Source of the DNA: Deltaproteobacteria bacterium
GTDB lineage: Bacteria; Myxococcota_A; UBA796; JAFGLY01
Length of the DNA stretch: 48,761 nucleotides
Reading direction: 5' to 3'
NCBI GenBank assembly: GCA_016927815.1
Contig: JAFGLY010000158.1
Location: forward strand, 1-48,761
Part shown: positions 1 through 48,761 of the stretch, piece after piece
Numbering within the stretch: the stretch's first letter is position 1
How the letters are laid out: the number at the start of each line of letters is the position of its first letter
Program-made: the position numbers and the translations under genes
Notes under the pieces: generated by a model
The model's input: only the letters and a program-made list of their open reading frames with translations
Databases searched by the model: none
What the model was told of the DNA's origin: nothing

Positions 1-698
1 ACCGTGCAGACGGGCCAGGGCACCTCGAGCAGATCGAGGAGCGCCGCCACGTTGTCGGCCGTTTCCGTCCGGTCGAGGCCCGTGGCCACCACGAGCAGTG
101 GCTGGGATCGGGCGCCGTCGGGCCCCTCGGGGGGCGTTTCCCCGAAGGCAGGATGAAAGCGGAAGCTCCGGCCCGAGAGGATCTCCAGGGCGTCCTCGAG
201 GCCGGTCAGCGGGTCGTCTCCCGAGACCACCAGCCAGACCAGGTCGGCCCGCCGGGCCAGGTCGAAGACCCAGGGCTCGGTGTGCTCGGCGTCGAGGGGC
301 GCGAGGTCGATGAGCTGGATCGCCACGTCCTCCCAGGGCATCATCCCGGGGGTCGGCTCGCGGGTTGTGCCTGCCCACGCCCCCACCTCGGGCTCGGCAC
401 GGGTCAGCGCGGCCACGAGCGACGACTTGCCGGTGTTGGGCAGACCCACGAGGGCCACCTGTCCTGCCCCCTCGCTCGGGATGTGCCACGAGAATCCGGC
501 TCGGACGCCCTTCTTCTCAGGGGTTCGGCGCAGCTTGGCGAGCCGCGCCTTCAGTTCCCCCTGGAGGCGGTCGGTCCCCTTGTGCTTGGGGATGAGCTTG
601 AGCATCTCCTCCAGGGCCACGATCTTCTCCCGGACGGTGGCAGCCCTTCGGAATCGCTCCTCGGCGGCGAGGTAGTCGGGGGTCAGGTTGGCCGGCAT
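1..698 (-). CDS. Obg/DRG-type GTPase, truncated by the window edge
   Basis: The reading frame begins at an ATG at 698 and runs off the left end, giving about 232 residues without a stop. A Walker A motif (LVGLPNTGKSSL) lies near residue 82. Further on are a conserved threonine in an EVGAWAGTTREP stretch and a possible G3 equivalent (IQLIDLAPL), as in the Obg/DRG branch of TRAFAC GTPases. An N-terminal helical segment with ARLAKLRRTPEKK resembles the DRG N-terminus. DRG/Obg proteins bind GTP and associate with ribosomes. Only the N-terminal part is visible, so a C-terminal TGS domain cannot be checked. The start lies 6 bases after the stop of the upstream same-strand membrane gene, so they are probably co-transcribed. 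Confidence 0.75.
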   Translation of the reverse strand, partial: MPANLTPDYLAAEERFRRAATVREKIVALEEMLKLIPKHKGTDRLQGELKARLAKLRRTPEKKGVRAGFSWHIPSEGAGQVALVGLPNTGKSSLVAALTRAEPEVGAWAGTTREPTPGMMPWEDVAIQLIDLAPLDAEHTEPWVFDLARRADLVWLVVSGDDPLTGLEDALEILSGRSFRFHPAFGETPPEGPDGARSQPLLVVATGLDRTETADNVAALLDLLEVPWPVCT

Positions 699-704
699 GG
701 AGGT

Positions 705-1562
705 TCAGAGGAAGGCGGTGACCCCCGCGACGAGGACCAGCAGGGCGGACAGGATCGGGAGGACGAGCGCCCTCCGGGAGGTCGCGGGCTCCAGGGGCTG
801 AAAGTGGCCGTCCTCGTCGAGGCGGAAGGGCCCGGGCAGGGTCACCAGCAGCCGGGCCTCGGCCGGCGCCTCCGGGTCGTAGATCACAGGGGTTTCGGGT
901 CCGTCCGAGAGGACCAGCGGGCTGTGCGTGGACCACTGGAGCGCGAGCGGCTCCTCCGCCCCCTCCGGGGTGTACCGGTACTCCAGGTGGTGCAGGGGCG
1001 GGAGCCCGATGGGGGATGGCACGTCGTCCCGGGCCCAGAACTCGCCCCGGGTGACGGCGCCCTGCCGCATGAGGCGGAGGGCGAGTCGTGCTTCCCGCAC
1101 CGCGGGAACCAGGATCCAGACCCCCGCGATGGGCAGGAGAACCGTGAGGAGCGCCCACGGCGGGAACGGGCTGCGCCAGGTCCCGTGGAGCCGGGCGATC
1201 TCGGGACGGTCCAGGAGGTGCTCGACGGTCACCGAGTCGCCGGGATCGCGGAAGCCGCCGATCCACCAGGCGGTCGCCTCCACGGAGGGGGCCTCGGGCG
1301 AGGCCGGCTGGAACGAGAACCGGATCTCTTGGAGCGTGAGGGCCCGCGGCCAGCGATCGCCCGGTTGGAGGGCCGGTACGCGGTGGGTGGCGACCACGGT
1401 TCCCCCGGCAGTGGCCACGTTCCCGGCGAAGTGCCACAACGAGGAGACGTCGGTGCGGGGAGCGACGGCGAGGAAGAGGGCGAGGCCGAGACCCAGGAGG
1501 GCCAGGCCGATCTGCGCTTTCGGGCCGCCCAGGTAGACCTGGATCCGGAGATCCCGGGACAG
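705..1562 (-). CDS. DUF3592-like two-TM membrane protein, start unclear
   Basis: The product has one TM helix near its N-terminus (IGLALLGLGLALFLAV), a soluble extracytoplasmic part, a second TM (WALLTVLLPIAGVWIL), a cytoplasmic-looking beta-rich segment (EYRYTPEGAEEPLALQW, PVIYDPEAP) and a final C-terminal TM. The YRY...G and VIYDPEAPAEARL patterns are typical of DUF3592 proteins, whose function is unknown. The frame has no ATG, GTG or TTG between about 1813 and 1439, and starting at TTG 1439 would remove the first TM. CTG 1562 is the start given here, without support from a ribosome site. An ATG at 1726 with a strong purine-rich ribosome site sits in another frame, which suggests a frameshift around 1610-1640. 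Confidence 0.6.
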   Translation of the reverse strand: MSRDLRIQVYLGGPKAQIGLALLGLGLALFLAVAPRTDVSSLWHFAGNVATAGGTVVATHRVPALQPGDRWPRALTLQEIRFSFQPASPEAPSVEATAWWIGGFRDPGDSVTVEHLLDRPEIARLHGTWRSPFPPWALLTVLLPIAGVWILVPAVREARLALRLMRQGAVTRGEFWARDDVPSPIGLPPLHHLEYRYTPEGAEEPLALQWSTHSPLVLSDGPETPVIYDPEAPAEARLLVTLPGPFRLDEDGHFQPLEPATSRRALVLPILSALLVLVAGVTAFL

Positions 1563-1757
1563 GGTCCGGGGTGGGGACGCGAGGTGGGGCAGCCGGGGCA
1601 GCAGCGCCGTACCCTCCCGGGCAGAGGACAGACCAGGAGTAGCACGGGCTCCGGGGCCTCGGCGACCCGGGGCGTCCTGCGAGGGTCCGAGGCCGAGGCC
1701 CGGTTGACCCTGGGGGGCTCCGACATTACCCCCCCTCTCCTGGCCCGGAGCGTGCCC

Positions 1758-2867
1758 ATGGCCCCCAAGTCCCTCGAAGGAGGCTTGCGAAGCAAGCAGC
1801 AGCTCTCCCATGGCGAAGGCCTCGTCCCCTTGAGGCCCATGGTGCTCAGCGAGGTCCACGACTTCGACGAGATGCTCGCGCGCATGGCCCGGTGCTCGTT
1901 CCAGGGCCGGATGCTGGGTCGGGCCGCCGACGTGCTGGAACTCATGTTCAGCGAGGAGGGGGCCTTCGTGGTCCTCACGATCAGCGGGGCCATGACCGTG
2001 GGCCAGATGGGTCCGGTCTTCGCCGAGTTGATCCGGACGGGGCGGGTGCAAGCGGTAGTGGGCACGGGCGCCCTGCTCACCCACGACGTCGTGGAAACCA
2101 TGGGGTTTCCCCACTTCGAAGCCCCCCCCTGGAGCGACGAGGAAGCCAGGGAGGCCGGCGTGTGCCGCGTGTTCGACTCGGCCGAGTTGGAGTCGTCCCT
2201 GGAGGTCTTCGGGCAGTTCGTGGACGACCACTGGGAGGCGCTCCTGCCCGCCCTCACGGACGGCGTCCCCCGGGGCAGTACCGACTTCTGCCGCCGCGTG
2301 GGGGAACTGCTGCTACGCCACTACCCCGGTCGCACCGGCATCATGGCGGCCTGCGCCGAGCAGGGGATTCCGCTCTACATCCCCGCGTTCACGGATTGCG
2401 AGATGGCCTTAAACCTCCAGTTCCGCATGATCCGGCGGTCCGGGGCCGTGACGGATCCACTCACCAGCGCGCCGGTCGTCCCTTTCAACGGATTCGTGGA
2501 CCTGCTCGACTACACCCGCCGGGTAGAGGCGCACCGCGACGGCCAGCTCTGCATGTTCACCGTGGGCGGCGGCGTACCCCGCAACTGGGCGCAGCAGGTG
2601 GCACCCGCGCTCGACACCATGCACATGAACGGCGTGGACGTCCGGGTGCCGGTGTTCAGCCGTGCGGTCCGCATCTGTCCGGATCCGCCCGACTGGGGTC
2701 ACCTGTCGGGCTGCACCTACGCCGAGGGCGTGTCTTGGGCCAAGTTCGCCTCGGAGGCCAAGGGCGGCCGGTACGCGGAGGTGATGGCCGACGCCACGCT
2801 GGTCCTGCCCCTCCTGGTCAAGGGTGTGCTCGAGCGCCTGCGCAAGAAGGGGCGGCTCCCGGCGTGA
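1758..2867 (+). CDS. Deoxyhypusine synthase-like protein
   Basis: A 369-residue protein of the deoxyhypusine synthase (DHS) family. Seen in sequence: an NAD-fold segment (ISGAMTVGQMGPVFAELIR, residues about 75-93), a VVGTGALLTHDVVE strand-loop matching the VTTAGGVEEDL region of eukaryotic DHS, and a VSWAKF motif (325-330) matching the active-site SWGK, whose lysine forms the enzyme-spermidine intermediate. DHS transfers the aminobutyl group of spermidine to a lysine on eIF5A. Bacteria lack eIF5A, and bacterial DHS-like proteins are mostly uncharacterised or act in polyamine metabolism. ATG 1758 is chosen for the GGAG 7 bases upstream; ATG 1839 is a shorter alternative that still keeps the core. 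It is divergent from the DUF3592-like gene. Confidence 0.85.
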   Translation: MAPKSLEGGLRSKQQLSHGEGLVPLRPMVLSEVHDFDEMLARMARCSFQGRMLGRAADVLELMFSEEGAFVVLTISGAMTVGQMGPVFAELIRTGRVQAVVGTGALLTHDVVETMGFPHFEAPPWSDEEAREAGVCRVFDSAELESSLEVFGQFVDDHWEALLPALTDGVPRGSTDFCRRVGELLLRHYPGRTGIMAACAEQGIPLYIPAFTDCEMALNLQFRMIRRSGAVTDPLTSAPVVPFNGFVDLLDYTRRVEAHRDGQLCMFTVGGGVPRNWAQQVAPALDTMHMNGVDVRVPVFSRAVRICPDPPDWGHLSGCTYAEGVSWAKFASEAKGGRYAEVMADATLVLPLLVKGVLERLRKKGRLPA

Positions 2868-2938
2868 GGCCATGGGAGCGTCCGGCCCGGACCTTGGGTT
2901 AGCCGGGGGCGTGGTCGCACCGCATCGTGGAGCCTCCC

Positions 2939-3172
2939 ATGCGTACCGCTGTCCCGGTCTCCCTCCTCGTCGCCTGCCTGGCGCACCCGCCCGCTGCCGC
3001 TGCCGACACGGGCGACACCGGGGCGGACACCGCCGAGGACAGCAGGACCGCCGGCGCCGCGGGGCTTGCCGGCGAGAGCGGCGGCTGTGCGGGGTGCGCC
3101 GTCCCCCCGGACCCCCTGGCCGGTGTCCTCCCGCTCCTCGCGGCGCTGCTGCTGGTCCGCCGCCGCCGCTGA
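2939..3172 (+). CDS. Small secreted protein with MYXO-CTERM-like sorting signal
   Basis: A 77-residue protein made almost entirely of targeting signals. It has an N-terminal signal peptide (VPVSLLVACLAHPPAAAA), a short Asp/Thr/Gly-rich linker (DTGDTGADTAEDS), then a GGCAGC cysteine motif, a hydrophobic helix (LAGVLPLLAALLLV) and a terminal RRRR. The Cys motif, helix and Arg tail match the MYXO-CTERM pattern, a proposed surface-sorting signal of Myxococcota. ATG 2939 is preferred because GGAG precedes it at good spacing; an in-frame GTG at 2927 is the alternative. The stop is 10 bases before the flavoprotein lipoprotein gene, so they form an operon. No folded domain is left, so the function is unknown. 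Confidence 0.7.
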   Translation: MRTAVPVSLLVACLAHPPAAAADTGDTGADTAEDSRTAGAAGLAGESGGCAGCAVPPDPLAGVLPLLAALLLVRRRR

Positions 3173-3182
3173 CGAGGGCTGT

Positions 3183-4751
3183 GTGAGCCCGAGAATCCCG
3201 GTCCCCCTCCTGCTGCTGACGGCCTGCTGCACGCCCTTTGCCGACACGGGCCAGGACACCGCCCTCCCGGACGACACGCCCCCAGACGGCAGTTGGGACG
3301 TCCTCGTGGTCGGCGCGGGGCCCGGAGGTCTCGCCGCGGCCCTCGAGGCGCGGGATCGGGGGGCCACGGTCCGGGTGATCGAGCGCGAGGCGCACTCGGG
3401 GGGTGCTCTGTGGTACGCAGGTTCCATCCTGCTGTTTTCTGGCACCGAGGAGCAGGCGGCCGCGGGGGTGGAGGACTCGCCCGAGATCCTGCTCTCCGAG
3501 TGGGAAGGGTTCACCGGCGGCGATCCTGGGGATCCCTGGGTCCAGGCCTTCGCGACGCGCAACGTGCCCGACGTACACGACTGGATCCTCGAGAAGAGCG
3601 GGGAGACGATCGTGTTCTCGGGCCTCGAGGACGCATCGAGCGGGCCCACCTCGCGGATCCACGAGACGCAGGGCCGCGGGATGGACCTCACCGACGGACT
3701 GGAGGCCAGCCTCGGCCAGGAGGCCATCCTGTTCTCCACCACCGTGGACGGGTTCGTGAGCGATCCCGACGGCGCCGTGATCGGCGTGACGTGGCACCGC
3801 ACGGACGACGCTGGCGTACGGGGATGGAGCGCAGCCGGGCGCACGATCCTGGCCACGGGTGGCTTCCAGCGCGACCTGGACCGGGTCCGCGCGTTCAGAC
3901 CCGACCTCGAGGGCGTGGACCTCCTCTACGCCTGCACGCCCGGCACGGACGGCAACGGACACGCGCTGCTCGAGTCGCTGGGCGCCCGGTGGGCCAACGG
4001 GCGGGCGATCGGCCTGTACCTGCACGGCACGCCGGATCCGCGATCCTGCGGGGAGGAGGTGTTCTTGCGGTACCTGACGGCAGGGATCTGGGTGGACCCC
4101 GACGGGCGCCGGTTCATGGACGAGAGCACCGTCAACGGCCTCTCCACCGCCGACCGGGCACTCGAGGCGGTCGGACCCGTGGTCTGGCTGGTGGTGGACG
4201 GCTCCCTGGTCCAGGCCAGCGCCTTCATGGACCTCATGGTGCTCGAGGGCGAGACGGGCACGTACACCGTCGAGGAGATGCTCGCGGGCGGGTACGTCGT
4301 CTCGAGCGAGACCGTCGCCGGACTGGCAGGGGCCATCGGCGCCGATCCGGCGATCCTCCAGGCGAGCGTGGACGGGTTCAACGCCTGGGTCCGCGACGAG
4401 GCCGAGGACGAATGGCGCGAGGACCGCGTCGGTGTGCGTCCCATCGAATCGCCACCCTTCTACGCCACGCGGCTCATGCCCTCCACCACCAAGGCCTTCG
4501 GGGGCATCGCGGTCGACACGGGCGGGCGCGTGACGGACGCGGGGGGGGCGCCCCTCCCGGGTGTGCTCGCCGCGGGCGAACTCACGGGCATGGCGGGCGG
4601 CAGCCTCGTGGGTCACACGGGGTTCTCGGGGAGCCTATCGGCCGTCCTGCTGTCGGGCCGGATCGCCGGCGCCACGGCGGCCGAGGAGGCCCTGGGCCGA
4701 CGGTGCCGGCCAGCCGATCCGCCCGATCACCACCCGTGCGTCATGCGATAG
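3183..4751 (+). CDS. FAD-dependent oxidoreductase lipoprotein (FAD_binding_2 family)
   Basis: A 522-residue flavoprotein starting at GTG 3183, with GAGG upstream. The N-terminus is a lipoprotein signal with lipobox LTAC (followed by a second Cys), then a linker rich in Asp and Thr. The Rossmann FAD motif VVGAGPGGLAAALEARDRG follows, ending in an acidic VIER. The C-terminal part has TKAFGGIAVDTGGRV, then GVLAAGELTG and GHTGFSGSL, the FAD-capping signature of the fumarate reductase/3-ketosteroid dehydrogenase family. The substrate cannot be deduced. Lipidation would place it outside the cytoplasm, which is unusual for this family. Its 3' end overlaps the convergent gene at 4727-6355 by 25 bases. 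Confidence 0.85.
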   Translation: MSPRIPVPLLLLTACCTPFADTGQDTALPDDTPPDGSWDVLVVGAGPGGLAAALEARDRGATVRVIEREAHSGGALWYAGSILLFSGTEEQAAAGVEDSPEILLSEWEGFTGGDPGDPWVQAFATRNVPDVHDWILEKSGETIVFSGLEDASSGPTSRIHETQGRGMDLTDGLEASLGQEAILFSTTVDGFVSDPDGAVIGVTWHRTDDAGVRGWSAAGRTILATGGFQRDLDRVRAFRPDLEGVDLLYACTPGTDGNGHALLESLGARWANGRAIGLYLHGTPDPRSCGEEVFLRYLTAGIWVDPDGRRFMDESTVNGLSTADRALEAVGPVVWLVVDGSLVQASAFMDLMVLEGETGTYTVEEMLAGGYVVSSETVAGLAGAIGADPAILQASVDGFNAWVRDEAEDEWREDRVGVRPIESPPFYATRLMPSTTKAFGGIAVDTGGRVTDAGGAPLPGVLAAGELTGMAGGSLVGHTGFSGSLSAVLLSGRIAGATAAEEALGRRCRPADPPDHHPCVMR

Positions 4752-6355
4752 TCCAGGACCAGGCAGGGGATCGCGTCGGGCAGGGGCCCGACCACCTTCT
4801 CGGCCTCCTGGCGGTCCTGCCCGCCCTCCAGCGTGACCTTGCAGGGCAGGAGGATGGACCGGGCAAGGGTCCGCGCGGTCTCCCGCAGCACCCACTCTCC
4901 GCGGGTGCCCAGGCCCATGAGCACGGTGCCGGTGGGTGCGTGGGCGAAGTCGAGGTCGATGTCCCGCTGGCGGAAGTCGGCATCGGGCAGGTCCGCGGCG
5001 AAGAACTTCGCGAGGCGCGAGGTGATGCCGTACGGGGACTCGGGGGGCGGCACCAGGGAGGCGTCCGGTCCCAGGTGATCCCCCATGGTCCGGATCACCC
5101 GGGCGACCCGGGTGCGGTCGTCGTCGCCCAGGACGAACAGGCAGCCCCGCTGGCCCCGGCTGAAGGGAGCCACGTCGGACTCGAATCCCTCGGGCAACGC
5201 AGACCCGCCCGCGGCGCGCACCGTGCCCAGGAGCAGCTCGTCGCGCCGGGCGACGTTGGACGCGAGGCCGCCGAGATCGCCCGTGACGAGCGCGTCGGGC
5301 TGGACGGAGAGCCCGAGGTGCAGAGCCTGGCGGTAGGTGAGCCGGCCTACGCCCCGCGTGCAGACGTCGGCCTGCAGGGAGTCCTCCTTGCGGCCCCACT
5401 CACGGTGGCCGAGCGCGGACTCGACGCCCGCCCAGACCACCGCCTTGGCGAAGCCGGCGTCGAGCCCCTCGTCCTGCACGATCTCCTGCCGCCACGTGGC
5501 GAACGCGGCCGCCTCCGGACGCTTGGGGTCGAGGAGCCAGCCGAAGTCGGCGGACCGGATGGCGGTGAGCTGCTCCAGGACGGCCTTCTGGACGATCTCG
5601 TCCTCCAGGGCCTGGCCCAGCCCCACGGAGTCGGTGATGCGGGCGGCCAGCTGGGTGAACGTGGCCTTCTCGCTTCCCTCCATGGTCTGCGCGAACTCGA
5701 GCGACTTGTTGCAGTTCTCCAGCCTGACCGAGGTGGTCCCGTAGTTCTTCTTCCACTTGGTGGCCTTGCAGGACATGCCTCCGCCCCAGGCGAAGCCGGC
5801 GATCAGCATGAGCCCGACGAAGAGGTAGCGAGGTTGCAGGAACGTCCCGGTCTTGATGAACGTGAAGGCCCGCTGGACCTCCGCGCCGATCTTGGTCGTG
5901 AGGACCTGGGTGAGCGCCTGGCGCTTGCCCTCGTCGGCGAGCGCCTTGCCGGAGAGCCGCTTCCGGGCCTTGCTGCCGAACGCCCCCGAGCCGCCCGCAG
6001 CCTGCTCGGGCAACGTGTCGAGTTCCACGATGAACCGGGGGCCCTGCTCGGTGACCAGCGCGAAGGCGTCCCCGGGCCGGATGGCCGTGGCGACCTCGAG
6101 CTGAGTCGGCCTGCGGGCGCTCGCGCGCCACAGGAACACCGTGGCCGTGCGCTCCACCGGCGCGATGATGAGGGAAAGGTCCGGCTGCCTTAGGATCCGG
6201 ACGTGGACCGGCAGCACCCCCAGGGCCTCCGCCAGGGTGATGTCGCACCGCCCGGCGTCCGAGCCGAGCACGACCTCGATCCCCTGGAACGGCCCGAACC
6301 GGGTTCCCCCGAACTCGGGCGCCAGGCGCAGGTAGATGGCCAGTTCCGACTTCAT
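4727..6355 (-). CDS. FHA-like domain protein with single TM helix
   Basis: A 542-residue protein. Residues about 6-112 are beta-rich and look like a divergent FHA domain (VVLGSDAGRCDITL, ALVTEQGPRFIVEL). FHA domains bind phosphothreonine, but the usual Arg/Ser/His binding residues are not clearly present. One TM helix lies at about 176-196 (YLFVGLMLIAGFAWGGG), followed by about 340 residues with no recognised fold (a Cys-containing helical stretch, then an alpha/beta part with GCLFVLGDDDRTRVARVIR). The same FHA-like/single TM/large C-terminal layout is seen in the transglycosylase fusion at 38831-40456. It is divergent from the multi-TM/FHA-like gene at 6421. A role as a phospho-reader at the inner membrane is inferred. 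Confidence 0.65.
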   Translation of the reverse strand: MKSELAIYLRLAPEFGGTRFGPFQGIEVVLGSDAGRCDITLAEALGVLPVHVRILRQPDLSLIIAPVERTATVFLWRASARRPTQLEVATAIRPGDAFALVTEQGPRFIVELDTLPEQAAGGSGAFGSKARKRLSGKALADEGKRQALTQVLTTKIGAEVQRAFTFIKTGTFLQPRYLFVGLMLIAGFAWGGGMSCKATKWKKNYGTTSVRLENCNKSLEFAQTMEGSEKATFTQLAARITDSVGLGQALEDEIVQKAVLEQLTAIRSADFGWLLDPKRPEAAAFATWRQEIVQDEGLDAGFAKAVVWAGVESALGHREWGRKEDSLQADVCTRGVGRLTYRQALHLGLSVQPDALVTGDLGGLASNVARRDELLLGTVRAAGGSALPEGFESDVAPFSRGQRGCLFVLGDDDRTRVARVIRTMGDHLGPDASLVPPPESPYGITSRLAKFFAADLPDADFRQRDIDLDFAHAPTGTVLMGLGTRGEWVLRETARTLARSILLPCKVTLEGGQDRQEAEKVVGPLPDAIPCLVLDYRMTHGW

Positions 6356-6375
6356 GGCGCCTCCACCCCTACTCC

Positions 6376-6394
6376 TATCATCCCGCGATATGAT
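6376..6394. promoter_or_regulatory. Candidate divergent promoter/operator between two FHA-like genes
   Basis: The 65-base gap between the divergent starts at 6355 and 6421 contains TATCAT (6376-6381), which could serve as a plus-strand -10 box. The half-sites ATCAT (6377-6381) and ATGAT (6390-6394) form an inverted repeat with an 8-base spacer. It is the most AT-rich stretch in the neighbourhood. Two genes with related domains reading outward from one small inverted repeat suggest shared control. No -35 box is convincing. Confidence 0.3.
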
Positions 6395-6420
6395 CCACCG
6401 CCCTCGAGTCCGGCTGCCCG

Positions 6421-7485
6421 ATGAACCTCTTCCTCGTGCCGTACACCGCGATGCGCCACCTCGTCGTCGGCTTCTGGTGTGCGAGCGCGGCGTTGCTCGC
6501 CTGGTGGGGGATGCTGCTCTGGGTGGTGGGCATCGGGCCGTCCTGGACGCAGGAGTGGGACGGCGCGATCCTCCTGGCCCTCCTGGCCGCCGTGACCGCG
6601 GGCGCCTCCATCCTGGCCGAGGATCTCCTCAGGCGCCGTCCGGTCGTGGCCACCTCGGGACGGGTGGTGCTCGCCGGGGCGATCGCGGGCCTGCTGGCCC
6701 TCGCTGCCTGGTGGCTGTGGACCTCGGTCCTGGCCCCGGGGATCGTCGCCCCACTGGTAGGCATGCTCGGAACGCAGGAGGCCGGCGGGGCGGAGGCCGG
6801 AGCCGCGGCCCTGTCTCGGGCCGTGGAGCAGGACGTGGTGGACTCGAGCCTCGTCTCCCTCCGGTACCGGTTCGGCGCCTTCGCCCTGGTGGGCCTGGCC
6901 ACGGGGCTGGGCCCGCTGGCCGTGCGCCGGTTCCGTGGGGCCCTCGACCACCTCGGCGCGGGGCTCGCGGCCGGCTTGACCGCCTCCGCGACCTGGTACG
7001 TCATCGGGCGCACGGTGGCGGCCGACCTGTACGTGGCCGACGCGGCCATGGTGGTGGGATTCGGACTCGTGTTCGGTTGGTTCGCCTGGGGCATCCCCGA
7101 GTCTCTCTACGCCGGATGGATCCGCGTCCTCTCCCCCTGGCGGTTCGGCCACCGGATCCCGGTGGATGCACCGGATGGATCTCCAAAGGAACGCTTCATC
7201 GGTCATTTCCCGCGTGGCCTGGATCTCTTCCTCCCGCTCGAGTCCGGGGTCCAGGAGATGCACGTCTCCGTCGCGGTGGACACCCGGCAGCGGTACCTGG
7301 CGCGCGGCCTCACGCTGGCCCCGACCACGATCCGGCGCTTCCTGGAGCGCGTGGACCTCCGGTACGATCCGCGCCGGCCCGCACCGTTGGAGACCCGCCT
7401 GTCCTCCGGGGACCGCATCGTGCTCGGCCAGGGAGCCGGTGCCTCGGAGGTGGAGTTCCTGATGCTGCCCCGGGAGGAGCGATGA
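6421..7485 (+). CDS. Multi-TM membrane protein with C-terminal FHA-like domain
   Basis: A 354-residue integral membrane protein. Predicted TM helices lie near residues 10-38, 46-64, 80-105, 150-165, 177-197 and 205-230. The soluble C-terminus (about 255-354; FLPLESGVQEMHVSVAV, LSSGDRIVLGQGAGASEVEF) resembles a divergent FHA-like beta-sandwich, by analogy with the other two FHA-like proteins in the window. Its stop overlaps the ATG of the VWA lipoprotein by four bases (ATGA), so translation of the two is probably coupled. It may form a membrane platform with its FHA-like tail in the cytoplasm. The FHA assignment is tentative, and the fold might be another beta domain. Confidence 0.6.
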   Translation: MNLFLVPYTAMRHLVVGFWCASAALLAWWGMLLWVVGIGPSWTQEWDGAILLALLAAVTAGASILAEDLLRRRPVVATSGRVVLAGAIAGLLALAAWWLWTSVLAPGIVAPLVGMLGTQEAGGAEAGAAALSRAVEQDVVDSSLVSLRYRFGAFALVGLATGLGPLAVRRFRGALDHLGAGLAAGLTASATWYVIGRTVAADLYVADAAMVVGFGLVFGWFAWGIPESLYAGWIRVLSPWRFGHRIPVDAPDGSPKERFIGHFPRGLDLFLPLESGVQEMHVSVAVDTRQRYLARGLTLAPTTIRRFLERVDLRYDPRRPAPLETRLSSGDRIVLGQGAGASEVEFLMLPREER

Positions 7486-8987
7486 CGCGGTTCCTCCTGG
7501 CCATCCTGCTGACCCTCGCGGGCTGCGCCTCGGACCTCTCGCCGGTGCCGGGCACCGCGGTCCGCATCTCCGAGCCCGAGCAGGGCAAGGACACCGATCT
7601 CAAGCTCCGCTTCTTCACCAGCGAGTCGGACTGCGCCGCCCTCGATCCCGCGGATCGCCCGCACTGCCTGCCCTGGGTGGATCGTGCGAGCGGAGAGGTC
7701 CACCTGGCCTTCCGGTTCTTCCTGGGCGCGGATGTCTGGCCCGTTCCCATCACCCGGGACGAGGTCGAGGTCCTGCACCAGGGCTCGGTGATCCAGGAGG
7801 GCCAGAACGAGCAGTCCCTGGACCTCGTCCCCCACGATCCGGTCCGTGCGCAGCAGCTCTTCATCGTGCTGATCGACGGCTCCGCCTCCATGAACGAACC
7901 CGTCCAGCACCCCCGCATCGAGCGGGTCCGCGCCGCCCTTCTCACCGACGGCGTGGTCCACGCCTTCTTTCCGGAACAGGTGCGGACCGGCGTCCTGTTG
8001 CTGGCCTTCACCGGCAGCCAGGTCCGCCCGGTGGGAGGCGAGATGAAGGTGATCGAGCGGCCCAGGGAGTACCGCCGCCTGGTCCGCAACGAGCTTGCGG
8101 CTCAAGGGGGCTACACCCACCTCTACAACGCCGTGCGCTACGCCACGGGGCCCCTGCTCACCGACGTGCCTCAGGTTCGCTCCTTCCTCCAGGCGGCCAA
8201 CGCCACGCCCACCGTCATCGCGCTCACCGACGGGTTCAACAACGAGGCCCGGGACGACACCTGCGGCCGGAACGCCCCCCGCCTCGAGGCCCTCCTCGAG
8301 CACCTCGTGGAGGTCCGCCACGGCGAGGGGGACCTGCGGACGCGACCGCAGGTCTTCACCGTGGGGCTGGGCCGGCCCTTCCACCCCTCCTTCGAGCTCC
8401 CGGATCGCCGCGAGCGGGTGGACCCTGCCCTGCTGTGCAGAAGGAAGTACGTGAACGCCCCCATCGACGGGTACCTGGAGGCCGCCGGGATCGACAACGC
8501 CAGCCTGACCTGGATCGCCGACGCCGGAGGCGGACGCGCCTACGTCAAGCAGGACGCCACCGGGCTGGGGGAGGCCTTCCAGGCGGCGGCTGCAGAACGG
8601 TATGAGTGGTTCGAGGCCCGCTATCGGCTCGATCCGTTCTACCTCCGCCGCTCCTTCCGTACCACCGTACGCCTCCTGGCCTTCGCCAACGCCGAGGCCT
8701 CGGTCCGGATCCATCCGTCGGGGTGGTTCGACGGACCGCCCGGCATGCCTCAAGCCGACGGCTGGACCTCCCGCTCCTCGCTGCGCCAGACCACCGGCCT
8801 GGTGCTGCCGCTCCTCGGGCTTTTCCTGACGTTCGGCCTGCTGCCGCCCGCGTTCTTCAACGCCCGTCGGATCCTCGGCGGTCGGATTCGGGGGCAGGCA
8901 CCGCGTCCCACCTCGGCCGGTGCGCCCCTTCCACCCGGGACGCCGCCGCAAGGACCGACCAGAACCCCACCTCCGGTTTCCGGTTAG
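7482..8987 (+). CDS. Von Willebrand factor A (VWA) domain lipoprotein
   Basis: A 501-residue protein. The first 15 residues form a lipoprotein signal with lipobox LAGC. A VWA domain follows, with strand LFIVLIDGSASMN carrying the metal-binding DxSxS (MIDAS) motif, a threonine in GGYTHLYNAV and an aspartate in TVIALTDGFNN. Near the C-terminus is a TM helix (LVLPLLGLFLTFGLLPPAFF), then a basic, Pro-rich tail. VWA domains of this type mediate metal-dependent protein contacts. A lipid anchor plus a C-terminal TM would leave the tail in the cytoplasm, so the protein could link the periplasm to cytoplasmic partners. The start is fixed by the ATGA overlap with the upstream gene. Confidence 0.85.
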   Translation: MTRFLLAILLTLAGCASDLSPVPGTAVRISEPEQGKDTDLKLRFFTSESDCAALDPADRPHCLPWVDRASGEVHLAFRFFLGADVWPVPITRDEVEVLHQGSVIQEGQNEQSLDLVPHDPVRAQQLFIVLIDGSASMNEPVQHPRIERVRAALLTDGVVHAFFPEQVRTGVLLLAFTGSQVRPVGGEMKVIERPREYRRLVRNELAAQGGYTHLYNAVRYATGPLLTDVPQVRSFLQAANATPTVIALTDGFNNEARDDTCGRNAPRLEALLEHLVEVRHGEGDLRTRPQVFTVGLGRPFHPSFELPDRRERVDPALLCRRKYVNAPIDGYLEAAGIDNASLTWIADAGGGRAYVKQDATGLGEAFQAAAAERYEWFEARYRLDPFYLRRSFRTTVRLLAFANAEASVRIHPSGWFDGPPGMPQADGWTSRSSLRQTTGLVLPLLGLFLTFGLLPPAFFNARRILGGRIRGQAPRPTSAGAPLPPGTPPQGPTRTPPPVSG

Positions 8988-9076
8988 TCTACCGGTTGCC
9001 GCCGCAGGGACTCCTGCCGTACCATCCGACCGACCCGACGAGGATCTTCGCTGCAGGTGGCGAGGAGAGGCTGCAC

Positions 9077-11185
9077 GTGGGCCGCACCATCCGCAACTAC
9101 GACATCATCCGGCCGCTCGGAGAGGGGCGCTTCGGCGAGGTCCTGCTCGCCGTCGGCGAGGTGCCTGGCCGCGGAGCCCTCCCCGCGCGCCGCCGCGTGG
9201 TGGCCATCAAGAAGCTCCGCGACACGACCCACCCCGAGGCCGCGCGGCTGCTGCTCCAGGAGTTCGCGCTCCTCGACCAGGTCAAGCACCGGTCCATCGT
9301 GCGGGTGCTCGAGTACCTCCCGAACGAGCACGCGGTCGTCATGGAGGCGATTCAGGGCGCCAACCTCCGGGAGGTCCTCGACAGCTGCGCCAAGGCGCAC
9401 GAGCAGGTCTTCACCGAGGCGGCGGTGGAGATCGCCTGCGAGATCGCGGACGCGCTGTACCAGGCCTACACCACGCCCGGCGACAACGGCGAGGCCCTTC
9501 ACCTGGTCCACCGGGACCTGAAGCCCGAGAACGTGATGCTCACCCCCCAGGGGGAGGTGAAGATCCTCGACTTCGGGCTGGCCCGGGTGGACAACACCGA
9601 CTTCGCCCGCGAGGATCCCGGCCGGATCCGGGGAACCCCCGTCTACATGGCCCCCGAGCAGGCCCGCGGAGAGGTGCCGGACCACCGCACCGACCTGTTC
9701 GCGCTCGGCCTCATCACCTACGAACTGCTCCTCAACCGGCCCGCCTACCGCGTGCCGGAGCGATCCCTGGACCCGGTGGCCGAGGTCCTCGACGCGGTCG
9801 AGCGGGCCGACCTCCAGGACCGCATCGCCGAACTGGAGAGCAAGATTCCGGCGATGGGGCGCATCATCGCGCGTTGCCTGCAGGCACGGCCCCAGAACCG
9901 CTACCAGGACGGCCACGAACTCCTGGTGGACTTGAGGCGGCAGCTCTACCGGGACCGCGGGGCCTACCTCAAGGAGTTCTGCGACTTCTTCTTCGGATCG
10001 CTCCACCCCCTCGAGCCGTTCCCGGCGGCCGACGAGGTCGAGGCCGGCTCCGGCCGAGGCCGCAGGCTCTCGATCCAGGAACGCCTGCAGCGCTCCATGG
10101 ACCGGGAGCGGACCGCTCCGCCGCCCGCGCGTCCGCCCCCGCCGCCGGCCCCCGCACCGCAGGGCGGGCCGCCGGCCGCACCCTTCCAGAGCCGTGCGAA
10201 GCCCGTGGTCCTCCCGCCAGCCGGGTCGCCCCCACCCCCCCGACCGCCACCCACGCCGGCTGGGCGAAGGGTCAAGGAGGTCGGGCGCCGCGCCCCGGAC
10301 GAGACGGGCATGCTCAAGATCCTCCCGGTGAACCAGATGGGCACGGCCGAGGGGAGCGGCGGCGAGCAGAGCGCCACGTCGTTCTTCGCCATCCCCGCGC
10401 CCAAGGCCGAGCGGCGCACCGAGCCCGCGCCCCCGCCGGCCGCTCCGATCCCTCCGCCTGGGTCCCCGTCTCCCGTGGCCCCTCCGCCCGGCCGGGTTCA
10501 GGGCCCGACCGCCCCCGGGGTTCCCCAGGCCCTCGTCCAGGGGCCGGTGGCTCCGGGGTCTCCGTCGGGCGGCAGCCCCTTCCAGGTGGCGGCCGGCCCC
10601 ATGGCTCCACCCCCCGAGGCCGAATCCCACAGGCGGGTCAACTCCTACCGCGTCTACGCCATCATCCTGGCGGTGATCGTCCTCACGTGCGCCGCGGTCG
10701 TGGCTGCCATCTGGTTCCGGCCCTCCAAGGAGGATTCCGCGCCGGCGGCCCAGAGCGAGAGGGTTCCGACCGAGGTCGCCGCGGTCGCACCCTCCCGCAA
10801 AGCGCGGCAGCAGGACACCGCCGAACCGTCCCTGCCCGCCGCGCCCCCCCCTCGGGCCGCCACGAGAAAGGCCGCCAGCAGCACCCGGACTGCGTCCAGC
10901 GCCTCCGCACCGTCGGCGCCCAAGGCGGCCGCCGCGCCCCGCGGACCGGCCTCCCTCTCGGTCGTGCTCACGGACAACTCCCCGGCCACCGCCGTGGAGG
11001 TGGTCTGCCCGAGCGGGTTCCGCCAGCGGGTGGGCCTCTCGGGCGGCCGCGCCTCGGTCCCCGGCGTCCCGATCGAGTCCTGCACCCTGTACTTCAAGGG
11101 CCCCGCCACCGCGCAGTTCAGCCCGGTACGCGGCGGACAGTCGGTGTCCTGCCGCATCCAGGGATCGACCGCCGTCTGCCAGTAG
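9077..11185 (+). CDS. Transmembrane Ser/Thr protein kinase (Hanks type)
   Basis: A 702-residue kinase starting at GTG 9077 behind a strong GAGGAGAGG ribosome site. Kinase motifs are complete: G-loop GEGRFGEV (15-22), VAIK lysine at 45, HRDLKPEN (145-152), DFG (165-167) and an APEQ in the P+1 region. After the kinase come a long Pro/Ala-rich stretch, a single TM helix near 525-545 (YAIILAVIVLTCAAVVAAIW) and a small C-terminal extracytoplasmic beta domain with cysteines (VVCPSGFRQRV, SCRIQG), similar in style to PEGA domains. This is the PknB-like layout of a cytoplasmic kinase with an outside sensor. Likely substrates are threonines on partners read by the FHA-like proteins nearby. It lies 89 bases downstream of the VWA gene in the same direction. 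Confidence 0.92.
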   Translation: MGRTIRNYDIIRPLGEGRFGEVLLAVGEVPGRGALPARRRVVAIKKLRDTTHPEAARLLLQEFALLDQVKHRSIVRVLEYLPNEHAVVMEAIQGANLREVLDSCAKAHEQVFTEAAVEIACEIADALYQAYTTPGDNGEALHLVHRDLKPENVMLTPQGEVKILDFGLARVDNTDFAREDPGRIRGTPVYMAPEQARGEVPDHRTDLFALGLITYELLLNRPAYRVPERSLDPVAEVLDAVERADLQDRIAELESKIPAMGRIIARCLQARPQNRYQDGHELLVDLRRQLYRDRGAYLKEFCDFFFGSLHPLEPFPAADEVEAGSGRGRRLSIQERLQRSMDRERTAPPPARPPPPPAPAPQGGPPAAPFQSRAKPVVLPPAGSPPPPRPPPTPAGRRVKEVGRRAPDETGMLKILPVNQMGTAEGSGGEQSATSFFAIPAPKAERRTEPAPPPAAPIPPPGSPSPVAPPPGRVQGPTAPGVPQALVQGPVAPGSPSGGSPFQVAAGPMAPPPEAESHRRVNSYRVYAIILAVIVLTCAAVVAAIWFRPSKEDSAPAAQSERVPTEVAAVAPSRKARQQDTAEPSLPAAPPPRAATRKAASSTRTASSASAPSAPKAAAAPRGPASLSVVLTDNSPATAVEVVCPSGFRQRVGLSGGRASVPGVPIESCTLYFKGPATAQFSPVRGGQSVSCRIQGSTAVCQ

Positions 11186-11194
11186 GAGAAGCCC

Positions 11195-13099
11195 ATGTCG
11201 TGGAGATGGTTCGTCCCCCTCCTGGTCCTCTTCGGGTCCGTACCCCGCCTCGCCTCGGCGACCGACGGCCCCTCGCCCATGCCTGCCAGTGCCGCTGCCA
11301 AGGGCGAGGCAGACGAGGGAGGCCCCAAGGAGGCATCGGACGAGGAGCGGGAGAAGGCCGCGGCGGAGGAGCGCAAGAAGAAGGACCGCATGGCCCGCGT
11401 GATCGTGCTCCGCTGGAAGGACACCCGGACGGACTACCTGGACGACACGGTCCGGCGAAACGTCCGGTCCCGGATCGACCGGCCCGACGCGCTGTTCTTC
11501 CCCGAAATGGACCTCTACCAGAACGGGCGGAAGCTCAAGGACAAGACCGTGGTGCCGGCCATGCAGCCGGCGCGGGTCCCCGACGCCAACCTCCCGCCCG
11601 TGTCCGCTGCCACCCAGGAGGTGGCCGCCCTGTCCTACAACGCCCTCAAGCCCCACGAGTGGGGCCTGAAGGCCCAGGAGCTCGCCCAGCTGGCCGAGTC
11701 CATCTGGTTCGTGGACCGCAAGGAGCTTCGCGAGCCGCTGTTCGGGCTCTACACGATGATCGGAAAGGCGGCCGAGAACGCGAACAACCCATCTCCGCCC
11801 TTCTTCGAGTACATCGGAGGCCAGTCGGTCAACTACTACTGGTACCTCGCCGCGTGCCTGGCCCAGCAGGACCCGGCGGTGATGGGCAAGGTCGCCGACT
11901 CGGACATCGCGGCCACGCTCAAGTACTACCTGGACCAGCTCCAGCAGGGCGCCTACCCCACCATCAAGGTGGACTTCGAGCTCGACGACAGCTGGGATGC
12001 CGAGGCGTTCGACAAGACCTGGGAGATCCTGTTCAACGGCATGCCGGTCGTTCCCGACGAGAACGCCCAGGTCCCGGTGTTCCTCGGCCGCACCGACATC
12101 TACCTGAAGCGCAAGGACACCGGGCACGGCCTGTCCGAGCGCCTCGAGGTCACCAAGCTCGACGACAAGTTCTACCCGGTCATGCAGAACGCCCGGAAGC
12201 GGATGGGCATCGATTTCATCGACCAGCTCTTCTTGCATCCCAACGAGTGCTCCCCCGAGCTGGACGGCGACATCCTCACCTACCTCTCCATCTACGCCCG
12301 GCTGCACGCGTCCTCGGACGTGTACGTCTCGGTGCCCCAGTTCGGGAACGCCAACAAGGTCTTGATCTGGCGCTACGACCGCAAGAACGGGGGCCTCAAC
12401 CTGGTGGGCGGCAGTGGGGAGGGGTTCCCGGTGCGCTTCGCCGCCGTCTTCTCCACGGGGGCGTTCTTCAACGGCGCCTCGCCCTCGTTCGACCCGGCCT
12501 GGGGCGAGGGCAACAGCAGCCTCGCGCCGGACGATCTCACGGACCCGGACCAACTGGACGTCGACCTGCTCCGAGGCCTGGTCCCCTTCTCGTTCGAACT
12601 CCGCGTCCACTACAGCCGCCTCATGGTAAATGGGGGCTTCGAGGCGGGTTACAACGTATCGAGCGACGCCGATGGCTTCTGGGAGTACTACCAGACGGAC
12701 GGCGACACGCGGGTGGTGTCGGGGTGCTCGTACACCTCCGAAGGCGCTCTCGAGTGCGACGCGCCCGAGGAGGCCCTGCACCAGGAGACCTTCAACCGGA
12801 ACCTCTGGCTCGGGCTGGGGGTCCTCCTGGGGAGCGACGCCGGGATCGGGTTCGGACCGCGCATCGCGCTGCGCATGGGATTCACCAACCTGCCTCACGC
12901 CTTCCAACCCGAATTGAACGTCGGCTGGGCCCTCCAGCCGCCGATGCCCGCCGGCAAGAACCGCATGCGCCCGCTCGTGGACGTGAACCTGCGGGGGGGG
13001 GCCTCGGTGGCTCGGGAGAGGAGCCTCCAGATGGAAGCCGGGGGGAGCACCGTGATCCCCGTCCTCGGCCTGACCGCGGGCGTGGGCAGCACGTTCTAG
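11195..13099 (+). CDS. Secreted protein of unknown function, possible outer-membrane C-terminus
   Basis: A 634-residue protein with a clear signal peptide (WFVPLLVLFGSVPRLASA), then a charged, coiled-coil-prone stretch rich in Glu/Lys (about 40-65) and a large body with no recognised family. The last roughly 230 residues contain alternating beta-strand patterns (PFSFELRVHYSRLMVNGGF, LWLGLGVLLGSDAGIGFG, RIALRMGF, LNVGWALQP) and end in VGSTF, a terminal Phe typical of outer-membrane beta-barrels. The ATG has AGGAG upstream and sits 9 bases after the kinase stop, so the two are in one operon. Interaction with the kinase's outer domain is an inference from position only. Confidence 0.7.
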   Translation: MSWRWFVPLLVLFGSVPRLASATDGPSPMPASAAAKGEADEGGPKEASDEEREKAAAEERKKKDRMARVIVLRWKDTRTDYLDDTVRRNVRSRIDRPDALFFPEMDLYQNGRKLKDKTVVPAMQPARVPDANLPPVSAATQEVAALSYNALKPHEWGLKAQELAQLAESIWFVDRKELREPLFGLYTMIGKAAENANNPSPPFFEYIGGQSVNYYWYLAACLAQQDPAVMGKVADSDIAATLKYYLDQLQQGAYPTIKVDFELDDSWDAEAFDKTWEILFNGMPVVPDENAQVPVFLGRTDIYLKRKDTGHGLSERLEVTKLDDKFYPVMQNARKRMGIDFIDQLFLHPNECSPELDGDILTYLSIYARLHASSDVYVSVPQFGNANKVLIWRYDRKNGGLNLVGGSGEGFPVRFAAVFSTGAFFNGASPSFDPAWGEGNSSLAPDDLTDPDQLDVDLLRGLVPFSFELRVHYSRLMVNGGFEAGYNVSSDADGFWEYYQTDGDTRVVSGCSYTSEGALECDAPEEALHQETFNRNLWLGLGVLLGSDAGIGFGPRIALRMGFTNLPHAFQPELNVGWALQPPMPAGKNRMRPLVDVNLRGGASVARERSLQMEAGGSTVIPVLGLTAGVGSTF

Positions 13100-13111
13100 G
13101 CGCTCGTTCGC

Positions 13112-14617
13112 ATGCCGCAGCCCTCTGCCCTCGCGCGTGGGATCCCGGCGGCCTGCATTGCCTGCCTCCTCTCGGCAGCCCGGCCCGCCGGGGCCGCGCC
13201 GACCGTGCTCTGGCTGGGTTCCGAGGCCCCACCCGCGGAGGTCCGGACGCGGCTGGAGAGCACGACCGGGCCGGTCGTGCACCTGCCCGGATCGGCCATC
13301 GCCTGGCCCGCGCACCCCCCGGGCCTGGAGGAGGCGTCGGCGCTCCGCGTGCTGGGCGACGCCGTGGACGACGCCCGCAGCCGCTGGGACGACTTCGACG
13401 TGGAACGGGGCATCGTCTGGCAGATCGGGAAGGCGCTCCAGGAGGTGTCCTGGCTGGGCGGCGAGGAGGATCGCGTACTCCTCCGAGAGGCGCTGGTTCT
13501 CCAGGGGAGCGCGCTGTACTGGGCCTTCCCTCCGGACCGTGCCGATCGGGAGGAGGCAGCGGTCCCGTTCCTCTTCCCCAGCGGCTCGGAGCTGTGGAAC
13601 GGCCCCTGGGTGGACGCTCTGGCTCTGGATCCGGACCGGGCGTGGACCCGAACGGATTTCCCCGACCAGACCTCCTACGAGGCTTTTTTGCAGCTGCGCT
13701 CTCGCATCCAGGCCCTCCCCCCGGCCCGGATCACGGCTCCGGACCTTCCGCCCGGAACGGACCTCGTGGTAGACGGTCGGCCGGTGGCCGATCCGGCAGA
13801 GCCCTCGCTCGTCCTCCCGGGTCACCACCGGATCCAGGTGGGCCTGGCGGGCGAGATCGCCGGACCGGGCCTGGTCCGGCTCCAGCCCGGAGAGACCCGG
13901 GTGCTCTCCGGTACCGTGTCCCGCGCCGACCTCGACCGGGCGGGCCACAGCATCCTCACCAACCACCCCCGCGCCGTACCCGAAGGGGTGAAGGCGGCCT
14001 TGGAGGCGTGGCGCAGAATTCGGGGCGGCGACCCGGTCTGGCTGGCGACCTGGCCGGGTCACGGAACCCCGGCGCTCCTGGCGCTCGCCGGCGACGACCC
14101 CTGGGCTCCCGTTTCGTTCCCGGACCCCTGGCTGGGCCTCCTGGAGGCGCGCCTGGGCGCCGGCTGCATCCGGAGCGATTCCTTCGTGGAGGCCGACCTC
14201 GACGACCGGGTCGTCCCGGCGGGCAGCTTCGGCGTTGCCGGCGAGTTCGCATGGCGGTCGTTCCTCCTGCGGGCCGAGGTCGATGCCCTCGCGGGGGCCG
14301 GACACGTCTCCTACGGAACCAGCGACGTGGGCACGGATCGGACGACCCCCGTGCTGGTCCGGGTGGCCGTGGCCCCGGGGCTCTACCTCGTGCCGCCGCG
14401 CCCGTGGGGATGGCCCTGGCACGTGGCCCTTCCCGTGGGTCTCCTCACCCCGGCCCACGTCGGGGGGGGCCTGGAGACCGGTCTCGGCATCCCCATGGGT
14501 CGTGCCCAATGGATCCGGACCACGTTCGAGGTCTGGTTCGGGAGCGCCCGGGCCGGCTTCCGGGGTACCTCGGCGACCACCGCCGTCCTGCGCGTCGGGT
14601 ACGCATGGAGGCTGTAG
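13112..14617 (+). CDS. Secreted protein with beta-barrel-like C-terminus
   Basis: A 501-residue protein with a signal peptide (ACIACLLSAARPAGA). The N-terminal half resembles the periplasmic protein at 42944-44128 in general layout: a helical opening region, a YWAFPP segment, then a beta segment in which LVVDGRPV and LPGHHRIQVGL are PEGA-like. The C-terminal roughly 200 residues are strand-rich (AWRSFLLRAEVDALAG, LVRVAVAPGLYLV, WIRTTFEVWFGSA, TAVLRVGYAWRL) and end in an aromatic/hydrophobic strand, as outer-membrane proteins do. No enzymatic motif is visible. It starts 12 bases after the previous stop, in the same operon. Its function is unknown. Confidence 0.7.
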   Translation: MPQPSALARGIPAACIACLLSAARPAGAAPTVLWLGSEAPPAEVRTRLESTTGPVVHLPGSAIAWPAHPPGLEEASALRVLGDAVDDARSRWDDFDVERGIVWQIGKALQEVSWLGGEEDRVLLREALVLQGSALYWAFPPDRADREEAAVPFLFPSGSELWNGPWVDALALDPDRAWTRTDFPDQTSYEAFLQLRSRIQALPPARITAPDLPPGTDLVVDGRPVADPAEPSLVLPGHHRIQVGLAGEIAGPGLVRLQPGETRVLSGTVSRADLDRAGHSILTNHPRAVPEGVKAALEAWRRIRGGDPVWLATWPGHGTPALLALAGDDPWAPVSFPDPWLGLLEARLGAGCIRSDSFVEADLDDRVVPAGSFGVAGEFAWRSFLLRAEVDALAGAGHVSYGTSDVGTDRTTPVLVRVAVAPGLYLVPPRPWGWPWHVALPVGLLTPAHVGGGLETGLGIPMGRAQWIRTTFEVWFGSARAGFRGTSATTAVLRVGYAWRL

Positions 14618-14663
14618 GCTGTAGGTTCTGCTTGCCGGGTTAGGGCGGGCTCCGAGGTGTTCC

Positions 14664-15641
14664 ATGCCACGCGTTGCGCTCCTGATCGCGCTCCTCGCCG
14701 CCCCTCCCTCCGAGGCAGGGCCCCTCAACTGGCGCTGGAACGTGGACCAGCCGGTCCGCTGGCACACCGAGACGGTGACGCTCACGCCCTGGGGCATCTG
14801 GTACCTTTCCATGGAGAACCTCGAAGCCCGCGCGATCCAGACGAACCTCGTGGTGGACATGACCTGCACCCCCACGGAGGCCTCGGCGTCCAAGTGGTAC
14901 ATCCGCTGCGTGCTCGACGACGTGGCGCTGTCCGGTACGGCCGCACAGGGCGAGGAGCAGAAGCTCGACGCCATCTTCGACGAGTACGAGCGGGCGTTCG
15001 CGGGATCCTCGGCGGACTTCTCGTTCACCGCCTCAGGCCGCATCCGGTCGCTCGACCTGGACGCCTTCGAGAAGACCACCTCGCGTTCGCGGGACGTCGA
15101 GGAGGTGATGCGCTTGACGCTCCTGCGGGCCTTCGCTCTCCTCGAGTTCGAACTGCCCGGGAAGGCGATCCGGGACGGCGCCCACTGGAACCAGAAGGGA
15201 ACTCCCCTTCTCATGGCCCTGCGCTCCTCCCAGGGAACCGCGGGCGGGATCTCGCTTCGACACAAGGTGGTGACCCGGGAGGGGGACATCGCCGTGTTCG
15301 AGACCGAGGGTCGGGCCACCGTGACCCCCGGCGCCACGGTGGAGGCGAACGGAGCCGTGCTCACGAGCCTGATGCTGGCGGGTCAAGGCCGCTTCGACAC
15401 CTCGCTCGGGCTCCTCGAGTACCGGGAGTACCTGGCCCAGGCGGAACGGACCGCGGGTTCCTCCCACGCGCTCCCGGCGATCCAGTTCAAGGAGCTGGGC
15501 ACCCTCGAGCGGATCGATCCGCCGCTGCCTGAAGCCTCGCGACCCGTGCCCGTGTCCCCCGCGCCGCCGCCAGAGCCCGAGACGGTTCCGGATCTCCAGC
15601 CCGCCGACCCTCCGGCCCAGGGCCACGCCCCGTCCCCCTAG
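14664..15641 (+). CDS. Secreted hypothetical protein
   Basis: A 325-residue protein with a short signal peptide (RVALLIALLAAPPSEA), a body alternating strands and helices (WRWNVDQPVRWHTETVTL, NLVVDMTCTP, ADFSFTASGRIRSLDL), two cysteines and a Pro-rich tail of about 40 residues (VSPAPPPEPETVPDLQ). The repeated DFSFTASG / RATVTPGATVEANG style suggests a beta-sandwich or lipid-binding-like fold, but no family is recognised. It is the last gene of the plus-strand series starting at 6421 and converges on the AAA+ ATPase with a gap of only 7 bases. Confidence 0.7.
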   Translation: MPRVALLIALLAAPPSEAGPLNWRWNVDQPVRWHTETVTLTPWGIWYLSMENLEARAIQTNLVVDMTCTPTEASASKWYIRCVLDDVALSGTAAQGEEQKLDAIFDEYERAFAGSSADFSFTASGRIRSLDLDAFEKTTSRSRDVEEVMRLTLLRAFALLEFELPGKAIRDGAHWNQKGTPLLMALRSSQGTAGGISLRHKVVTREGDIAVFETEGRATVTPGATVEANGAVLTSLMLAGQGRFDTSLGLLEYREYLAQAERTAGSSHALPAIQFKELGTLERIDPPLPEASRPVPVSPAPPPEPETVPDLQPADPPAQGHAPSP

Positions 15642-15648
15642 GCCAGCC

Positions 15649-17739
15649 CTACAGGGAGGAGACGAAGTCGAACCACTCGGCGAAGTGGACGCGGCTGACC
15701 TGCTTGCCCATCTTGACCATCTCCTGCCCCACCGCGAGCACCGCATGGCGCATGGAGACGGGCGACCCGTCGGTCGCGGCCAGCACGCAGGCGTTGACGG
15801 CCGAGTTCACGATGGAGCCACCGGCGATCTGGAACTGCCGGGCGAGCCAGTCGAGGTCGAGGTCCTCCGCACGTGGGGTTCCGGCTGGAAAGGCTCGTTC
15901 CCAGAGGAGTCTGCGGTTGGCCGGCGTGGGCATGGGGAACTCGACCACCGCACCGAACCGGCGAAGGAACGCCTCGTCGATGTTCTCCTGGAGATTGGTC
16001 GTGAGGATGGCGCACCCCTCGAACACCTCGAGGCGCTGGAGCAGGAAGGAGACCTCCTGGTTGGCGAAGCGATCCTGGGCCTGCTTCACCTCGCCGCGCG
16101 CCCCGAAGAGGGCGTCGGCCTCGTCGAAGAGGACGATGGCGGTGCCACCCTCGGCGGCGTCGAAGATCTCCCGGAGGTTCTTCTCGGTCTCCCCCACCCA
16201 CCGGCTGATGACCGAGGACAGGTCCACCCGGAACAGGTCGAGCCCCAGCGCGCCGGCGACCACCTCCGCGGCCATGGTCTTCCCGGTCCCCGGACCTCCG
16301 GAGAAGAGCGCCTTGATGCCGTATCCCCGGCTTCGAACGCGAGCCATGCCCCAGCGGTGGAACACCAGCTCCTGCTGCCTCAAGTAGTGGACGAGGTGCT
16401 CCAACTGGCGCCGCACCTTGTCCGGCAGGACGAGGTCCTCGAACGTGAAGTGCGGCACGATGTGGAGGGCGAGGCCGCGGAACTCGGGGCGGCTCTCCTC
16501 CCTGGCGGCCGACCAGAGCGCCTCCACCGCGGGTTCGGCGCCGCCGCTCTCGGCCTGGGCGCGGTCGCAGATGCGCCCGATGGTGGTCCCGCCCACGGAG
16601 TAGAAGCGCCCGGCCAGGTCACCCACCGTTTCCGGTTTCCAGCCCCGTTGGCGGAAAGCGTCGTCCCATGCGGCGAATCGTTCCTCCAGGGTCGTCCGGT
16701 GCACCTGGAGCGTCACCGAGGGTCGATCGACTCCCAGGATGGCCCCCACGGCGCGCCGATCCGCCCCGCCCACCAGCACAGGGTAGGGGAGGTTCGCCAG
16801 CGCGGCGCCGAGTTGGAGGACCTGGTTGCGCTGGGTCGGATCCTCCTGGCTCGCGACGGCGTTGACCAGGTAGGGCATGGCCCCGCTCAGCCGGAGTTCC
16901 CGAAGGAGGTCCCAGGGCTGATCGAGGTACTCCCGGCACCGGTCCAGATCCACCCGGACCAGGGGCCGGCCGGCTCGCCGGGCCACGGCCATGGCCGTTC
17001 CCTCGCGAGCACCGATGGTGGCCCCGACGATGGTCAGGGTCACCGGTCGGTCGAGCGCGCCGACGAGCTCCTCGAGGCGCTGGCGCGTGGGCGCGGGGAT
17101 GAAGGGCTCCCGGCGCGTGTCGAGTGGTGTGAAGCCGAGGGTCGGGGGAACTTCCTCCTCCTCGAGAAGCCACCTCAAGAAGCGCTGGGAAGGGTGCAGC
17201 CGACGGGCGGCGTGCGTTTCGGAGGCATCCTGCGGAGTCACCACGAGGAGTCGGTAGCGGACCAACGGGGAGGGACCCATGAGATGGGCGAGCAGGGCCA
17301 GCCGCTCTCGTCGCGTGGGACGGAGGATGCGGGTCGCGAGGTCCACCGTGAGGAACGCGAGGTTGAGGTTGTCGTTCAGATACGCGAAGATCCGGGCGTA
17401 GCCGGCCGAGATCTCCGGTGCGGTCGCCAGCAGGACGAGGTCCACCTCGTCCCCGTCCAGGCCGAAGGAGTCCCTGAGCAGCCCCACGCGGCCCCCGGGC
17501 TCGTCACGCAGCGCCGTGCTCGCCGCCACCGCCGGCGCCAAGCCGTCGGGCGTCGCGGGCTCGTCGATCTCCCCGTGGGCCCGAAGGAGCGCCTCGACCT
17601 CCTCCTCGTCGATGACCGACCCCCAGTACTGGCCCTTGCGGACCATGGAGGGGCGCTGGCGCTGCCGGCGCACCGCCCTGAGCAGGAGGAGATCGGTCCG
17701 GCGCAGGCGGCGTGCGAGTTCCTCGAAGACGCTGGTCAC
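15649..17739 (-). CDS. CIS-associated AAA+ ATPase (Afp15/Pvc15-like)
   Basis: A 696-residue AAA+ protein. The C-terminal ATPase module has Walker A GGPGTGKT (about 478-485), Walker B IVLFDEAD, sensor 1 ILTTNL and the arginine finger region EAFLRRFG. The long N-terminal half (winged-helix and degenerate AAA-like, LLVVTPQDAS) is typical of the ATPases found in virtually every eCIS/PVC/Afp locus. In Afp and PVC the ATPase is needed for proper particle production or cargo loading, and its mechanism is unsettled. It is transcribed away from the structural operon, behind the DUF4157 gene (40-base gap). This gene is among the strongest markers that the window holds an eCIS-type CIS. Confidence 0.92.
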   Translation of the reverse strand: MTSVFEELARRLRRTDLLLLRAVRRQRQRPSMVRKGQYWGSVIDEEEVEALLRAHGEIDEPATPDGLAPAVAASTALRDEPGGRVGLLRDSFGLDGDEVDLVLLATAPEISAGYARIFAYLNDNLNLAFLTVDLATRILRPTRRERLALLAHLMGPSPLVRYRLLVVTPQDASETHAARRLHPSQRFLRWLLEEEEVPPTLGFTPLDTRREPFIPAPTRQRLEELVGALDRPVTLTIVGATIGAREGTAMAVARRAGRPLVRVDLDRCREYLDQPWDLLRELRLSGAMPYLVNAVASQEDPTQRNQVLQLGAALANLPYPVLVGGADRRAVGAILGVDRPSVTLQVHRTTLEERFAAWDDAFRQRGWKPETVGDLAGRFYSVGGTTIGRICDRAQAESGGAEPAVEALWSAAREESRPEFRGLALHIVPHFTFEDLVLPDKVRRQLEHLVHYLRQQELVFHRWGMARVRSRGYGIKALFSGGPGTGKTMAAEVVAGALGLDLFRVDLSSVISRWVGETEKNLREIFDAAEGGTAIVLFDEADALFGARGEVKQAQDRFANQEVSFLLQRLEVFEGCAILTTNLQENIDEAFLRRFGAVVEFPMPTPANRRLLWERAFPAGTPRAEDLDLDWLARQFQIAGGSIVNSAVNACVLAATDGSPVSMRHAVLAVGQEMVKMGKQVSRVHFAEWFDFVSSL

Positions 17740-17779
17740 GGAGTCCTCCCCAAGCCGGCCTTCCCCCCGGCCGATCGTT

Positions 17780-18349
17780 CTAGAAGCTACCCTTCACGTG
17801 GCCGCCCCGATCCACTCGGAGGCGTTCCTCCTCGTCCAGGCGATCGGCACAGGCCGTGGCCAGTCGATCGATGATCTCGGCCTCGCTCAAGCCCTCGGCC
17901 AGGAGCGCCTGGTAGCCCTTGGCGGCCGTGGGCGACTCGCCCTCAACGGCCTCGGCCGGCGCATGGGACGCCCCCTCCCCGGGCTCCGGCCCCTCGCCCG
18001 GCGCGGTCGCGCGCTGGAGCACCATGCGCTCCGCCGCGCGGGCCGCCACCTCTTCGGCATCTCGGAGCAGGTGGGAGCCCTTCCCACCGGACCTTTCGAG
18101 GTGGACCCGCTCGTGGGCGAACAGGGCCTGGCTCTCGGGCTGTCCGGGGTCGAATCCCTCGCCCACGACGATGGCCCGGTCCACGGTCATGGCCCGCGCC
18201 CCGAGGGCCTCGAGCGCCCGCGTCGCGAGCGGCCCGGAGAAGACCTCCCCTCCCCCGGGCAGGGTGCGTCGCTGGAGCGGCTCCCGCGTCGCACGGGCGG
18301 CGAGGCGGGCGCTGACGGCATCGCCGGGTGGGGTTCGATCCCTGGGCAT
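17780..18349 (-). CDS. DUF4157 (eCIS core) zincin-like protein
   Basis: A 189-residue protein with an HERVH motif (79-83) preceded by Phe-Ala, the zincin HExxH of DUF4157, and a downstream acidic cluster (DAEEVAARAAERM) where the third metal ligand is expected. DUF4157 proteins are strongly linked to eCIS loci, where they are thought to be cargo or cargo-associated proteases. The upstream part (GEVFSGPLATRALEALG, RAIVVGEGFD) matches the usual lead-in to the motif. ATG 18349 has GAGG 6-7 bases upstream; an upstream in-frame start at 18409 is less likely. The tail is acidic and helical. The protein is small for the family, so it is probably just the core domain plus a tail. Confidence 0.85.
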   Translation of the reverse strand: MPRDRTPPGDAVSARLAARATREPLQRRTLPGGGEVFSGPLATRALEALGARAMTVDRAIVVGEGFDPGQPESQALFAHERVHLERSGGKGSHLLRDAEEVAARAAERMVLQRATAPGEGPEPGEGASHAPAEAVEGESPTAAKGYQALLAEGLSEAEIIDRLATACADRLDEEERLRVDRGGHVKGSF

Positions 18350-18366
18350 GGCGACCTCGGCTGCTA

Positions 18367-18372
18367 AGGATA
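18367..18372 (-). promoter_or_regulatory. Candidate -10 box (TATCCT) for the DUF4157/ATPase unit
   Basis: On the minus strand the sequence TATCCT lies 17 bases upstream of the DUF4157 start. The same hexamer occurs on the plus strand at 19177-19182, ahead of the structural operon. No convincing -35 box is present, so this rests on the hexamer and its position alone. Confidence 0.2.
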
Positions 18373-18427
18373 GCGCAACGGCTCCGGCCGTGGAAGACGG
18401 GACGCGCACCGTTCCGGGATGCGCGCG

Positions 18428-19126
18428 TCAGGCAGGGGAAGGCTTGGTGTCCTCGGGCTTCTCCTCCTCCGAGGCCTCGCTCCACCAGCCCGTGTGGCCC
18501 GGTACGCCGAGCGTGCGCACCTCTCCGGCCCGGTCGGACACCGAGAGGATGCGGTCCGCGATGCGGACCTCGGCGGGCAGGCGGCGTGCCGGGCAGCCCT
18601 CGCGCGCCCCGACGCCGAGGGCCGCCAGGGGAACCGGCGCATCGCTGCCCTCGCGAACCGCCGTGGGCAGCGGCAGGTAGGAGGGAGTACTCTCGATCGC
18701 GGCGCGCTCCTCGGAACGCGCCTCCTCCAGGAGCGCGACTCCGCGGGCCAGATCGCCGCGGGCCAGGGCTCGAGCCACGTCCCGGTAGGCCCGGGCAGCG
18801 CCGTGCCAACGCGTGGCGTCGGGGAGCACCCACCCGGATCGCCCGCGGGCCACCGAGCGTTCCCAGACCTCCGGGCGGTCCACGAGGGCTCGTTCCAGGG
18901 CCTGGGCATCCTGCAGGATCCGCAGACGCGCCACCACGAAGTCGAGCAGGGCGTCTCGGCGCTCGCGCGCATCGGTCAGTCGCTCCGCCATCGCGGTGTT
19001 GCCCAGCGCCGAGGTCATGGCCCGCACGACCGTCTCGGAGTCCTCGCTTCGACCCCCAGAACGCGCCGATCGTACCCGGGTCGCCGGGCGGTCGGTGATC
19101 ACGGGCGTGCGTCGCTGGCGGGCCAT
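18428..19126 (-). CDS. Hypothetical CIS-linked protein with LGN-A motif
   Basis: A 232-residue protein. Residues 37-50 read MTSALGNTAMAERL, close to the LQxxxGNxAVxxLL motif often found near the N-terminus of DUF4157 and other eCIS-associated proteins. A helical region follows (LLDFVVARLRILQDAQALERAL), then a region with paired basic residues and an acidic tail (SEASEEEKPEDTK). No catalytic motif is seen. It reads in the same direction as the DUF4157 and ATPase genes and is divergent from the structural operon. The shared motif makes a cargo or adaptor role possible, but its function is unknown. ATG 19126 is chosen over an upstream start at 19195. Confidence 0.7.
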   Translation of the reverse strand: MARQRRTPVITDRPATRVRSARSGGRSEDSETVVRAMTSALGNTAMAERLTDARERRDALLDFVVARLRILQDAQALERALVDRPEVWERSVARGRSGWVLPDATRWHGAARAYRDVARALARGDLARGVALLEEARSEERAAIESTPSYLPLPTAVREGSDAPVPLAALGVGAREGCPARRLPAEVRIADRILSVSDRAGEVRTLGVPGHTGWWSEASEEEKPEDTKPSPA

Positions 19127-19210
19127 GGCCGGATCCTGGTCCTGTGGGGGTTGCGCTCCCGCAGGCAGGATGGTGTTATCCTCCCCTGTCACCACGCGTC
19201 GTCAGGGCAG
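19127..19210. promoter_or_regulatory. Divergent intergenic region upstream of the CIS structural operon
   Basis: An 84-base gap separating the minus-strand accessory genes from the plus-strand structural genes. It contains a short inverted repeat, AGGAT (19167-19171) and ATCCT (19178-19182) with a 6-base spacer, whose right arm overlaps TATCCT, a possible -10 box for the plus strand. A TTGCGC lies upstream at non-optimal spacing. This is the most likely place for the main promoter of the CIS operon. Confidence 0.3.
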
Positions 19211-19645
19211 GTGATCGAGGTGTCGCATCCGCAGCACTGGCTCGGGCGATCCATCGCCGGGGAGTCCCTCCTCGGCCTCCCACCGCTCGTGATGCGCCTC
19301 GCGCGCCGCGATCGTCCTCCGGATCGGGCCGCGCCCCTCCTTGCGCACGAAGATCGCCAACCCGCCCTCGTGGTCCGCACGATCCGCCCCCCGGTGGAGC
19401 CTTCGCCCAACACGCCGCAGCTCATCCGCGTGGTGAAGTTCCCCTTCGCCCTCTTGCCGGGACGTCCCACGCGTGAGGCCGCCGCGCCCACCCCGGAAGC
19501 TCGGCCGCGCCCCGAGGCGCCTCGGCGCGAACGCTTCCTGCCGGCCGTCGCGACGGCCGGGCCACGCCCGGGAGACCGTCCCCGCCCAACCGCACCGTGC
19601 GCCCCCCGCGGGCTGGCGGCCCTCTTCCACGGGGCGCGCCCGTGA
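19211..19645 (+). CDS. Small hypothetical protein leading the CIS operon
   Basis: A 144-residue frame starting at GTG 19211 (or GTG 19220). Its third codon positions are GC-rich as in true genes here. The stop overlaps a GTG that opens the frame of the cap gene (GTGA at 19642-19645), the kind of overlap seen between real genes in this operon. The first half contains beta-strand-like segments (PALVVRTIRPP, QLIRVVKFPFALLPG); the second half is Pro/Arg-rich. No family is recognised. If it is not a gene, 19127-19686 is noncoding and could be a long leader. Confidence 0.45.
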   Translation: MIEVSHPQHWLGRSIAGESLLGLPPLVMRLARRDRPPDRAAPLLAHEDRQPALVVRTIRPPVEPSPNTPQLIRVVKFPFALLPGRPTREAAAPTPEARPRPEAPRRERFLPAVATAGPRPGDRPRPTAPCAPRGLAALFHGARP

Positions 19646-19686
19646 CCGTCGTCCTCCCCACCCTGGACGGGCCCCTCAAGGGGCCG

Positions 19687-20490
19687 ATGAGCAGCCGCTC
19701 CATCATCGGAGAGGTCACCGAGGCGCTGCACCGCTTCCTGCTCGAGGGCTACGACCTCTCGGACCAGCCTCCGAGGGTGGAGGAGGATCTCGCCTTCGTG
19801 CCCAAGGATCGCGAGGAGGTCATCTACGTCTACATGTACCGGGCGGCGCAGAACCCCTCGTTGCAGAACCGGAAACGCCTGCGCGTGGCGCCGATCTTCA
19901 CGGGCAGCCCCGAGGAAGGTGGGCCGGTCTTCTACCACCGCCCGCCGCTCATCCTCGACCTGTTCTACCTCGTGATGGTCCATGCCCGGTTCCGCTCGGA
20001 CGCCGAGCGACTCCTGGGATGGGTGCTTCTCCGCCTGCACGAGGCCACGCACTTGATCTACCGACCGAGGCGCTTTATCCTCCCGGACGGTCGGGAGATC
20101 GATTCGCTCGGCCGGCCGTACGATCCTCACGTGAAGGAAGGGAGCGAGGAACTCTGCATGGAGAAGGTCTCGCTCGCCCTCGTGGACGACCTGACCGTGG
20201 GGGACGGCATCCACCTCTTCACCCTCTTCGAGGCCCCCTACCGCCCCTTCCTGTGCTACCGGGCGCGGGTGGCGCTGGACGGACCCATCCTGGCGAGCCG
20301 GGGTGGAACCACCATCCGCCTTCCGCCCCTGGAGTCGAAGGAAGCCGAGGCCTCGACCAACAACACCGAGTCACCGTCCGGACGGATCAAGGGGTCGAAA
20401 GGCCGCATTCCGTCCGCCCGGACACCACCGGGGCCACCCGCCCACCGCATCCGTCGGGTCACCGACGCTGAGGCAGAACACGAGGAGTGA
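19687..20490 (+). CDS. CIS cap/terminator protein (DUF4255, Afp16/Pvc16-like)
   Basis: A 267-residue protein beginning MSSRSIIGEVTEALHRFLLEGY, the typical DUF4255 opening (short start, then an initial helix), and continuing with VIYVYMYRAAQNPSLQN, FYHRPPLILDLFYLVMVHA and LLGWVLLRLHEATHLI, all matching the Pvc16 N-terminal family. In Afp, Afp16 caps the distal end of the tube and sets particle length. ATG 19687 has AAGGGG upstream; GTG 19642, which overlaps the previous stop, is the alternative. The C-terminal 50 residues are basic and low-complexity. It lies directly ahead of the sheath gene. Confidence 0.88.
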   Translation: MSSRSIIGEVTEALHRFLLEGYDLSDQPPRVEEDLAFVPKDREEVIYVYMYRAAQNPSLQNRKRLRVAPIFTGSPEEGGPVFYHRPPLILDLFYLVMVHARFRSDAERLLGWVLLRLHEATHLIYRPRRFILPDGREIDSLGRPYDPHVKEGSEELCMEKVSLALVDDLTVGDGIHLFTLFEAPYRPFLCYRARVALDGPILASRGGTTIRLPPLESKEAEASTNNTESPSGRIKGSKGRIPSARTPPGPPAHRIRRVTDAEAEHEE

Positions 20491-20498
20491 GGTCAGCG

Positions 20499-22307
20499 AT
20501 GGAATACCACACCCCAGGCGTCTTCATCCGCGAGGTCGATAGCGGGCCCAAGCCGATCGCCTCCGTTCCCACCTCCGTCCCGGGCTTCGTCGGGCTCTTC
20601 AAGTACGAGCCCGCGGTGGACGCGGTGGCCATCACGGGGTCCGACGGGACCAAGGAGGTCTGCGGCCGCGTCGTGCCCCAGCTGGTCGACACCAAGGGAG
20701 GCGTCAAGGGCGAGGGCGCCGAGGTCACCACGGCCCTCGTCGAGGCGTTCCGCTTCCAGCGCTCCCAGGTCAAGGACATCAAGGCCCTGCTCGAGCTCTA
20801 CGGAGCCCCCAAGGGCGGAAAGGACGCCCCGAAGTTCGAGGCCGGCAGCAAGAAGGGCACCGTGAAGATCTCCTGGGAGACGAAGTCCCTGGAGGTGCCG
20901 GAGACCGTGGTGACCCTCGAGGGCAAGGTCGTTTCCGACAACGACAAGGTGGTGGAGGACCTCCTCAACCAGGTCCACACCGCGTTCGAGCTGGAGAAGG
21001 TGGGGCCCAAGCCCAAGAGCGCGGCAGACGTGCTCAGCGTCTACGGCTACGCGTTCAAGGCCGCGGCCGGAACCGCCATGCGGACCGAGTACTCGGTGCC
21101 GCCCGTGTCCGTCACGAACAAGGCGGAGTTCTTCCGCTGGCTGCAGTCGTTCTTCGCGGAGTACCTCCTCCAGACCCGCTCGGTCGAGGACCTGGTCGGC
21201 CGCTCGTTCGAGGACATGGACGAGGCGGCGGACGCCGTGTTCGAGGCCCTGGCCAAGGACGAGGCCCTCAAGACCGAGTTCAAGGAGTGGCTCTCCCAGC
21301 CGCACGTGTTCAACTTCGTCGCGTCCGTGAACGGCTTCTTCGACAACGGCGGCGGCAAGGCGTACGTGTACCTCATGGGCGTGGGGAACCTGGACTGCTC
21401 CATCCGGGAGAACCAGGCCGACAAGCTGGGCCTCTACGCCTTCGACGACGTCGACGACATCGCCATCATGGTGGCCCCCGGGCTGTCGGCGCAGCAGCAG
21501 AAGGAGATGCTGGAGATGTGCGAGGTCCGCAAGGACCGCTTCGCCATCCTCGACGGCCCGATCGTGTCCGACGGCGGCATGGACATCCCGGCCTCGAACA
21601 AGGGCTACGGCGCCCTCTACGTGCCGTGGCTCAAGATCACGCGGCCCTCCTGGTACACGGCCGCCCAGGACCACATCAAGGTCACCGGGCCGAACCGGCG
21701 CAAGATCATCAAGGCCGACGCGAACGAGGCCTACGTCCCGCCGTCCGGCCACATCGCGGGCGTCTACGCTCGCGTGGATGGAGAGCGGGGCGTGCACAAG
21801 GCGCCCGCCAACGAGCTGGTCCTCGGGATCACCACGCTGACCCAGAACATCAACCGGATCGAGCAGGGCCAGTACAACGACCGCGGCATCAACGTCATCC
21901 GCATCTTCAAGGACCGCGGCATCCGGATCTGGGGCGCCCGCACCCTGGGCACCATGAGCGACGCCTCCTGGAAGTACGTCAACGTCCGTCGCCTGTTCAT
22001 CATGGTGGAGCAGTCCATCATGATCGGCAGCCAGTGGTCGGTGTTCGAGCCCAACGACCTGGCCCTGTGGAAGAAGCTCACGCGCGACGTCCGTGCGTAC
22101 CTGCTCCGCATCTGGCGCTCCGGCGCGCTCTTCGGCAAGACCCCCGAGGAGGCGTTCTACGTCAAGTGCGACGACGAGACCAACCCGCGGTACCTCATCG
22201 ATGCCGGCCAGGTCAACGTGCAGATCGGAATCTGCCCCGTGAAGCCGGCCGAGTTCGTCGTATTCAGCATCGGTCAGTGGGACGGTGGCGCCCTCATCGA
22301 GGACTAG
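20499..22307 (+). CDS. Contractile sheath protein, long form
   Basis: A 602-residue sheath protein (Afp2/3, phage tail sheath family). It opens with MEYHTPGVFIREVDSG and TSVPGFVGLF, the conserved start of CIS sheaths. The C-terminal core has GINVIRIFKDRGIRIWGARTL, YVNVRRLFIMVEQSIM, WSVFEPNDLALWKKL and VKCDDETNP, the intertwining sheath fold. Between about residues 40 and 205 lies an Ala/Lys/Glu-rich insertion with alternating helix and strand (AFRFQRSQVKDIKALLELYG, KKGTVKISWETKSLEVP) absent from typical sheaths. The sheath contracts to drive the tube. ATG 20499 has GAGG upstream. It is one of two sheath genes here. Confidence 0.93.
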   Translation: MEYHTPGVFIREVDSGPKPIASVPTSVPGFVGLFKYEPAVDAVAITGSDGTKEVCGRVVPQLVDTKGGVKGEGAEVTTALVEAFRFQRSQVKDIKALLELYGAPKGGKDAPKFEAGSKKGTVKISWETKSLEVPETVVTLEGKVVSDNDKVVEDLLNQVHTAFELEKVGPKPKSAADVLSVYGYAFKAAAGTAMRTEYSVPPVSVTNKAEFFRWLQSFFAEYLLQTRSVEDLVGRSFEDMDEAADAVFEALAKDEALKTEFKEWLSQPHVFNFVASVNGFFDNGGGKAYVYLMGVGNLDCSIRENQADKLGLYAFDDVDDIAIMVAPGLSAQQQKEMLEMCEVRKDRFAILDGPIVSDGGMDIPASNKGYGALYVPWLKITRPSWYTAAQDHIKVTGPNRRKIIKADANEAYVPPSGHIAGVYARVDGERGVHKAPANELVLGITTLTQNINRIEQGQYNDRGINVIRIFKDRGIRIWGARTLGTMSDASWKYVNVRRLFIMVEQSIMIGSQWSVFEPNDLALWKKLTRDVRAYLLRIWRSGALFGKTPEEAFYVKCDDETNPRYLIDAGQVNVQIGICPVKPAEFVVFSIGQWDGGALIED

Positions 22308-22379
22308 CCCCACGGATCGTGAGACCCCACCGGTCCGCAGGCCACCGCGTTCCGGCACACCCCAAGGAGAAAACCCGTC

Positions 22380-22823
22380 ATGCCTACCGAAGAACTCTTC
22401 GGTTCCTACCACTTCCTCCTGGAGATCCAGGGAGTCACCGGCGATGCGAAGGTCATCGTCGGCGGCTTCAAGTCGGTGTCCGGCATGGACTCGGAGACGG
22501 AGGTCATCGAGTTCAAGCAGGGCAACGACATGGTCGTCCGGAAGAAGCCCGGTCGTACGACGTACGCCAACATCGTCCTCGAGCGCGGCTACACCGCCAC
22601 GGACGACCTCTGGAACTGGCGCAAGAACATCGAGGACGGCAAGATCGACCGGCGAGCCGGATCGGTCATCATCCTCGACCAGGACGGCCAGAGCGAGGTC
22701 GCGCGCTACAACTTCTTCGAGGGCTGGCCCTGCAAGTGGTACGTGCCGGACATGGATTCCGACAAGTCCGGCATGGCCATCGAGAAGGTCGAGATCGCCG
22801 TCGAGAAGGTCGAGCGGGCCTGA
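22380..22823 (+). CDS. CIS inner tube protein
   Basis: A 147-residue tube protein of the T4 gp19/Afp1 type, Hcp-like in fold. Characteristic segments: YHFLLEIQGV, GGFKSVSGMDSETEVIEFKQG, KKPGRTTYANIVLERG, DDLWNWRKNIEDGKI and a strand pattern ending in GMAIEKVEIAVEKVERA. It stacks into the rigid inner tube loaded with cargo. A clear AAGGAG sits upstream in the 72-base gap after the sheath gene. The stop overlaps the next start by one base (TGATG). Confidence 0.95.
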   Translation: MPTEELFGSYHFLLEIQGVTGDAKVIVGGFKSVSGMDSETEVIEFKQGNDMVVRKKPGRTTYANIVLERGYTATDDLWNWRKNIEDGKIDRRAGSVIILDQDGQSEVARYNFFEGWPCKWYVPDMDSDKSGMAIEKVEIAVEKVERA

Positions 22824-23200
22824 TGGACCTGAAGACCGAGTACGAGTTCATCCTCCCCCGTGGCTACGTCGATAAGGACGGCACCGTCCATCGACATGGC
22901 GTGATGCGCCTGGCGAACGCCAAGGACGAGATCGCCCCCCTCAACGATCTCAGGGTCCAGCGGAACCGGGCCTATCTCATCATCGTGCTGCTGAGCCGGG
23001 TGATCACGAAGCTCGGTGACCTGCCCGAGGTGAACACGGGTGTGATCGAGAGCCTGTTCGCCGGCGACCTGCGGTTCCTCGAGGAGATGTACAACCGCAT
23101 CAACGAGGACGAGGCGGTTGTGAAGGTGACGTGCCCCGAGTGCGGTGCGGTCTTCGAGAAGGAGTTCGGCCGCCTGGGGGAATCGTCAGCTACCCCTTGA
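22823..23200 (+). CDS. Small CIS protein with CPxC motif
   Basis: A 125-residue protein immediately downstream of the tube gene, coupled by TGATG. It reads YEFILPRGYVDKDGTVHRHGVMRLANAKDEI, then LIIVLLSRVITKLG and EMYNRINEDEAVVKVTCPECGAVFEKEFG. The layout matches the small T4-type tail-assembly/baseplate proteins seen at this place in eCIS loci. Only one CPxC pair is present, so a full zinc ribbon would need a second pair from a partner or from a dimer. Its 3' end overlaps the DUF6760 frame by up to 70 bases. Its role in assembly is inferred from position. Confidence 0.8.
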   Translation: MDLKTEYEFILPRGYVDKDGTVHRHGVMRLANAKDEIAPLNDLRVQRNRAYLIIVLLSRVITKLGDLPEVNTGVIESLFAGDLRFLEEMYNRINEDEAVVKVTCPECGAVFEKEFGRLGESSATP

Positions 23201-23343
23201 ACGACATTTTCAAGGAGGTAGCTTTCATCGCCTACCATTTCCACTGGGACCCGGAGACCCTCCTTTCGATGTCGCACAAGGAACGGCACTCCTGGGTGAA
23301 GGAGATCTCGGCGATCAACGAGAAGATCAACGCTACCCGATGA
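23131..23343 (+). CDS. DUF6760 small CIS protein
   Basis: A short frame holding YPLNDIFKEVAFIAYHFHW and HKERHSWVKEISAINEKIN, the conserved DUF6760 signature found in eCIS operons (AYHFHW and ERxxWVxEIxxIN). The start is uncertain. GTG 23131 is used here (70 aa); GTG 23140 and TTG 23197 are alternatives. TTG 23197 overlaps the previous stop (TTGA) but would cut off the YPL residues the family usually keeps. The frame is -1 relative to the CPxC gene, so expression by ribosomal frameshifting is possible. Function unknown. Confidence 0.8.
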   Translation: MPRVRCGLREGVRPPGGIVSYPLNDIFKEVAFIAYHFHWDPETLLSMSHKERHSWVKEISAINEKINATR

Positions 23344-23349
23344 GAGAAC

Positions 23350-23374
23350 CCCCGCCACCCTCCCGGTGGCGGGG
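23350..23374 (+). terminator. Strong hairpin between DUF6760 and second sheath genes
   Basis: A perfect 10-bp stem with a 5-base loop: CCCCGCCACC (23350-23359) pairs with GGTGGCGGGG (23365-23374). It lies in the 51-base gap between the DUF6760 stop and the second sheath start, in the middle of an otherwise compact operon. There is no T-run after it, so it may be a leaky terminator, an RNA stability element or a processing site that lowers expression of the baseplate genes relative to tube and sheath. Confidence 0.5.
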
Positions 23375-23394
23375 CTTCCCCTCCCTGGACTTCC

Positions 23395-24582
23395 ATGCGC
23401 CCCGGCATCACGGTACAGCACACGAGTCTTCCCCAGCGGCGCCTGGGGCTGGTGCGGTGCGACATCACCGCCCTGGTCACGGCCATCTCGAAGGAACACT
23501 GGCCGGAGGGCACCTCCGAGGGGGACGTGGTCGAGGGCCGGTACGATCGCTCCCACGACTTTTGGGAGGATGCGCTCCGACCCCGGCTGACCCCCCTGGC
23601 CACGAAGGCCGGAATCGCCTTCTTCGAAAACGGAGGCGAACTGCTGCACGTCTTCGCGGTGTGCCTCGAATCCCTCCACCAGCTGGCGGCCCCCTCGGTC
23701 GAGGACGGTCCTCTGGCCCGGCTCTTCGAGCGACTCCGGACCGAGGACGACATCGGCCTGCTCATCGCACCCGACGCCGCGGGGCTCCCCACCACCGTTC
23801 GCCCGGGCCACGAGGTGCACAGCGAGGGGGAGCCCCTCTGGAACCACCTCCTGCACCACTGCCGGCAGATGTCGAACCGCTTCCTGGTGATGGACCCCCC
23901 CCGGGGCCTGCACGAGGATGCGCTGCTTCGATGGATTCACCGTTTTTCCCTGGAATCACCCGAGACCAGGAGCTACGGCGCCCTGTACTATCCCTGGCTC
24001 CAACACGGCGACGAGCGCGCGCCTCCCTCCGGCGCGATGGCGGGGCTCTACGCCCGTACGGAACGTGAGCACGAGCCGTTCGGCGTGCTCTGGCCTCCGG
24101 CGAACGTGCCGGTCCGGGGAGTGACCCACACCGAGGTCGATCTCGACTGGCGAGAGATCGCGGACCTCGTCGAGCACCACGTGAACCCGATCCTCGTCCA
24201 GGCAGGGCGGGGCGTGATCGTGTGGGGAGCGCGCACGTTGTCCCGGGATCCGGCGTTCATCCACATCAACAGCCGCCGCATCGTCTCCATGGTGTCCGAC
24301 CAGCTCCGCCGGGACAACGAGTGGGCGGTCTTCGAGCACAACGACGCCAGCACCTGGAAGGTGATCGAGCGCGACGTCGGCGTGCGCCTCGAGGAGTTCT
24401 GGCGAGCGGGGCTCATCGCCGGAGACACGCAGCAGGGCGAGTACGAGGTGAAGTGCGACGCCGAGACCAACCCCCGATCCGAGCAAGAAACCGGTAGACT
24501 GAACGTGCAGGTCTTCCTGCGCCCGATCGGCACGACGGAGCACATCACCATAGATCTCCGCCTGGGTTCCCACACGACCTGA
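23395..24582 (+). CDS. Second contractile sheath protein, short form
   Basis: A 395-residue sheath paralog (Afp4-like position). The C-terminal core is conserved: VNPILVQAGRGVIVWGARTL, FIHINSRRIVSMVSDQL, WAVFEHNDASTWKVIERDV, VKCDAETNP and GRLNVQVFLRPI. The N-terminal half is shorter and unlike the long sheath, beginning MRPGITVQHTSLPQRRLGL. In Afp/PVC, multiple sheath forms coexist and a minor form is placed next to the baseplate. The stop overlaps an ATG of the next frame by one base (TGATG). Confidence 0.88.
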   Translation: MRPGITVQHTSLPQRRLGLVRCDITALVTAISKEHWPEGTSEGDVVEGRYDRSHDFWEDALRPRLTPLATKAGIAFFENGGELLHVFAVCLESLHQLAAPSVEDGPLARLFERLRTEDDIGLLIAPDAAGLPTTVRPGHEVHSEGEPLWNHLLHHCRQMSNRFLVMDPPRGLHEDALLRWIHRFSLESPETRSYGALYYPWLQHGDERAPPSGAMAGLYARTEREHEPFGVLWPPANVPVRGVTHTEVDLDWREIADLVEHHVNPILVQAGRGVIVWGARTLSRDPAFIHINSRRIVSMVSDQLRRDNEWAVFEHNDASTWKVIERDVGVRLEEFWRAGLIAGDTQQGEYEVKCDAETNPRSEQETGRLNVQVFLRPIGTTEHITIDLRLGSHTT

Positions 24583-24593
24583 TGGAGGCCCCC

Positions 24594-25058
24594 ATGGCCG
24601 AACAGAAAGCCCCACAGGACGGCTCCCAGAAGAACCTGCTCGATCCGGAAGGCGCCATGCTCTTCGCCCTCGAGATCGAGGGCATCGAGGTCGCGGCGTT
24701 CCTCGAGTGCAGCGGCCTCAAGACATCGACCACGGTCTTCGAGATCGAGGAGGGCGGCCTCAACCAGTACGTCCACAAGCTCCCGGGGCCATCCCGCTGG
24801 GAGAACATCGTGCTGCGCTACGGCGTGACCTCGGACACCACGCTGCTGCAGTGGCGGAACGAGGTCCTGCAGGACCAGTTCTCCGCGAGGCGGAACGGTG
24901 CGATCATCGTGAAGAGCCTGTCCAACGAGTCGGTCCGCCGGTACTCGTTCAAGAACGCCTGGCCCGTGGCCTGGGAGGGCCCGGCCTTCAACGCGAGCGC
25001 CTCGGAGCTCGCGGTGGAGATGATCGAGATCGCCCACCACGGCATCGAGGTCTCGTGA
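24594..25058 (+). CDS. Second tube protein, tube initiator (Afp5-like)
   Basis: A 154-residue Hcp-like tube paralog: MLFALEIEGIEVAAFLECSGLKT, FEIEEGGLNQYVHKLPG, WENIVLRYGVTSDTTLLQW, ending in AVEMIEIAHHGIEVS. In Afp/PVC a second tube protein (Afp5) joins the hub to the main tube, and this gene sits at the equivalent position. ATG 24594 is preferred because GGAGG precedes it by 6 bases; ATG 24582 overlaps the previous stop and would add four residues. Confidence 0.9.
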   Translation: MAEQKAPQDGSQKNLLDPEGAMLFALEIEGIEVAAFLECSGLKTSTTVFEIEEGGLNQYVHKLPGPSRWENIVLRYGVTSDTTLLQWRNEVLQDQFSARRNGAIIVKSLSNESVRRYSFKNAWPVAWEGPAFNASASELAVEMIEIAHHGIEVS

Positions 25059-25066
25059 GGCGCGAG

Positions 25067-25687
25067 ATGACCCGGCACCCGACGCGCCTCGCGGATCGCC
25101 TGGCGGGACGCCTCGACGGCCGCATCGGGGTGGACCCCCTCCCGTCGGCGCCCGACGGCGACGATCCCAGCACGCCACCGGAGGCACTGGATGCCCTCTT
25201 CCGGGCCGACTCGCCCGAGGCGGTGCTGGCTGCCGCGGCACAGGCGGATGCCCTGCCCCCGTCGATCCGGGAGGTGGTGGCCCGCATCCACGCCCACATC
25301 GACCGCTGGGAACGCACCCCCCGGCCGCGATCCGAGACCTTGCCGGCAGCCCGTCGGGCCGATGCCGTCCCGGGCCCCGAGGCGGGCGCGTCGGTGGACC
25401 CCATCTTGGACCGGCGCATGGACCACCTCGTCCGGCGCCTGGTCCGCCTCGTCCACCTCGCCGAGGTCGACCGGCGCCGGTACGAGGCGCAGCGCCAGGT
25501 CCGCATGGCGGAGGCCACGCCGGAAGCCGTCCAGGAGGCCACTCCCCAGGCCGCCGGCCCGACCGGAACCCCGCCCCCGGACCTGGGTGCCCTGGGTCGC
25601 CAGGTCCTGGAGGCCGTGACCCGCATCCTCGAATCCCGCCAGCAACGGCGGCAGGAGGAGCCCGATGTCCGCGACGTTTGGTGGTAG
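25067..25687 (+). CDS. Hypothetical helical protein in the CIS operon
   Basis: A 206-residue protein, Ala/Arg-rich and largely helical (FRADSPEAVLAAAAQADALP, HLVRRLVRLVHLAEVDRRRYEAQRQVRMAEATPEAV), with a Pro-rich interruption and an unusual C-terminal VWW. No family is recognised. It occupies the place of the small Afp6-type gene between tube initiator and LysM adaptor. ATG 25067 has GAGG upstream; GTG 25055, overlapping the previous stop, is an alternative. The 3' end overlaps the next gene by 23 bases. It could be a chaperone or a baseplate linker, but there is no direct evidence. Confidence 0.7.
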   Translation: MTRHPTRLADRLAGRLDGRIGVDPLPSAPDGDDPSTPPEALDALFRADSPEAVLAAAAQADALPPSIREVVARIHAHIDRWERTPRPRSETLPAARRADAVPGPEAGASVDPILDRRMDHLVRRLVRLVHLAEVDRRRYEAQRQVRMAEATPEAVQEATPQAAGPTGTPPPDLGALGRQVLEAVTRILESRQQRRQEEPDVRDVWW

Positions 25688-26345
25688 CCCCACCAAGGCC
25701 ACGTTCCAGATCCTCGAGGGTCCCCACGCGGGGATCTTCCAGGTCCAGTACAACCCCAAGGAGTTCCGCGTCCAGCGGTCGGTGCAGTGGTCCGAGCACG
25801 AGGAGAACGGGCAGCCGCAGGGCTTCCTCGAGTTCCAGCAGGGCAGCGCCATGTCCGTGACCATGGACCTCATCTTCGACACCACCTGCGAGAGCGGCGC
25901 GGCCCGCGACGTCCGCGCGATGTGGGTCAACGGACTCCTGGTCATGACCAACGCGGAGTGCCAACCCGAGAGCGGCGAGTCGCAGGACCAGGACAAGCAG
26001 CGCCCCCCCAAGATCCTCTTCACCTGGGGGTCCTTCCAGCTGACCTGCGTGGTGGAGTCGGTGGACACCACCTACCTGCTCTTCTCGGGGGACGGCACGC
26101 CGCTCCGGGCACGCTGCTCGGTGCAGCTCAAGGAGTGGACCGAGTCCACCTACGCGGCCGCCACCGGCGGGAAGCGCTGGGAGGGGAACGCCATCCGGCT
26201 GGTGGAGGCGAAGGCCGGCAGTCTTCCCGCCAACGTGGCCTGGGAAACCCGGACCCCCTGGCGGAAGATCGCCGAAGACAACGATCTGGACGACCCCATG
26301 GCCGAGATCCCCGCCGGCATGGAGATCGTCGTCCGGCGACCCTAG
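25665..26345 (+). CDS. CIS tube-associated LysM-like adaptor (Afp7-like)
   Basis: A 226-residue protein of the contractile injection system tube family. It opens KATFQILEGPHAGIFQVQYNPKEFRVQRSVQW, where the QYNPKEF motif is diagnostic, and has FTWGSFQLTCVVESVDTTYLLF and ARCSVQLKEW. The C-terminus WRKIAEDNDLDDPMAEIPAG is a degenerate LysM, with the usual W..IA..N.IdDP..l.pG pattern. Afp7-type proteins join the tube initiator to the spike hub. A strong GGAGG site precedes the ATG. It overlaps the 3' end of the previous gene. Confidence 0.9.
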   Translation: MSATFGGSPTKATFQILEGPHAGIFQVQYNPKEFRVQRSVQWSEHEENGQPQGFLEFQQGSAMSVTMDLIFDTTCESGAARDVRAMWVNGLLVMTNAECQPESGESQDQDKQRPPKILFTWGSFQLTCVVESVDTTYLLFSGDGTPLRARCSVQLKEWTESTYAAATGGKRWEGNAIRLVEAKAGSLPANVAWETRTPWRKIAEDNDLDDPMAEIPAGMEIVVRRP

Positions 26346-26390
26346 CCGGTCCGGGCCACCGGATCCTGGCCCGCACGAACGAGGTAGCGC

Positions 26391-27428
26391 ATGCCGGAGC
26401 AGGACAGCCAGGTACGAAGCGCAGCGTCCTACGAGATCGTCATCGCGGGCACCACCTACACGCAGCGGGACCGCCTGGGCGTCGAGTCGCTCACGATCGA
26501 GGATCACGTGGACATGGTGTCCATGCTGACGATGGAGGTCGGAGGGGCCGAGGGGCAGCCGGCCTGGACCTTCGAGATCGGCCAGGAGGTCACGGCCAAG
26601 GTCGGAGACATGACCGCCGTGATCTTCAAGGGCGAGATCACGGCGCTGGAGCCCTCCTGGAGCGCCAAGAACGGTGCCCGGATCGTGGTCCGCGCCCTGG
26701 ATCCGCTCCACAAGCTGGGGCGGGGCCGCCAGAGCCGCGCCTTCCCCGATCAGACGGACTCCGACGTCGTCAGCACCGTGGCGGGCGACTGCGGCCTCAA
26801 CGTCGAGGTGGACACCACCTCGCCGACCCACCCCTACATCCTCCAGCGAAACGAGAGCAACATCTCGTTCGTGAAGCGCCTGGCCGCCCGGAACAACTTC
26901 CTGCTGAGGCTGGACCGCGAGACCCTCCTCTTCAAGAAGAACCAGTACACCGGAGACGAGGTCACGCTCACCAACGGCGCCAACGTCCAGTCCCTGCGCA
27001 TCTCGGCCAACACCGCCGACCTCGCCGACAAGGTCGTGGTTCGGGGATGGGACCCCCTCACCAAGCAGGCGGTCGTGGGCGAGGCCTCGTCCGTGACGAG
27101 CGTGGGCGGAGGGACGACCGGTATCGACCTCGCCAAGACGAAGTTCGGCGAGCACACGTCCTACGTCACGGACGTCCCGGTCACGGATCAGAACCTGGCC
27201 ACCGCCATCGCGACCGCCGAACTGGAACGGATCGCGCGCCAGTTCGTAAGGGGGAATGCGACCATCTACGGCAACGATCGGGTCCGGGCCGGGACCAACG
27301 TCGTCCTGGCGGAGTTCAACAGCCCCTGGGACGGCAAGTACTTCGTGATGGCGTCTCGACACGTGATCGGGTCCGGCGACGCCTACCTCACCGAGTTCAC
27401 CTTCTGCAGCAACTCCTTCGGCTCATGA
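26391..27428 (+). CDS. Hub protein (gpD/gp27-like) without visible spike domain
   Basis: A 345-residue late-control gene D/gp27-like hub: YEIVIAGTTYTQRDRLGVESL, DMVSMLTMEVGG, GEITALEPSW, DVVSTVAGDCGLNVEVDTT, NISFVKRLAARNNFLLRLD, and at the end VVLAEFNSPWDGKYFVMASRHVIG. In Afp8 and VgrG the hub is fused to an OB fold and a beta-helical spike. Here the gene stops after the gp27-like part, shorter than Afp8 (about 500-600 residues). The spike would have to come from another gene. ATG 26391 has GAGG upstream. Confidence 0.88.
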   Translation: MPEQDSQVRSAASYEIVIAGTTYTQRDRLGVESLTIEDHVDMVSMLTMEVGGAEGQPAWTFEIGQEVTAKVGDMTAVIFKGEITALEPSWSAKNGARIVVRALDPLHKLGRGRQSRAFPDQTDSDVVSTVAGDCGLNVEVDTTSPTHPYILQRNESNISFVKRLAARNNFLLRLDRETLLFKKNQYTGDEVTLTNGANVQSLRISANTADLADKVVVRGWDPLTKQAVVGEASSVTSVGGGTTGIDLAKTKFGEHTSYVTDVPVTDQNLATAIATAELERIARQFVRGNATIYGNDRVRAGTNVVLAEFNSPWDGKYFVMASRHVIGSGDAYLTEFTFCSNSFGS

Positions 27429-27459
27429 GCGATTTCACGCGAGCACGGGGGCCTTCCCC

Positions 27460-27858
27460 ATGACGGTGCGCAAGGAATTCCTCGGACGCGGATGGACGTT
27501 CCCCTTCGCCTTCGACGCGGCCAAGGGCGGGGTTGCCATCTCCGAGTACGAGGAGAACATCCGCCAGTCCATCACGGTCATCCTGGGAACCCGTCCCGGG
27601 GAGCGCCTCACCCTCCCGGAGTTCGGCTGCCGCATCCATGAGCTGTTGTTCGCGCCCAACACGCGGGCCACCGCGGCCATGGTGGCCTACCACGTGGAGC
27701 AGGCCCTCAAGCGCTGGGAACCGCGCATCGAGGTCACCGGCATCCAGGCCCGTCCCGGGGAGGCCGGCATGCTCAAGGTCGAGGTGGACTACCGGATCAT
27801 CTCCACCAACAGCCCCCAGAACCTGGTCTACGTCCTCTCCAACGGAAGTCGCCGCTGA
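27460..27858 (+). CDS. gp25-like baseplate wedge protein (Afp9-like)
   Basis: A 132-residue gp25/GPW family protein: GRGWTFPFAFDAAKGGVAIS, EENIRQSITVILGTRPGERLTLPEFGC and a long IEVTGIQARPGEAGMLKVEVDYRI. The EFGC motif and the GTRPGERL turn are strongly conserved, and EPR residues in this family trigger sheath assembly. It is standard length. The stop overlaps the next start by one base (TGATG). Confidence 0.95.
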   Translation: MTVRKEFLGRGWTFPFAFDAAKGGVAISEYEENIRQSITVILGTRPGERLTLPEFGCRIHELLFAPNTRATAAMVAYHVEQALKRWEPRIEVTGIQARPGEAGMLKVEVDYRIISTNSPQNLVYVLSNGSRR

Positions 27859-30800
27859 TGCCCATCAAGCCTCCCAACCTGGATGACCGCAGGTACGTGG
27901 ACCTCGTCGCCGAGGCCCGCGCCCTCATCCCCCAGTACTGCCCTGAGTGGACGAACCTCAACGACGCCGACCCCGGCATGACCCTCGTCCAGTTGTTCGC
28001 CTGGATGACGGAGATGATCGTCTACCGACTGAACCGGGTGCCGGACAAGACCTACATCCACTTCCTCAACTTCATCGGCGAGGAACGGCGACCTGCGCGG
28101 CCTGCGGTGGCGCCGGTGACGTTCGCCTCCCGATCGGACGACCCGGTGGACCTGCCCGCCTTCACCCGCGTGGCCACGCGGCAGCGGGAGGATCAGCCCG
28201 CCCTGCCCTTCGTCACCGTCTCGCCGTTGACCGTGCACAGCGCCACGGTCAAGCGGGTCATGGCCGTTCGGGGCGGGAACCGACCGGCGGTCCGGGAGAT
28301 CCCCTTCACCCTCGTCGACGGCCACCCCTCTGCGCTCGCCTTCGGAGCGGGCCGCGGCGTCCAGGTCTTCGATCTCGATCCCGTGGAGGCAGGCCCCGAG
28401 TCCTACACCCCCCACCAGTACCTGTACGTCAACCACGACGACGTACGCCTGATGAACTTCGACCCCGAGAAGGAGGATCGTCCGGTGGGACGGCTCCACG
28501 TGAGGCGGACCGGGGCCGAGGGGCTCTCGGTGGTGAGCCTGTTCGACTGGGAGTACCCCACCGAGGAGGGGTGGGCCCCCATCGCGCTCGACGCGGAACC
28601 CGAGGAGGTCCTCGGGATGCCCGTGGTGACCCTCCAGGCGGCCTTGCCGGGCATCCGGCCCCTGGAGGACTTCCACCTTCCCGAGGCGGCCATCGCGCTC
28701 CCCGAGGCCGTCAAGGAGGAGCGCTGGTGGATCCGCGGCCGGCTGGCGTACGAGCGCTGGCTGGCGCGTCGCATGCAGGAGGATCTCGAGGTCTCCTGGC
28801 GCGACGACCGGGGCGGGGCTGCGAGGCCCATCAACAACTGGGAGGTGAACGCATCGGGCCGATCCATCCTGTTCGCCCTACAGGACGTCCCTCCCATCCG
28901 AGGCGGCTGGACCGTACGGCTCGCCCTGGTGGATCGGGGCCTCCCGGCGGGCCGCAACGGCTACCTCCCGACCTACCGCTGGTCGTACCGGCGCGGGGAC
29001 ACCTGGGAGTCCATCCCCTCGGAGCGCGTGCGGATGGAGAACTCCGTGGTGGTGCTCACCGGCCCCATGACCGACATGGCCACCGACGGCTACAACCTCA
29101 GGGCCGAGCGCATCGAGACGGTGTACCTGCGCGGCATCTGCCCGGACCTCGACCTGGATCTCACCTGGATCCGCCCGGTGGAGATCTCCATGTTCGCGGG
29201 CGACGATCCGCGCCGCCTGGAGGCCATGCTCCTCGACGAGGGGCCGTGGTCCCCCTTCCAGATGGGCCCCACCCTCCCCCCCACCATCGGGCGCAAGTGG
29301 TACATCGGAAGCGACCTGTTCGAGAACCGACGGCAGGCGCCGGTCCTCGTCGAGCTGGAGGTGGCCTTCGAGGTGAACGGCGAGCCGGTCGCGGAGCCGG
29401 TCGGAGACTACGTCCTGCAGTTGACCTACCGGGCCCAGGACAACTGGCGCGTGGTGTGGAGCGAGGACAAGCGCTTCGCCGGCTTCACGTTCGCCTCGTT
29501 CGACGAGGAGGGGGCCAAGAAGCCCGGCCGCAGGCGCATCCGCATCGTGCTCGATCCCAAGACCGCGTTGAAGGGGCTCGCCCGACACGAGGTCGGAGGG
29601 CGGGAGAGCACCTGGATCCGCTTCGAGATGACCAAGAGCAACCTCACCGTCACGGACAAGGAGAAGAACCGCCACCCGGTCGTGCCGCGCATCTACGGGG
29701 TCCGTCTCGGTCCCGACAAGACGCTCGGAGACGGGACCTTCGAGCAGCCGATGCCCGGACCCAAGATGAGCGAGCTCGACTACCGGCCCCAGAACCAGCG
29801 GCTCACCCGGATCCTCACCCGCGCCACCGGCCGTCTGGCCGAGCACTACCCGTTCTATCCCTTCATCGAGCTGGACCAGGAGAACCTCTCCTTCTACCTG
29901 GAGCTCGACCGCCCGATCCCGCGTGCCGATCGCCACTCCATCCACCTCCGCTGCCGCGGAGAGTCGTTCCTTCCCGCCGGCACCCAGGTGGACTGGGAGG
30001 TGTTGGAGCAGAGGGACTTCGGCCGCACGGCCTGGCAGCGGATCCGATCGTCCTCCACGCCGCAGGCCGGGGGCGATCAACCGGTGTACGACTTCACGAG
30101 GACCGGCGAGTTCGCCTTCGCCTACCCCGACCCGCCGCCCACCCCGGAAGACGGCTTCTGGATGCGGGCTCGGTTCGTGCTGCCCGAGGGCATGGCAGCC
30201 GATCGGTTCCCGGCACTCCCGCCCCTCACGCACCTGCTCCTGAACACGGTCGACGCGGTCAACCTGTGGACGCTCACCACGGAGCGGTTCTCCGGGTACG
30301 GGGTCCCACACCAGGTCCTCCAGCTCCGGCGCCACCCCATCTACGTCCACCACGGCGAGTCGGAGCGCATTCCGTTCCCCCGGCCCGACGCGTTCACGGA
30401 CATTCGTGTCTGGGTGGAGGGCGAGGACGGCAACCGGGAGGAGTGGCTCCCGGCCCGCGACGGCAACCTGCTCACGGCCACCAAGGACGACCGTCTCTTC
30501 CTGGTCGACCCCGTGGAGGGCACGCTCACCTTCGGCAACGGCATCCGGGGCCGCATGTTGCCGGTCGGCAACAGCAACGTGGTGGTAGACGTCTACCACG
30601 TGATCCCCGGTGCGTCGGGCAACGTTGCCGCAGGAGCGGTCCAGGTGGTGGAGGATCGGGCGGACCTGGTCAAGGCCACCAACCTCCTGCCGTCCACCGG
30701 CGGACGGGACGCGGAGACGATCGAGGAGATCGTCCGGCGGGCCCCGAGCCTGCTCACCAGCCGGGATCGTGCGGTCACCCGATCCGACTTCGAGGTCATC

Positions 30801-31373
30801 GCCCGGGAGGCATCCGGCGAGGTGTCCCGGGCGTCCTGCACCGGCGAGATGCAGCCCGACGGCTCCGTGGAGGTGGTGATCCTCCCCACTCGGCGCGAGG
30901 GAGAGGAGACCCCGGATCCCTTCCTCTCCACCGGCCTTCGGGATCACGTCCAGGCCTACCTGAAGCGCCGTTGCCTCGTCAACGTGGATCCCGTGGTCCG
31001 CCTGGCGCGCTTCCGCCCCATCGACGTGTCGGTCACGCTCCGGCTACGGCCCAACGCCAACATCCTGGTCGTCCGCGAGCAGGCCATCGCCTGGATTCGC
31101 CGGTTCCTCGACCCCTACGACGGCGGGTTCGACAGGGACGGCTGGCCTTTCGGCGGCACCCTCTACGCCCAGGACCTGGCCCGGCTGGTCGCGGACCTGG
31201 CCGACGTTCGGCACGTGGCGGCCGTCCGGCTCTACGACATGGCCGACCCCGCCCGACAGAGGGAGGGTCCGGGCTGGGAGCAGGGAGAAGGCGTCGAGAG
31301 CATCGAACAGACGGGCCACGATCTCTTCGTCGTCCGGCGCATCCGCGTCCTGGCCGAGGAGATCTCGGCATGA
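27858..31373 (+). CDS. Large baseplate J/gp6-like protein (Afp11-like)
   Basis: A 1171-residue putative baseplate assembly protein. The N-terminus (LIPQYCPEWTNLNDADPGMTLVQLFAWMTEMIVYRLNRVP) carries the DPGMTLVQLFAW signature of the eCIS baseplate protein family. Near the end, the J-like region reads LTFGNGIRGRMLPVGNSNVVVDVYHVIPGASGNV and SLLTSRDRAVTRSDFEVIAREASG, typical gp6/BapJ segments. The middle is a long beta-rich insertion common in eCIS forms. It forms the wedge ring around the hub. It overlaps both neighbours (TGATG upstream, ATGA downstream). Confidence 0.93.
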   Translation: MPIKPPNLDDRRYVDLVAEARALIPQYCPEWTNLNDADPGMTLVQLFAWMTEMIVYRLNRVPDKTYIHFLNFIGEERRPARPAVAPVTFASRSDDPVDLPAFTRVATRQREDQPALPFVTVSPLTVHSATVKRVMAVRGGNRPAVREIPFTLVDGHPSALAFGAGRGVQVFDLDPVEAGPESYTPHQYLYVNHDDVRLMNFDPEKEDRPVGRLHVRRTGAEGLSVVSLFDWEYPTEEGWAPIALDAEPEEVLGMPVVTLQAALPGIRPLEDFHLPEAAIALPEAVKEERWWIRGRLAYERWLARRMQEDLEVSWRDDRGGAARPINNWEVNASGRSILFALQDVPPIRGGWTVRLALVDRGLPAGRNGYLPTYRWSYRRGDTWESIPSERVRMENSVVVLTGPMTDMATDGYNLRAERIETVYLRGICPDLDLDLTWIRPVEISMFAGDDPRRLEAMLLDEGPWSPFQMGPTLPPTIGRKWYIGSDLFENRRQAPVLVELEVAFEVNGEPVAEPVGDYVLQLTYRAQDNWRVVWSEDKRFAGFTFASFDEEGAKKPGRRRIRIVLDPKTALKGLARHEVGGRESTWIRFEMTKSNLTVTDKEKNRHPVVPRIYGVRLGPDKTLGDGTFEQPMPGPKMSELDYRPQNQRLTRILTRATGRLAEHYPFYPFIELDQENLSFYLELDRPIPRADRHSIHLRCRGESFLPAGTQVDWEVLEQRDFGRTAWQRIRSSSTPQAGGDQPVYDFTRTGEFAFAYPDPPPTPEDGFWMRARFVLPEGMAADRFPALPPLTHLLLNTVDAVNLWTLTTERFSGYGVPHQVLQLRRHPIYVHHGESERIPFPRPDAFTDIRVWVEGEDGNREEWLPARDGNLLTATKDDRLFLVDPVEGTLTFGNGIRGRMLPVGNSNVVVDVYHVIPGASGNVAAGAVQVVEDRADLVKATNLLPSTGGRDAETIEEIVRRAPSLLTSRDRAVTRSDFEVIAREASGEVSRASCTGEMQPDGSVEVVILPTRREGEETPDPFLSTGLRDHVQAYLKRRCLVNVDPVVRLARFRPIDVSVTLRLRPNANILVVREQAIAWIRRFLDPYDGGFDRDGWPFGGTLYAQDLARLVADLADVRHVAAVRLYDMADPARQREGPGWEQGEGVESIEQTGHDLFVVRRIRVLAEEISA

Positions 31374-32458
31374 CCCGCACGGAGATCGCCCTGAGGCGTA
31401 CGGGCCGCATCGCGGCCCACGGGAGCGACCTCCAGGTCATCGAGGAGGTGGTGCGGGTGGGGTTTCCCATCCAGGCTGCGCGCAGCTACCTGAGGCGACA
31501 TCTGGGCAACGAGATCCGCGTGCGCCTCGTGGAGGCGGTTCGAGGCGAACGCCTGGGCCACGTGCGTGCCGCCGAGGTGCTTCCCGCGGGAGGTGGGGAG
31601 CCCATGGTCGTCCGTGCGATCCGCACGCTGCCGGACGGATCCCCCGCCTCCTTCTTCGCGCCCGAGGACCAGGTCACGCTCACCACGACCGTGGAGGTGC
31701 CGGGTGGGGCGCGGTTCACCCCCTCCCCGCGGGACACGGTGCTCCTCCACGTGCCGGTCCGTGGGTACACCCGGTACCTGCCCTCGATCTACCAGGGCCA
31801 GGCGCCGGTGGTCCACAAGCGGGAGGTGGCTCCGCTGGACGCCGCGGCCGCCCGGCGCCCGGGGGCCCGGTCGGACGCCGCGGCCGAGCCGGACGACAAC
31901 GAAGCGTTTCGACGGTTTCTCTTCGTCTTTCAGCACCTCATGACCACCGTGCTGGATCGGGTGGACCAGATCCCCTCGCTCACGGATCCCATCGTCTCGG
32001 ACGCGCGGTTCCTGCCGTGGATCGCCTCCTGGGTCCATTTCGAGCTGGACGGATCCCTCCCGGTCCACCAGCAGCGGGAGCTGGTGCGTCGCGCCATCCG
32101 CCTCTACCGCAACCGAGGCACCCGGGAGGGCATGGAGGACATGATCCGCGTCCTCACCTCCGCGCCCGTGCGGGTGCTCGAGCGCGAGAAGCCTCCCCCC
32201 GCTGCGCTGGGTGCGATGGTCCTCTCCGGCGGCCGAGACCTGGCCGGCCGGTACCTCAAGGACGAGCCGCTGGCGCACTTCCTGATTCCCCAAGACCGCC
32301 AGTGCATCCGCTACTTCGCCCTGGCTCTGGAGTCCCGGGCCCGATTCGAGCGCCGCTTCGGCGAACGGGCCGTGGAGGTGCTCCGCCGCATCACCCGCAT
32401 CGTCACCGCGGAGAGGCCCGCGCACGTGCTCTTCACGATCCGCTTCGACGAGTCCTGA
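31370..32458 (+). CDS. Afp12/gpI-like baseplate protein
   Basis: A 362-residue baseplate protein. A gpI-like core is seen at RFLFVFQHLMTTVLDRVDQIPSLTDPIVSDARFLPWIASWVHFELD and RRAIRLYRNRGTREGMEDMIRVLT; the RNRGTREGM motif is diagnostic of the P2 gpI/Afp12 tail family. Baseplate wedge proteins of this type hold the gp6-like ring and, in phage, the tail fibres. An N-terminal extension (RYLPSIYQGQ) precedes the core. The start overlaps the previous stop (ATGA). Confidence 0.9.
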   Translation: MTRTEIALRRTGRIAAHGSDLQVIEEVVRVGFPIQAARSYLRRHLGNEIRVRLVEAVRGERLGHVRAAEVLPAGGGEPMVVRAIRTLPDGSPASFFAPEDQVTLTTTVEVPGGARFTPSPRDTVLLHVPVRGYTRYLPSIYQGQAPVVHKREVAPLDAAAARRPGARSDAAAEPDDNEAFRRFLFVFQHLMTTVLDRVDQIPSLTDPIVSDARFLPWIASWVHFELDGSLPVHQQRELVRRAIRLYRNRGTREGMEDMIRVLTSAPVRVLEREKPPPAALGAMVLSGGRDLAGRYLKDEPLAHFLIPQDRQCIRYFALALESRARFERRFGERAVEVLRRITRIVTAERPAHVLFTIRFDES

Positions 32459-32499
32459 CCCCCCCGAAGGACGTCCCACCGCCGCCGGAGAACCGCCCG

Positions 32500-33435
32500 A
32501 TGCAGAATCCCTTCCAGTTGACCCGGCTCCGTCCGTTCGAAGGCCTGTGCCTCACCGCCCAGGACCTCCAGGACGAGCAGGAATACCACCGTCGCGCGCT
32601 GCGCCGCCACCACTACTTCCTGCACGGATTCGGCATCGTGCAGGGACTGCAGGTGGAGCTGCAGCAGCGAAAGGAGAAGTACGTCGCCATCATCCAGGCG
32701 GGCTTCGGGATCACCTCCCTGGGCCAGGGCGTGCTGCTCAGCGAAGCGGCCGCAGTGCCGCTCGAGGTCCCCAAGCAGGATGGAGAGTACGTGCTCTGGC
32801 TCTTCCACGTCGAGTCCACGAGCGACGCCGACGTGCGACCCGTCTTCGACAGCACCGAGGAGCAGCCCTCGCGCGTGCTGGAGGGCAGCGCCCCCCGGCT
32901 GCACGTGTTGGGGGAGGAGCAGCCCGATGCCGTGGCTCTCTGCCGCATCAACGTGCGCCTCGGTCGGATGGTCCAGGTGCCGCTCCCGGTCCCGAGGGCC
33001 GGCCGCCACGCCCGTGCCGCCGAGTCCTACCTGAAGCCCAGCGTCATCGAGTACATCCGGCTCAACAAGAAGATCCTGCAGAGCCTCTTCCGCACGGCCC
33101 TCCTGAAGGAACTGGGCCTCCCCTCGCTCGGGTTCTACTCCGCGCTGATCGGATCGGAACTCCTGCTCATCGAGGAGGGAACGTCGGATCGGGTCCTGTA
33201 CCGGACGGCCGGATCCCTCATCGCCTACGGCCACGACTTCTTCGACCCCCTTCCCAAGACGACCGATCGCATCGACAAGTACAAGGAGTTCGTCCGCCGG
33301 GTCAACGCCGAGGTCCCCGCCCCGGATCAGGGCGACGACGTGTGGCTCCGGTGGTTCGAGAAGTTCGAACGCCTGCTCCAGCCGCTCGCCAAGATCGTGG
33401 AGGAGCTGGAGCGGACCGTGGAGGCCCAACGGTAG
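32500..33435 (+). CDS. eCIS-associated protein, possible baseplate accessory
   Basis: A 311-residue protein opening LTRLRPFEGLCLTAQDLQDEQEYHRRALRRHHYFLHGFGIVQGLQVE, a conserved N-terminal pattern (F.G..L.a.D...eQ.YhR...R.hnr.lHG.Gvv.GL) found in many eCIS and tail loci. The middle is beta-rich (GEYVLWLFHVESTS, VALCRINVRLGRMVQVPLP) and the C-terminal third is helical. No enzymatic motif is visible. From its position it could be a baseplate-attached or receptor-facing protein. ATG 32500 has GGAG about 10 bases upstream, a slightly long spacing. Confidence 0.75.
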   Translation: MQNPFQLTRLRPFEGLCLTAQDLQDEQEYHRRALRRHHYFLHGFGIVQGLQVELQQRKEKYVAIIQAGFGITSLGQGVLLSEAAAVPLEVPKQDGEYVLWLFHVESTSDADVRPVFDSTEEQPSRVLEGSAPRLHVLGEEQPDAVALCRINVRLGRMVQVPLPVPRAGRHARAAESYLKPSVIEYIRLNKKILQSLFRTALLKELGLPSLGFYSALIGSELLLIEEGTSDRVLYRTAGSLIAYGHDFFDPLPKTTDRIDKYKEFVRRVNAEVPAPDQGDDVWLRWFEKFERLLQPLAKIVEELERTVEAQR

Positions 33436-33441
33436 CCGCTC

Positions 33442-34365
33442 ATGCCGGACATGGAACCCCGCCAGACCGTCCAGGTACGGGTGCAGGTCGTGGACCTGCG
33501 CTCCTTCACGCTGGATCTCGTCGTGCCGACCTACCTGCCCGCCCGCGATCTCACGCACCGCATCGCTCGGGACGCGGGCCTCGAGTCCCACTGGCCCGAT
33601 GGACGGCGCCATCTCTACTGGCTCCGCGCCCGGGGCCGTCTCCTGGGCGACGACGAAAAGCTCGGTGATCTGGGGATCGTGGACGGGGAGTTGGTCTACT
33701 TCCTGCCCGAGCCCCCGCTGGGCAGCGGGGTCGTGGAGCAGACCCCCGACTACCCGCAGACCCACAGCTACGCCGGGCGCGGCATCTGGGCTCTCCTGGC
33801 GAGCATCGTGGGTGTGTGCGCCTGGAGCCTGGCCTGGGGTGTGGCCCTCTCCGTGGATCGCAGCCTCCTCGTGGTGACGCTGCCGGGCCTGGGCCTCGGG
33901 TTCCTGGTCACCTCGCTCGCTCGGCACGCCTGGGGCGGCCATGGGGCCCGCGCTCGGGTGGTCGCCACGGGCCTGGGCCTCTTCGTGGCGCTGGCCTGCC
34001 TGGCCGTCGCGGTGCCGGTCTTTCTCGAAGGCGAGCCCATCGGCGCCCTCTTCGCCCAGCTCATCCCCGGCCTCATCGCCGGGTTCATCGGGGTCCTTCT
34101 GGGATGGCTGGCCTGGTGGGGCGCCGTGGAGCCGCTCTCCGAGACGCCCCGCACCTCGCCGGCGGCCGCTGCCGAGGCTTCCGGGCAGGCCGCAGCCCTG
34201 GTGGCCTGCGCCATCTGTGGCATGCCGGTGGCGCCCGAGGTCCGCCAGGAGTGCCCCCACGGGTGCGGTCGCGTCTTCCACGTCGGCTGCTGGCAGGCGC
34301 GCGCGTCGGTCTATCGTGGCGATCCCGGCATCTGCGCCATCTGCGGCCAGCCCATCGCCCGATGA
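33442..34365 (+). CDS. Membrane protein with ubiquitin-like N-domain and RING-like C-domain
   Basis: A 307-residue protein with three parts. Residues about 9-90 form a beta-grasp/ubiquitin-like domain of YukD/EccD type (VQVRVQVVDLRSFTLDLVVP, then GRLLGDDEKLGDLGIVDGELVYFLP). Four TM helices follow at about 114-136, 141-160, 172-194 and 202-227. Residues 256-301 form a zinc-finger-like C4HC3 module: C-x2-C-x11-C-x3-C-x4-H-x2-C-x14-C-x2-C, with FHVGCW as in RING/PHD folds. It begins 6 bases after the previous stop, inside the CIS operon. The T7SS EccD also has a ubiquitin-like domain before TM helices, but no RING is known there. E3-like activity is not shown by the sequence. A structural zinc-binding anchor is an equal possibility. 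Confidence 0.8.
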   Translation: MPDMEPRQTVQVRVQVVDLRSFTLDLVVPTYLPARDLTHRIARDAGLESHWPDGRRHLYWLRARGRLLGDDEKLGDLGIVDGELVYFLPEPPLGSGVVEQTPDYPQTHSYAGRGIWALLASIVGVCAWSLAWGVALSVDRSLLVVTLPGLGLGFLVTSLARHAWGGHGARARVVATGLGLFVALACLAVAVPVFLEGEPIGALFAQLIPGLIAGFIGVLLGWLAWWGAVEPLSETPRTSPAAAAEASGQAAALVACAICGMPVAPEVRQECPHGCGRVFHVGCWQARASVYRGDPGICAICGQPIAR

Positions 34366-34507
34366 CAGGCCGCCGGCAGGGAAGGGCGCGTTCCAGGGGG
34401 GCCTGCCCGGGAGGAGCACTCCCGCTCGAATCCGCCGCCCCGGACACAACGGACCTTCATGACGTCAGGAGACCGAGTCCGTTCATGGTTCGGGGCACCC
34501 CGGGGCC
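34366..34507. other. Convergent intergenic gap with weak hairpin
   Basis: A 142-base gap between the stops of the RING-like gene and the 697-residue protein. It contains CGGGAG (34408-34413) and CTCCCG (34419-34424), a 6-bp stem with a 5-base loop, which could act as a terminator. No T-run follows. Nothing else is recognised. Confidence 0.3.
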
Positions 34508-36601
34508 TCACCCGAGCGCGGAGCGGACCTCGGCGACGCGGGCAAACACGAGCGATCGAGCCGCGGTCTCCTCGAGCGTCTCCAGGAGTCGGTCGCAGGT
34601 GACGAGCATGCGCAGGCCTGCGTCCGGATCGCCCAGGGCGAGCGCGACTGCCAGGTGCCCGTCCGCCGCGACGAGGAGCCCCGCGGGATTCCGCCTCAGG
34701 ATCGCGAGGCGTCCCACACGGTCGGCCCGATCGGCCACCGCGGTCCAGTCCGCACGGGTCCGGGCCAGCGAGAGGGCCAGGAAACCCGCGGCGGTGGCGG
34801 CCAGGGTGTCCTCGGCGTCGAGGGCCGCCTCGATGCAGGCAAGGAAGCGGGCCTCCGCCTCCGAGGCTGCCCCCTGCCGGACCCGGAGGAGGCCGAGGGT
34901 CAACCCCAGCCGACCAGCGAGGCGGCGTCGCCCCCCGTCCTCGGCCTCCCGAAGGGCGGTCTCCAGCAGGAGACCCGCTGCCTTCGTCCGTGCGCCCGCC
35001 TCCAGCGCCTCTGCGCGCTCGAGCAGATCGGACTCGGCCGGGGTGGAGGCATCCGGGGTGCTCCCCGGCAACGCCCCGGGGTCCGCCAGGGCCGCGAGGT
35101 CCTCCAGAGCACGGGTCCTGGCTGAGACGAGGGCGTCGCGGGGTCGATCGAGCGCCGTCGCGGCCCGGGCCCCGGCCTTCGTGGCCTCGCGCCCACCCGC
35201 GGCCCCCACGAGGCCCTTTCGCACGTCGAGGAGAGCACCTGCCATCTCCCGGCTGTCCCGGGAGAACGCCTTGCAGATCCGGATCGCCTCGGCTTCCCGA
35301 CCCGGCGTGCAGCCCGCGACGGCTGCGGCGGCCACCTCGACCTGCGCGCGACCTCCTGCCGCGAGGAGCGCATCGATGGCCTCGACGAAGGGCGCGATCG
35401 CCTCGGCCACGAGCACGGCCGGCGCCCCTTCGGCCAGCAGGCGGTCCACGCGTACGGCCGGATCCGAGGAATCTCCGGGTTCCTCGTGGTGTGGGAACTC
35501 CCAGTGCGGCGGTTCCGGCACGGGCGCCACCCGGCCGGCTCGAGCCAGGGCGGGGACGAGCCAGCGTCGGGCCGCCACCCCCAATGGAGGCACCGGGCCG
35601 GGTTCCCCTGTTGCCCGGACGTGGTGCCCCACGAGCGTGTAGGCCGACGGCACGCTCCGGGTGAGGTCCCCGGCCCCCGAGAGGATCGCCTCGAGGGCGT
35701 CTTCGTCGAGTGCCAGTTCGACGGCCCGATCCCGCACGGCGGCTTGTTCCGGAGGGCCACAGGCCAAAGCCAGGACCGCGAGGGCCGCCAGGAGGGCCGA
35801 CTGCCCCGCCGCGCTTCCCGAGCCCGCGACGAGTGCCCCCGGGGGGACGGCGACCACGCGAGCGATGGCGCGCGCCAGGGGGTCGTCCGCCTGCTCCGAG
35901 AGGAACGCGGCCGCCAGGCTCGGTCGAGCCAGCGGATCCAGCGGCCCCGCGAGATCCACGAGGTCCTCGGGGCCGATGGGTCGGCCCGCGAGAAGGGCCG
36001 GATCCCCCCACGCCGCCAAGGGCGAGCGGAACCGGGCGTCGCCGGACGGTGACGAAGGGCCCGTGGCCGATCCGAGCGCCCCCGGAGAGCCGGGAGACGG
36101 ATCCGCTCGCGGCGTCGGCGCGATCCTGCCCGAAGCCCTCAAGGCCTCCAACCGGGCGCGGTTGCCCCGTCCGGCGGACGGGATGGCCAGCAGAGGGCGC
36201 TCGTCCGGCAGCGGCAGCGGCGGATCGTCTTCGTCGTCGCCTCCGTACTGGTACTCCCCCTCGATTCCGGCCGCCGGGGCGGCGGGCAGTCCCCGCTGGG
36301 GGATCGGGAACGCGTAGCGAGGCGCAGGGCTCTCGTCCGACTCCAAGGCCTCCCCCTGCTCGCGTTCCTCCTCCCGAGCCGCGTGGTCGTCGGAGGCCAG
36401 TCCGGCCGCGCCCGGCCGCTCCAGTGCCGCACGCGTCGCCTGGTTGCCCATGGCCTGCTGGAGCCTGGCCGCAGTGTCCTGGGTGAGCACGCGATCGCGC
36501 GCGACGCGCACCGCCTCCTGCCGGGTCCTCTCCTGTTGCCGGGCCTCCTCGGCCGGTCTGCGCCGCCCCTTCCCCCTCGAGTGGTCCGATCCGACCGGCA
36601 T
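34508..36601 (-). CDS. Large helical LGN-A-motif protein, candidate cargo or tape measure
   Basis: A 697-residue Ala-rich protein. The basic N-terminus is followed by LQQAMGNQATRAAL (47-60), the LQxxxGNxA motif shared with the protein at 18428 and with many DUF4157/eCIS proteins. Residues about 65-180 are acidic and low-complexity (DDEDDPPLPLPDE). The centre has a hydrophobic Gly/Ala-rich segment (PPGALVAGSGSAAGQSALLAALAVLALACG) that could be a TM helix. The C-terminal third has TPR-like helical pairs (AGRLGLTLGLLRVRQGAASEAEARFLACIEAAL). It faces the CIS operon on the opposite strand. No effector domain is recognised. Its size and helical nature would also suit a tape-measure role. Confidence 0.65.
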   Translation of the reverse strand: MPVGSDHSRGKGRRRPAEEARQQERTRQEAVRVARDRVLTQDTAARLQQAMGNQATRAALERPGAAGLASDDHAAREEEREQGEALESDESPAPRYAFPIPQRGLPAAPAAGIEGEYQYGGDDEDDPPLPLPDERPLLAIPSAGRGNRARLEALRASGRIAPTPRADPSPGSPGALGSATGPSSPSGDARFRSPLAAWGDPALLAGRPIGPEDLVDLAGPLDPLARPSLAAAFLSEQADDPLARAIARVVAVPPGALVAGSGSAAGQSALLAALAVLALACGPPEQAAVRDRAVELALDEDALEAILSGAGDLTRSVPSAYTLVGHHVRATGEPGPVPPLGVAARRWLVPALARAGRVAPVPEPPHWEFPHHEEPGDSSDPAVRVDRLLAEGAPAVLVAEAIAPFVEAIDALLAAGGRAQVEVAAAAVAGCTPGREAEAIRICKAFSRDSREMAGALLDVRKGLVGAAGGREATKAGARAATALDRPRDALVSARTRALEDLAALADPGALPGSTPDASTPAESDLLERAEALEAGARTKAAGLLLETALREAEDGGRRRLAGRLGLTLGLLRVRQGAASEAEARFLACIEAALDAEDTLAATAAGFLALSLARTRADWTAVADRADRVGRLAILRRNPAGLLVAADGHLAVALALGDPDAGLRMLVTCDRLLETLEETAARSLVFARVAEVRSALG

Positions 36602-36684
36602 GCGGCTCCTCCATTTGCGGCGGTCGCACGGCTCCGGACGCGACGAGGATTCCGCCCCCCCTGTGGGGCGTCGGCGGGGCCGGA

Positions 36685-36690
36685 TAGGCT
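36685..36690 (+). promoter_or_regulatory. Candidate -10 box upstream of the pseudokinase gene
   Basis: TAGGCT lies in the 112-base divergent gap between 36601 and 36714, 23 bases before the start codon, with AGGGG as a ribosome site between them. No -35 box is recognised. Confidence 0.2.
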
Positions 36691-36713
36691 AACACTCCTG
36701 CCAGGGGTAGCGG

Positions 36714-38834
36714 ATGAGTACTATCGCGAGCTTGACCGCCACGGGACGCCGGATGCACGGACCGGCCTCCGACCTCGTTGAACTGGTGAACGACGACGGG
36801 TACCGGCACACGGCGATCGTGTTCCACCCCGAGTTCCGGGATCACCCCTCCATCAACGCCGCGCTGGCGGTGGTGCTGGGGTTCCTCGAATCCCCGATGG
36901 TCACGGGTCTCGTGGAGCTCGTCGCCCACGACCGGGACGAGGGCGCGTTCGTCTACCCCACCGGCCAGTGCTGGTCCGTGGCCGAGGTGAACCGCGTCTA
37001 CGCCGACCTGGGCGAGGTACCCGGCGTGCGGGCCGGTCTCGAACTCCTCTACGCCGCGGGCGAGATCCTCAACGAGGCGGCCGACACCGGAGAGGCGCAC
37101 GGGGTCTACTCCCACGGCGGACTCACCCCGTGGCGGGTGCTGCTCAAGCCCGACGGACAGGCCCTCGTCATCGGCCACGCGCTCCCCCAGGTGGAGATCT
37201 CGAGGTTCCGGGAGGACCCCAAGGCCATTCCCCGGGAGGACTCCTTCCGGTACTGCCCCCCCGAGCGACTCGACGGGAGGTCCGAGAACGTCTCCTCCGA
37301 CCACCTCTCCCTGGCGCTCATCGCCTTTGAGCTGATGACTGGGAAGCCCGTCTACGACGGCCTGGTCAACGACATCCGCGCCCAGGCCAGCCGGGGTGAG
37401 GGATCGCGACGCCTGTTCCGCTTCCGCGACACGCTCCCGCACGGCGTCCAGGAGCTGCTCAAGGTCTGCTTCCGGCCCGAGATGGACGGCCGCCACCCCA
37501 GTGGGGCCCGCTTCCTGGACGAGGTGCGCGCCTGCCTGTCGAGTCGAGAGGTGGAGGGCCCCTCGCTCCTGGACGTGATGACCCGTGTCTCGCGCGTGCA
37601 GCAGCGGATCGGACAGCCGCTCGACAGCGGCGCCACCATGATGTTCCAGAAGGAACAACTGGCCGAGGTGCTCGGAGGCGAGGCCCCGTCCCGCCCGTCC
37701 ACCCGCGAGGCATGGACCCCCCCCACCGGTACCCGCCGACCGCCTCCGCGCTCCGAGGCTGCAGCCGATCCGGCCCCGGAAGCGCCGCCCCCTGCCGCGA
37801 GGCCTCCGAGCGCACCCGCCGCCTCCCCGGCCGAGCCTCCGGGGTCCTCCGAGGCCGCACGTTGGCGGCGCCCGACGCGCAGCCCGCCTCCCGCCGAGGC
37901 GACGTCCTCCCCGGATCAGGCGCATCCGCCCCAGGAACCCCCTCCCCTGCGGCAGCCGGCAGCGCCGGCGCGACCGGGCATCGGCGTGGCCCGGCGCCCC
38001 CCGCGTCTCGCGGCGAGGGGCCCGGAAGAAGAACCGGCCGCCCCGGCGGCGCCCGCCGAGCGGCCCGCAGCCTCCGCCCCCCCCCCACCGCCGCCCGAGG
38101 AGCCGCCCACCGCCGTGTCGAGCCCCCCCGCCGCGGCACCTTCGGCTGCTTTGCCCGAGCCGCCACCGCTCCCACCGGTGGCGCCCCAGCGGACGCCGCT
38201 GGGCAGCCTCGCGCCTCCCGAAGACAGCGCTCCGGAGGAGGACGACGCCTCCGAGGGCACGGGACTCCTCGCGCGACCCGTCAAGTCCGGCGCGCTTCGG
38301 ACCCAGGTCTGGCGGGTACCCGACCGCCTGTCCGACGAGGCCCTCCGCGGGGACACCGCCGTCTTCCGCCTCCGGCTCGCACCGGGCGCGAGCGAGTCCC
38401 GGTTCCGCCTCCCCGTCCGAGCCCCCTCCTCCGAGGCCCTGGCCAGCCTCGTGGGACGCCACCTGCCGCTCCGGGCCGATCCTTCGGGCCGGCTCGCCGG
38501 ATGGTGGCGGTTCTCCCTCGACGGACAGGCGGTTCCCGGTACGCGGGCCATGGCCGACCTTCCCCAGGACGGCATCCTGGACATCGCGTTCGTGGAGAAC
38601 CAGGTCCGGTTGGTGGACCTCGAGGTCGTCGCTCCGTCCGGCGCGGTCCGTCTCCGCATCGCCCTGGGCACGGCGGTTCCGGCCGTCACGATCGTGGACG
38701 CCGTGGCCCAGGTGCTCGACCTGCCCGAGGGCAACTGGCGCCTCGAGGTCGGTTCCCACGCCTGTGAGCCGCACGAGATCCTCGCGGACCATCCCGAGTC
38801 GCAGGGCACGGTCCTGTCGGTCGTCGCCAGATGA
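36714..38834 (+). CDS. Pseudokinase with tandem C-terminal ubiquitin-like domains
   Basis: A 706-residue protein. Residues about 1-275 show a protein-kinase fold pattern: ELLYAAGEILNEA, then YSHGGLTPWRVLLKPDG at the catalytic loop, CPPERLDG and SSDHLSLALIAFELMTGKPVY. Key residues are lost: HRD is HGG, DFG is GHA, and the VAIK lysine is absent (TAIVF). A Pro/Ala-rich linker spans about 325-505. Two beta-grasp-like segments end the protein, at about 546-632 (FRLRLAPGASESRFRLPV, WRFSLDGQAV, ADLPQDGILDIAFV) and about 633-706 (AVRLRIALGTAVPAVTIVDAVAQVLDLPE). It may act as a scaffold reading or presenting partners. Its stop overlaps the next ATG by four bases. Confidence 0.78.
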   Translation: MSTIASLTATGRRMHGPASDLVELVNDDGYRHTAIVFHPEFRDHPSINAALAVVLGFLESPMVTGLVELVAHDRDEGAFVYPTGQCWSVAEVNRVYADLGEVPGVRAGLELLYAAGEILNEAADTGEAHGVYSHGGLTPWRVLLKPDGQALVIGHALPQVEISRFREDPKAIPREDSFRYCPPERLDGRSENVSSDHLSLALIAFELMTGKPVYDGLVNDIRAQASRGEGSRRLFRFRDTLPHGVQELLKVCFRPEMDGRHPSGARFLDEVRACLSSREVEGPSLLDVMTRVSRVQQRIGQPLDSGATMMFQKEQLAEVLGGEAPSRPSTREAWTPPTGTRRPPPRSEAAADPAPEAPPPAARPPSAPAASPAEPPGSSEAARWRRPTRSPPPAEATSSPDQAHPPQEPPPLRQPAAPARPGIGVARRPPRLAARGPEEEPAAPAAPAERPAASAPPPPPPEEPPTAVSSPPAAAPSAALPEPPPLPPVAPQRTPLGSLAPPEDSAPEEDDASEGTGLLARPVKSGALRTQVWRVPDRLSDEALRGDTAVFRLRLAPGASESRFRLPVRAPSSEALASLVGRHLPLRADPSGRLAGWWRFSLDGQAVPGTRAMADLPQDGILDIAFVENQVRLVDLEVVAPSGAVRLRIALGTAVPAVTIVDAVAQVLDLPEGNWRLEVGSHACEPHEILADHPESQGTVLSVVAR

Positions 38835-40456
38835 GCCAGGAGCGCTGGGACGTCGTCGTCCGCTACCTGACCGGTCCGCTGTCCATCCAGGGCGAGCAGG
38901 TCTACCGGGGGCCCGTGATCCGGATGGGGGCCAACCCGGGCCCGGGGGGCGTGACCCTCGCGGGCTATCGCGGCCTCGACGCGCGCCATGCGGTGATCAC
39001 CTCCTACGAGGGCGGCCAGGTGGCCATCGCGCCGGTGGGCAACGCCCAGGTGCGGGTGGCACCCCACGAGAACGTGGACTGGAACGAGGTCCAGGTGATC
39101 CCGCACCCGGTCTACCTGCAGGACGGCTGCGCGGTGCACCTGGGCCCGCCGGGCCGTGGGCTCACCTTCCTGTTCGTGGAGTGCCGTCGGCTCGGGGTGT
39201 GGGAGGAGCACCGCATCCTCTCGGATGCCGCCCAGGTGTCGCCGGAGGTCGAGCCGACCCGGATCCAGGAACTGTCCACCGAGAAGGGGATGCCCACCTG
39301 GTTCATCGGCGGAGTGGTCATGGCAGGGATCGTGACCGCCGTGGCGGTCCTGTTCTCCCTCTTCCGCTTCTACGAGAACCCCATCGCGGGCCTGGGCCCC
39401 ACCGGGGAGGGTGTCGAGCGGTACGAGTACGTCCCGGTGGACATGGAGCTCAACAGCGAGTTGAGGGAGGGCCTCGACCAGCCCTTCGCCGACTTCCTGA
39501 TGATCCCGAACGCGAGGGCCGCGGATTGGAAGGCCCTGGCCGAGGACCCCGCGCAGTGGGACCAGCGCCTGCTGGACCAGGTCACGCGCTCCGTCCAGCT
39601 GCACGCCCAGGGATGGGCCTTCTTCAAGCGGTTGGAAGCCGCCACCGAGGACTGGGCCTTCGTCGTCGGCGAGCTACGGAAGGCCGGCCTCCCCGAGGTG
39701 TTCGCGGCCATCCCCTACCAGGAGAGCAGGTACACCGCCAACGCCGTCTCCCCGGTGTGCGCCCGCGGCTTCTGGCAGTTCATGCCCGAGGTGGCGAACC
39801 GGGCCGGGGTTCGAGTCCGGGAGTGCTCCATGAAGGGGGGAGACGTGCTCTGGAGCCCCACCGCGATGGTGGTCCCCGTCAACGCCCGGAAGCGCGCCGA
39901 GTACGTCTCCTACAACGCGGAAAAGAACACCACCACCTGCCTCATCCGCCAGTGCGCGGTAGACGAGCGCAGCGACCTGGCCGCCTCCACGCGAGGGGCC
40001 GTCACCCTGCTCCAGGACGTCATGAAGGACCCGGATCTGCGTCGGTCCGGGGCTCTGCTCCAGATCGCCATCACCTCCCACAACACCGGCTACGACGACG
40101 CCCGCTTCGACGAGGGCGGCAGAGGCCGACGCCGGATCTTCAACGTGAAGCCCGCCTACCAGAGGTACCTCGAGGCCCGCCGGCTCGACCGCGGACCGTT
40201 CTTCGTGGGCGACAACATCACCTGCGCCTCGGCCACGTTCGTGAACGATGCGTGCGGCGGGTTCCTCATGGACCAGTCCCAGCACTACGCCTACAACATC
40301 ATCGCCCAGCACTTCCTCGCGGTCTGCTACTACGGCGCCGCCCACGGCGACCTCCCGGCGTTCAAGCCGTGGCGCGGCTATGTACGCGGCGACGGATACT
40401 GTACCCGCTTCCAGGTTCCCTCCCTGGAGAAGGTCCGGGAGAAGATGTCCCAATGA
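38831..40456 (+). CDS. FHA-like/TM/lytic transglycosylase fusion
   Basis: A 541-residue protein. Residues about 5-120 are a divergent FHA-like beta domain (VIRMGANPGPGGVTLAGYRGLDARHAVI, strongly FHA in the RxG...ARHA pattern). A TM helix lies at about 156-180. The extracytoplasmic part has a GH23 lytic transglycosylase domain: LPEVFAAIPYQESRY with the catalytic glutamate at 298, GFWQFMP, then DERSDLAASTRGAVTLLQDV and a C-terminal HNTGY motif. These MltD/SLT-type enzymes cleave peptidoglycan glycan strands. The combination places a phosphothreonine reader in the cytoplasm and a wall-cutting enzyme in the periplasm. It overlaps both neighbours by ATGA. Confidence 0.9.
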   Translation: MSQERWDVVVRYLTGPLSIQGEQVYRGPVIRMGANPGPGGVTLAGYRGLDARHAVITSYEGGQVAIAPVGNAQVRVAPHENVDWNEVQVIPHPVYLQDGCAVHLGPPGRGLTFLFVECRRLGVWEEHRILSDAAQVSPEVEPTRIQELSTEKGMPTWFIGGVVMAGIVTAVAVLFSLFRFYENPIAGLGPTGEGVERYEYVPVDMELNSELREGLDQPFADFLMIPNARAADWKALAEDPAQWDQRLLDQVTRSVQLHAQGWAFFKRLEAATEDWAFVVGELRKAGLPEVFAAIPYQESRYTANAVSPVCARGFWQFMPEVANRAGVRVRECSMKGGDVLWSPTAMVVPVNARKRAEYVSYNAEKNTTTCLIRQCAVDERSDLAASTRGAVTLLQDVMKDPDLRRSGALLQIAITSHNTGYDDARFDEGGRGRRRIFNVKPAYQRYLEARRLDRGPFFVGDNITCASATFVNDACGGFLMDQSQHYAYNIIAQHFLAVCYYGAAHGDLPAFKPWRGYVRGDGYCTRFQVPSLEKVREKMSQ

Positions 40457-41172
40457 AACTCCGCCCCTGGATCCTCGGCGCGGTCCTCGTCGGAGCCCTG
40501 GGGGTGAACGGGTACCTGGTGATCCATGAGCGGATTGCCGTCGGCGAGTCCGAAGCCCGCCACCGTACCCGCAAGGAGGATCCCCTCATCGACCTCCCGT
40601 ACACCTCCGCCAGTCGGTCGTCCGACTTCGGGCGCTTCGGGCTCGTCGGGCCCCTGCTCACGCAGGCCGTGGAGCGCGTCCAGGAGCAGGACGAGGCCAA
40701 CCGGGCCCTGCTCAAGGATCGCATCGAGAACGTCGGCGATCCCGACCTGTTCCTGAAGACCTTCTGCCGCACCGATCGCGGGGGCCTGCCTCCCCACTAC
40801 TCGGGCCTGGCCTGGTTGGTCCAGGACGAAGGCGGGCGGCGCAGCGCGATCTCCGTCCCCCGGATCACCTCGCTGGAGCCCGGGGAGTGGGCGAGCCGCT
40901 CCCCCATCGCCGAGGTGTACGCCACCGTGGAGTTGAACGACGACCGGAAACCCGACGCCACGGTGATGGGACTCGCGGCCATCCTGCTCGGCAGGGAGGA
41001 CGAGGCCATCCATCGCCGCTCCCCGTGGGGCCAGGGGCTCGGAGGCCGCTGGTCCTGGGAGCGGCTGCAGAAGGAGGACGTCGGGATCGCCGACCAGGTC
41101 ATGCAGTACCTCGTCCTTCTGCACCTCACGATGGAGATCGTCACGGCCGAGGGCGGCTTCTGCAGCGACTGA
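40453..41172 (+). CDS. Membrane-anchored hypothetical protein
   Basis: A 239-residue protein with an N-terminal signal anchor (WILGAVLVGALGVNGYLVIH) and a soluble part (FGLVGPLLTQAVERVQEQDEANRAL, VMGLAAILLGREDEAIH, QYLVLLHLTMEIVTAEGG) with two cysteines. No family is recognised. The start overlaps the transglycosylase stop (ATGA), so the two proteins probably work together, perhaps as partners in the periplasm. There are 107 bases between its stop and the next gene. Confidence 0.7.
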   Translation: MKLRPWILGAVLVGALGVNGYLVIHERIAVGESEARHRTRKEDPLIDLPYTSASRSSDFGRFGLVGPLLTQAVERVQEQDEANRALLKDRIENVGDPDLFLKTFCRTDRGGLPPHYSGLAWLVQDEGGRRSAISVPRITSLEPGEWASRSPIAEVYATVELNDDRKPDATVMGLAAILLGREDEAIHRRSPWGQGLGGRWSWERLQKEDVGIADQVMQYLVLLHLTMEIVTAEGGFCSD

Positions 41173-41208
41173 CGGCCGGATGCCCGGGCGTGACCAGGAA
41201 CCCGTGGT

Positions 41209-41214
41209 TATGCT
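41209..41214 (+). promoter_or_regulatory. Candidate -10 box upstream of the second kinase
   Basis: TATGCT lies 65 bases before the kinase start in the 107-base gap after the previous operon. It matches the sigma-70 -10 consensus at four of six positions. No good -35 box is visible. Confidence 0.25.
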
Positions 41215-41279
41215 CCCCCGACCCTTGAGCCGCCGCTGTCTCCCGCCCTGGAACCGAAGGGTGGACGCACGAGGACCGG

Positions 41280-42968
41280 ATGTCTGTGGAGCCGCGTCGT
41301 AGATTCCGTTTCCTGCAGGAGATCTCCGAGGGGTCCTTCGGCAAGGTGTACCTCGCCGAGATGATCACGGGCGACAACTTCTCCACCATCGTGGCCATCA
41401 AGCTCCTGCACGGCAAGTGGCTCGGGCACGAGGAGATCGTGATGCGGTCGCGGGACGAGGCTCGCCTGCTCGGCCTGCTGCGCCACCAGAACATCATCCG
41501 GGTGGAGGACCTCACCTCCATCAACGGCCAGTGTGCCGTCGTCATGGAGTACCTGGACGGGGTCGACCTGAAGAGCCTCATCGCGTTCCTCGTCGAGCGG
41601 CGCACCCTGTTCCCGCGCCACGCCGCGGCCGAGATCACCGGGGGCATCGCCGCCGCCCTGGAGGCTGCCTACAACCACCGTCCTCTCCAGGGGGGAGACC
41701 CCCTGCGGGTCATCCACCGTGACATCAAGCCTTCCAACGTGATGATCACGGCCGCTGGAGAGGTGAAGGTCCTCGACTTCGGGACCGCCCGTGCCAACTT
41801 CCAGGACCGGGAGGCCCAGACCCAGGCGCTCGCGTTCGGGTCCCAGGCCTACATGGCCCCCGAGCGCAAGGAGGGCGAGCCCGACTCGCCCGCCGGAGAC
41901 GTCTTCAGCCTCGGCGTCACGCTGTACGAACTTCTGGCCCTCGACCGGTTCGGCACGATCTACATCCGGGAGGACCGCTACCGCACGGTGCTCCAGCAGA
42001 ACATCGAGGCGCTGGACCTCACCGCCTGGCCGGATCCGTACCCGGCCGAGGTCCGCACGTTCCTGTACCGGATGATGGACTACCGCCCGGAGAACCGCCC
42101 TCCTGCGGCCGAGGTCATCGAGGCCATGGAGGATCTGGCCGACAAGGCGAACGACCTCACGTTGAGGCGTTTCTGCCGCCGCTACGTGGCCGAGGCGGTA
42201 TCCCGGCGCGAGCCCATGCAGACCCCGGGGGATCCGCTGACCGGATCCACCCTGGTGGAGGATGCCAGCAGCGCCTTCGGGACCCGGATGAGAGACGACG
42301 AGGTGGTGAGCGGCCCCTGGCCCGTCCGCCAGGAGAGACCGCCGGAGGCGGTCGCGCCCGAACCTCCCGAGGAGGTCCCACCCTCTCCCCTCCCCCCGGT
42401 CGGGGAGCCCCCGGTGCAGCAGGCGCCCGTGCCCGAGGTCGCGCCTCCCCCGGAGGGGGGGTCCGTCGAACCACCCGTGCCCGAGGCCGCGCCTCCGGCC
42501 GCTCCGGCCCGGCGTTCGCGCGGGCTCCTCTACGGGATCGTCGGACTCGTCGTCCTCGGGGTCCTGGGCGCTGCCGCCGCGCTCGTCGTGCCTGGGCTGC
42601 TCGGGGACGAAGCGGCCGAAGCACCCCCCCCCGAGGTCACAGCCGTCGAGACCGAAACCCCCATGGCCTCGCCACCGCCCCCGCCTCCCGCCACCGGAGC
42701 CGTCGGCTCCCTCCGACTCAGCATCGAACCCGTGGGCGGCGCCGTGGTCACCACCACCTCGTCCCTCTCCGGCTACCGCGACGTCTGGGACGGACAGGGA
42801 GAGCGCCTCCTCGCCGATCTCCCGGTGGGGACATACAGGACCAAGCTCAAGCTCTCCTCGGGCCGGAGCATCCGTTCCACCGTCGAGGTACGGGCAGACC
42901 AGACATGCACCTTCACCTTCGACCTCTCCTCGGGATCCGACCAATGGCACGACGACGGGTGCGACTAG
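41280..42968 (+). CDS. Transmembrane Ser/Thr protein kinase (Hanks type)
   Basis: A 562-residue active-looking kinase. Motifs: G-loop SEGSFGKVY (about 16-24), VAIK lysine 41, HRDIKPSN (146-153), DFG (166-168), MAPERKEG and DVFSLGVTLYELLAL. After a Pro/Glu-rich stretch there is a TM helix at about 415-440 and an extracytoplasmic beta domain (GSLRLSIEPVGGAVVT, LADLPVGTYRTKLKL), PEGA-like. The layout matches the kinase at 9077. The start has GAGG upstream. The end overlaps the next gene by 25 bases. Phosphorylation of the FHA-like and pseudokinase proteins nearby is inferred. Confidence 0.92.
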   Translation: MSVEPRRRFRFLQEISEGSFGKVYLAEMITGDNFSTIVAIKLLHGKWLGHEEIVMRSRDEARLLGLLRHQNIIRVEDLTSINGQCAVVMEYLDGVDLKSLIAFLVERRTLFPRHAAAEITGGIAAALEAAYNHRPLQGGDPLRVIHRDIKPSNVMITAAGEVKVLDFGTARANFQDREAQTQALAFGSQAYMAPERKEGEPDSPAGDVFSLGVTLYELLALDRFGTIYIREDRYRTVLQQNIEALDLTAWPDPYPAEVRTFLYRMMDYRPENRPPAAEVIEAMEDLADKANDLTLRRFCRRYVAEAVSRREPMQTPGDPLTGSTLVEDASSAFGTRMRDDEVVSGPWPVRQERPPEAVAPEPPEEVPPSPLPPVGEPPVQQAPVPEVAPPPEGGSVEPPVPEAAPPAAPARRSRGLLYGIVGLVVLGVLGAAAALVVPGLLGDEAAEAPPPEVTAVETETPMASPPPPPPATGAVGSLRLSIEPVGGAVVTTTSSLSGYRDVWDGQGERLLADLPVGTYRTKLKLSSGRSIRSTVEVRADQTCTFTFDLSSGSDQWHDDGCD

Positions 42969-44128
42969 CCCTCTGCGTCACCCTCCTGGCAGCTGCCCCG
43001 AGGTTCGCCCGGGCCGATGCGTGCCGGGACCTAGTCGATGCAGCCTACGAGGCGGCCCGGGCCGGCCGCTGGGAAGAGGTTCCGGAGTACGTCAAGCGCG
43101 CGGACAAGATCGCGCCCAACGCCGACCAGCCGGTCTCGTCCCACACGCTTGCCCGTCTCTGGTACCTCGAGGGCGTCGCGTACTGGTTCGGAGGCCAGAA
43201 GGACAAGGCCCTCGACCCCTGGCGCATCACCTTCCAGACCGAGATCGACTACCCGTGGGAGAGCGAGGCCTTCGTCGATGACGATGGCGAGGCCCTCTTC
43301 GAGTCCTTGAGGCGCGAGACCCGATCCCGTCCCTCGGTGTCCCTCGACATCCCGTCCAACACGGGCGCTGCGCGTTTCTACGTATCCGGACACCCCGTGG
43401 ATACCGCCAGCCGCGTGGTGGAGGGCCGACACCTCGTCCAGGCCGTCTGCCCGGATGGCTCGGTCCAGGGCAAGTGGTGGAAGTACGGCAAGCCGCCCAA
43501 GTACGAGAGCTTCTGCCCTGGGGGATTCGGCACTGCGGTCGCGGCCAGCCCGGCGGCCTCGCAGGGGGAGGTGCTCTTCGACGACTTCGGCAACCCCATC
43601 GTCGCCGCGTCGGCCGTGCGGCCGGACATGCAGCCCGCTGCCGGGACCAAGCCGGCGCCCGCCGCAACGAAGGCACCGACACCCGAGAAGAAGCCTGCGG
43701 CGACCTCCACGGCGGCGGCCTCCACGCCTTCGAAACAGACTCCCCCAAAGGCCGAGAAGCCCGCGAAGGACAGCAAGAAGCCCGCCTCGACGGCTCCCGC
43801 GGTGGCCTCCGCGTCCGGCACCTCGGGCGGCTCGAACCTCGCGAGCACGCTGCTCCTGGGTGGAGGCGGAGTGTTCCTCGCAGGCGGTGCGGCTGCCAAC
43901 TTCCTCCTCGTGAACCCCACCTGGAGCGAGATCCAGACCGCCCGCGACAAGCCGGGCAGCATCACCCGGGAGGAGGCCGATGCGCTCACCGGCCGGTTCA
44001 ACACCTGGCGCACGGTGACGGTGGGTCTACTGGGTGCAGGCGTCGCCGGTCTGGGCGCAGGTGTCCTCCTCCACGATGCCCACGTCCTCGTGGTGCCAGG
44101 CGGCTTCCTCGCACAAGGACGGTTCTGA
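42944..44128 (+). CDS. Secreted protein with Lys/Ala/Pro-rich linker and two hydrophobic helices
   Basis: A 394-residue protein with a signal peptide (VRLALCVTLLAAAPRFARA). The N-terminal body is TPR-like in its helical spacing (DACRDLVDAAYEAARAGRWEEVPEYVKRADKI, HTLARLWYLEGVAYWFGGQKDKAL), then beta-rich (ARFYVSGHPVDTASRVVEGRHLVQAVC, PEGA-like). A long Lys/Ala/Pro linker comes next, then two Gly-rich hydrophobic helices (LLLGGGGVFLAGGAAANFLL and VTVGLLGAGVAGLGAGVLL). It is similar in overall plan to the protein at 13112. Co-transcribed with the kinase, it could be an envelope partner. Function unknown. Confidence 0.7.
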   Translation: MARRRVRLALCVTLLAAAPRFARADACRDLVDAAYEAARAGRWEEVPEYVKRADKIAPNADQPVSSHTLARLWYLEGVAYWFGGQKDKALDPWRITFQTEIDYPWESEAFVDDDGEALFESLRRETRSRPSVSLDIPSNTGAARFYVSGHPVDTASRVVEGRHLVQAVCPDGSVQGKWWKYGKPPKYESFCPGGFGTAVAASPAASQGEVLFDDFGNPIVAASAVRPDMQPAAGTKPAPAATKAPTPEKKPAATSTAAASTPSKQTPPKAEKPAKDSKKPASTAPAVASASGTSGGSNLASTLLLGGGGVFLAGGAAANFLLVNPTWSEIQTARDKPGSITREEADALTGRFNTWRTVTVGLLGAGVAGLGAGVLLHDAHVLVVPGGFLAQGRF

Positions 44129-44131
44129 CCC

Positions 44132-45202
44132 CTACCGGCTCTCCAGGAACCTCGGTTCCTGGCCGATCTGGACGAGGAGGATCCGGCTGGGTCCGGCCAC
44201 GGATTGGGTGAGGGTCTGGTGGGCCTTCCAGGCCCGTCCCGTGTAGACGCGATCCATCCTGTGGACCGTGAGGAAGGGCAGGTTCCGGACCCGATCCGGC
44301 CAGGTGGGAGGTCCACCGAGGTCGCGCAGACCGACCGTACCCAACATGCGGGTGGGAGCGGAAAAGCTCGCGGGGGCGGAGAGGTGGCCCGCTGCGACCA
44401 GCGTCTCGCCTCCGAAGGCCGTCACGGCGACGAGCGCGGCCGTCATCTCCCGCACGACCCCGGGCCAGGCCGATCCCCTGGACGCCTGGAAGGTGGCGAG
44501 GGGGAACACCCCCACGCCCTCCACCGCAGGGAGGGACACGACGAGGAGATCTCCGGCTGCTGGCCCGGAGATCACGTGGGGCCAGGCGGCCGCTTCGCCC
44601 CCACACGGCTGGAAGGTGCCCCGGATCCAGACGCCGATCCGACGGCCCACGGGACCGGCGGAGAAGGACTCTCCGGGCATGGCCGCGGTGAAGGTCTCCA
44701 GGAATCCGCTGTCCGCGAGGTGGGTCAGCACCACGACGTCCGGGCGGAGATCCGCCAGGGCGGCGAGCGCACGGGAGCCCAACCCGATCTCCGGCACGTC
44801 CCAGGTGACCACTCGCACGGTGCCACGGGGGGGGACCTCCGGGTGGGCGCAGGGGGCGACCTCGTCCGCCCAGGGCAGCACGGGATCGCCGAGCACCTCG
44901 GTGGCGTCGCGGGCCCAGGGCGTTGGGAGCGACACGTGCACGGTCGCGACGGCCAGGAGGACGCCGAGGGCGAGCAGCCCCGCCCACCGCCACCGGCGGC
45001 CTGTGGCCAACGCGAGGACGCCGTACAGGAGCAGGCCCGTCACGAGCGGTTCGGCCAGCAGGAGGCAGCCGGCCGAGCGCCATGCGGTGGCCGTGGCCCG
45101 AGCCGCGCCCATACCCACGGCCGGGCCCAGCACGAGCGCGAGGGCCCCCGCCGTCCGCGCCCCCCGAGAGGAGCGCACACCGTGATCCGCAAGGTTTGAC
45201 AT
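44132..45202 (-). CDS. Membrane protein with degenerate EEP-fold domain
   Basis: A 356-residue protein with three or four N-terminal TM helices (ALALVLGPAVGMGAARA, PLVTGLLLYGVLAL, WAGLLALGVLLAVATV). The soluble part resembles the endonuclease/exonuclease/phosphatase (EEP) fold: GTVRVVTWDVPEIGLGSRALAALADLRPDVVVLTHL, then ETLVAAGHLSAP and RMDRVYTGRAW. The catalytic GDFN is changed to AGHLSA, and the expected Asn in the first motif is Asp, so enzyme activity is doubtful. ATG 45202 is chosen; GTG 45211 is an alternative. It converges with the previous gene at a 3-base gap. Confidence 0.6.
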   Translation of the reverse strand: MSNLADHGVRSSRGARTAGALALVLGPAVGMGAARATATAWRSAGCLLLAEPLVTGLLLYGVLALATGRRWRWAGLLALGVLLAVATVHVSLPTPWARDATEVLGDPVLPWADEVAPCAHPEVPPRGTVRVVTWDVPEIGLGSRALAALADLRPDVVVLTHLADSGFLETFTAAMPGESFSAGPVGRRIGVWIRGTFQPCGGEAAAWPHVISGPAAGDLLVVSLPAVEGVGVFPLATFQASRGSAWPGVVREMTAALVAVTAFGGETLVAAGHLSAPASFSAPTRMLGTVGLRDLGGPPTWPDRVRNLPFLTVHRMDRVYTGRAWKAHQTLTQSVAGPSRILLVQIGQEPRFLESR

Positions 45203-45233
45203 TGCCTCCACCTAACCCCGCATCGGCGTGTGG

Positions 45234-45239
45234 TAGCCT
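45234..45239 (+). promoter_or_regulatory. Candidate -10 box for a near-leaderless transcript
   Basis: TAGCCT ends 7 bases before the ATG at 45247 in the 44-base divergent gap. There is no ribosome site between it and the start, which would fit a leaderless or very short-leader mRNA. Confidence 0.2.
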
Positions 45240-45246
45240 TGACTCG

Positions 45247-46464
45247 ATGCGCCCGCGTGCGATGACACCCCGTGACCAGGCACAAGTCCTCACAGGGGAA
45301 CGGCACTGGGACGAGGCCGAGTCCGCGTGGGCCAGGGTCGCATCCTCCGCCCGCAGGGCGGAGGATGCCGAAGCCTGGTGCCGGGCTCTGATCGCCGCCG
45401 GAGACTGTGCCTTCCGCGCGGATCGGCCGGTGCTCGCCCTGCGCCACCTGGTCCGTGTGCGGCAGTCCTGCGAACCCAGTAGCCCGCTCTGGGCGCTGCT
45501 CGGGGTGCAGATCGCGGGCATCCTCATGGAGCTGGGCGAACTTACGGCCTCGCTGCGCCTGTTCGAGCAGCTGGACCGGCCGGACGCTCCGGACCACGTC
45601 CGAGCGGTCCTGCTGGACACGCGCATCGGTCTCCACCTGGTCCGTGGCCGCGTTTCGGACGCGCGCGGGGACCTGGAAAGGCTGCGCCGGGTGGCCCATG
45701 CCGAGGCCGCCGTCCTGTTCAGGGAGGGCCAGATCGGCAGGATCGAGGGCCGGTTCTCCGATGCCACCGATGCCCTCGCCTCAGCCGCGGTCCGGGTGCG
45801 GGACGACCCCCGGTTCGACGGTCCTCTCGGCGCCATCCTGCTGGAGCTGGCAGAGGTGGCGATGTTCCGGGAGGACCACGACGACGCCCTGTCGCTCCTC
45901 GACGAGGCGGAGGCCGCCTGGTGCCACGCGCGGCGGCGATCCGGGGTGTTCCGGACCGAGGCGGCACGGATGCGCCTGCTCGCCCTGATGGGGACGTCGG
46001 ACGTCCTGACCTCCAACCTGGAGCGGGCCGTCGCGTTCGCCGCAGAGCGCGAGTTGAGGCTGCTCGAAGCCGAGCTTCGCCTGGCCCGGGGTACCTGCCT
46101 GTTCGCTCGCGACCGGTCCGCAGCCGCGGTTGATCTGACCCTGGTACTGGACATGGCGAAGGCGATGGGCGCACCCCACCTCGCCGGCCGGGCCCGTCTC
46201 GTCCTTCACGATGCCCCCGACGGATCCGCCGAGGCGCTGGAGCGGGCCTGCGCCGAACTCGAGGAGACGCCCCCCTGGCGCACCCGTTCCCAGCTCGCCC
46301 TCGCCCGGGCCCGCGCCCGGGTGCCCCAGGACCGGGAGGCCGCGCTGGACATGGCCTCCACCGTCTTCTGCCAGTTCGCGGCCATGGACCTTCCCGCGGA
46401 CGAGGCCCGCGCACGGATCCTGATCTGGCGCCTGGCTCAACCCGAGGTCTTCGAGAAGGCGTAG
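45247..46464 (+). CDS. TPR-like helical repeat protein
   Basis: A 405-residue cytoplasmic protein made of repeated helical pairs resembling tetratricopeptide repeats: RHWDEAESAWARVASSARR, AEAWCRALIAAGDCAFRADRPVLALRHLV, ELGELTASLRLFEQL, REDHDDALSLLDEAEAAW. No signal peptide or catalytic motif is present. TPR-like proteins usually act as protein-binding scaffolds. The start (ATG 45247, or ATG 45262) lies in a 44-base gap shared with the divergent EEP-like gene. It resembles in style the C-terminal third of the 697-residue protein at 34508. Confidence 0.72.
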   Translation: MRPRAMTPRDQAQVLTGERHWDEAESAWARVASSARRAEDAEAWCRALIAAGDCAFRADRPVLALRHLVRVRQSCEPSSPLWALLGVQIAGILMELGELTASLRLFEQLDRPDAPDHVRAVLLDTRIGLHLVRGRVSDARGDLERLRRVAHAEAAVLFREGQIGRIEGRFSDATDALASAAVRVRDDPRFDGPLGAILLELAEVAMFREDHDDALSLLDEAEAAWCHARRRSGVFRTEAARMRLLALMGTSDVLTSNLERAVAFAAERELRLLEAELRLARGTCLFARDRSAAAVDLTLVLDMAKAMGAPHLAGRARLVLHDAPDGSAEALERACAELEETPPWRTRSQLALARARARVPQDREAALDMASTVFCQFAAMDLPADEARARILIWRLAQPEVFEKA

Positions 46465-46490
46465 GAGCGTCCCTCGCACGCGCCGCGCCC

Positions 46491-47669
46491 CTAGCGAGGC
46501 CGCCCCCTCAAGTGCGCCACGGCTTCGTCGCGTCGATCGATGCGGGAGGCGCGGCCCTGGAAGCGTCCCGGGGGGCCCCCGCCACGTCCCTTGAGGAGGG
46601 CCGCCACCACCGGTCCTTCGGCCGCCACGGGGGCGCTCGGTCCACCGAGCACGAAGCACCCTTCACCGGCAGGGTCGTCGCAGGTACACAGGACGAGGCG
46701 ATCCGGGTCTGCTTCGAGTGCAGCCGTGGCCACGGCCCCGAGGAAGGCCAGGTCCGCTTCCTGGCGATGGAAGACGGCCACGCCGTCCTCGGTGGGCAGC
46801 GCGGCTCCAAGGTGCTTCGCCAGTTCCTCCTGCAGGCGACGCCGCTCCCGGCCGGCGGCGCGGTCGCGACCGAGGAGGCGCTCCAAAGCGCTTGCATGGT
46901 CCTCCGGGCCACAGGACAGCAACCGGTTGAAGGTCCGCTCGCGTTCGAGCGCCGCATCGACGTGCCGGAGCAGGCGACCCCCGGCAGCGTAGTGGAGGCG
47001 GGTCACCCCCCCCCGGATGCGCTCCGTCGAGAGGACGCGAACGGCCTGCAGGGCAGCGAGACCCGGGACGTGGGTCCCTGCGCAGGTGTTGAGATCGATC
47101 CCCTCGATCTCGACGAGGCGTACAGGGCCGACGTGGCCCTCGGGCAGGCCCCGGCTCCGGACCGGGAGGCCGGCCAGCTCCTCGGGGGCGACGATCCGGC
47201 TCCGCACCGGCAGGTCGGCCCGGATGGCCTCGTCGGCGAGCACCTCGAGCATCCTCAAGTCCGCCTCGGCGGGCGCTCCCGAGAGGTCCACCGTGGCATA
47301 CCCCGTCTCGGGAAGGTGGAAGCCCACGGTGGCCCGTCCGAGTCGGTCCAGGGCCAGGGCGGTGAGCAGGTGCTGGGCCGTGTGCTGCTGAGCGAGGTCG
47401 AGGCGGCGCCCGGTGTCCACCTCCACGAGCACCGCGTCCGCGACCGGCGGTCGGTCCAGGAGGAGGTGGATCGCGCCCCCGATCTCGTGGAATCCACGGA
47501 CCGGCGCACCGTCCACGGTGCCGGCGTCCGGTGGCTGTCCTCCGCCGCCGGGGTGGAGGACCAGGTCGGCGAGACGTACGGCGAAACGGCCCTCCACGGG
47601 GACGACCGACAGCACGCGGGTGGACACCCGGAGCTGGGCGGGCGCACGGAGGTAGAGGGGGAGGTCCAT
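46491..47669 (-). CDS. AlaX-type alanyl-tRNA editing protein
   Basis: A 392-residue stand-alone editing protein of the AlaX family (long form). Motifs: LHPGGGGQPPD (38-48), HTAQH with metal-binding histidines (about 96 and 100), and NTCAGTHV with the cysteine and histidine of the zinc site. A C-terminal DHHA1-like region ends with GGGPPGRFQGRA, the glycine-rich motif shared with alanyl-tRNA synthetase. AlaX enzymes deacylate Ser-tRNA(Ala) or Gly-tRNA(Ala). ATG 47669 fits the family start (DLPLYL); an upstream GTG at 47702 is less likely. It converges with the TPR-like gene (26-base gap) and is unrelated to the CIS. Confidence 0.9.
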   Translation of the reverse strand: MDLPLYLRAPAQLRVSTRVLSVVPVEGRFAVRLADLVLHPGGGGQPPDAGTVDGAPVRGFHEIGGAIHLLLDRPPVADAVLVEVDTGRRLDLAQQHTAQHLLTALALDRLGRATVGFHLPETGYATVDLSGAPAEADLRMLEVLADEAIRADLPVRSRIVAPEELAGLPVRSRGLPEGHVGPVRLVEIEGIDLNTCAGTHVPGLAALQAVRVLSTERIRGGVTRLHYAAGGRLLRHVDAALERERTFNRLLSCGPEDHASALERLLGRDRAAGRERRRLQEELAKHLGAALPTEDGVAVFHRQEADLAFLGAVATAALEADPDRLVLCTCDDPAGEGCFVLGGPSAPVAAEGPVVAALLKGRGGGPPGRFQGRASRIDRRDEAVAHLRGRPR

Positions 47670-47743
47670 GGATGCCCCGGAGGATATCCCACGTCCGTGC
47701 ACCCGGCCGAGCCTGCGTGCTACCCTCTGGGCCAGGAGCCGAC

Positions 47744-48761
47744 ATGCCGCCCGTCGAGATCCGCATCGGACCGTTCGTGCTGGAAACGCGGATTGCCCGA
47801 TCTCCAGGCTGTACGCTGTGGCGAGCCCGGCGCACCGAGGGCCGTGCCCACGGCCCGGGTACGGTGGTGGTGCGCCTGCTCGACGAGCCCACCTCCCCCG
47901 AGCACACGGCCCGCTTGCAGCGGGAGTACTGCCGCCTGGGCGCCCTGGGTGGCAGTGGGGCCCCCGAGGCCCTCGCCCTGTTCGCGGGTCACGGGGCCCT
48001 GGTCCGCACCTGGCACGCGGGCGAGACTCTGGATCGCGTCCTCGAGGCCCGCGAGGCCCGGAGCCTGGACCTCGACGAGGCCACCCGCCTGGAGGTGGCG
48101 TTGGGCGTCGCCCGCGTGCTCGCCGTGGCCCACCGCGCTTCCGAACCCCAGGTCCACGGCCGGATCGGCCCCGCCGAGATCCTCCTGGGTCGCGACGGAG
48201 GCGTGACCCTTCTGGGCTGGGGCGGCTGGAGCCCGCCCGCCGGGCCCCCCGCCCCCGAGGTCGAACGAGGGCGGGCCCCGGACGCCGCGGCGGATCTCTG
48301 GGGCCTGGGGGTCCTCCTGGCGCTCCTCATGGAACCCGGTCCGTGGCACGCCCAGGGCCCGGGCGCCGCGGCAGCCGCCCTGGGTCGGCGCTGGCCCGCC
48401 CTGGGCCGCCTCGTGGAGGATCTCCTCGCGCCCGATCCCGGGGCCCGTCCTGCCTCCATGGACCACGCCCTGTCCGAGCTCCTGGTCGCCTCTCGCACGC
48501 TGGGGGGCGTGGCGGCCATCGGCGAGGCCGCGGTCCGCGCCGCGAGCCCCCGGCTCCGGATCCCAACCCCCGTGGACCTGGTCGGACCCAGCCCGCCGAT
48601 GGTGGGACCGCCGCCCTCCGAGCCGAAGGTGCCCGCGCCGCCTCGGGTGCCCGAGCCCCTCTTGGCGCCCGCATCTCCGGAGCCCCTCTTGGCGCCCGCA
48701 CCTCCGGAGCCCCTCTTGGCGCCCGCACCTCCGGAGCCCCTCTTGGCGCCCGCACCTCCGG
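47744..48761 (+). CDS. Pseudokinase, truncated by the window edge
   Basis: At least 339 residues, open at the right end. Residues about 5-250 have a kinase-like pattern (HTARLQREYCRLGALG, VALGVARVLAVAHRASEPQ, AADLWGLGVLLALLMEPG, LAPDPGARPASMDHAL). Catalytic residues are missing: HRD becomes HGR in VHGRIGPAEILLG, DFG becomes GWG, and the VAIK lysine is arginine (VVVRLL). It ends in a Pro-rich region with the repeated nonapeptide EPLLAPAPP. It is a second pseudokinase beside the one at 36714. AGGAG precedes the ATG. The C-terminus, possibly with a TM helix, is not visible. Confidence 0.8.
   Translation, partial: MPPVEIRIGPFVLETRIARSPGCTLWRARRTEGRAHGPGTVVVRLLDEPTSPEHTARLQREYCRLGALGGSGAPEALALFAGHGALVRTWHAGETLDRVLEAREARSLDLDEATRLEVALGVARVLAVAHRASEPQVHGRIGPAEILLGRDGGVTLLGWGGWSPPAGPPAPEVERGRAPDAAADLWGLGVLLALLMEPGPWHAQGPGAAAAALGRRWPALGRLVEDLLAPDPGARPASMDHALSELLVASRTLGGVAAIGEAAVRAASPRLRIPTPVDLVGPSPPMVGPPPSEPKVPAPPRVPEPLLAPASPEPLLAPAPPEPLLAPAPPEPLLAPAPP
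48653..48760 (+). repeat. 27-bp coding tandem repeat, four copies to the window end
   Basis: Four near-identical 27-base units start at 48653, 48680, 48707 and 48734 and continue to the window edge. Each encodes EPLLAPAPP (the first copy has Ser for one Pro). The reading frame is kept, so this is a Pro-rich linker expansion in the pseudokinase, prone to length change by slippage. The copy number beyond the window is unknown. Confidence 0.9.

Follow-up and report, generated by a model that had tools for sequence, protein, structure and literature searches.

A ubiquitin-like, four-helix membrane protein with a RING/PHD-like finger, encoded behind the baseplate genes of a Myxococcota_A CIS, is a candidate membrane dock

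How a contractile injection system (CIS), a machine resembling a phage tail, meets the membrane of the cell that builds it is the question raised by a gene directly behind the CIS baseplate genes of a Deltaproteobacteria bacterium (Myxococcota_A; GCA_016927815.1, genome label G000). The window, meaning the whole stretch of DNA that was analysed, is contig JAFGLY010000158.1, positions 1-48,761. The gene encodes a protein with an N-terminal ubiquitin-like (Ubl) domain, four transmembrane (TM) helices and a C-terminal zinc finger, referred to here as the Ubl-4TM-finger protein. The features of the window are as follows, each with the evidence for its assignment.

15649-17739, - strand: AAA ATPase with a winged-helix domain (family match)
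17780-18409, - strand: eCIS_core protein (PF13699)
19597-20490, + strand: Pvc16_N protein, cap/terminator-like (family match)
20487-22307, + strand: sheath 1 (family match)
22380-22823, + strand: tail tube 1, gp19 (family match)
22823-23200, + strand: small protein with a C-terminal zinc-ribbon-like end (sub-threshold match)
23395-24582, + strand: sheath 2 (family match)
24582-25058, + strand: tail tube 2, gp19 (family match)
25067-25687, + strand: unnamed CIS-operon protein (conserved in relatives; no Pfam match)
25665-26345, + strand: CIS tube protein (PF19266)
26391-27428, + strand: hub/spike, Phage_GPD (family match)
27460-27858, + strand: gp25-like baseplate wedge (family match)
27858-31373, + strand: baseplate J, Cis11-like (family match)
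31370-32458, + strand: Cis12/Tail_P2_I-like baseplate wedge (family match)
32500-33435, + strand: Cis13-related, TssK-like baseplate protein with no TM helix, directly upstream of the gene under study (NF053767, TIGR03353, Foldseek)
33442-34365, + strand: Ubl-4TM-finger protein, 307 aa, ATG start
33466-33708, + strand: YukD/EccD-like ubiquitin fold, residues 9-89 (Pfam; AlphaFold2 with Foldseek; profile match to sister Ubls)
33784-34125, + strand: four TM helices, residues 115-228 (AlphaFold2 model; loop charges)
34207-34344, + strand: C4HC3 RING/PHD-like finger, residues 256-301 (ligand pattern; conservation)

Family matches identify the surrounding operon as a complete CIS with two sheath and two tube proteins, a CIS tube protein, hub, gp25 and baseplate J, together with Tail_P2_I, eCIS_core, Pvc16_N and AAA ATPase proteins. 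This agrees with the CIS setting assigned in the initial annotation, which had also placed the gene six bases after the baseplate genes; the spacer is 33436-33441, between the stop of the upstream baseplate gene and the Ubl-4TM-finger ORF. Membership of a T7SS was considered and rejected because the neighbours are CIS genes, with no FtsK/EccC ATPase or WXG100 family among those scanned. The 22823-23200 product, encoded between tube 1 and sheath 2, ends in a zinc-ribbon-like CPECG motif. Further downstream, positions 36714-42968 encode a kinase-like protein, an SLT transglycosylase and a Ser/Thr kinase (41280-42968), which are conserved downstream in several relatives.

The product of the gene directly upstream appears to be related to the Cis13 family without being a full member. 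It matches NF053767 (CIS13_fam) at 9.5e-13 through its N-terminal 120 residues only, the N-terminal third of the protein, and scores 48 bits against a curated cut-off of 370. The TssK model TIGR03353 matches weakly (0.021). Foldseek gives a weak match (8e-3) to the TssK structure 5y0e, which is only a hint since the underlying model has a low confidence (pLDDT 52). Both families are associated with membrane attachment: in the thylakoid CIS, Cis13 provides the membrane anchor (PMC8894136), and TssK joins the baseplate to the membrane complex in the T6SS (PMC5813253).

An AlphaFold2 model of the Ubl-4TM-finger protein, built from the window protein and 23 relatives, has a mean pLDDT of 83.8; a beta-grasp is followed by four long helices and, at the end, a small part resembling a zinc finger. 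The beta-grasp spans residues 9-89. Pfam YukD (PF08817) matches residues 12-85 with an E-value of 2.7e-8 and 34.9 bits, above its cut-off of 27. When the model was compared with the PDB by Foldseek, the best matches were EccD chains of ESX-5 and ESX-3, followed by the folds of ubiquitin, SUMO and ISG15 on the N-terminal domain. The domain is therefore the YukD/EccD-like beta-grasp that had been proposed from the DNA, and not an unrelated fold. It is the one YukD-type domain of genome G000. The model likewise contains the four TM helices expected by the initial annotation, at residues 115-138, 142-167, 170-196 and 200-228. Net charges of +2.6 for loop 2 and -1.4 for loop 3, together with the helix count, fit a predicted N-in/C-in topology in which the Ubl domain and the finger would both be cytoplasmic.

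Relatives of the protein share 48-71% identity and occur in Myxococcota and related 'Deltaproteobacteria' MAGs. Strong conservation is seen in a GWLAWWGA-E-L motif at the end of TM4 and in an LPEPP-GS linker between the Ubl domain and TM1. Domain searches matched no toxin domain in the protein, plasmid records gave no match to it, and IMG/VR contained no relative. Two MAG records labelled 'Klebsiella pneumoniae' (L008, CAMAWH010000050.1; L015, CAMBIK010000010.1) encode this protein of a Myxococcota-type CIS, and the label looks wrong.

The C-terminal finger has eight ligands, C256, C259, C271, C275, H280, C283, C298 and C301, in cross-brace order and with the spacing C-x2-C-x11-C-x3-C-x4-H-x2-C-x14-C-x2-C. 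Conservation was counted per residue in an alignment of 43 distinct rows. Seven ligands are invariant and C298 is present in 42 of the 43 rows, while the non-ligand cysteines 126 and 186 are not conserved. The eight-ligand C4HC3 finger of the initial annotation is thus upheld, as is the conservation of its cysteines in orthologs. Its description as RING-like stands in part. The cross-brace ligands and a RING-like helix after ligand 5 in the model (residues 281-290) fit that description, whereas the sequence cannot separate RING from PHD. The x4 between ligands 4 and 5 is PHD-like, and the Trp usually found in PHD fingers two residues before ligand 7 is missing. In a profile search against the PDB, the PHD fingers of Pygopus and KMT2D ranked best (about 1e-3) and RINGs matched more weakly, all of the matches being weak. 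No curated finger family in Pfam exceeded its cut-off (zf-RING_2 0.47, PHD 0.63, zf-HC5HC2H 0.032), and Prok-RING_1 did not match at all. Because the spacing fits both types, and appears closer to PHD, and no curated family passes its cut-off, we name this ambiguous finger RING/PHD-like.

The gene is closely linked to the CIS across its order. The Ubl-4TM-finger protein is encoded in 58 of the order's 63 genomes, and the rest of the 379 phylum genomes yielded no full-length relative. Its presence tracks that of a CIS with a close baseplate J: among the order genomes that lack it, four (G018, G019, G024 and G061) have a divergent baseplate J or no detected close one, and in the other, G043, baseplate J is fragmented. 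The protein occurs without a CIS only in G029, a genome that is 79% complete. In 48 loci with both genes, some of which are one place counted twice, the Cis13-like gene precedes the other on the same strand, in most cases by no more than 130 bases; three of these loci have 0.7-2.3 kb inserted between the two. No Cis13-like gene was found within the stretch covered in a further 24 loci, some stretches being short or the gene having moved. In part of family f4, the Ubl-4TM-finger gene is away from the main CIS cluster, yet kept, and in the f4 loci L009, L015 and L065 it sits together with the gp25 gene, apart from that cluster.

In two sister families of the class, f8 and f9, the corresponding parts stand in separate genes. 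The Cis13-like gene of their CIS loci (L062, L074, L075 and L076) is immediately followed by genes for an E1, a 4TM-finger protein (four TM helices, finger at the C-terminus), a free Ubl and an E2, in that order. Genomes G065 and G066 have the identical gene order on short contigs. Pfam matches in the sister CIS loci are to ThiF for the E1 (4.5e-39), UQ_con for the E2 (2.3e-7) and YukD for the Ubl (1.4e-6), and the E2s retain the HPN motif and the Cys. The genes overlap or nearly touch, and the E1 of L062 starts inside the stop codon of the preceding Cis13-like gene. L062 also has a JAMM protease gene close by, and in three f9 genomes (G067, G068 and G070) a JAB domain, part of a frame some 1000 aa long, is encoded on the contig that carries the E1-E2 module, roughly 8-11 kb from the E2 (G068:C440:3166-3474, G070:C76:47773-48072 and G067:C22:23031-23294). 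The f8 and f9 CIS loci accordingly hold the predicted parts list of a ubiquitin-like conjugation system, namely E1, E2, Ubl, finger and JAB. In f9 the finger keeps ligands 1, 3, 4, 7 and 8, of which 3, 4, 7 and 8 form site 2, and has lost ligands 2, 5 and 6, so that the finger may have a structural role in f9 too.

Profile comparison by hhalign aligned residues 120-304 of the window family with the sister 4TM-finger proteins (2.9e-9) and residues 25-95 with the sister free Ubls (1.4e-6), and the controls for each comparison, one reversed and ten shuffled, were all 0.03 or worse. Both matches indicate that the window protein is homologous to the Ubl and 4TM-finger proteins joined together. The link between the enzyme module and the CIS is not strict, and the module can exist alone: G067, a genome 90% complete, has an E1-4TM-finger-Ubl-E2 cluster at L100:12272-15482 (G067:C22), and no sheath or baseplate J was detected in it. 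None of the other E1/E2 matches in the phylum, at G030:C156 and in G301, G173, G146, G340 and G371, proved to be a CIS locus when CIS genes were looked for there, and a search of phage records for the E1 gave distant ThiF-like matches only.

The window's order is different with respect to the enzymes. No Pfam E2 family was found in 62 of its 63 genomes, while the positive control in G030 was recovered. The sole exception, G030, carries the CIS fusion protein and also a separate, non-CIS operon (L095:6952-12752, G030:C156) that encodes a YukD-Ubl, an E1, a JAMM protein, a Prok-RING_1-TM protein and an E2. The tail of its free Ubl, PEITAGSGPK, resembles the LPEPPxGSG linker of the window protein. 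In G000, neither Pfam nor a CIS-E2 profile search finds an E2, an E1 of this clade is likewise absent at 1e-20, and the one JAB match, at another place in the genome, is sub-threshold. With no E2 and a single YukD-type domain in G000, this organism is unlikely to carry out conjugation through a complete pathway of its own. In a midpoint-rooted sheath tree with long branches, the fusion rows are grouped (97/99) and the families with separate E1-E2 genes fall outside; in the baseplate J tree the branches are too long to order events. The sheath tree weakly suggests a fusion of Ubl and 4TM-finger accompanied by loss of E1 and E2.

Taken with its position and its kin, the protein has in our judgement an even chance of being a cytoplasmic-membrane dock for the CIS baseplate, derived from a CIS-linked conjugation module whose enzymes were lost. 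The four TM helices would anchor it in the membrane and leave the Ubl domain and the finger exposed to the cytoplasm, the site of CIS assembly. The Cis13/TssK-like neighbour, which has no TM helix of its own, would bind the Ubl domain, the finger or both, thereby tying the baseplate to the membrane before the CIS fires. The ancestor would have been a ubiquitin-like module in a CIS operon, made up of E1, 4TM-finger, Ubl and E2 with a linked JAB; its Ubl and 4TM-finger would then have fused into a single chain while E1 and E2 disappeared. Since the sister families encode the same parts beside E1 and E2, the likely dock appears to have been built from a ubiquitin-like conjugation system. With the enzymes lost and the Ubl fused, the protein most likely works by binding, as the EccD Ubl does, and not by conjugation. 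A membrane receptor for the baseplate, as first suggested by the initial annotation, is a plausible role and our leading hypothesis, in which we infer the topology, the baseplate binding, the direction of the fusion and the loss of conjugation; the domains, the conserved ligands, the co-occurrence with the CIS, the homology to the two separate proteins and the missing E2 are observed. More generally, some CIS may contain a built-in module of E1, E2, YukD-Ubl, 4TM-finger and JAB whose task at the membrane is to modify or tether the baseplate, and which is reduced in the window's order to a one-chain dock; we put this somewhat short of an even chance.

Against a dock are the partial CIS13_fam match, far below its cut-off, the poor model of the neighbour, the 24 loci in which no Cis13-like gene was found, and the enzyme module of G067 with no detected sheath or baseplate J; a regulatory or assembly factor would also be conserved to the same degree. 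The protein could be a sensor in the membrane whose Ubl domain and finger gate the assembly, loading or firing of the CIS, without serving as a structural anchor. Such a factor would show the same conservation and synteny as a dock, the motifs near the membrane at the end of TM4 and before TM1 would suit a signalling switch, and protein kinases are encoded downstream in the window. CisA, moreover, is needed for firing and contraction and is not described as a component of the particle (PMC12237407). Nothing specific indicates sensing, however, and the known kin of the Cis13/TssK-like neighbour, itself without a TM helix, are anchors or connectors, so that we consider a sensor unlikely. Active conjugation is harder still to accept. 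Here the protein would be a membrane E3, or a precursor that releases its Ubl after the conserved Gly-Ser tail onto CIS or cell proteins, a view favoured by the E1, the HPN/Cys E2, the Ubl, the finger and the linked JAB of the sister loci, by the likeness of the LPEPP-x-GSG linker to the free-Ubl tail of G030, and by the intact finger ligands in the window's order. It is nevertheless improbable given the missing E2 across nearly the whole order, the lack in G000 of a strong E1 of this kind or of more than a sub-threshold JAB, the internal position of the Ubl, and the loss of three finger ligands in f9 despite the presence of E1 and E2.

Toxins are often encoded at the 3' end of eCIS operons (PMC8213781), and a gene at the operon end might specify an effector or immunity protein, acting as cargo or in self-protection. 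Toxins vary, whereas this protein has no toxin domain and is found in one copy per CIS throughout the order at 48-71% identity, kept even after relocation, which makes this reading very improbable. Least probable of all is an unrelated membrane protein that is conserved in the lineage and neighbours the CIS by chance. Its absence from the main cluster in part of f4 would fit, but it co-occurs with the CIS at a conserved position, has relocated together with gp25, is found without a CIS only in the incomplete genome G029, and has a homologous 4TM-finger protein at the matching place in the sister CIS loci.

Several known systems resemble the proposed baseplate dock in part. EccD of the ESX T7SS and YukD/EsaB likewise place an N-terminal YukD-type ubiquitin fold and TM helices in a secretion machine. 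EccD, however, has about 11-12 TM helices compared with four in the window protein, which has an additional zinc finger; the machine here is contractile, and its operon was found to contain no other T7SS gene. In the thylakoid CIS of Anabaena, Cis13 has likewise been proposed to attach the baseplate to the membrane, and a Cis13-related protein adjoins the window gene. Anabaena Cis13 has its own TM helix, whereas its window counterpart has none and is followed by a separate 4-TM protein. CisA of Streptomyces and Hbor_38620 of the haloarchaeal T6SS-like CIS are also membrane proteins conserved with a CIS, and the CisA gene lies just downstream of the baseplate genes, as the window gene does. CisA is single-pass with a periplasmic domain and Hbor_38620 has six TM helices and a cytoplasmic domain, in contrast to four TM helices here, and the papers on these two proteins do not mention ubiquitin or zinc domains. 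For a dock there are thus precedents in Cis13, CisA and the archaeal 6-TM protein.

Prokaryotic operons of YukD-Ubl, E1, E2, JAB and Prok-RING were reportedly described by Burroughs, Iyer and Aravind in 2011. These operons (PADLOC 'E1-E2') likewise combine a YukD-type Ubl, a ThiF E1, a UQ_con E2, a JAMM protein and a TM-finger protein. Examples are G030:C156 and G301:C105, neither in a CIS; in the window's order, by comparison, Ubl and finger form one chain and E1 and E2 are missing. Bil, which acts on a phage tail, and Bub-type anti-phage systems also share a bacterial set of Ubl, E1, E2 and JAB, but they serve phage defence outside CIS operons, and Bil has a double Ubl that JAB trims to a C-terminal Gly. 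The Bil (BilABCD) operon is described in PMC11354881. Our full-text search of open-access journal papers for CIS together with ubiquitin-like proteins found no such protein or operon and hence no precedent for the ubiquitin parts of the dock or for CIS-linked E1-E2 operons.

The Ubl-4TM-finger protein offers a candidate, across a whole order, for the link between the baseplate and the cell's own membrane in CIS that have no membrane complex of the T6SS kind. In the sister loci, a complete set of ubiquitin-like enzymes is encoded within a CIS operon. Together the loci suggest a natural progression in which parts of an active conjugation pathway give rise to a structural component, as the EccD Ubl may be in the T7SS.

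Follow-up and report, generated by a model that had tools for sequence, protein, structure and literature searches.

The passage of phage-tail-like machines through the peptidoglycan of their own producer is an open question for eCIS, and lysis is usually assumed. This question is raised in a concrete form by a locus of a Deltaproteobacteria bacterium, examined here over a stretch of 48,761 nucleotides (the window), in which an eCIS-type gene cluster lies near a gene for a fusion of an FHA-like domain, a transmembrane segment (TM), and a lytic transglycosylase (LT) domain, referred to as FHA-TM-LT. The initial annotation had proposed that a phosphorylation signal inside the cell, received by the FHA-like domain, could control a local opening of peptidoglycan that the CIS would need in order to fire or exit.

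The locus and its predicted membrane lytic transglycosylase

The characteristic eCIS genes were found (Pvc16, eCIS_core, two sheaths, tubes, hub, gp25, baseplate J, and AAA; Table 1), and the cluster is of the eCIS type in its gene content. Pfam scans of window proteins recognized no gene of the TssJLM membrane complex of the T6SS, and the profile of the CIS13-like protein was found to match the N-terminus of Anabaena All3314/Cis19 (E = 1.2e-4). The FHA-TM-LT open reading frame proved to be real, with the coordinates exactly as first noted: it begins with ATG, encodes 541 aa, has a coding-type composition (GC by codon position of.67/.46/.94), and has a full-length homolog in most genomes of the order to which the source belongs, where it is kept along its whole length at ~50% identity. 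With this distribution, a peculiarity confined to a single MAG can be rejected. No relatives of the protein were found in the viral contigs scanned.

Table 1. Features of the window discussed in the text
Feature	Position	Strand
FHA-like – TM – extracytoplasmic domain protein, no SLT match	4727..6355	-
eCIS-type cluster as a whole	15649..33435	.
AAA	15649	-
eCIS_core	17780	-
Pvc16	19597	
Two sheaths	20487 and 23395	
Two tubes	22380 and 24582	
CIS_tube/LysM	25665	
Hub	26391	
gp25	27460	
Baseplate J (gpJ)	27858	
Tail_P2_I/CIS12-like	31373	
CIS13-like	32488-33435	
YukD (ubiquitin-like) – TM – treble-clef/RING-like protein, between CIS and module	33442..34365	+
Pseudokinase, Pro-rich linker, and conserved C-terminal domain	36714..38834	+
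FHA-TM-LT: FHA-like domain (aa ~1-125), TM (153-181), predicted periplasmic GH23/MltD-like LT (E298)	38831..40456	+
FHA-like domain lacking conserved canonical pThr residues	38831..39205	+
Single transmembrane segment, aa 153-181	39287..39373	+
GH23 catalytic core, aa 283-421: E298-S, GxWQxxPE, D378xR380, SHN418xG420	39677..40095	+
239-aa protein, N-terminal TM/signal (by eye), order-wide directly after LT gene	40453..41172	+
Active-type Hanks Ser/Thr kinase, TM (by eye) and extracytoplasmic tail	41280..42968	+
Conserved, probably exported protein; after kinase in several families	42905..44128	+

The C-terminal half of the protein was matched by the Pfam SLT family (PF01464) over residues 283-330 (E = 1.2e-9; 38.2 bits against a curated cut-off of 21.3), and the same match was obtained for all 37 orthologs in the alignment. 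In these 37 sequences the catalytic E298 is invariant, as are G313, W315, Q316, P319, D378, R380, H417, and G420, while N418 is kept in 36; the assignment to GH23 with E298 as the catalytic residue is thus well founded. When the family profile was searched against the PDB, MltD-like and Slt70 structures were found, and the LT domain scored far under the MltD and MltF equivalog cut-offs. With the MltD-type GH23 LTs (PDB 8rhe; PF01464) the protein shares the Glu-Ser, GxWQF(M/I)P, D-x-R-x-D, and (Y/H)N-x-G motifs; it differs from them in having no recognized LysM repeats and in carrying the N-terminal FHA-like domain, the TM, and Cys-rich insertions. The sequence bears no sign of a dead enzyme, and lytic transglycosylase activity is presumed.

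Exactly one hydrophobic segment is present, at residues 153-181, as the initial annotation had it, and across the 37 orthologs its flanks are net positive on the N-terminal side and net negative on the C-terminal side. Eight conserved cysteines are all located after the TM and confined to the C-terminal half (310, 332, 370, 375, 499, and 524 in 37/37 orthologs; 465 and 475 in 35/37), which fits an oxidizing periplasm. Based on the single TM, the charge bias of its flanks, and the restriction of the conserved cysteines to the region behind it, the enzyme half is most likely periplasmic. AlphaFold models built from a four-sequence input were of low confidence (mean pLDDT of 43 for the full protein and 44 for the FHA-like domain), and a Foldseek search with the low-confidence domain model returned nothing meaningful.

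Co-distribution of the fusion with the CIS

The occurrence of the fusion was compared with that of the CIS in a sample of 63 genomes of the source's order, with a genome counted as CIS-positive when the own-type sheath or baseplate J was present. The CIS was detected in 60 of the 63 genomes. The fusion was found in 58 of these 60, a count that includes two proteins that are not full orthologs (a diverged form in G053 and an FHA-TM form without the LT in G198), and the two CIS-positive genomes lacking a match are 80-86% complete. None of the three CIS-negative genomes (G043, 97% complete; G151; and G269) has the fusion, although the independent losses are few, as G043 and G151 could reflect one loss of a linked locus and G269 is only 79% complete. 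In 16 genomes, belonging to families f1, f2, f3, and f6, the fusion and gpJ share a contig and are 3.7-10.1 kb apart. The module of families f4 and f5 is far from the CIS or on a different contig, and several f4 genomes have a CIS cluster that is itself split, with the sheath and baseplate J on different contigs. G053 has a strongly diverged CIS (gpJ 28%, sheath 44%) and still keeps the fusion and the kinase downstream of it.

In the phylum sample beyond the order, no own-type CIS was found (gpJ reached at most ~37% over parts) and BLAST detected no fusion at useful similarity. When CIS loci from other class families were inspected directly, further FHA-TM-LT genes missed by BLAST came to light, and distant fusions of two additional families were placed at CIS loci or close to them. 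These include (i) a gene of G009 (L147:5122-6624; SLT E = 8.5e-6) beside CIS-linked genes; and (ii) genes of family f7 at or near CIS loci in G112 (L172:8434-10146) and G003 (L173:3849-5567). A fusion match was obtained in 5/5 of the f7 genomes with gpJ, that of G256 being only a 27-residue terminal fragment, and the sixth f7 genome, G132, has neither gpJ nor fusion, which again is a single genome. Homologs occurring mainly without CIS genes would have spoken against a CIS role, and the opposite result was obtained, with the fusion tracking the CIS within the order and standing beside diverged CIS in the class. The link is therefore stronger than the initial annotation could know.

The FHA-like domain and the kinase/pseudokinase module

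The N-terminal domain was not matched by Pfam FHA (PF00498) in any of the 37 orthologs, nor was any other protein of this contig, and the 16 canonical FHA domains that Pfam detects in the source genome are all on other contigs. A profile of these 16 domains was aligned by hhalign with the order family alone at 46% (E = 2e-4), and at 95.6% (E = 1.2e-8, score 50.2, 84 columns) after addition of divergent homologs, namely the short FHA-TM form of G198, the diverged protein of G053, second copies, and proteins from the two other class families. Among 60 column-shuffled controls the highest score was 17.5, and the reversed profile gave 11.7. A PDB profile search with the domain family alone gave no match. 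Since the comparison with the divergent members is far above the shuffled and reversed controls, it supports taking the domain as FHA-like by descent, and the FHA-like/one-TM/GH23 fusion first described from the single sequence is borne out in its three parts.

The residues by which this domain might read phosphorylation were found to be unusual. The RxG pattern named in the initial annotation is conserved (R31 in 36/37 and G33 in 37/37 orthologs), but its ARHA pattern is not, as position 53 is Q in 21 and H in only 16 of the 37. Furthermore, the position after the conserved Gly33, which in canonical FHA domains is the Arg of GR, is Ala in 28/37 (A34), the position of the canonical Ser of SxxH is Asp in 34/37 (D50), and the canonical NGT motif is absent from the 37-ortholog alignment. 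Thus, the phosphorylation switch is not supported in its canonical form. It is doubtful, in our estimate, that the domain is a canonical phosphothreonine reader gating the LT once the kinase has phosphorylated a partner: a neighboring gene codes for an active-type kinase, the T6SS has an established FHA/PpkA control (PMC10433429), and R31, R47, R52, R75, and R109, which are invariant or nearly so in the 37 orthologs, could form a basic pocket, yet three canonical ligand positions (A34, D50, and the missing NGT) are not kept. This alternative bears on the switch and leaves the CIS link as it stands. The conserved basic residues could bind something, and the domain may serve for a non-canonical reading of phosphorylation or for phosphorylation-independent docking.

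The genes around the fusion were found to form a recurrent unit. The LT gene overlaps both of its neighbors, its start with the stop codon of the 36714 gene (ATGA) and its stop codon with the start of the 40453 gene, which places it inside an operon-like run, and the order of pseudokinase, fusion, 40453 gene, and Ser/Thr kinase recurs across the source's order. Of the two neighbors that the initial annotation had regarded as kinases, only the product of 41280 is of the active type, with the VAIK Lys (K41), HRD, and DFG invariant in 16/16 sequences; the product of 36714 has SHGGL for HRD and GH/GY for DFG, gave a partial Pkinase match under the Pfam cut-off, and is classed as a pseudokinase. 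A further kinase-domain gene is located at 8606-11185, and in relatives of the class E1, E2, RING-like, and JAB genes of ubiquitin-like conjugation are found at the same loci. As a side observation, the protein encoded at 4727-6355 is co-distributed with the CIS and has the same type of layout as FHA-TM-LT; its candidacy as a sequence-level LT paralog was ruled out by BLASTP (E of 0.19) and by the lack of an SLT match. Overall, the pseudokinase, FHA-TM-LT, the small membrane protein, and the active-type Ser/Thr kinase are best read, from their sequences and gene order, as a CIS-dedicated envelope module.

Possible roles of the enzyme at the CIS

We consider it moderately probable that FHA-TM-LT is an inner-membrane LT dedicated to the adjoining CIS, which opens peptidoglycan for docking, firing, or exit. 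The protein would be made for the neighboring CIS and, through its cytoplasmic FHA-like domain, would remain complexed with the CIS, the kinase-pseudokinase module, or both. Peptidoglycan would be cut at the CIS site by the MltD-like GH23 domain in the periplasm, and the local opening would allow the CIS to dock at the envelope, to fire through it, or to leave. The architecture, the intact catalytic motifs, the FHA-like homology, the conserved gene order, and the joint occurrence with the CIS, both within the order and in two additional class families, are observed here; the activity of the enzyme, its localization to the CIS, and the signal that would time it are inferred. As the fusion and the CIS are inherited together across the class, the LT is probably the CIS's own wall-opener.

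Precedents are found in the T6SS, which need peptidoglycan cutting, provided by MltE, a housekeeping LT recruited by TssM, or by TagX, and which are subject to control by threonine phosphorylation through PpkA/Fha1 (PMC10433429). By analogy with MltE and TagX (PMC10433429), it is a sound inference that the LT would open peptidoglycan for a contractile machine, here the CIS; unlike MltE, it belongs to a CIS-linked module and is fused to its own cytoplasmic domain. The pairing of a kinase with an FHA-type protein at a contractile machine is shared with PpkA/Fha1, whereas here the FHA-like domain is without the canonical ligand residues and fused to an LT, the module includes a pseudokinase, and the CIS is of the eCIS type. 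In mycobacteria, the complex of the MviN pseudokinase with FhaA shows that a pseudokinase can be an FHA ligand, with FhaA acting alongside the lipid II flippase (PMC11898655); a pseudokinase, an FHA protein, a Hanks kinase, and peptidoglycan are common to both settings, but the mycobacterial FhaA is not fused to a hydrolase.

Two further explanations were weighed. The first, that the CIS is a free cytoplasmic eCIS and the LT is a programmed-lysis autolysin, turned by the kinase module on the wall of the producer so that particles are released, draws on the description of eCIS as free-floating and released on lysis (PMC8894136), on the eCIS_core and Pvc16-type genes of the cluster, and on the cytoplasmic CIS tied to cell death in Streptomyces (PMC10066040). 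We regard it as unlikely, given that an LT anchored by a single pass is better suited to local cutting than to bulk lysis, that no holin or second hydrolase was recognized by Pfam in the module, and that contact with the envelope is hinted at by the kinase/pseudokinase genes and by the Cis19-like CIS13 protein. The second, that the protein is a general kinase-controlled wall remodeler as in the mycobacterial PknB/FhaA/MviN circuit and is near the CIS only by history, appears more improbable still: the combination of pseudokinase, FHA, kinase, and peptidoglycan does recall the pseudokinase-FhaA complex (PMC11898655), and the module is apart from the CIS in f4 and f5, but the fusion is missing from genomes without a CIS, occurs next to distantly related CIS in the class, and is lost together with the CIS, which is unexpected for a housekeeping wall enzyme. 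Delivery of the LT into prey as a CIS effector is very improbable; hydrolase effectors are frequent in contractile systems, but the LT has a TM, a conserved cytoplasmic domain, and a fixed gene order, and its ~50% identity over the whole length through the order shows no effector-like turnover.

For an LT dedicated to the CIS, we prefer a purpose in docking or firing over release by lysis because the enzyme is anchored and the CIS13-like protein matches All3314/Cis19 of the membrane-anchored tCIS, a match that lends slight support. It is a tentative possibility that the eCIS-type machine of this class is anchored in the envelope with its own trans-envelope gate, built on an FHA-positioned membrane LT under kinase/pseudokinase control and, in relatives, control by ubiquitin-like conjugation, and that it works like a T6SS with a separate origin.

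Among related systems, the eCIS loci of uncultured marine Myxococcota are reported to be highly transcribed (PMC11937823) and the tCIS is thylakoid-anchored (PMC8894136). Both are of the same broad CIS type as the cluster examined here, and FHA-TM-LT was not found described with either of them, the words FHA and kinase being absent from the text on the marine Myxococcota (PMC11937823). In the literature searched, with subscription papers mostly outside it, there was no description of (i) an FHA-LT fusion or kinases at such CIS loci; or (ii) a CIS with ubiquitin-like and JAB genes. The FHA-TM-LT fusion at a CIS appears to be new, while specialized LTs and FHA/kinase control are each already known in secretion systems. 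A class-wide, CIS-linked membrane LT with a putative cytoplasmic docking domain is thus a concrete candidate for regulated peptidoglycan opening, and the kinases and, in relatives, the ubiquitin-like conjugation genes at the same loci point to an elaborate control of the CIS.

CIS13-like protein and the adjoining ubiquitin-like genes

The family profile of the CIS13-like protein matched the N-terminal part of All3314, a protein from the thylakoid-anchored CIS (E = 1.2e-4); the hint of TssK in this protein was weak (E = 0.022). At the CIS loci of class relatives, the CIS13-like gene was found to be adjoined by a ubiquitin-like conjugation set composed of an E1/ThiF protein (PF00899, E = 4.5e-38), an E2 (UQ_con), and a membrane RING-like protein, which in the relative's genome G009 was also accompanied by a JAB-type protease. 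Throughout the order of the window, the YukD-TM-RING-like gene is kept 3′ of the CIS, and its product is perhaps a local remnant or counterpart of the relatives' conjugation set.

Features of the window and of related loci (L-numbered)
Feature	Position	Strand	Remark
Second FHA-like - TM - extracytoplasmic protein	4727-6355	-	without SLT match
Three probably exported proteins	11195-15641	+	5′ of CIS; family not assigned by Pfam
CIS13-like protein	32488-33435	+	family profile
YukD ubiquitin-like domain, TMs, and C-terminal treble-clef/RING-like domain	33442-34365	+	single protein
Pseudokinase C-terminal domain	38270-38834	+	conservation separate from linker
Degenerate second fusion copy, G141	L137:3678-4955	-	catalytic Glu and FHA part both lost
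Degenerate variant: FHA-TM protein without LT, G198	L133:9545-10234	-	
Ubiquitin-like conjugation set, class relatives' CIS loci	L141:7393-10536, L144:9319-12436, L146:6308-9307, L147:4337-9617		

Pseudokinase domain, flanking genes, and candidate cargo

Judged by eye, the C-terminal domain of the pseudokinase resembles a beta-grasp/YukD-like domain. The contigs of many relatives stop just 5′ of the LT gene, and these breaks perhaps fall in the Pro-rich linker of the pseudokinase. The module of the order (pseudokinase, FHA-TM-LT fusion, g40453, and Hanks kinase) was also present on the public contig CAMAXZ010000021.1 (L031), labelled as a Klebsiella pneumoniae MAG; this label looks wrong. Pfam scanning of all three probably exported proteins returned no match, and some of them have relatives near the CIS in genomes G326 and G029. 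Putative CIS cargo leader motifs, which we presume from their appearance, are the N-terminal stretches LQQAMGNQATRAAL of 34508-36601 (-) and MTSALGNTAMAERL of 18428-19195 (-).

FHA proteins at CIS loci

Within the order, 56 of 63 genomes encode the second FHA-like protein; both it and the LT are absent from the three that lack a CIS (G043, G151, and G269). For the majority of CIS loci read from other families of the phylum (L152-L170), the baseplate genes are followed by at least one ordinary FHA-domain protein; thus, FHA proteins seem to be a general companion of the CIS in these families.
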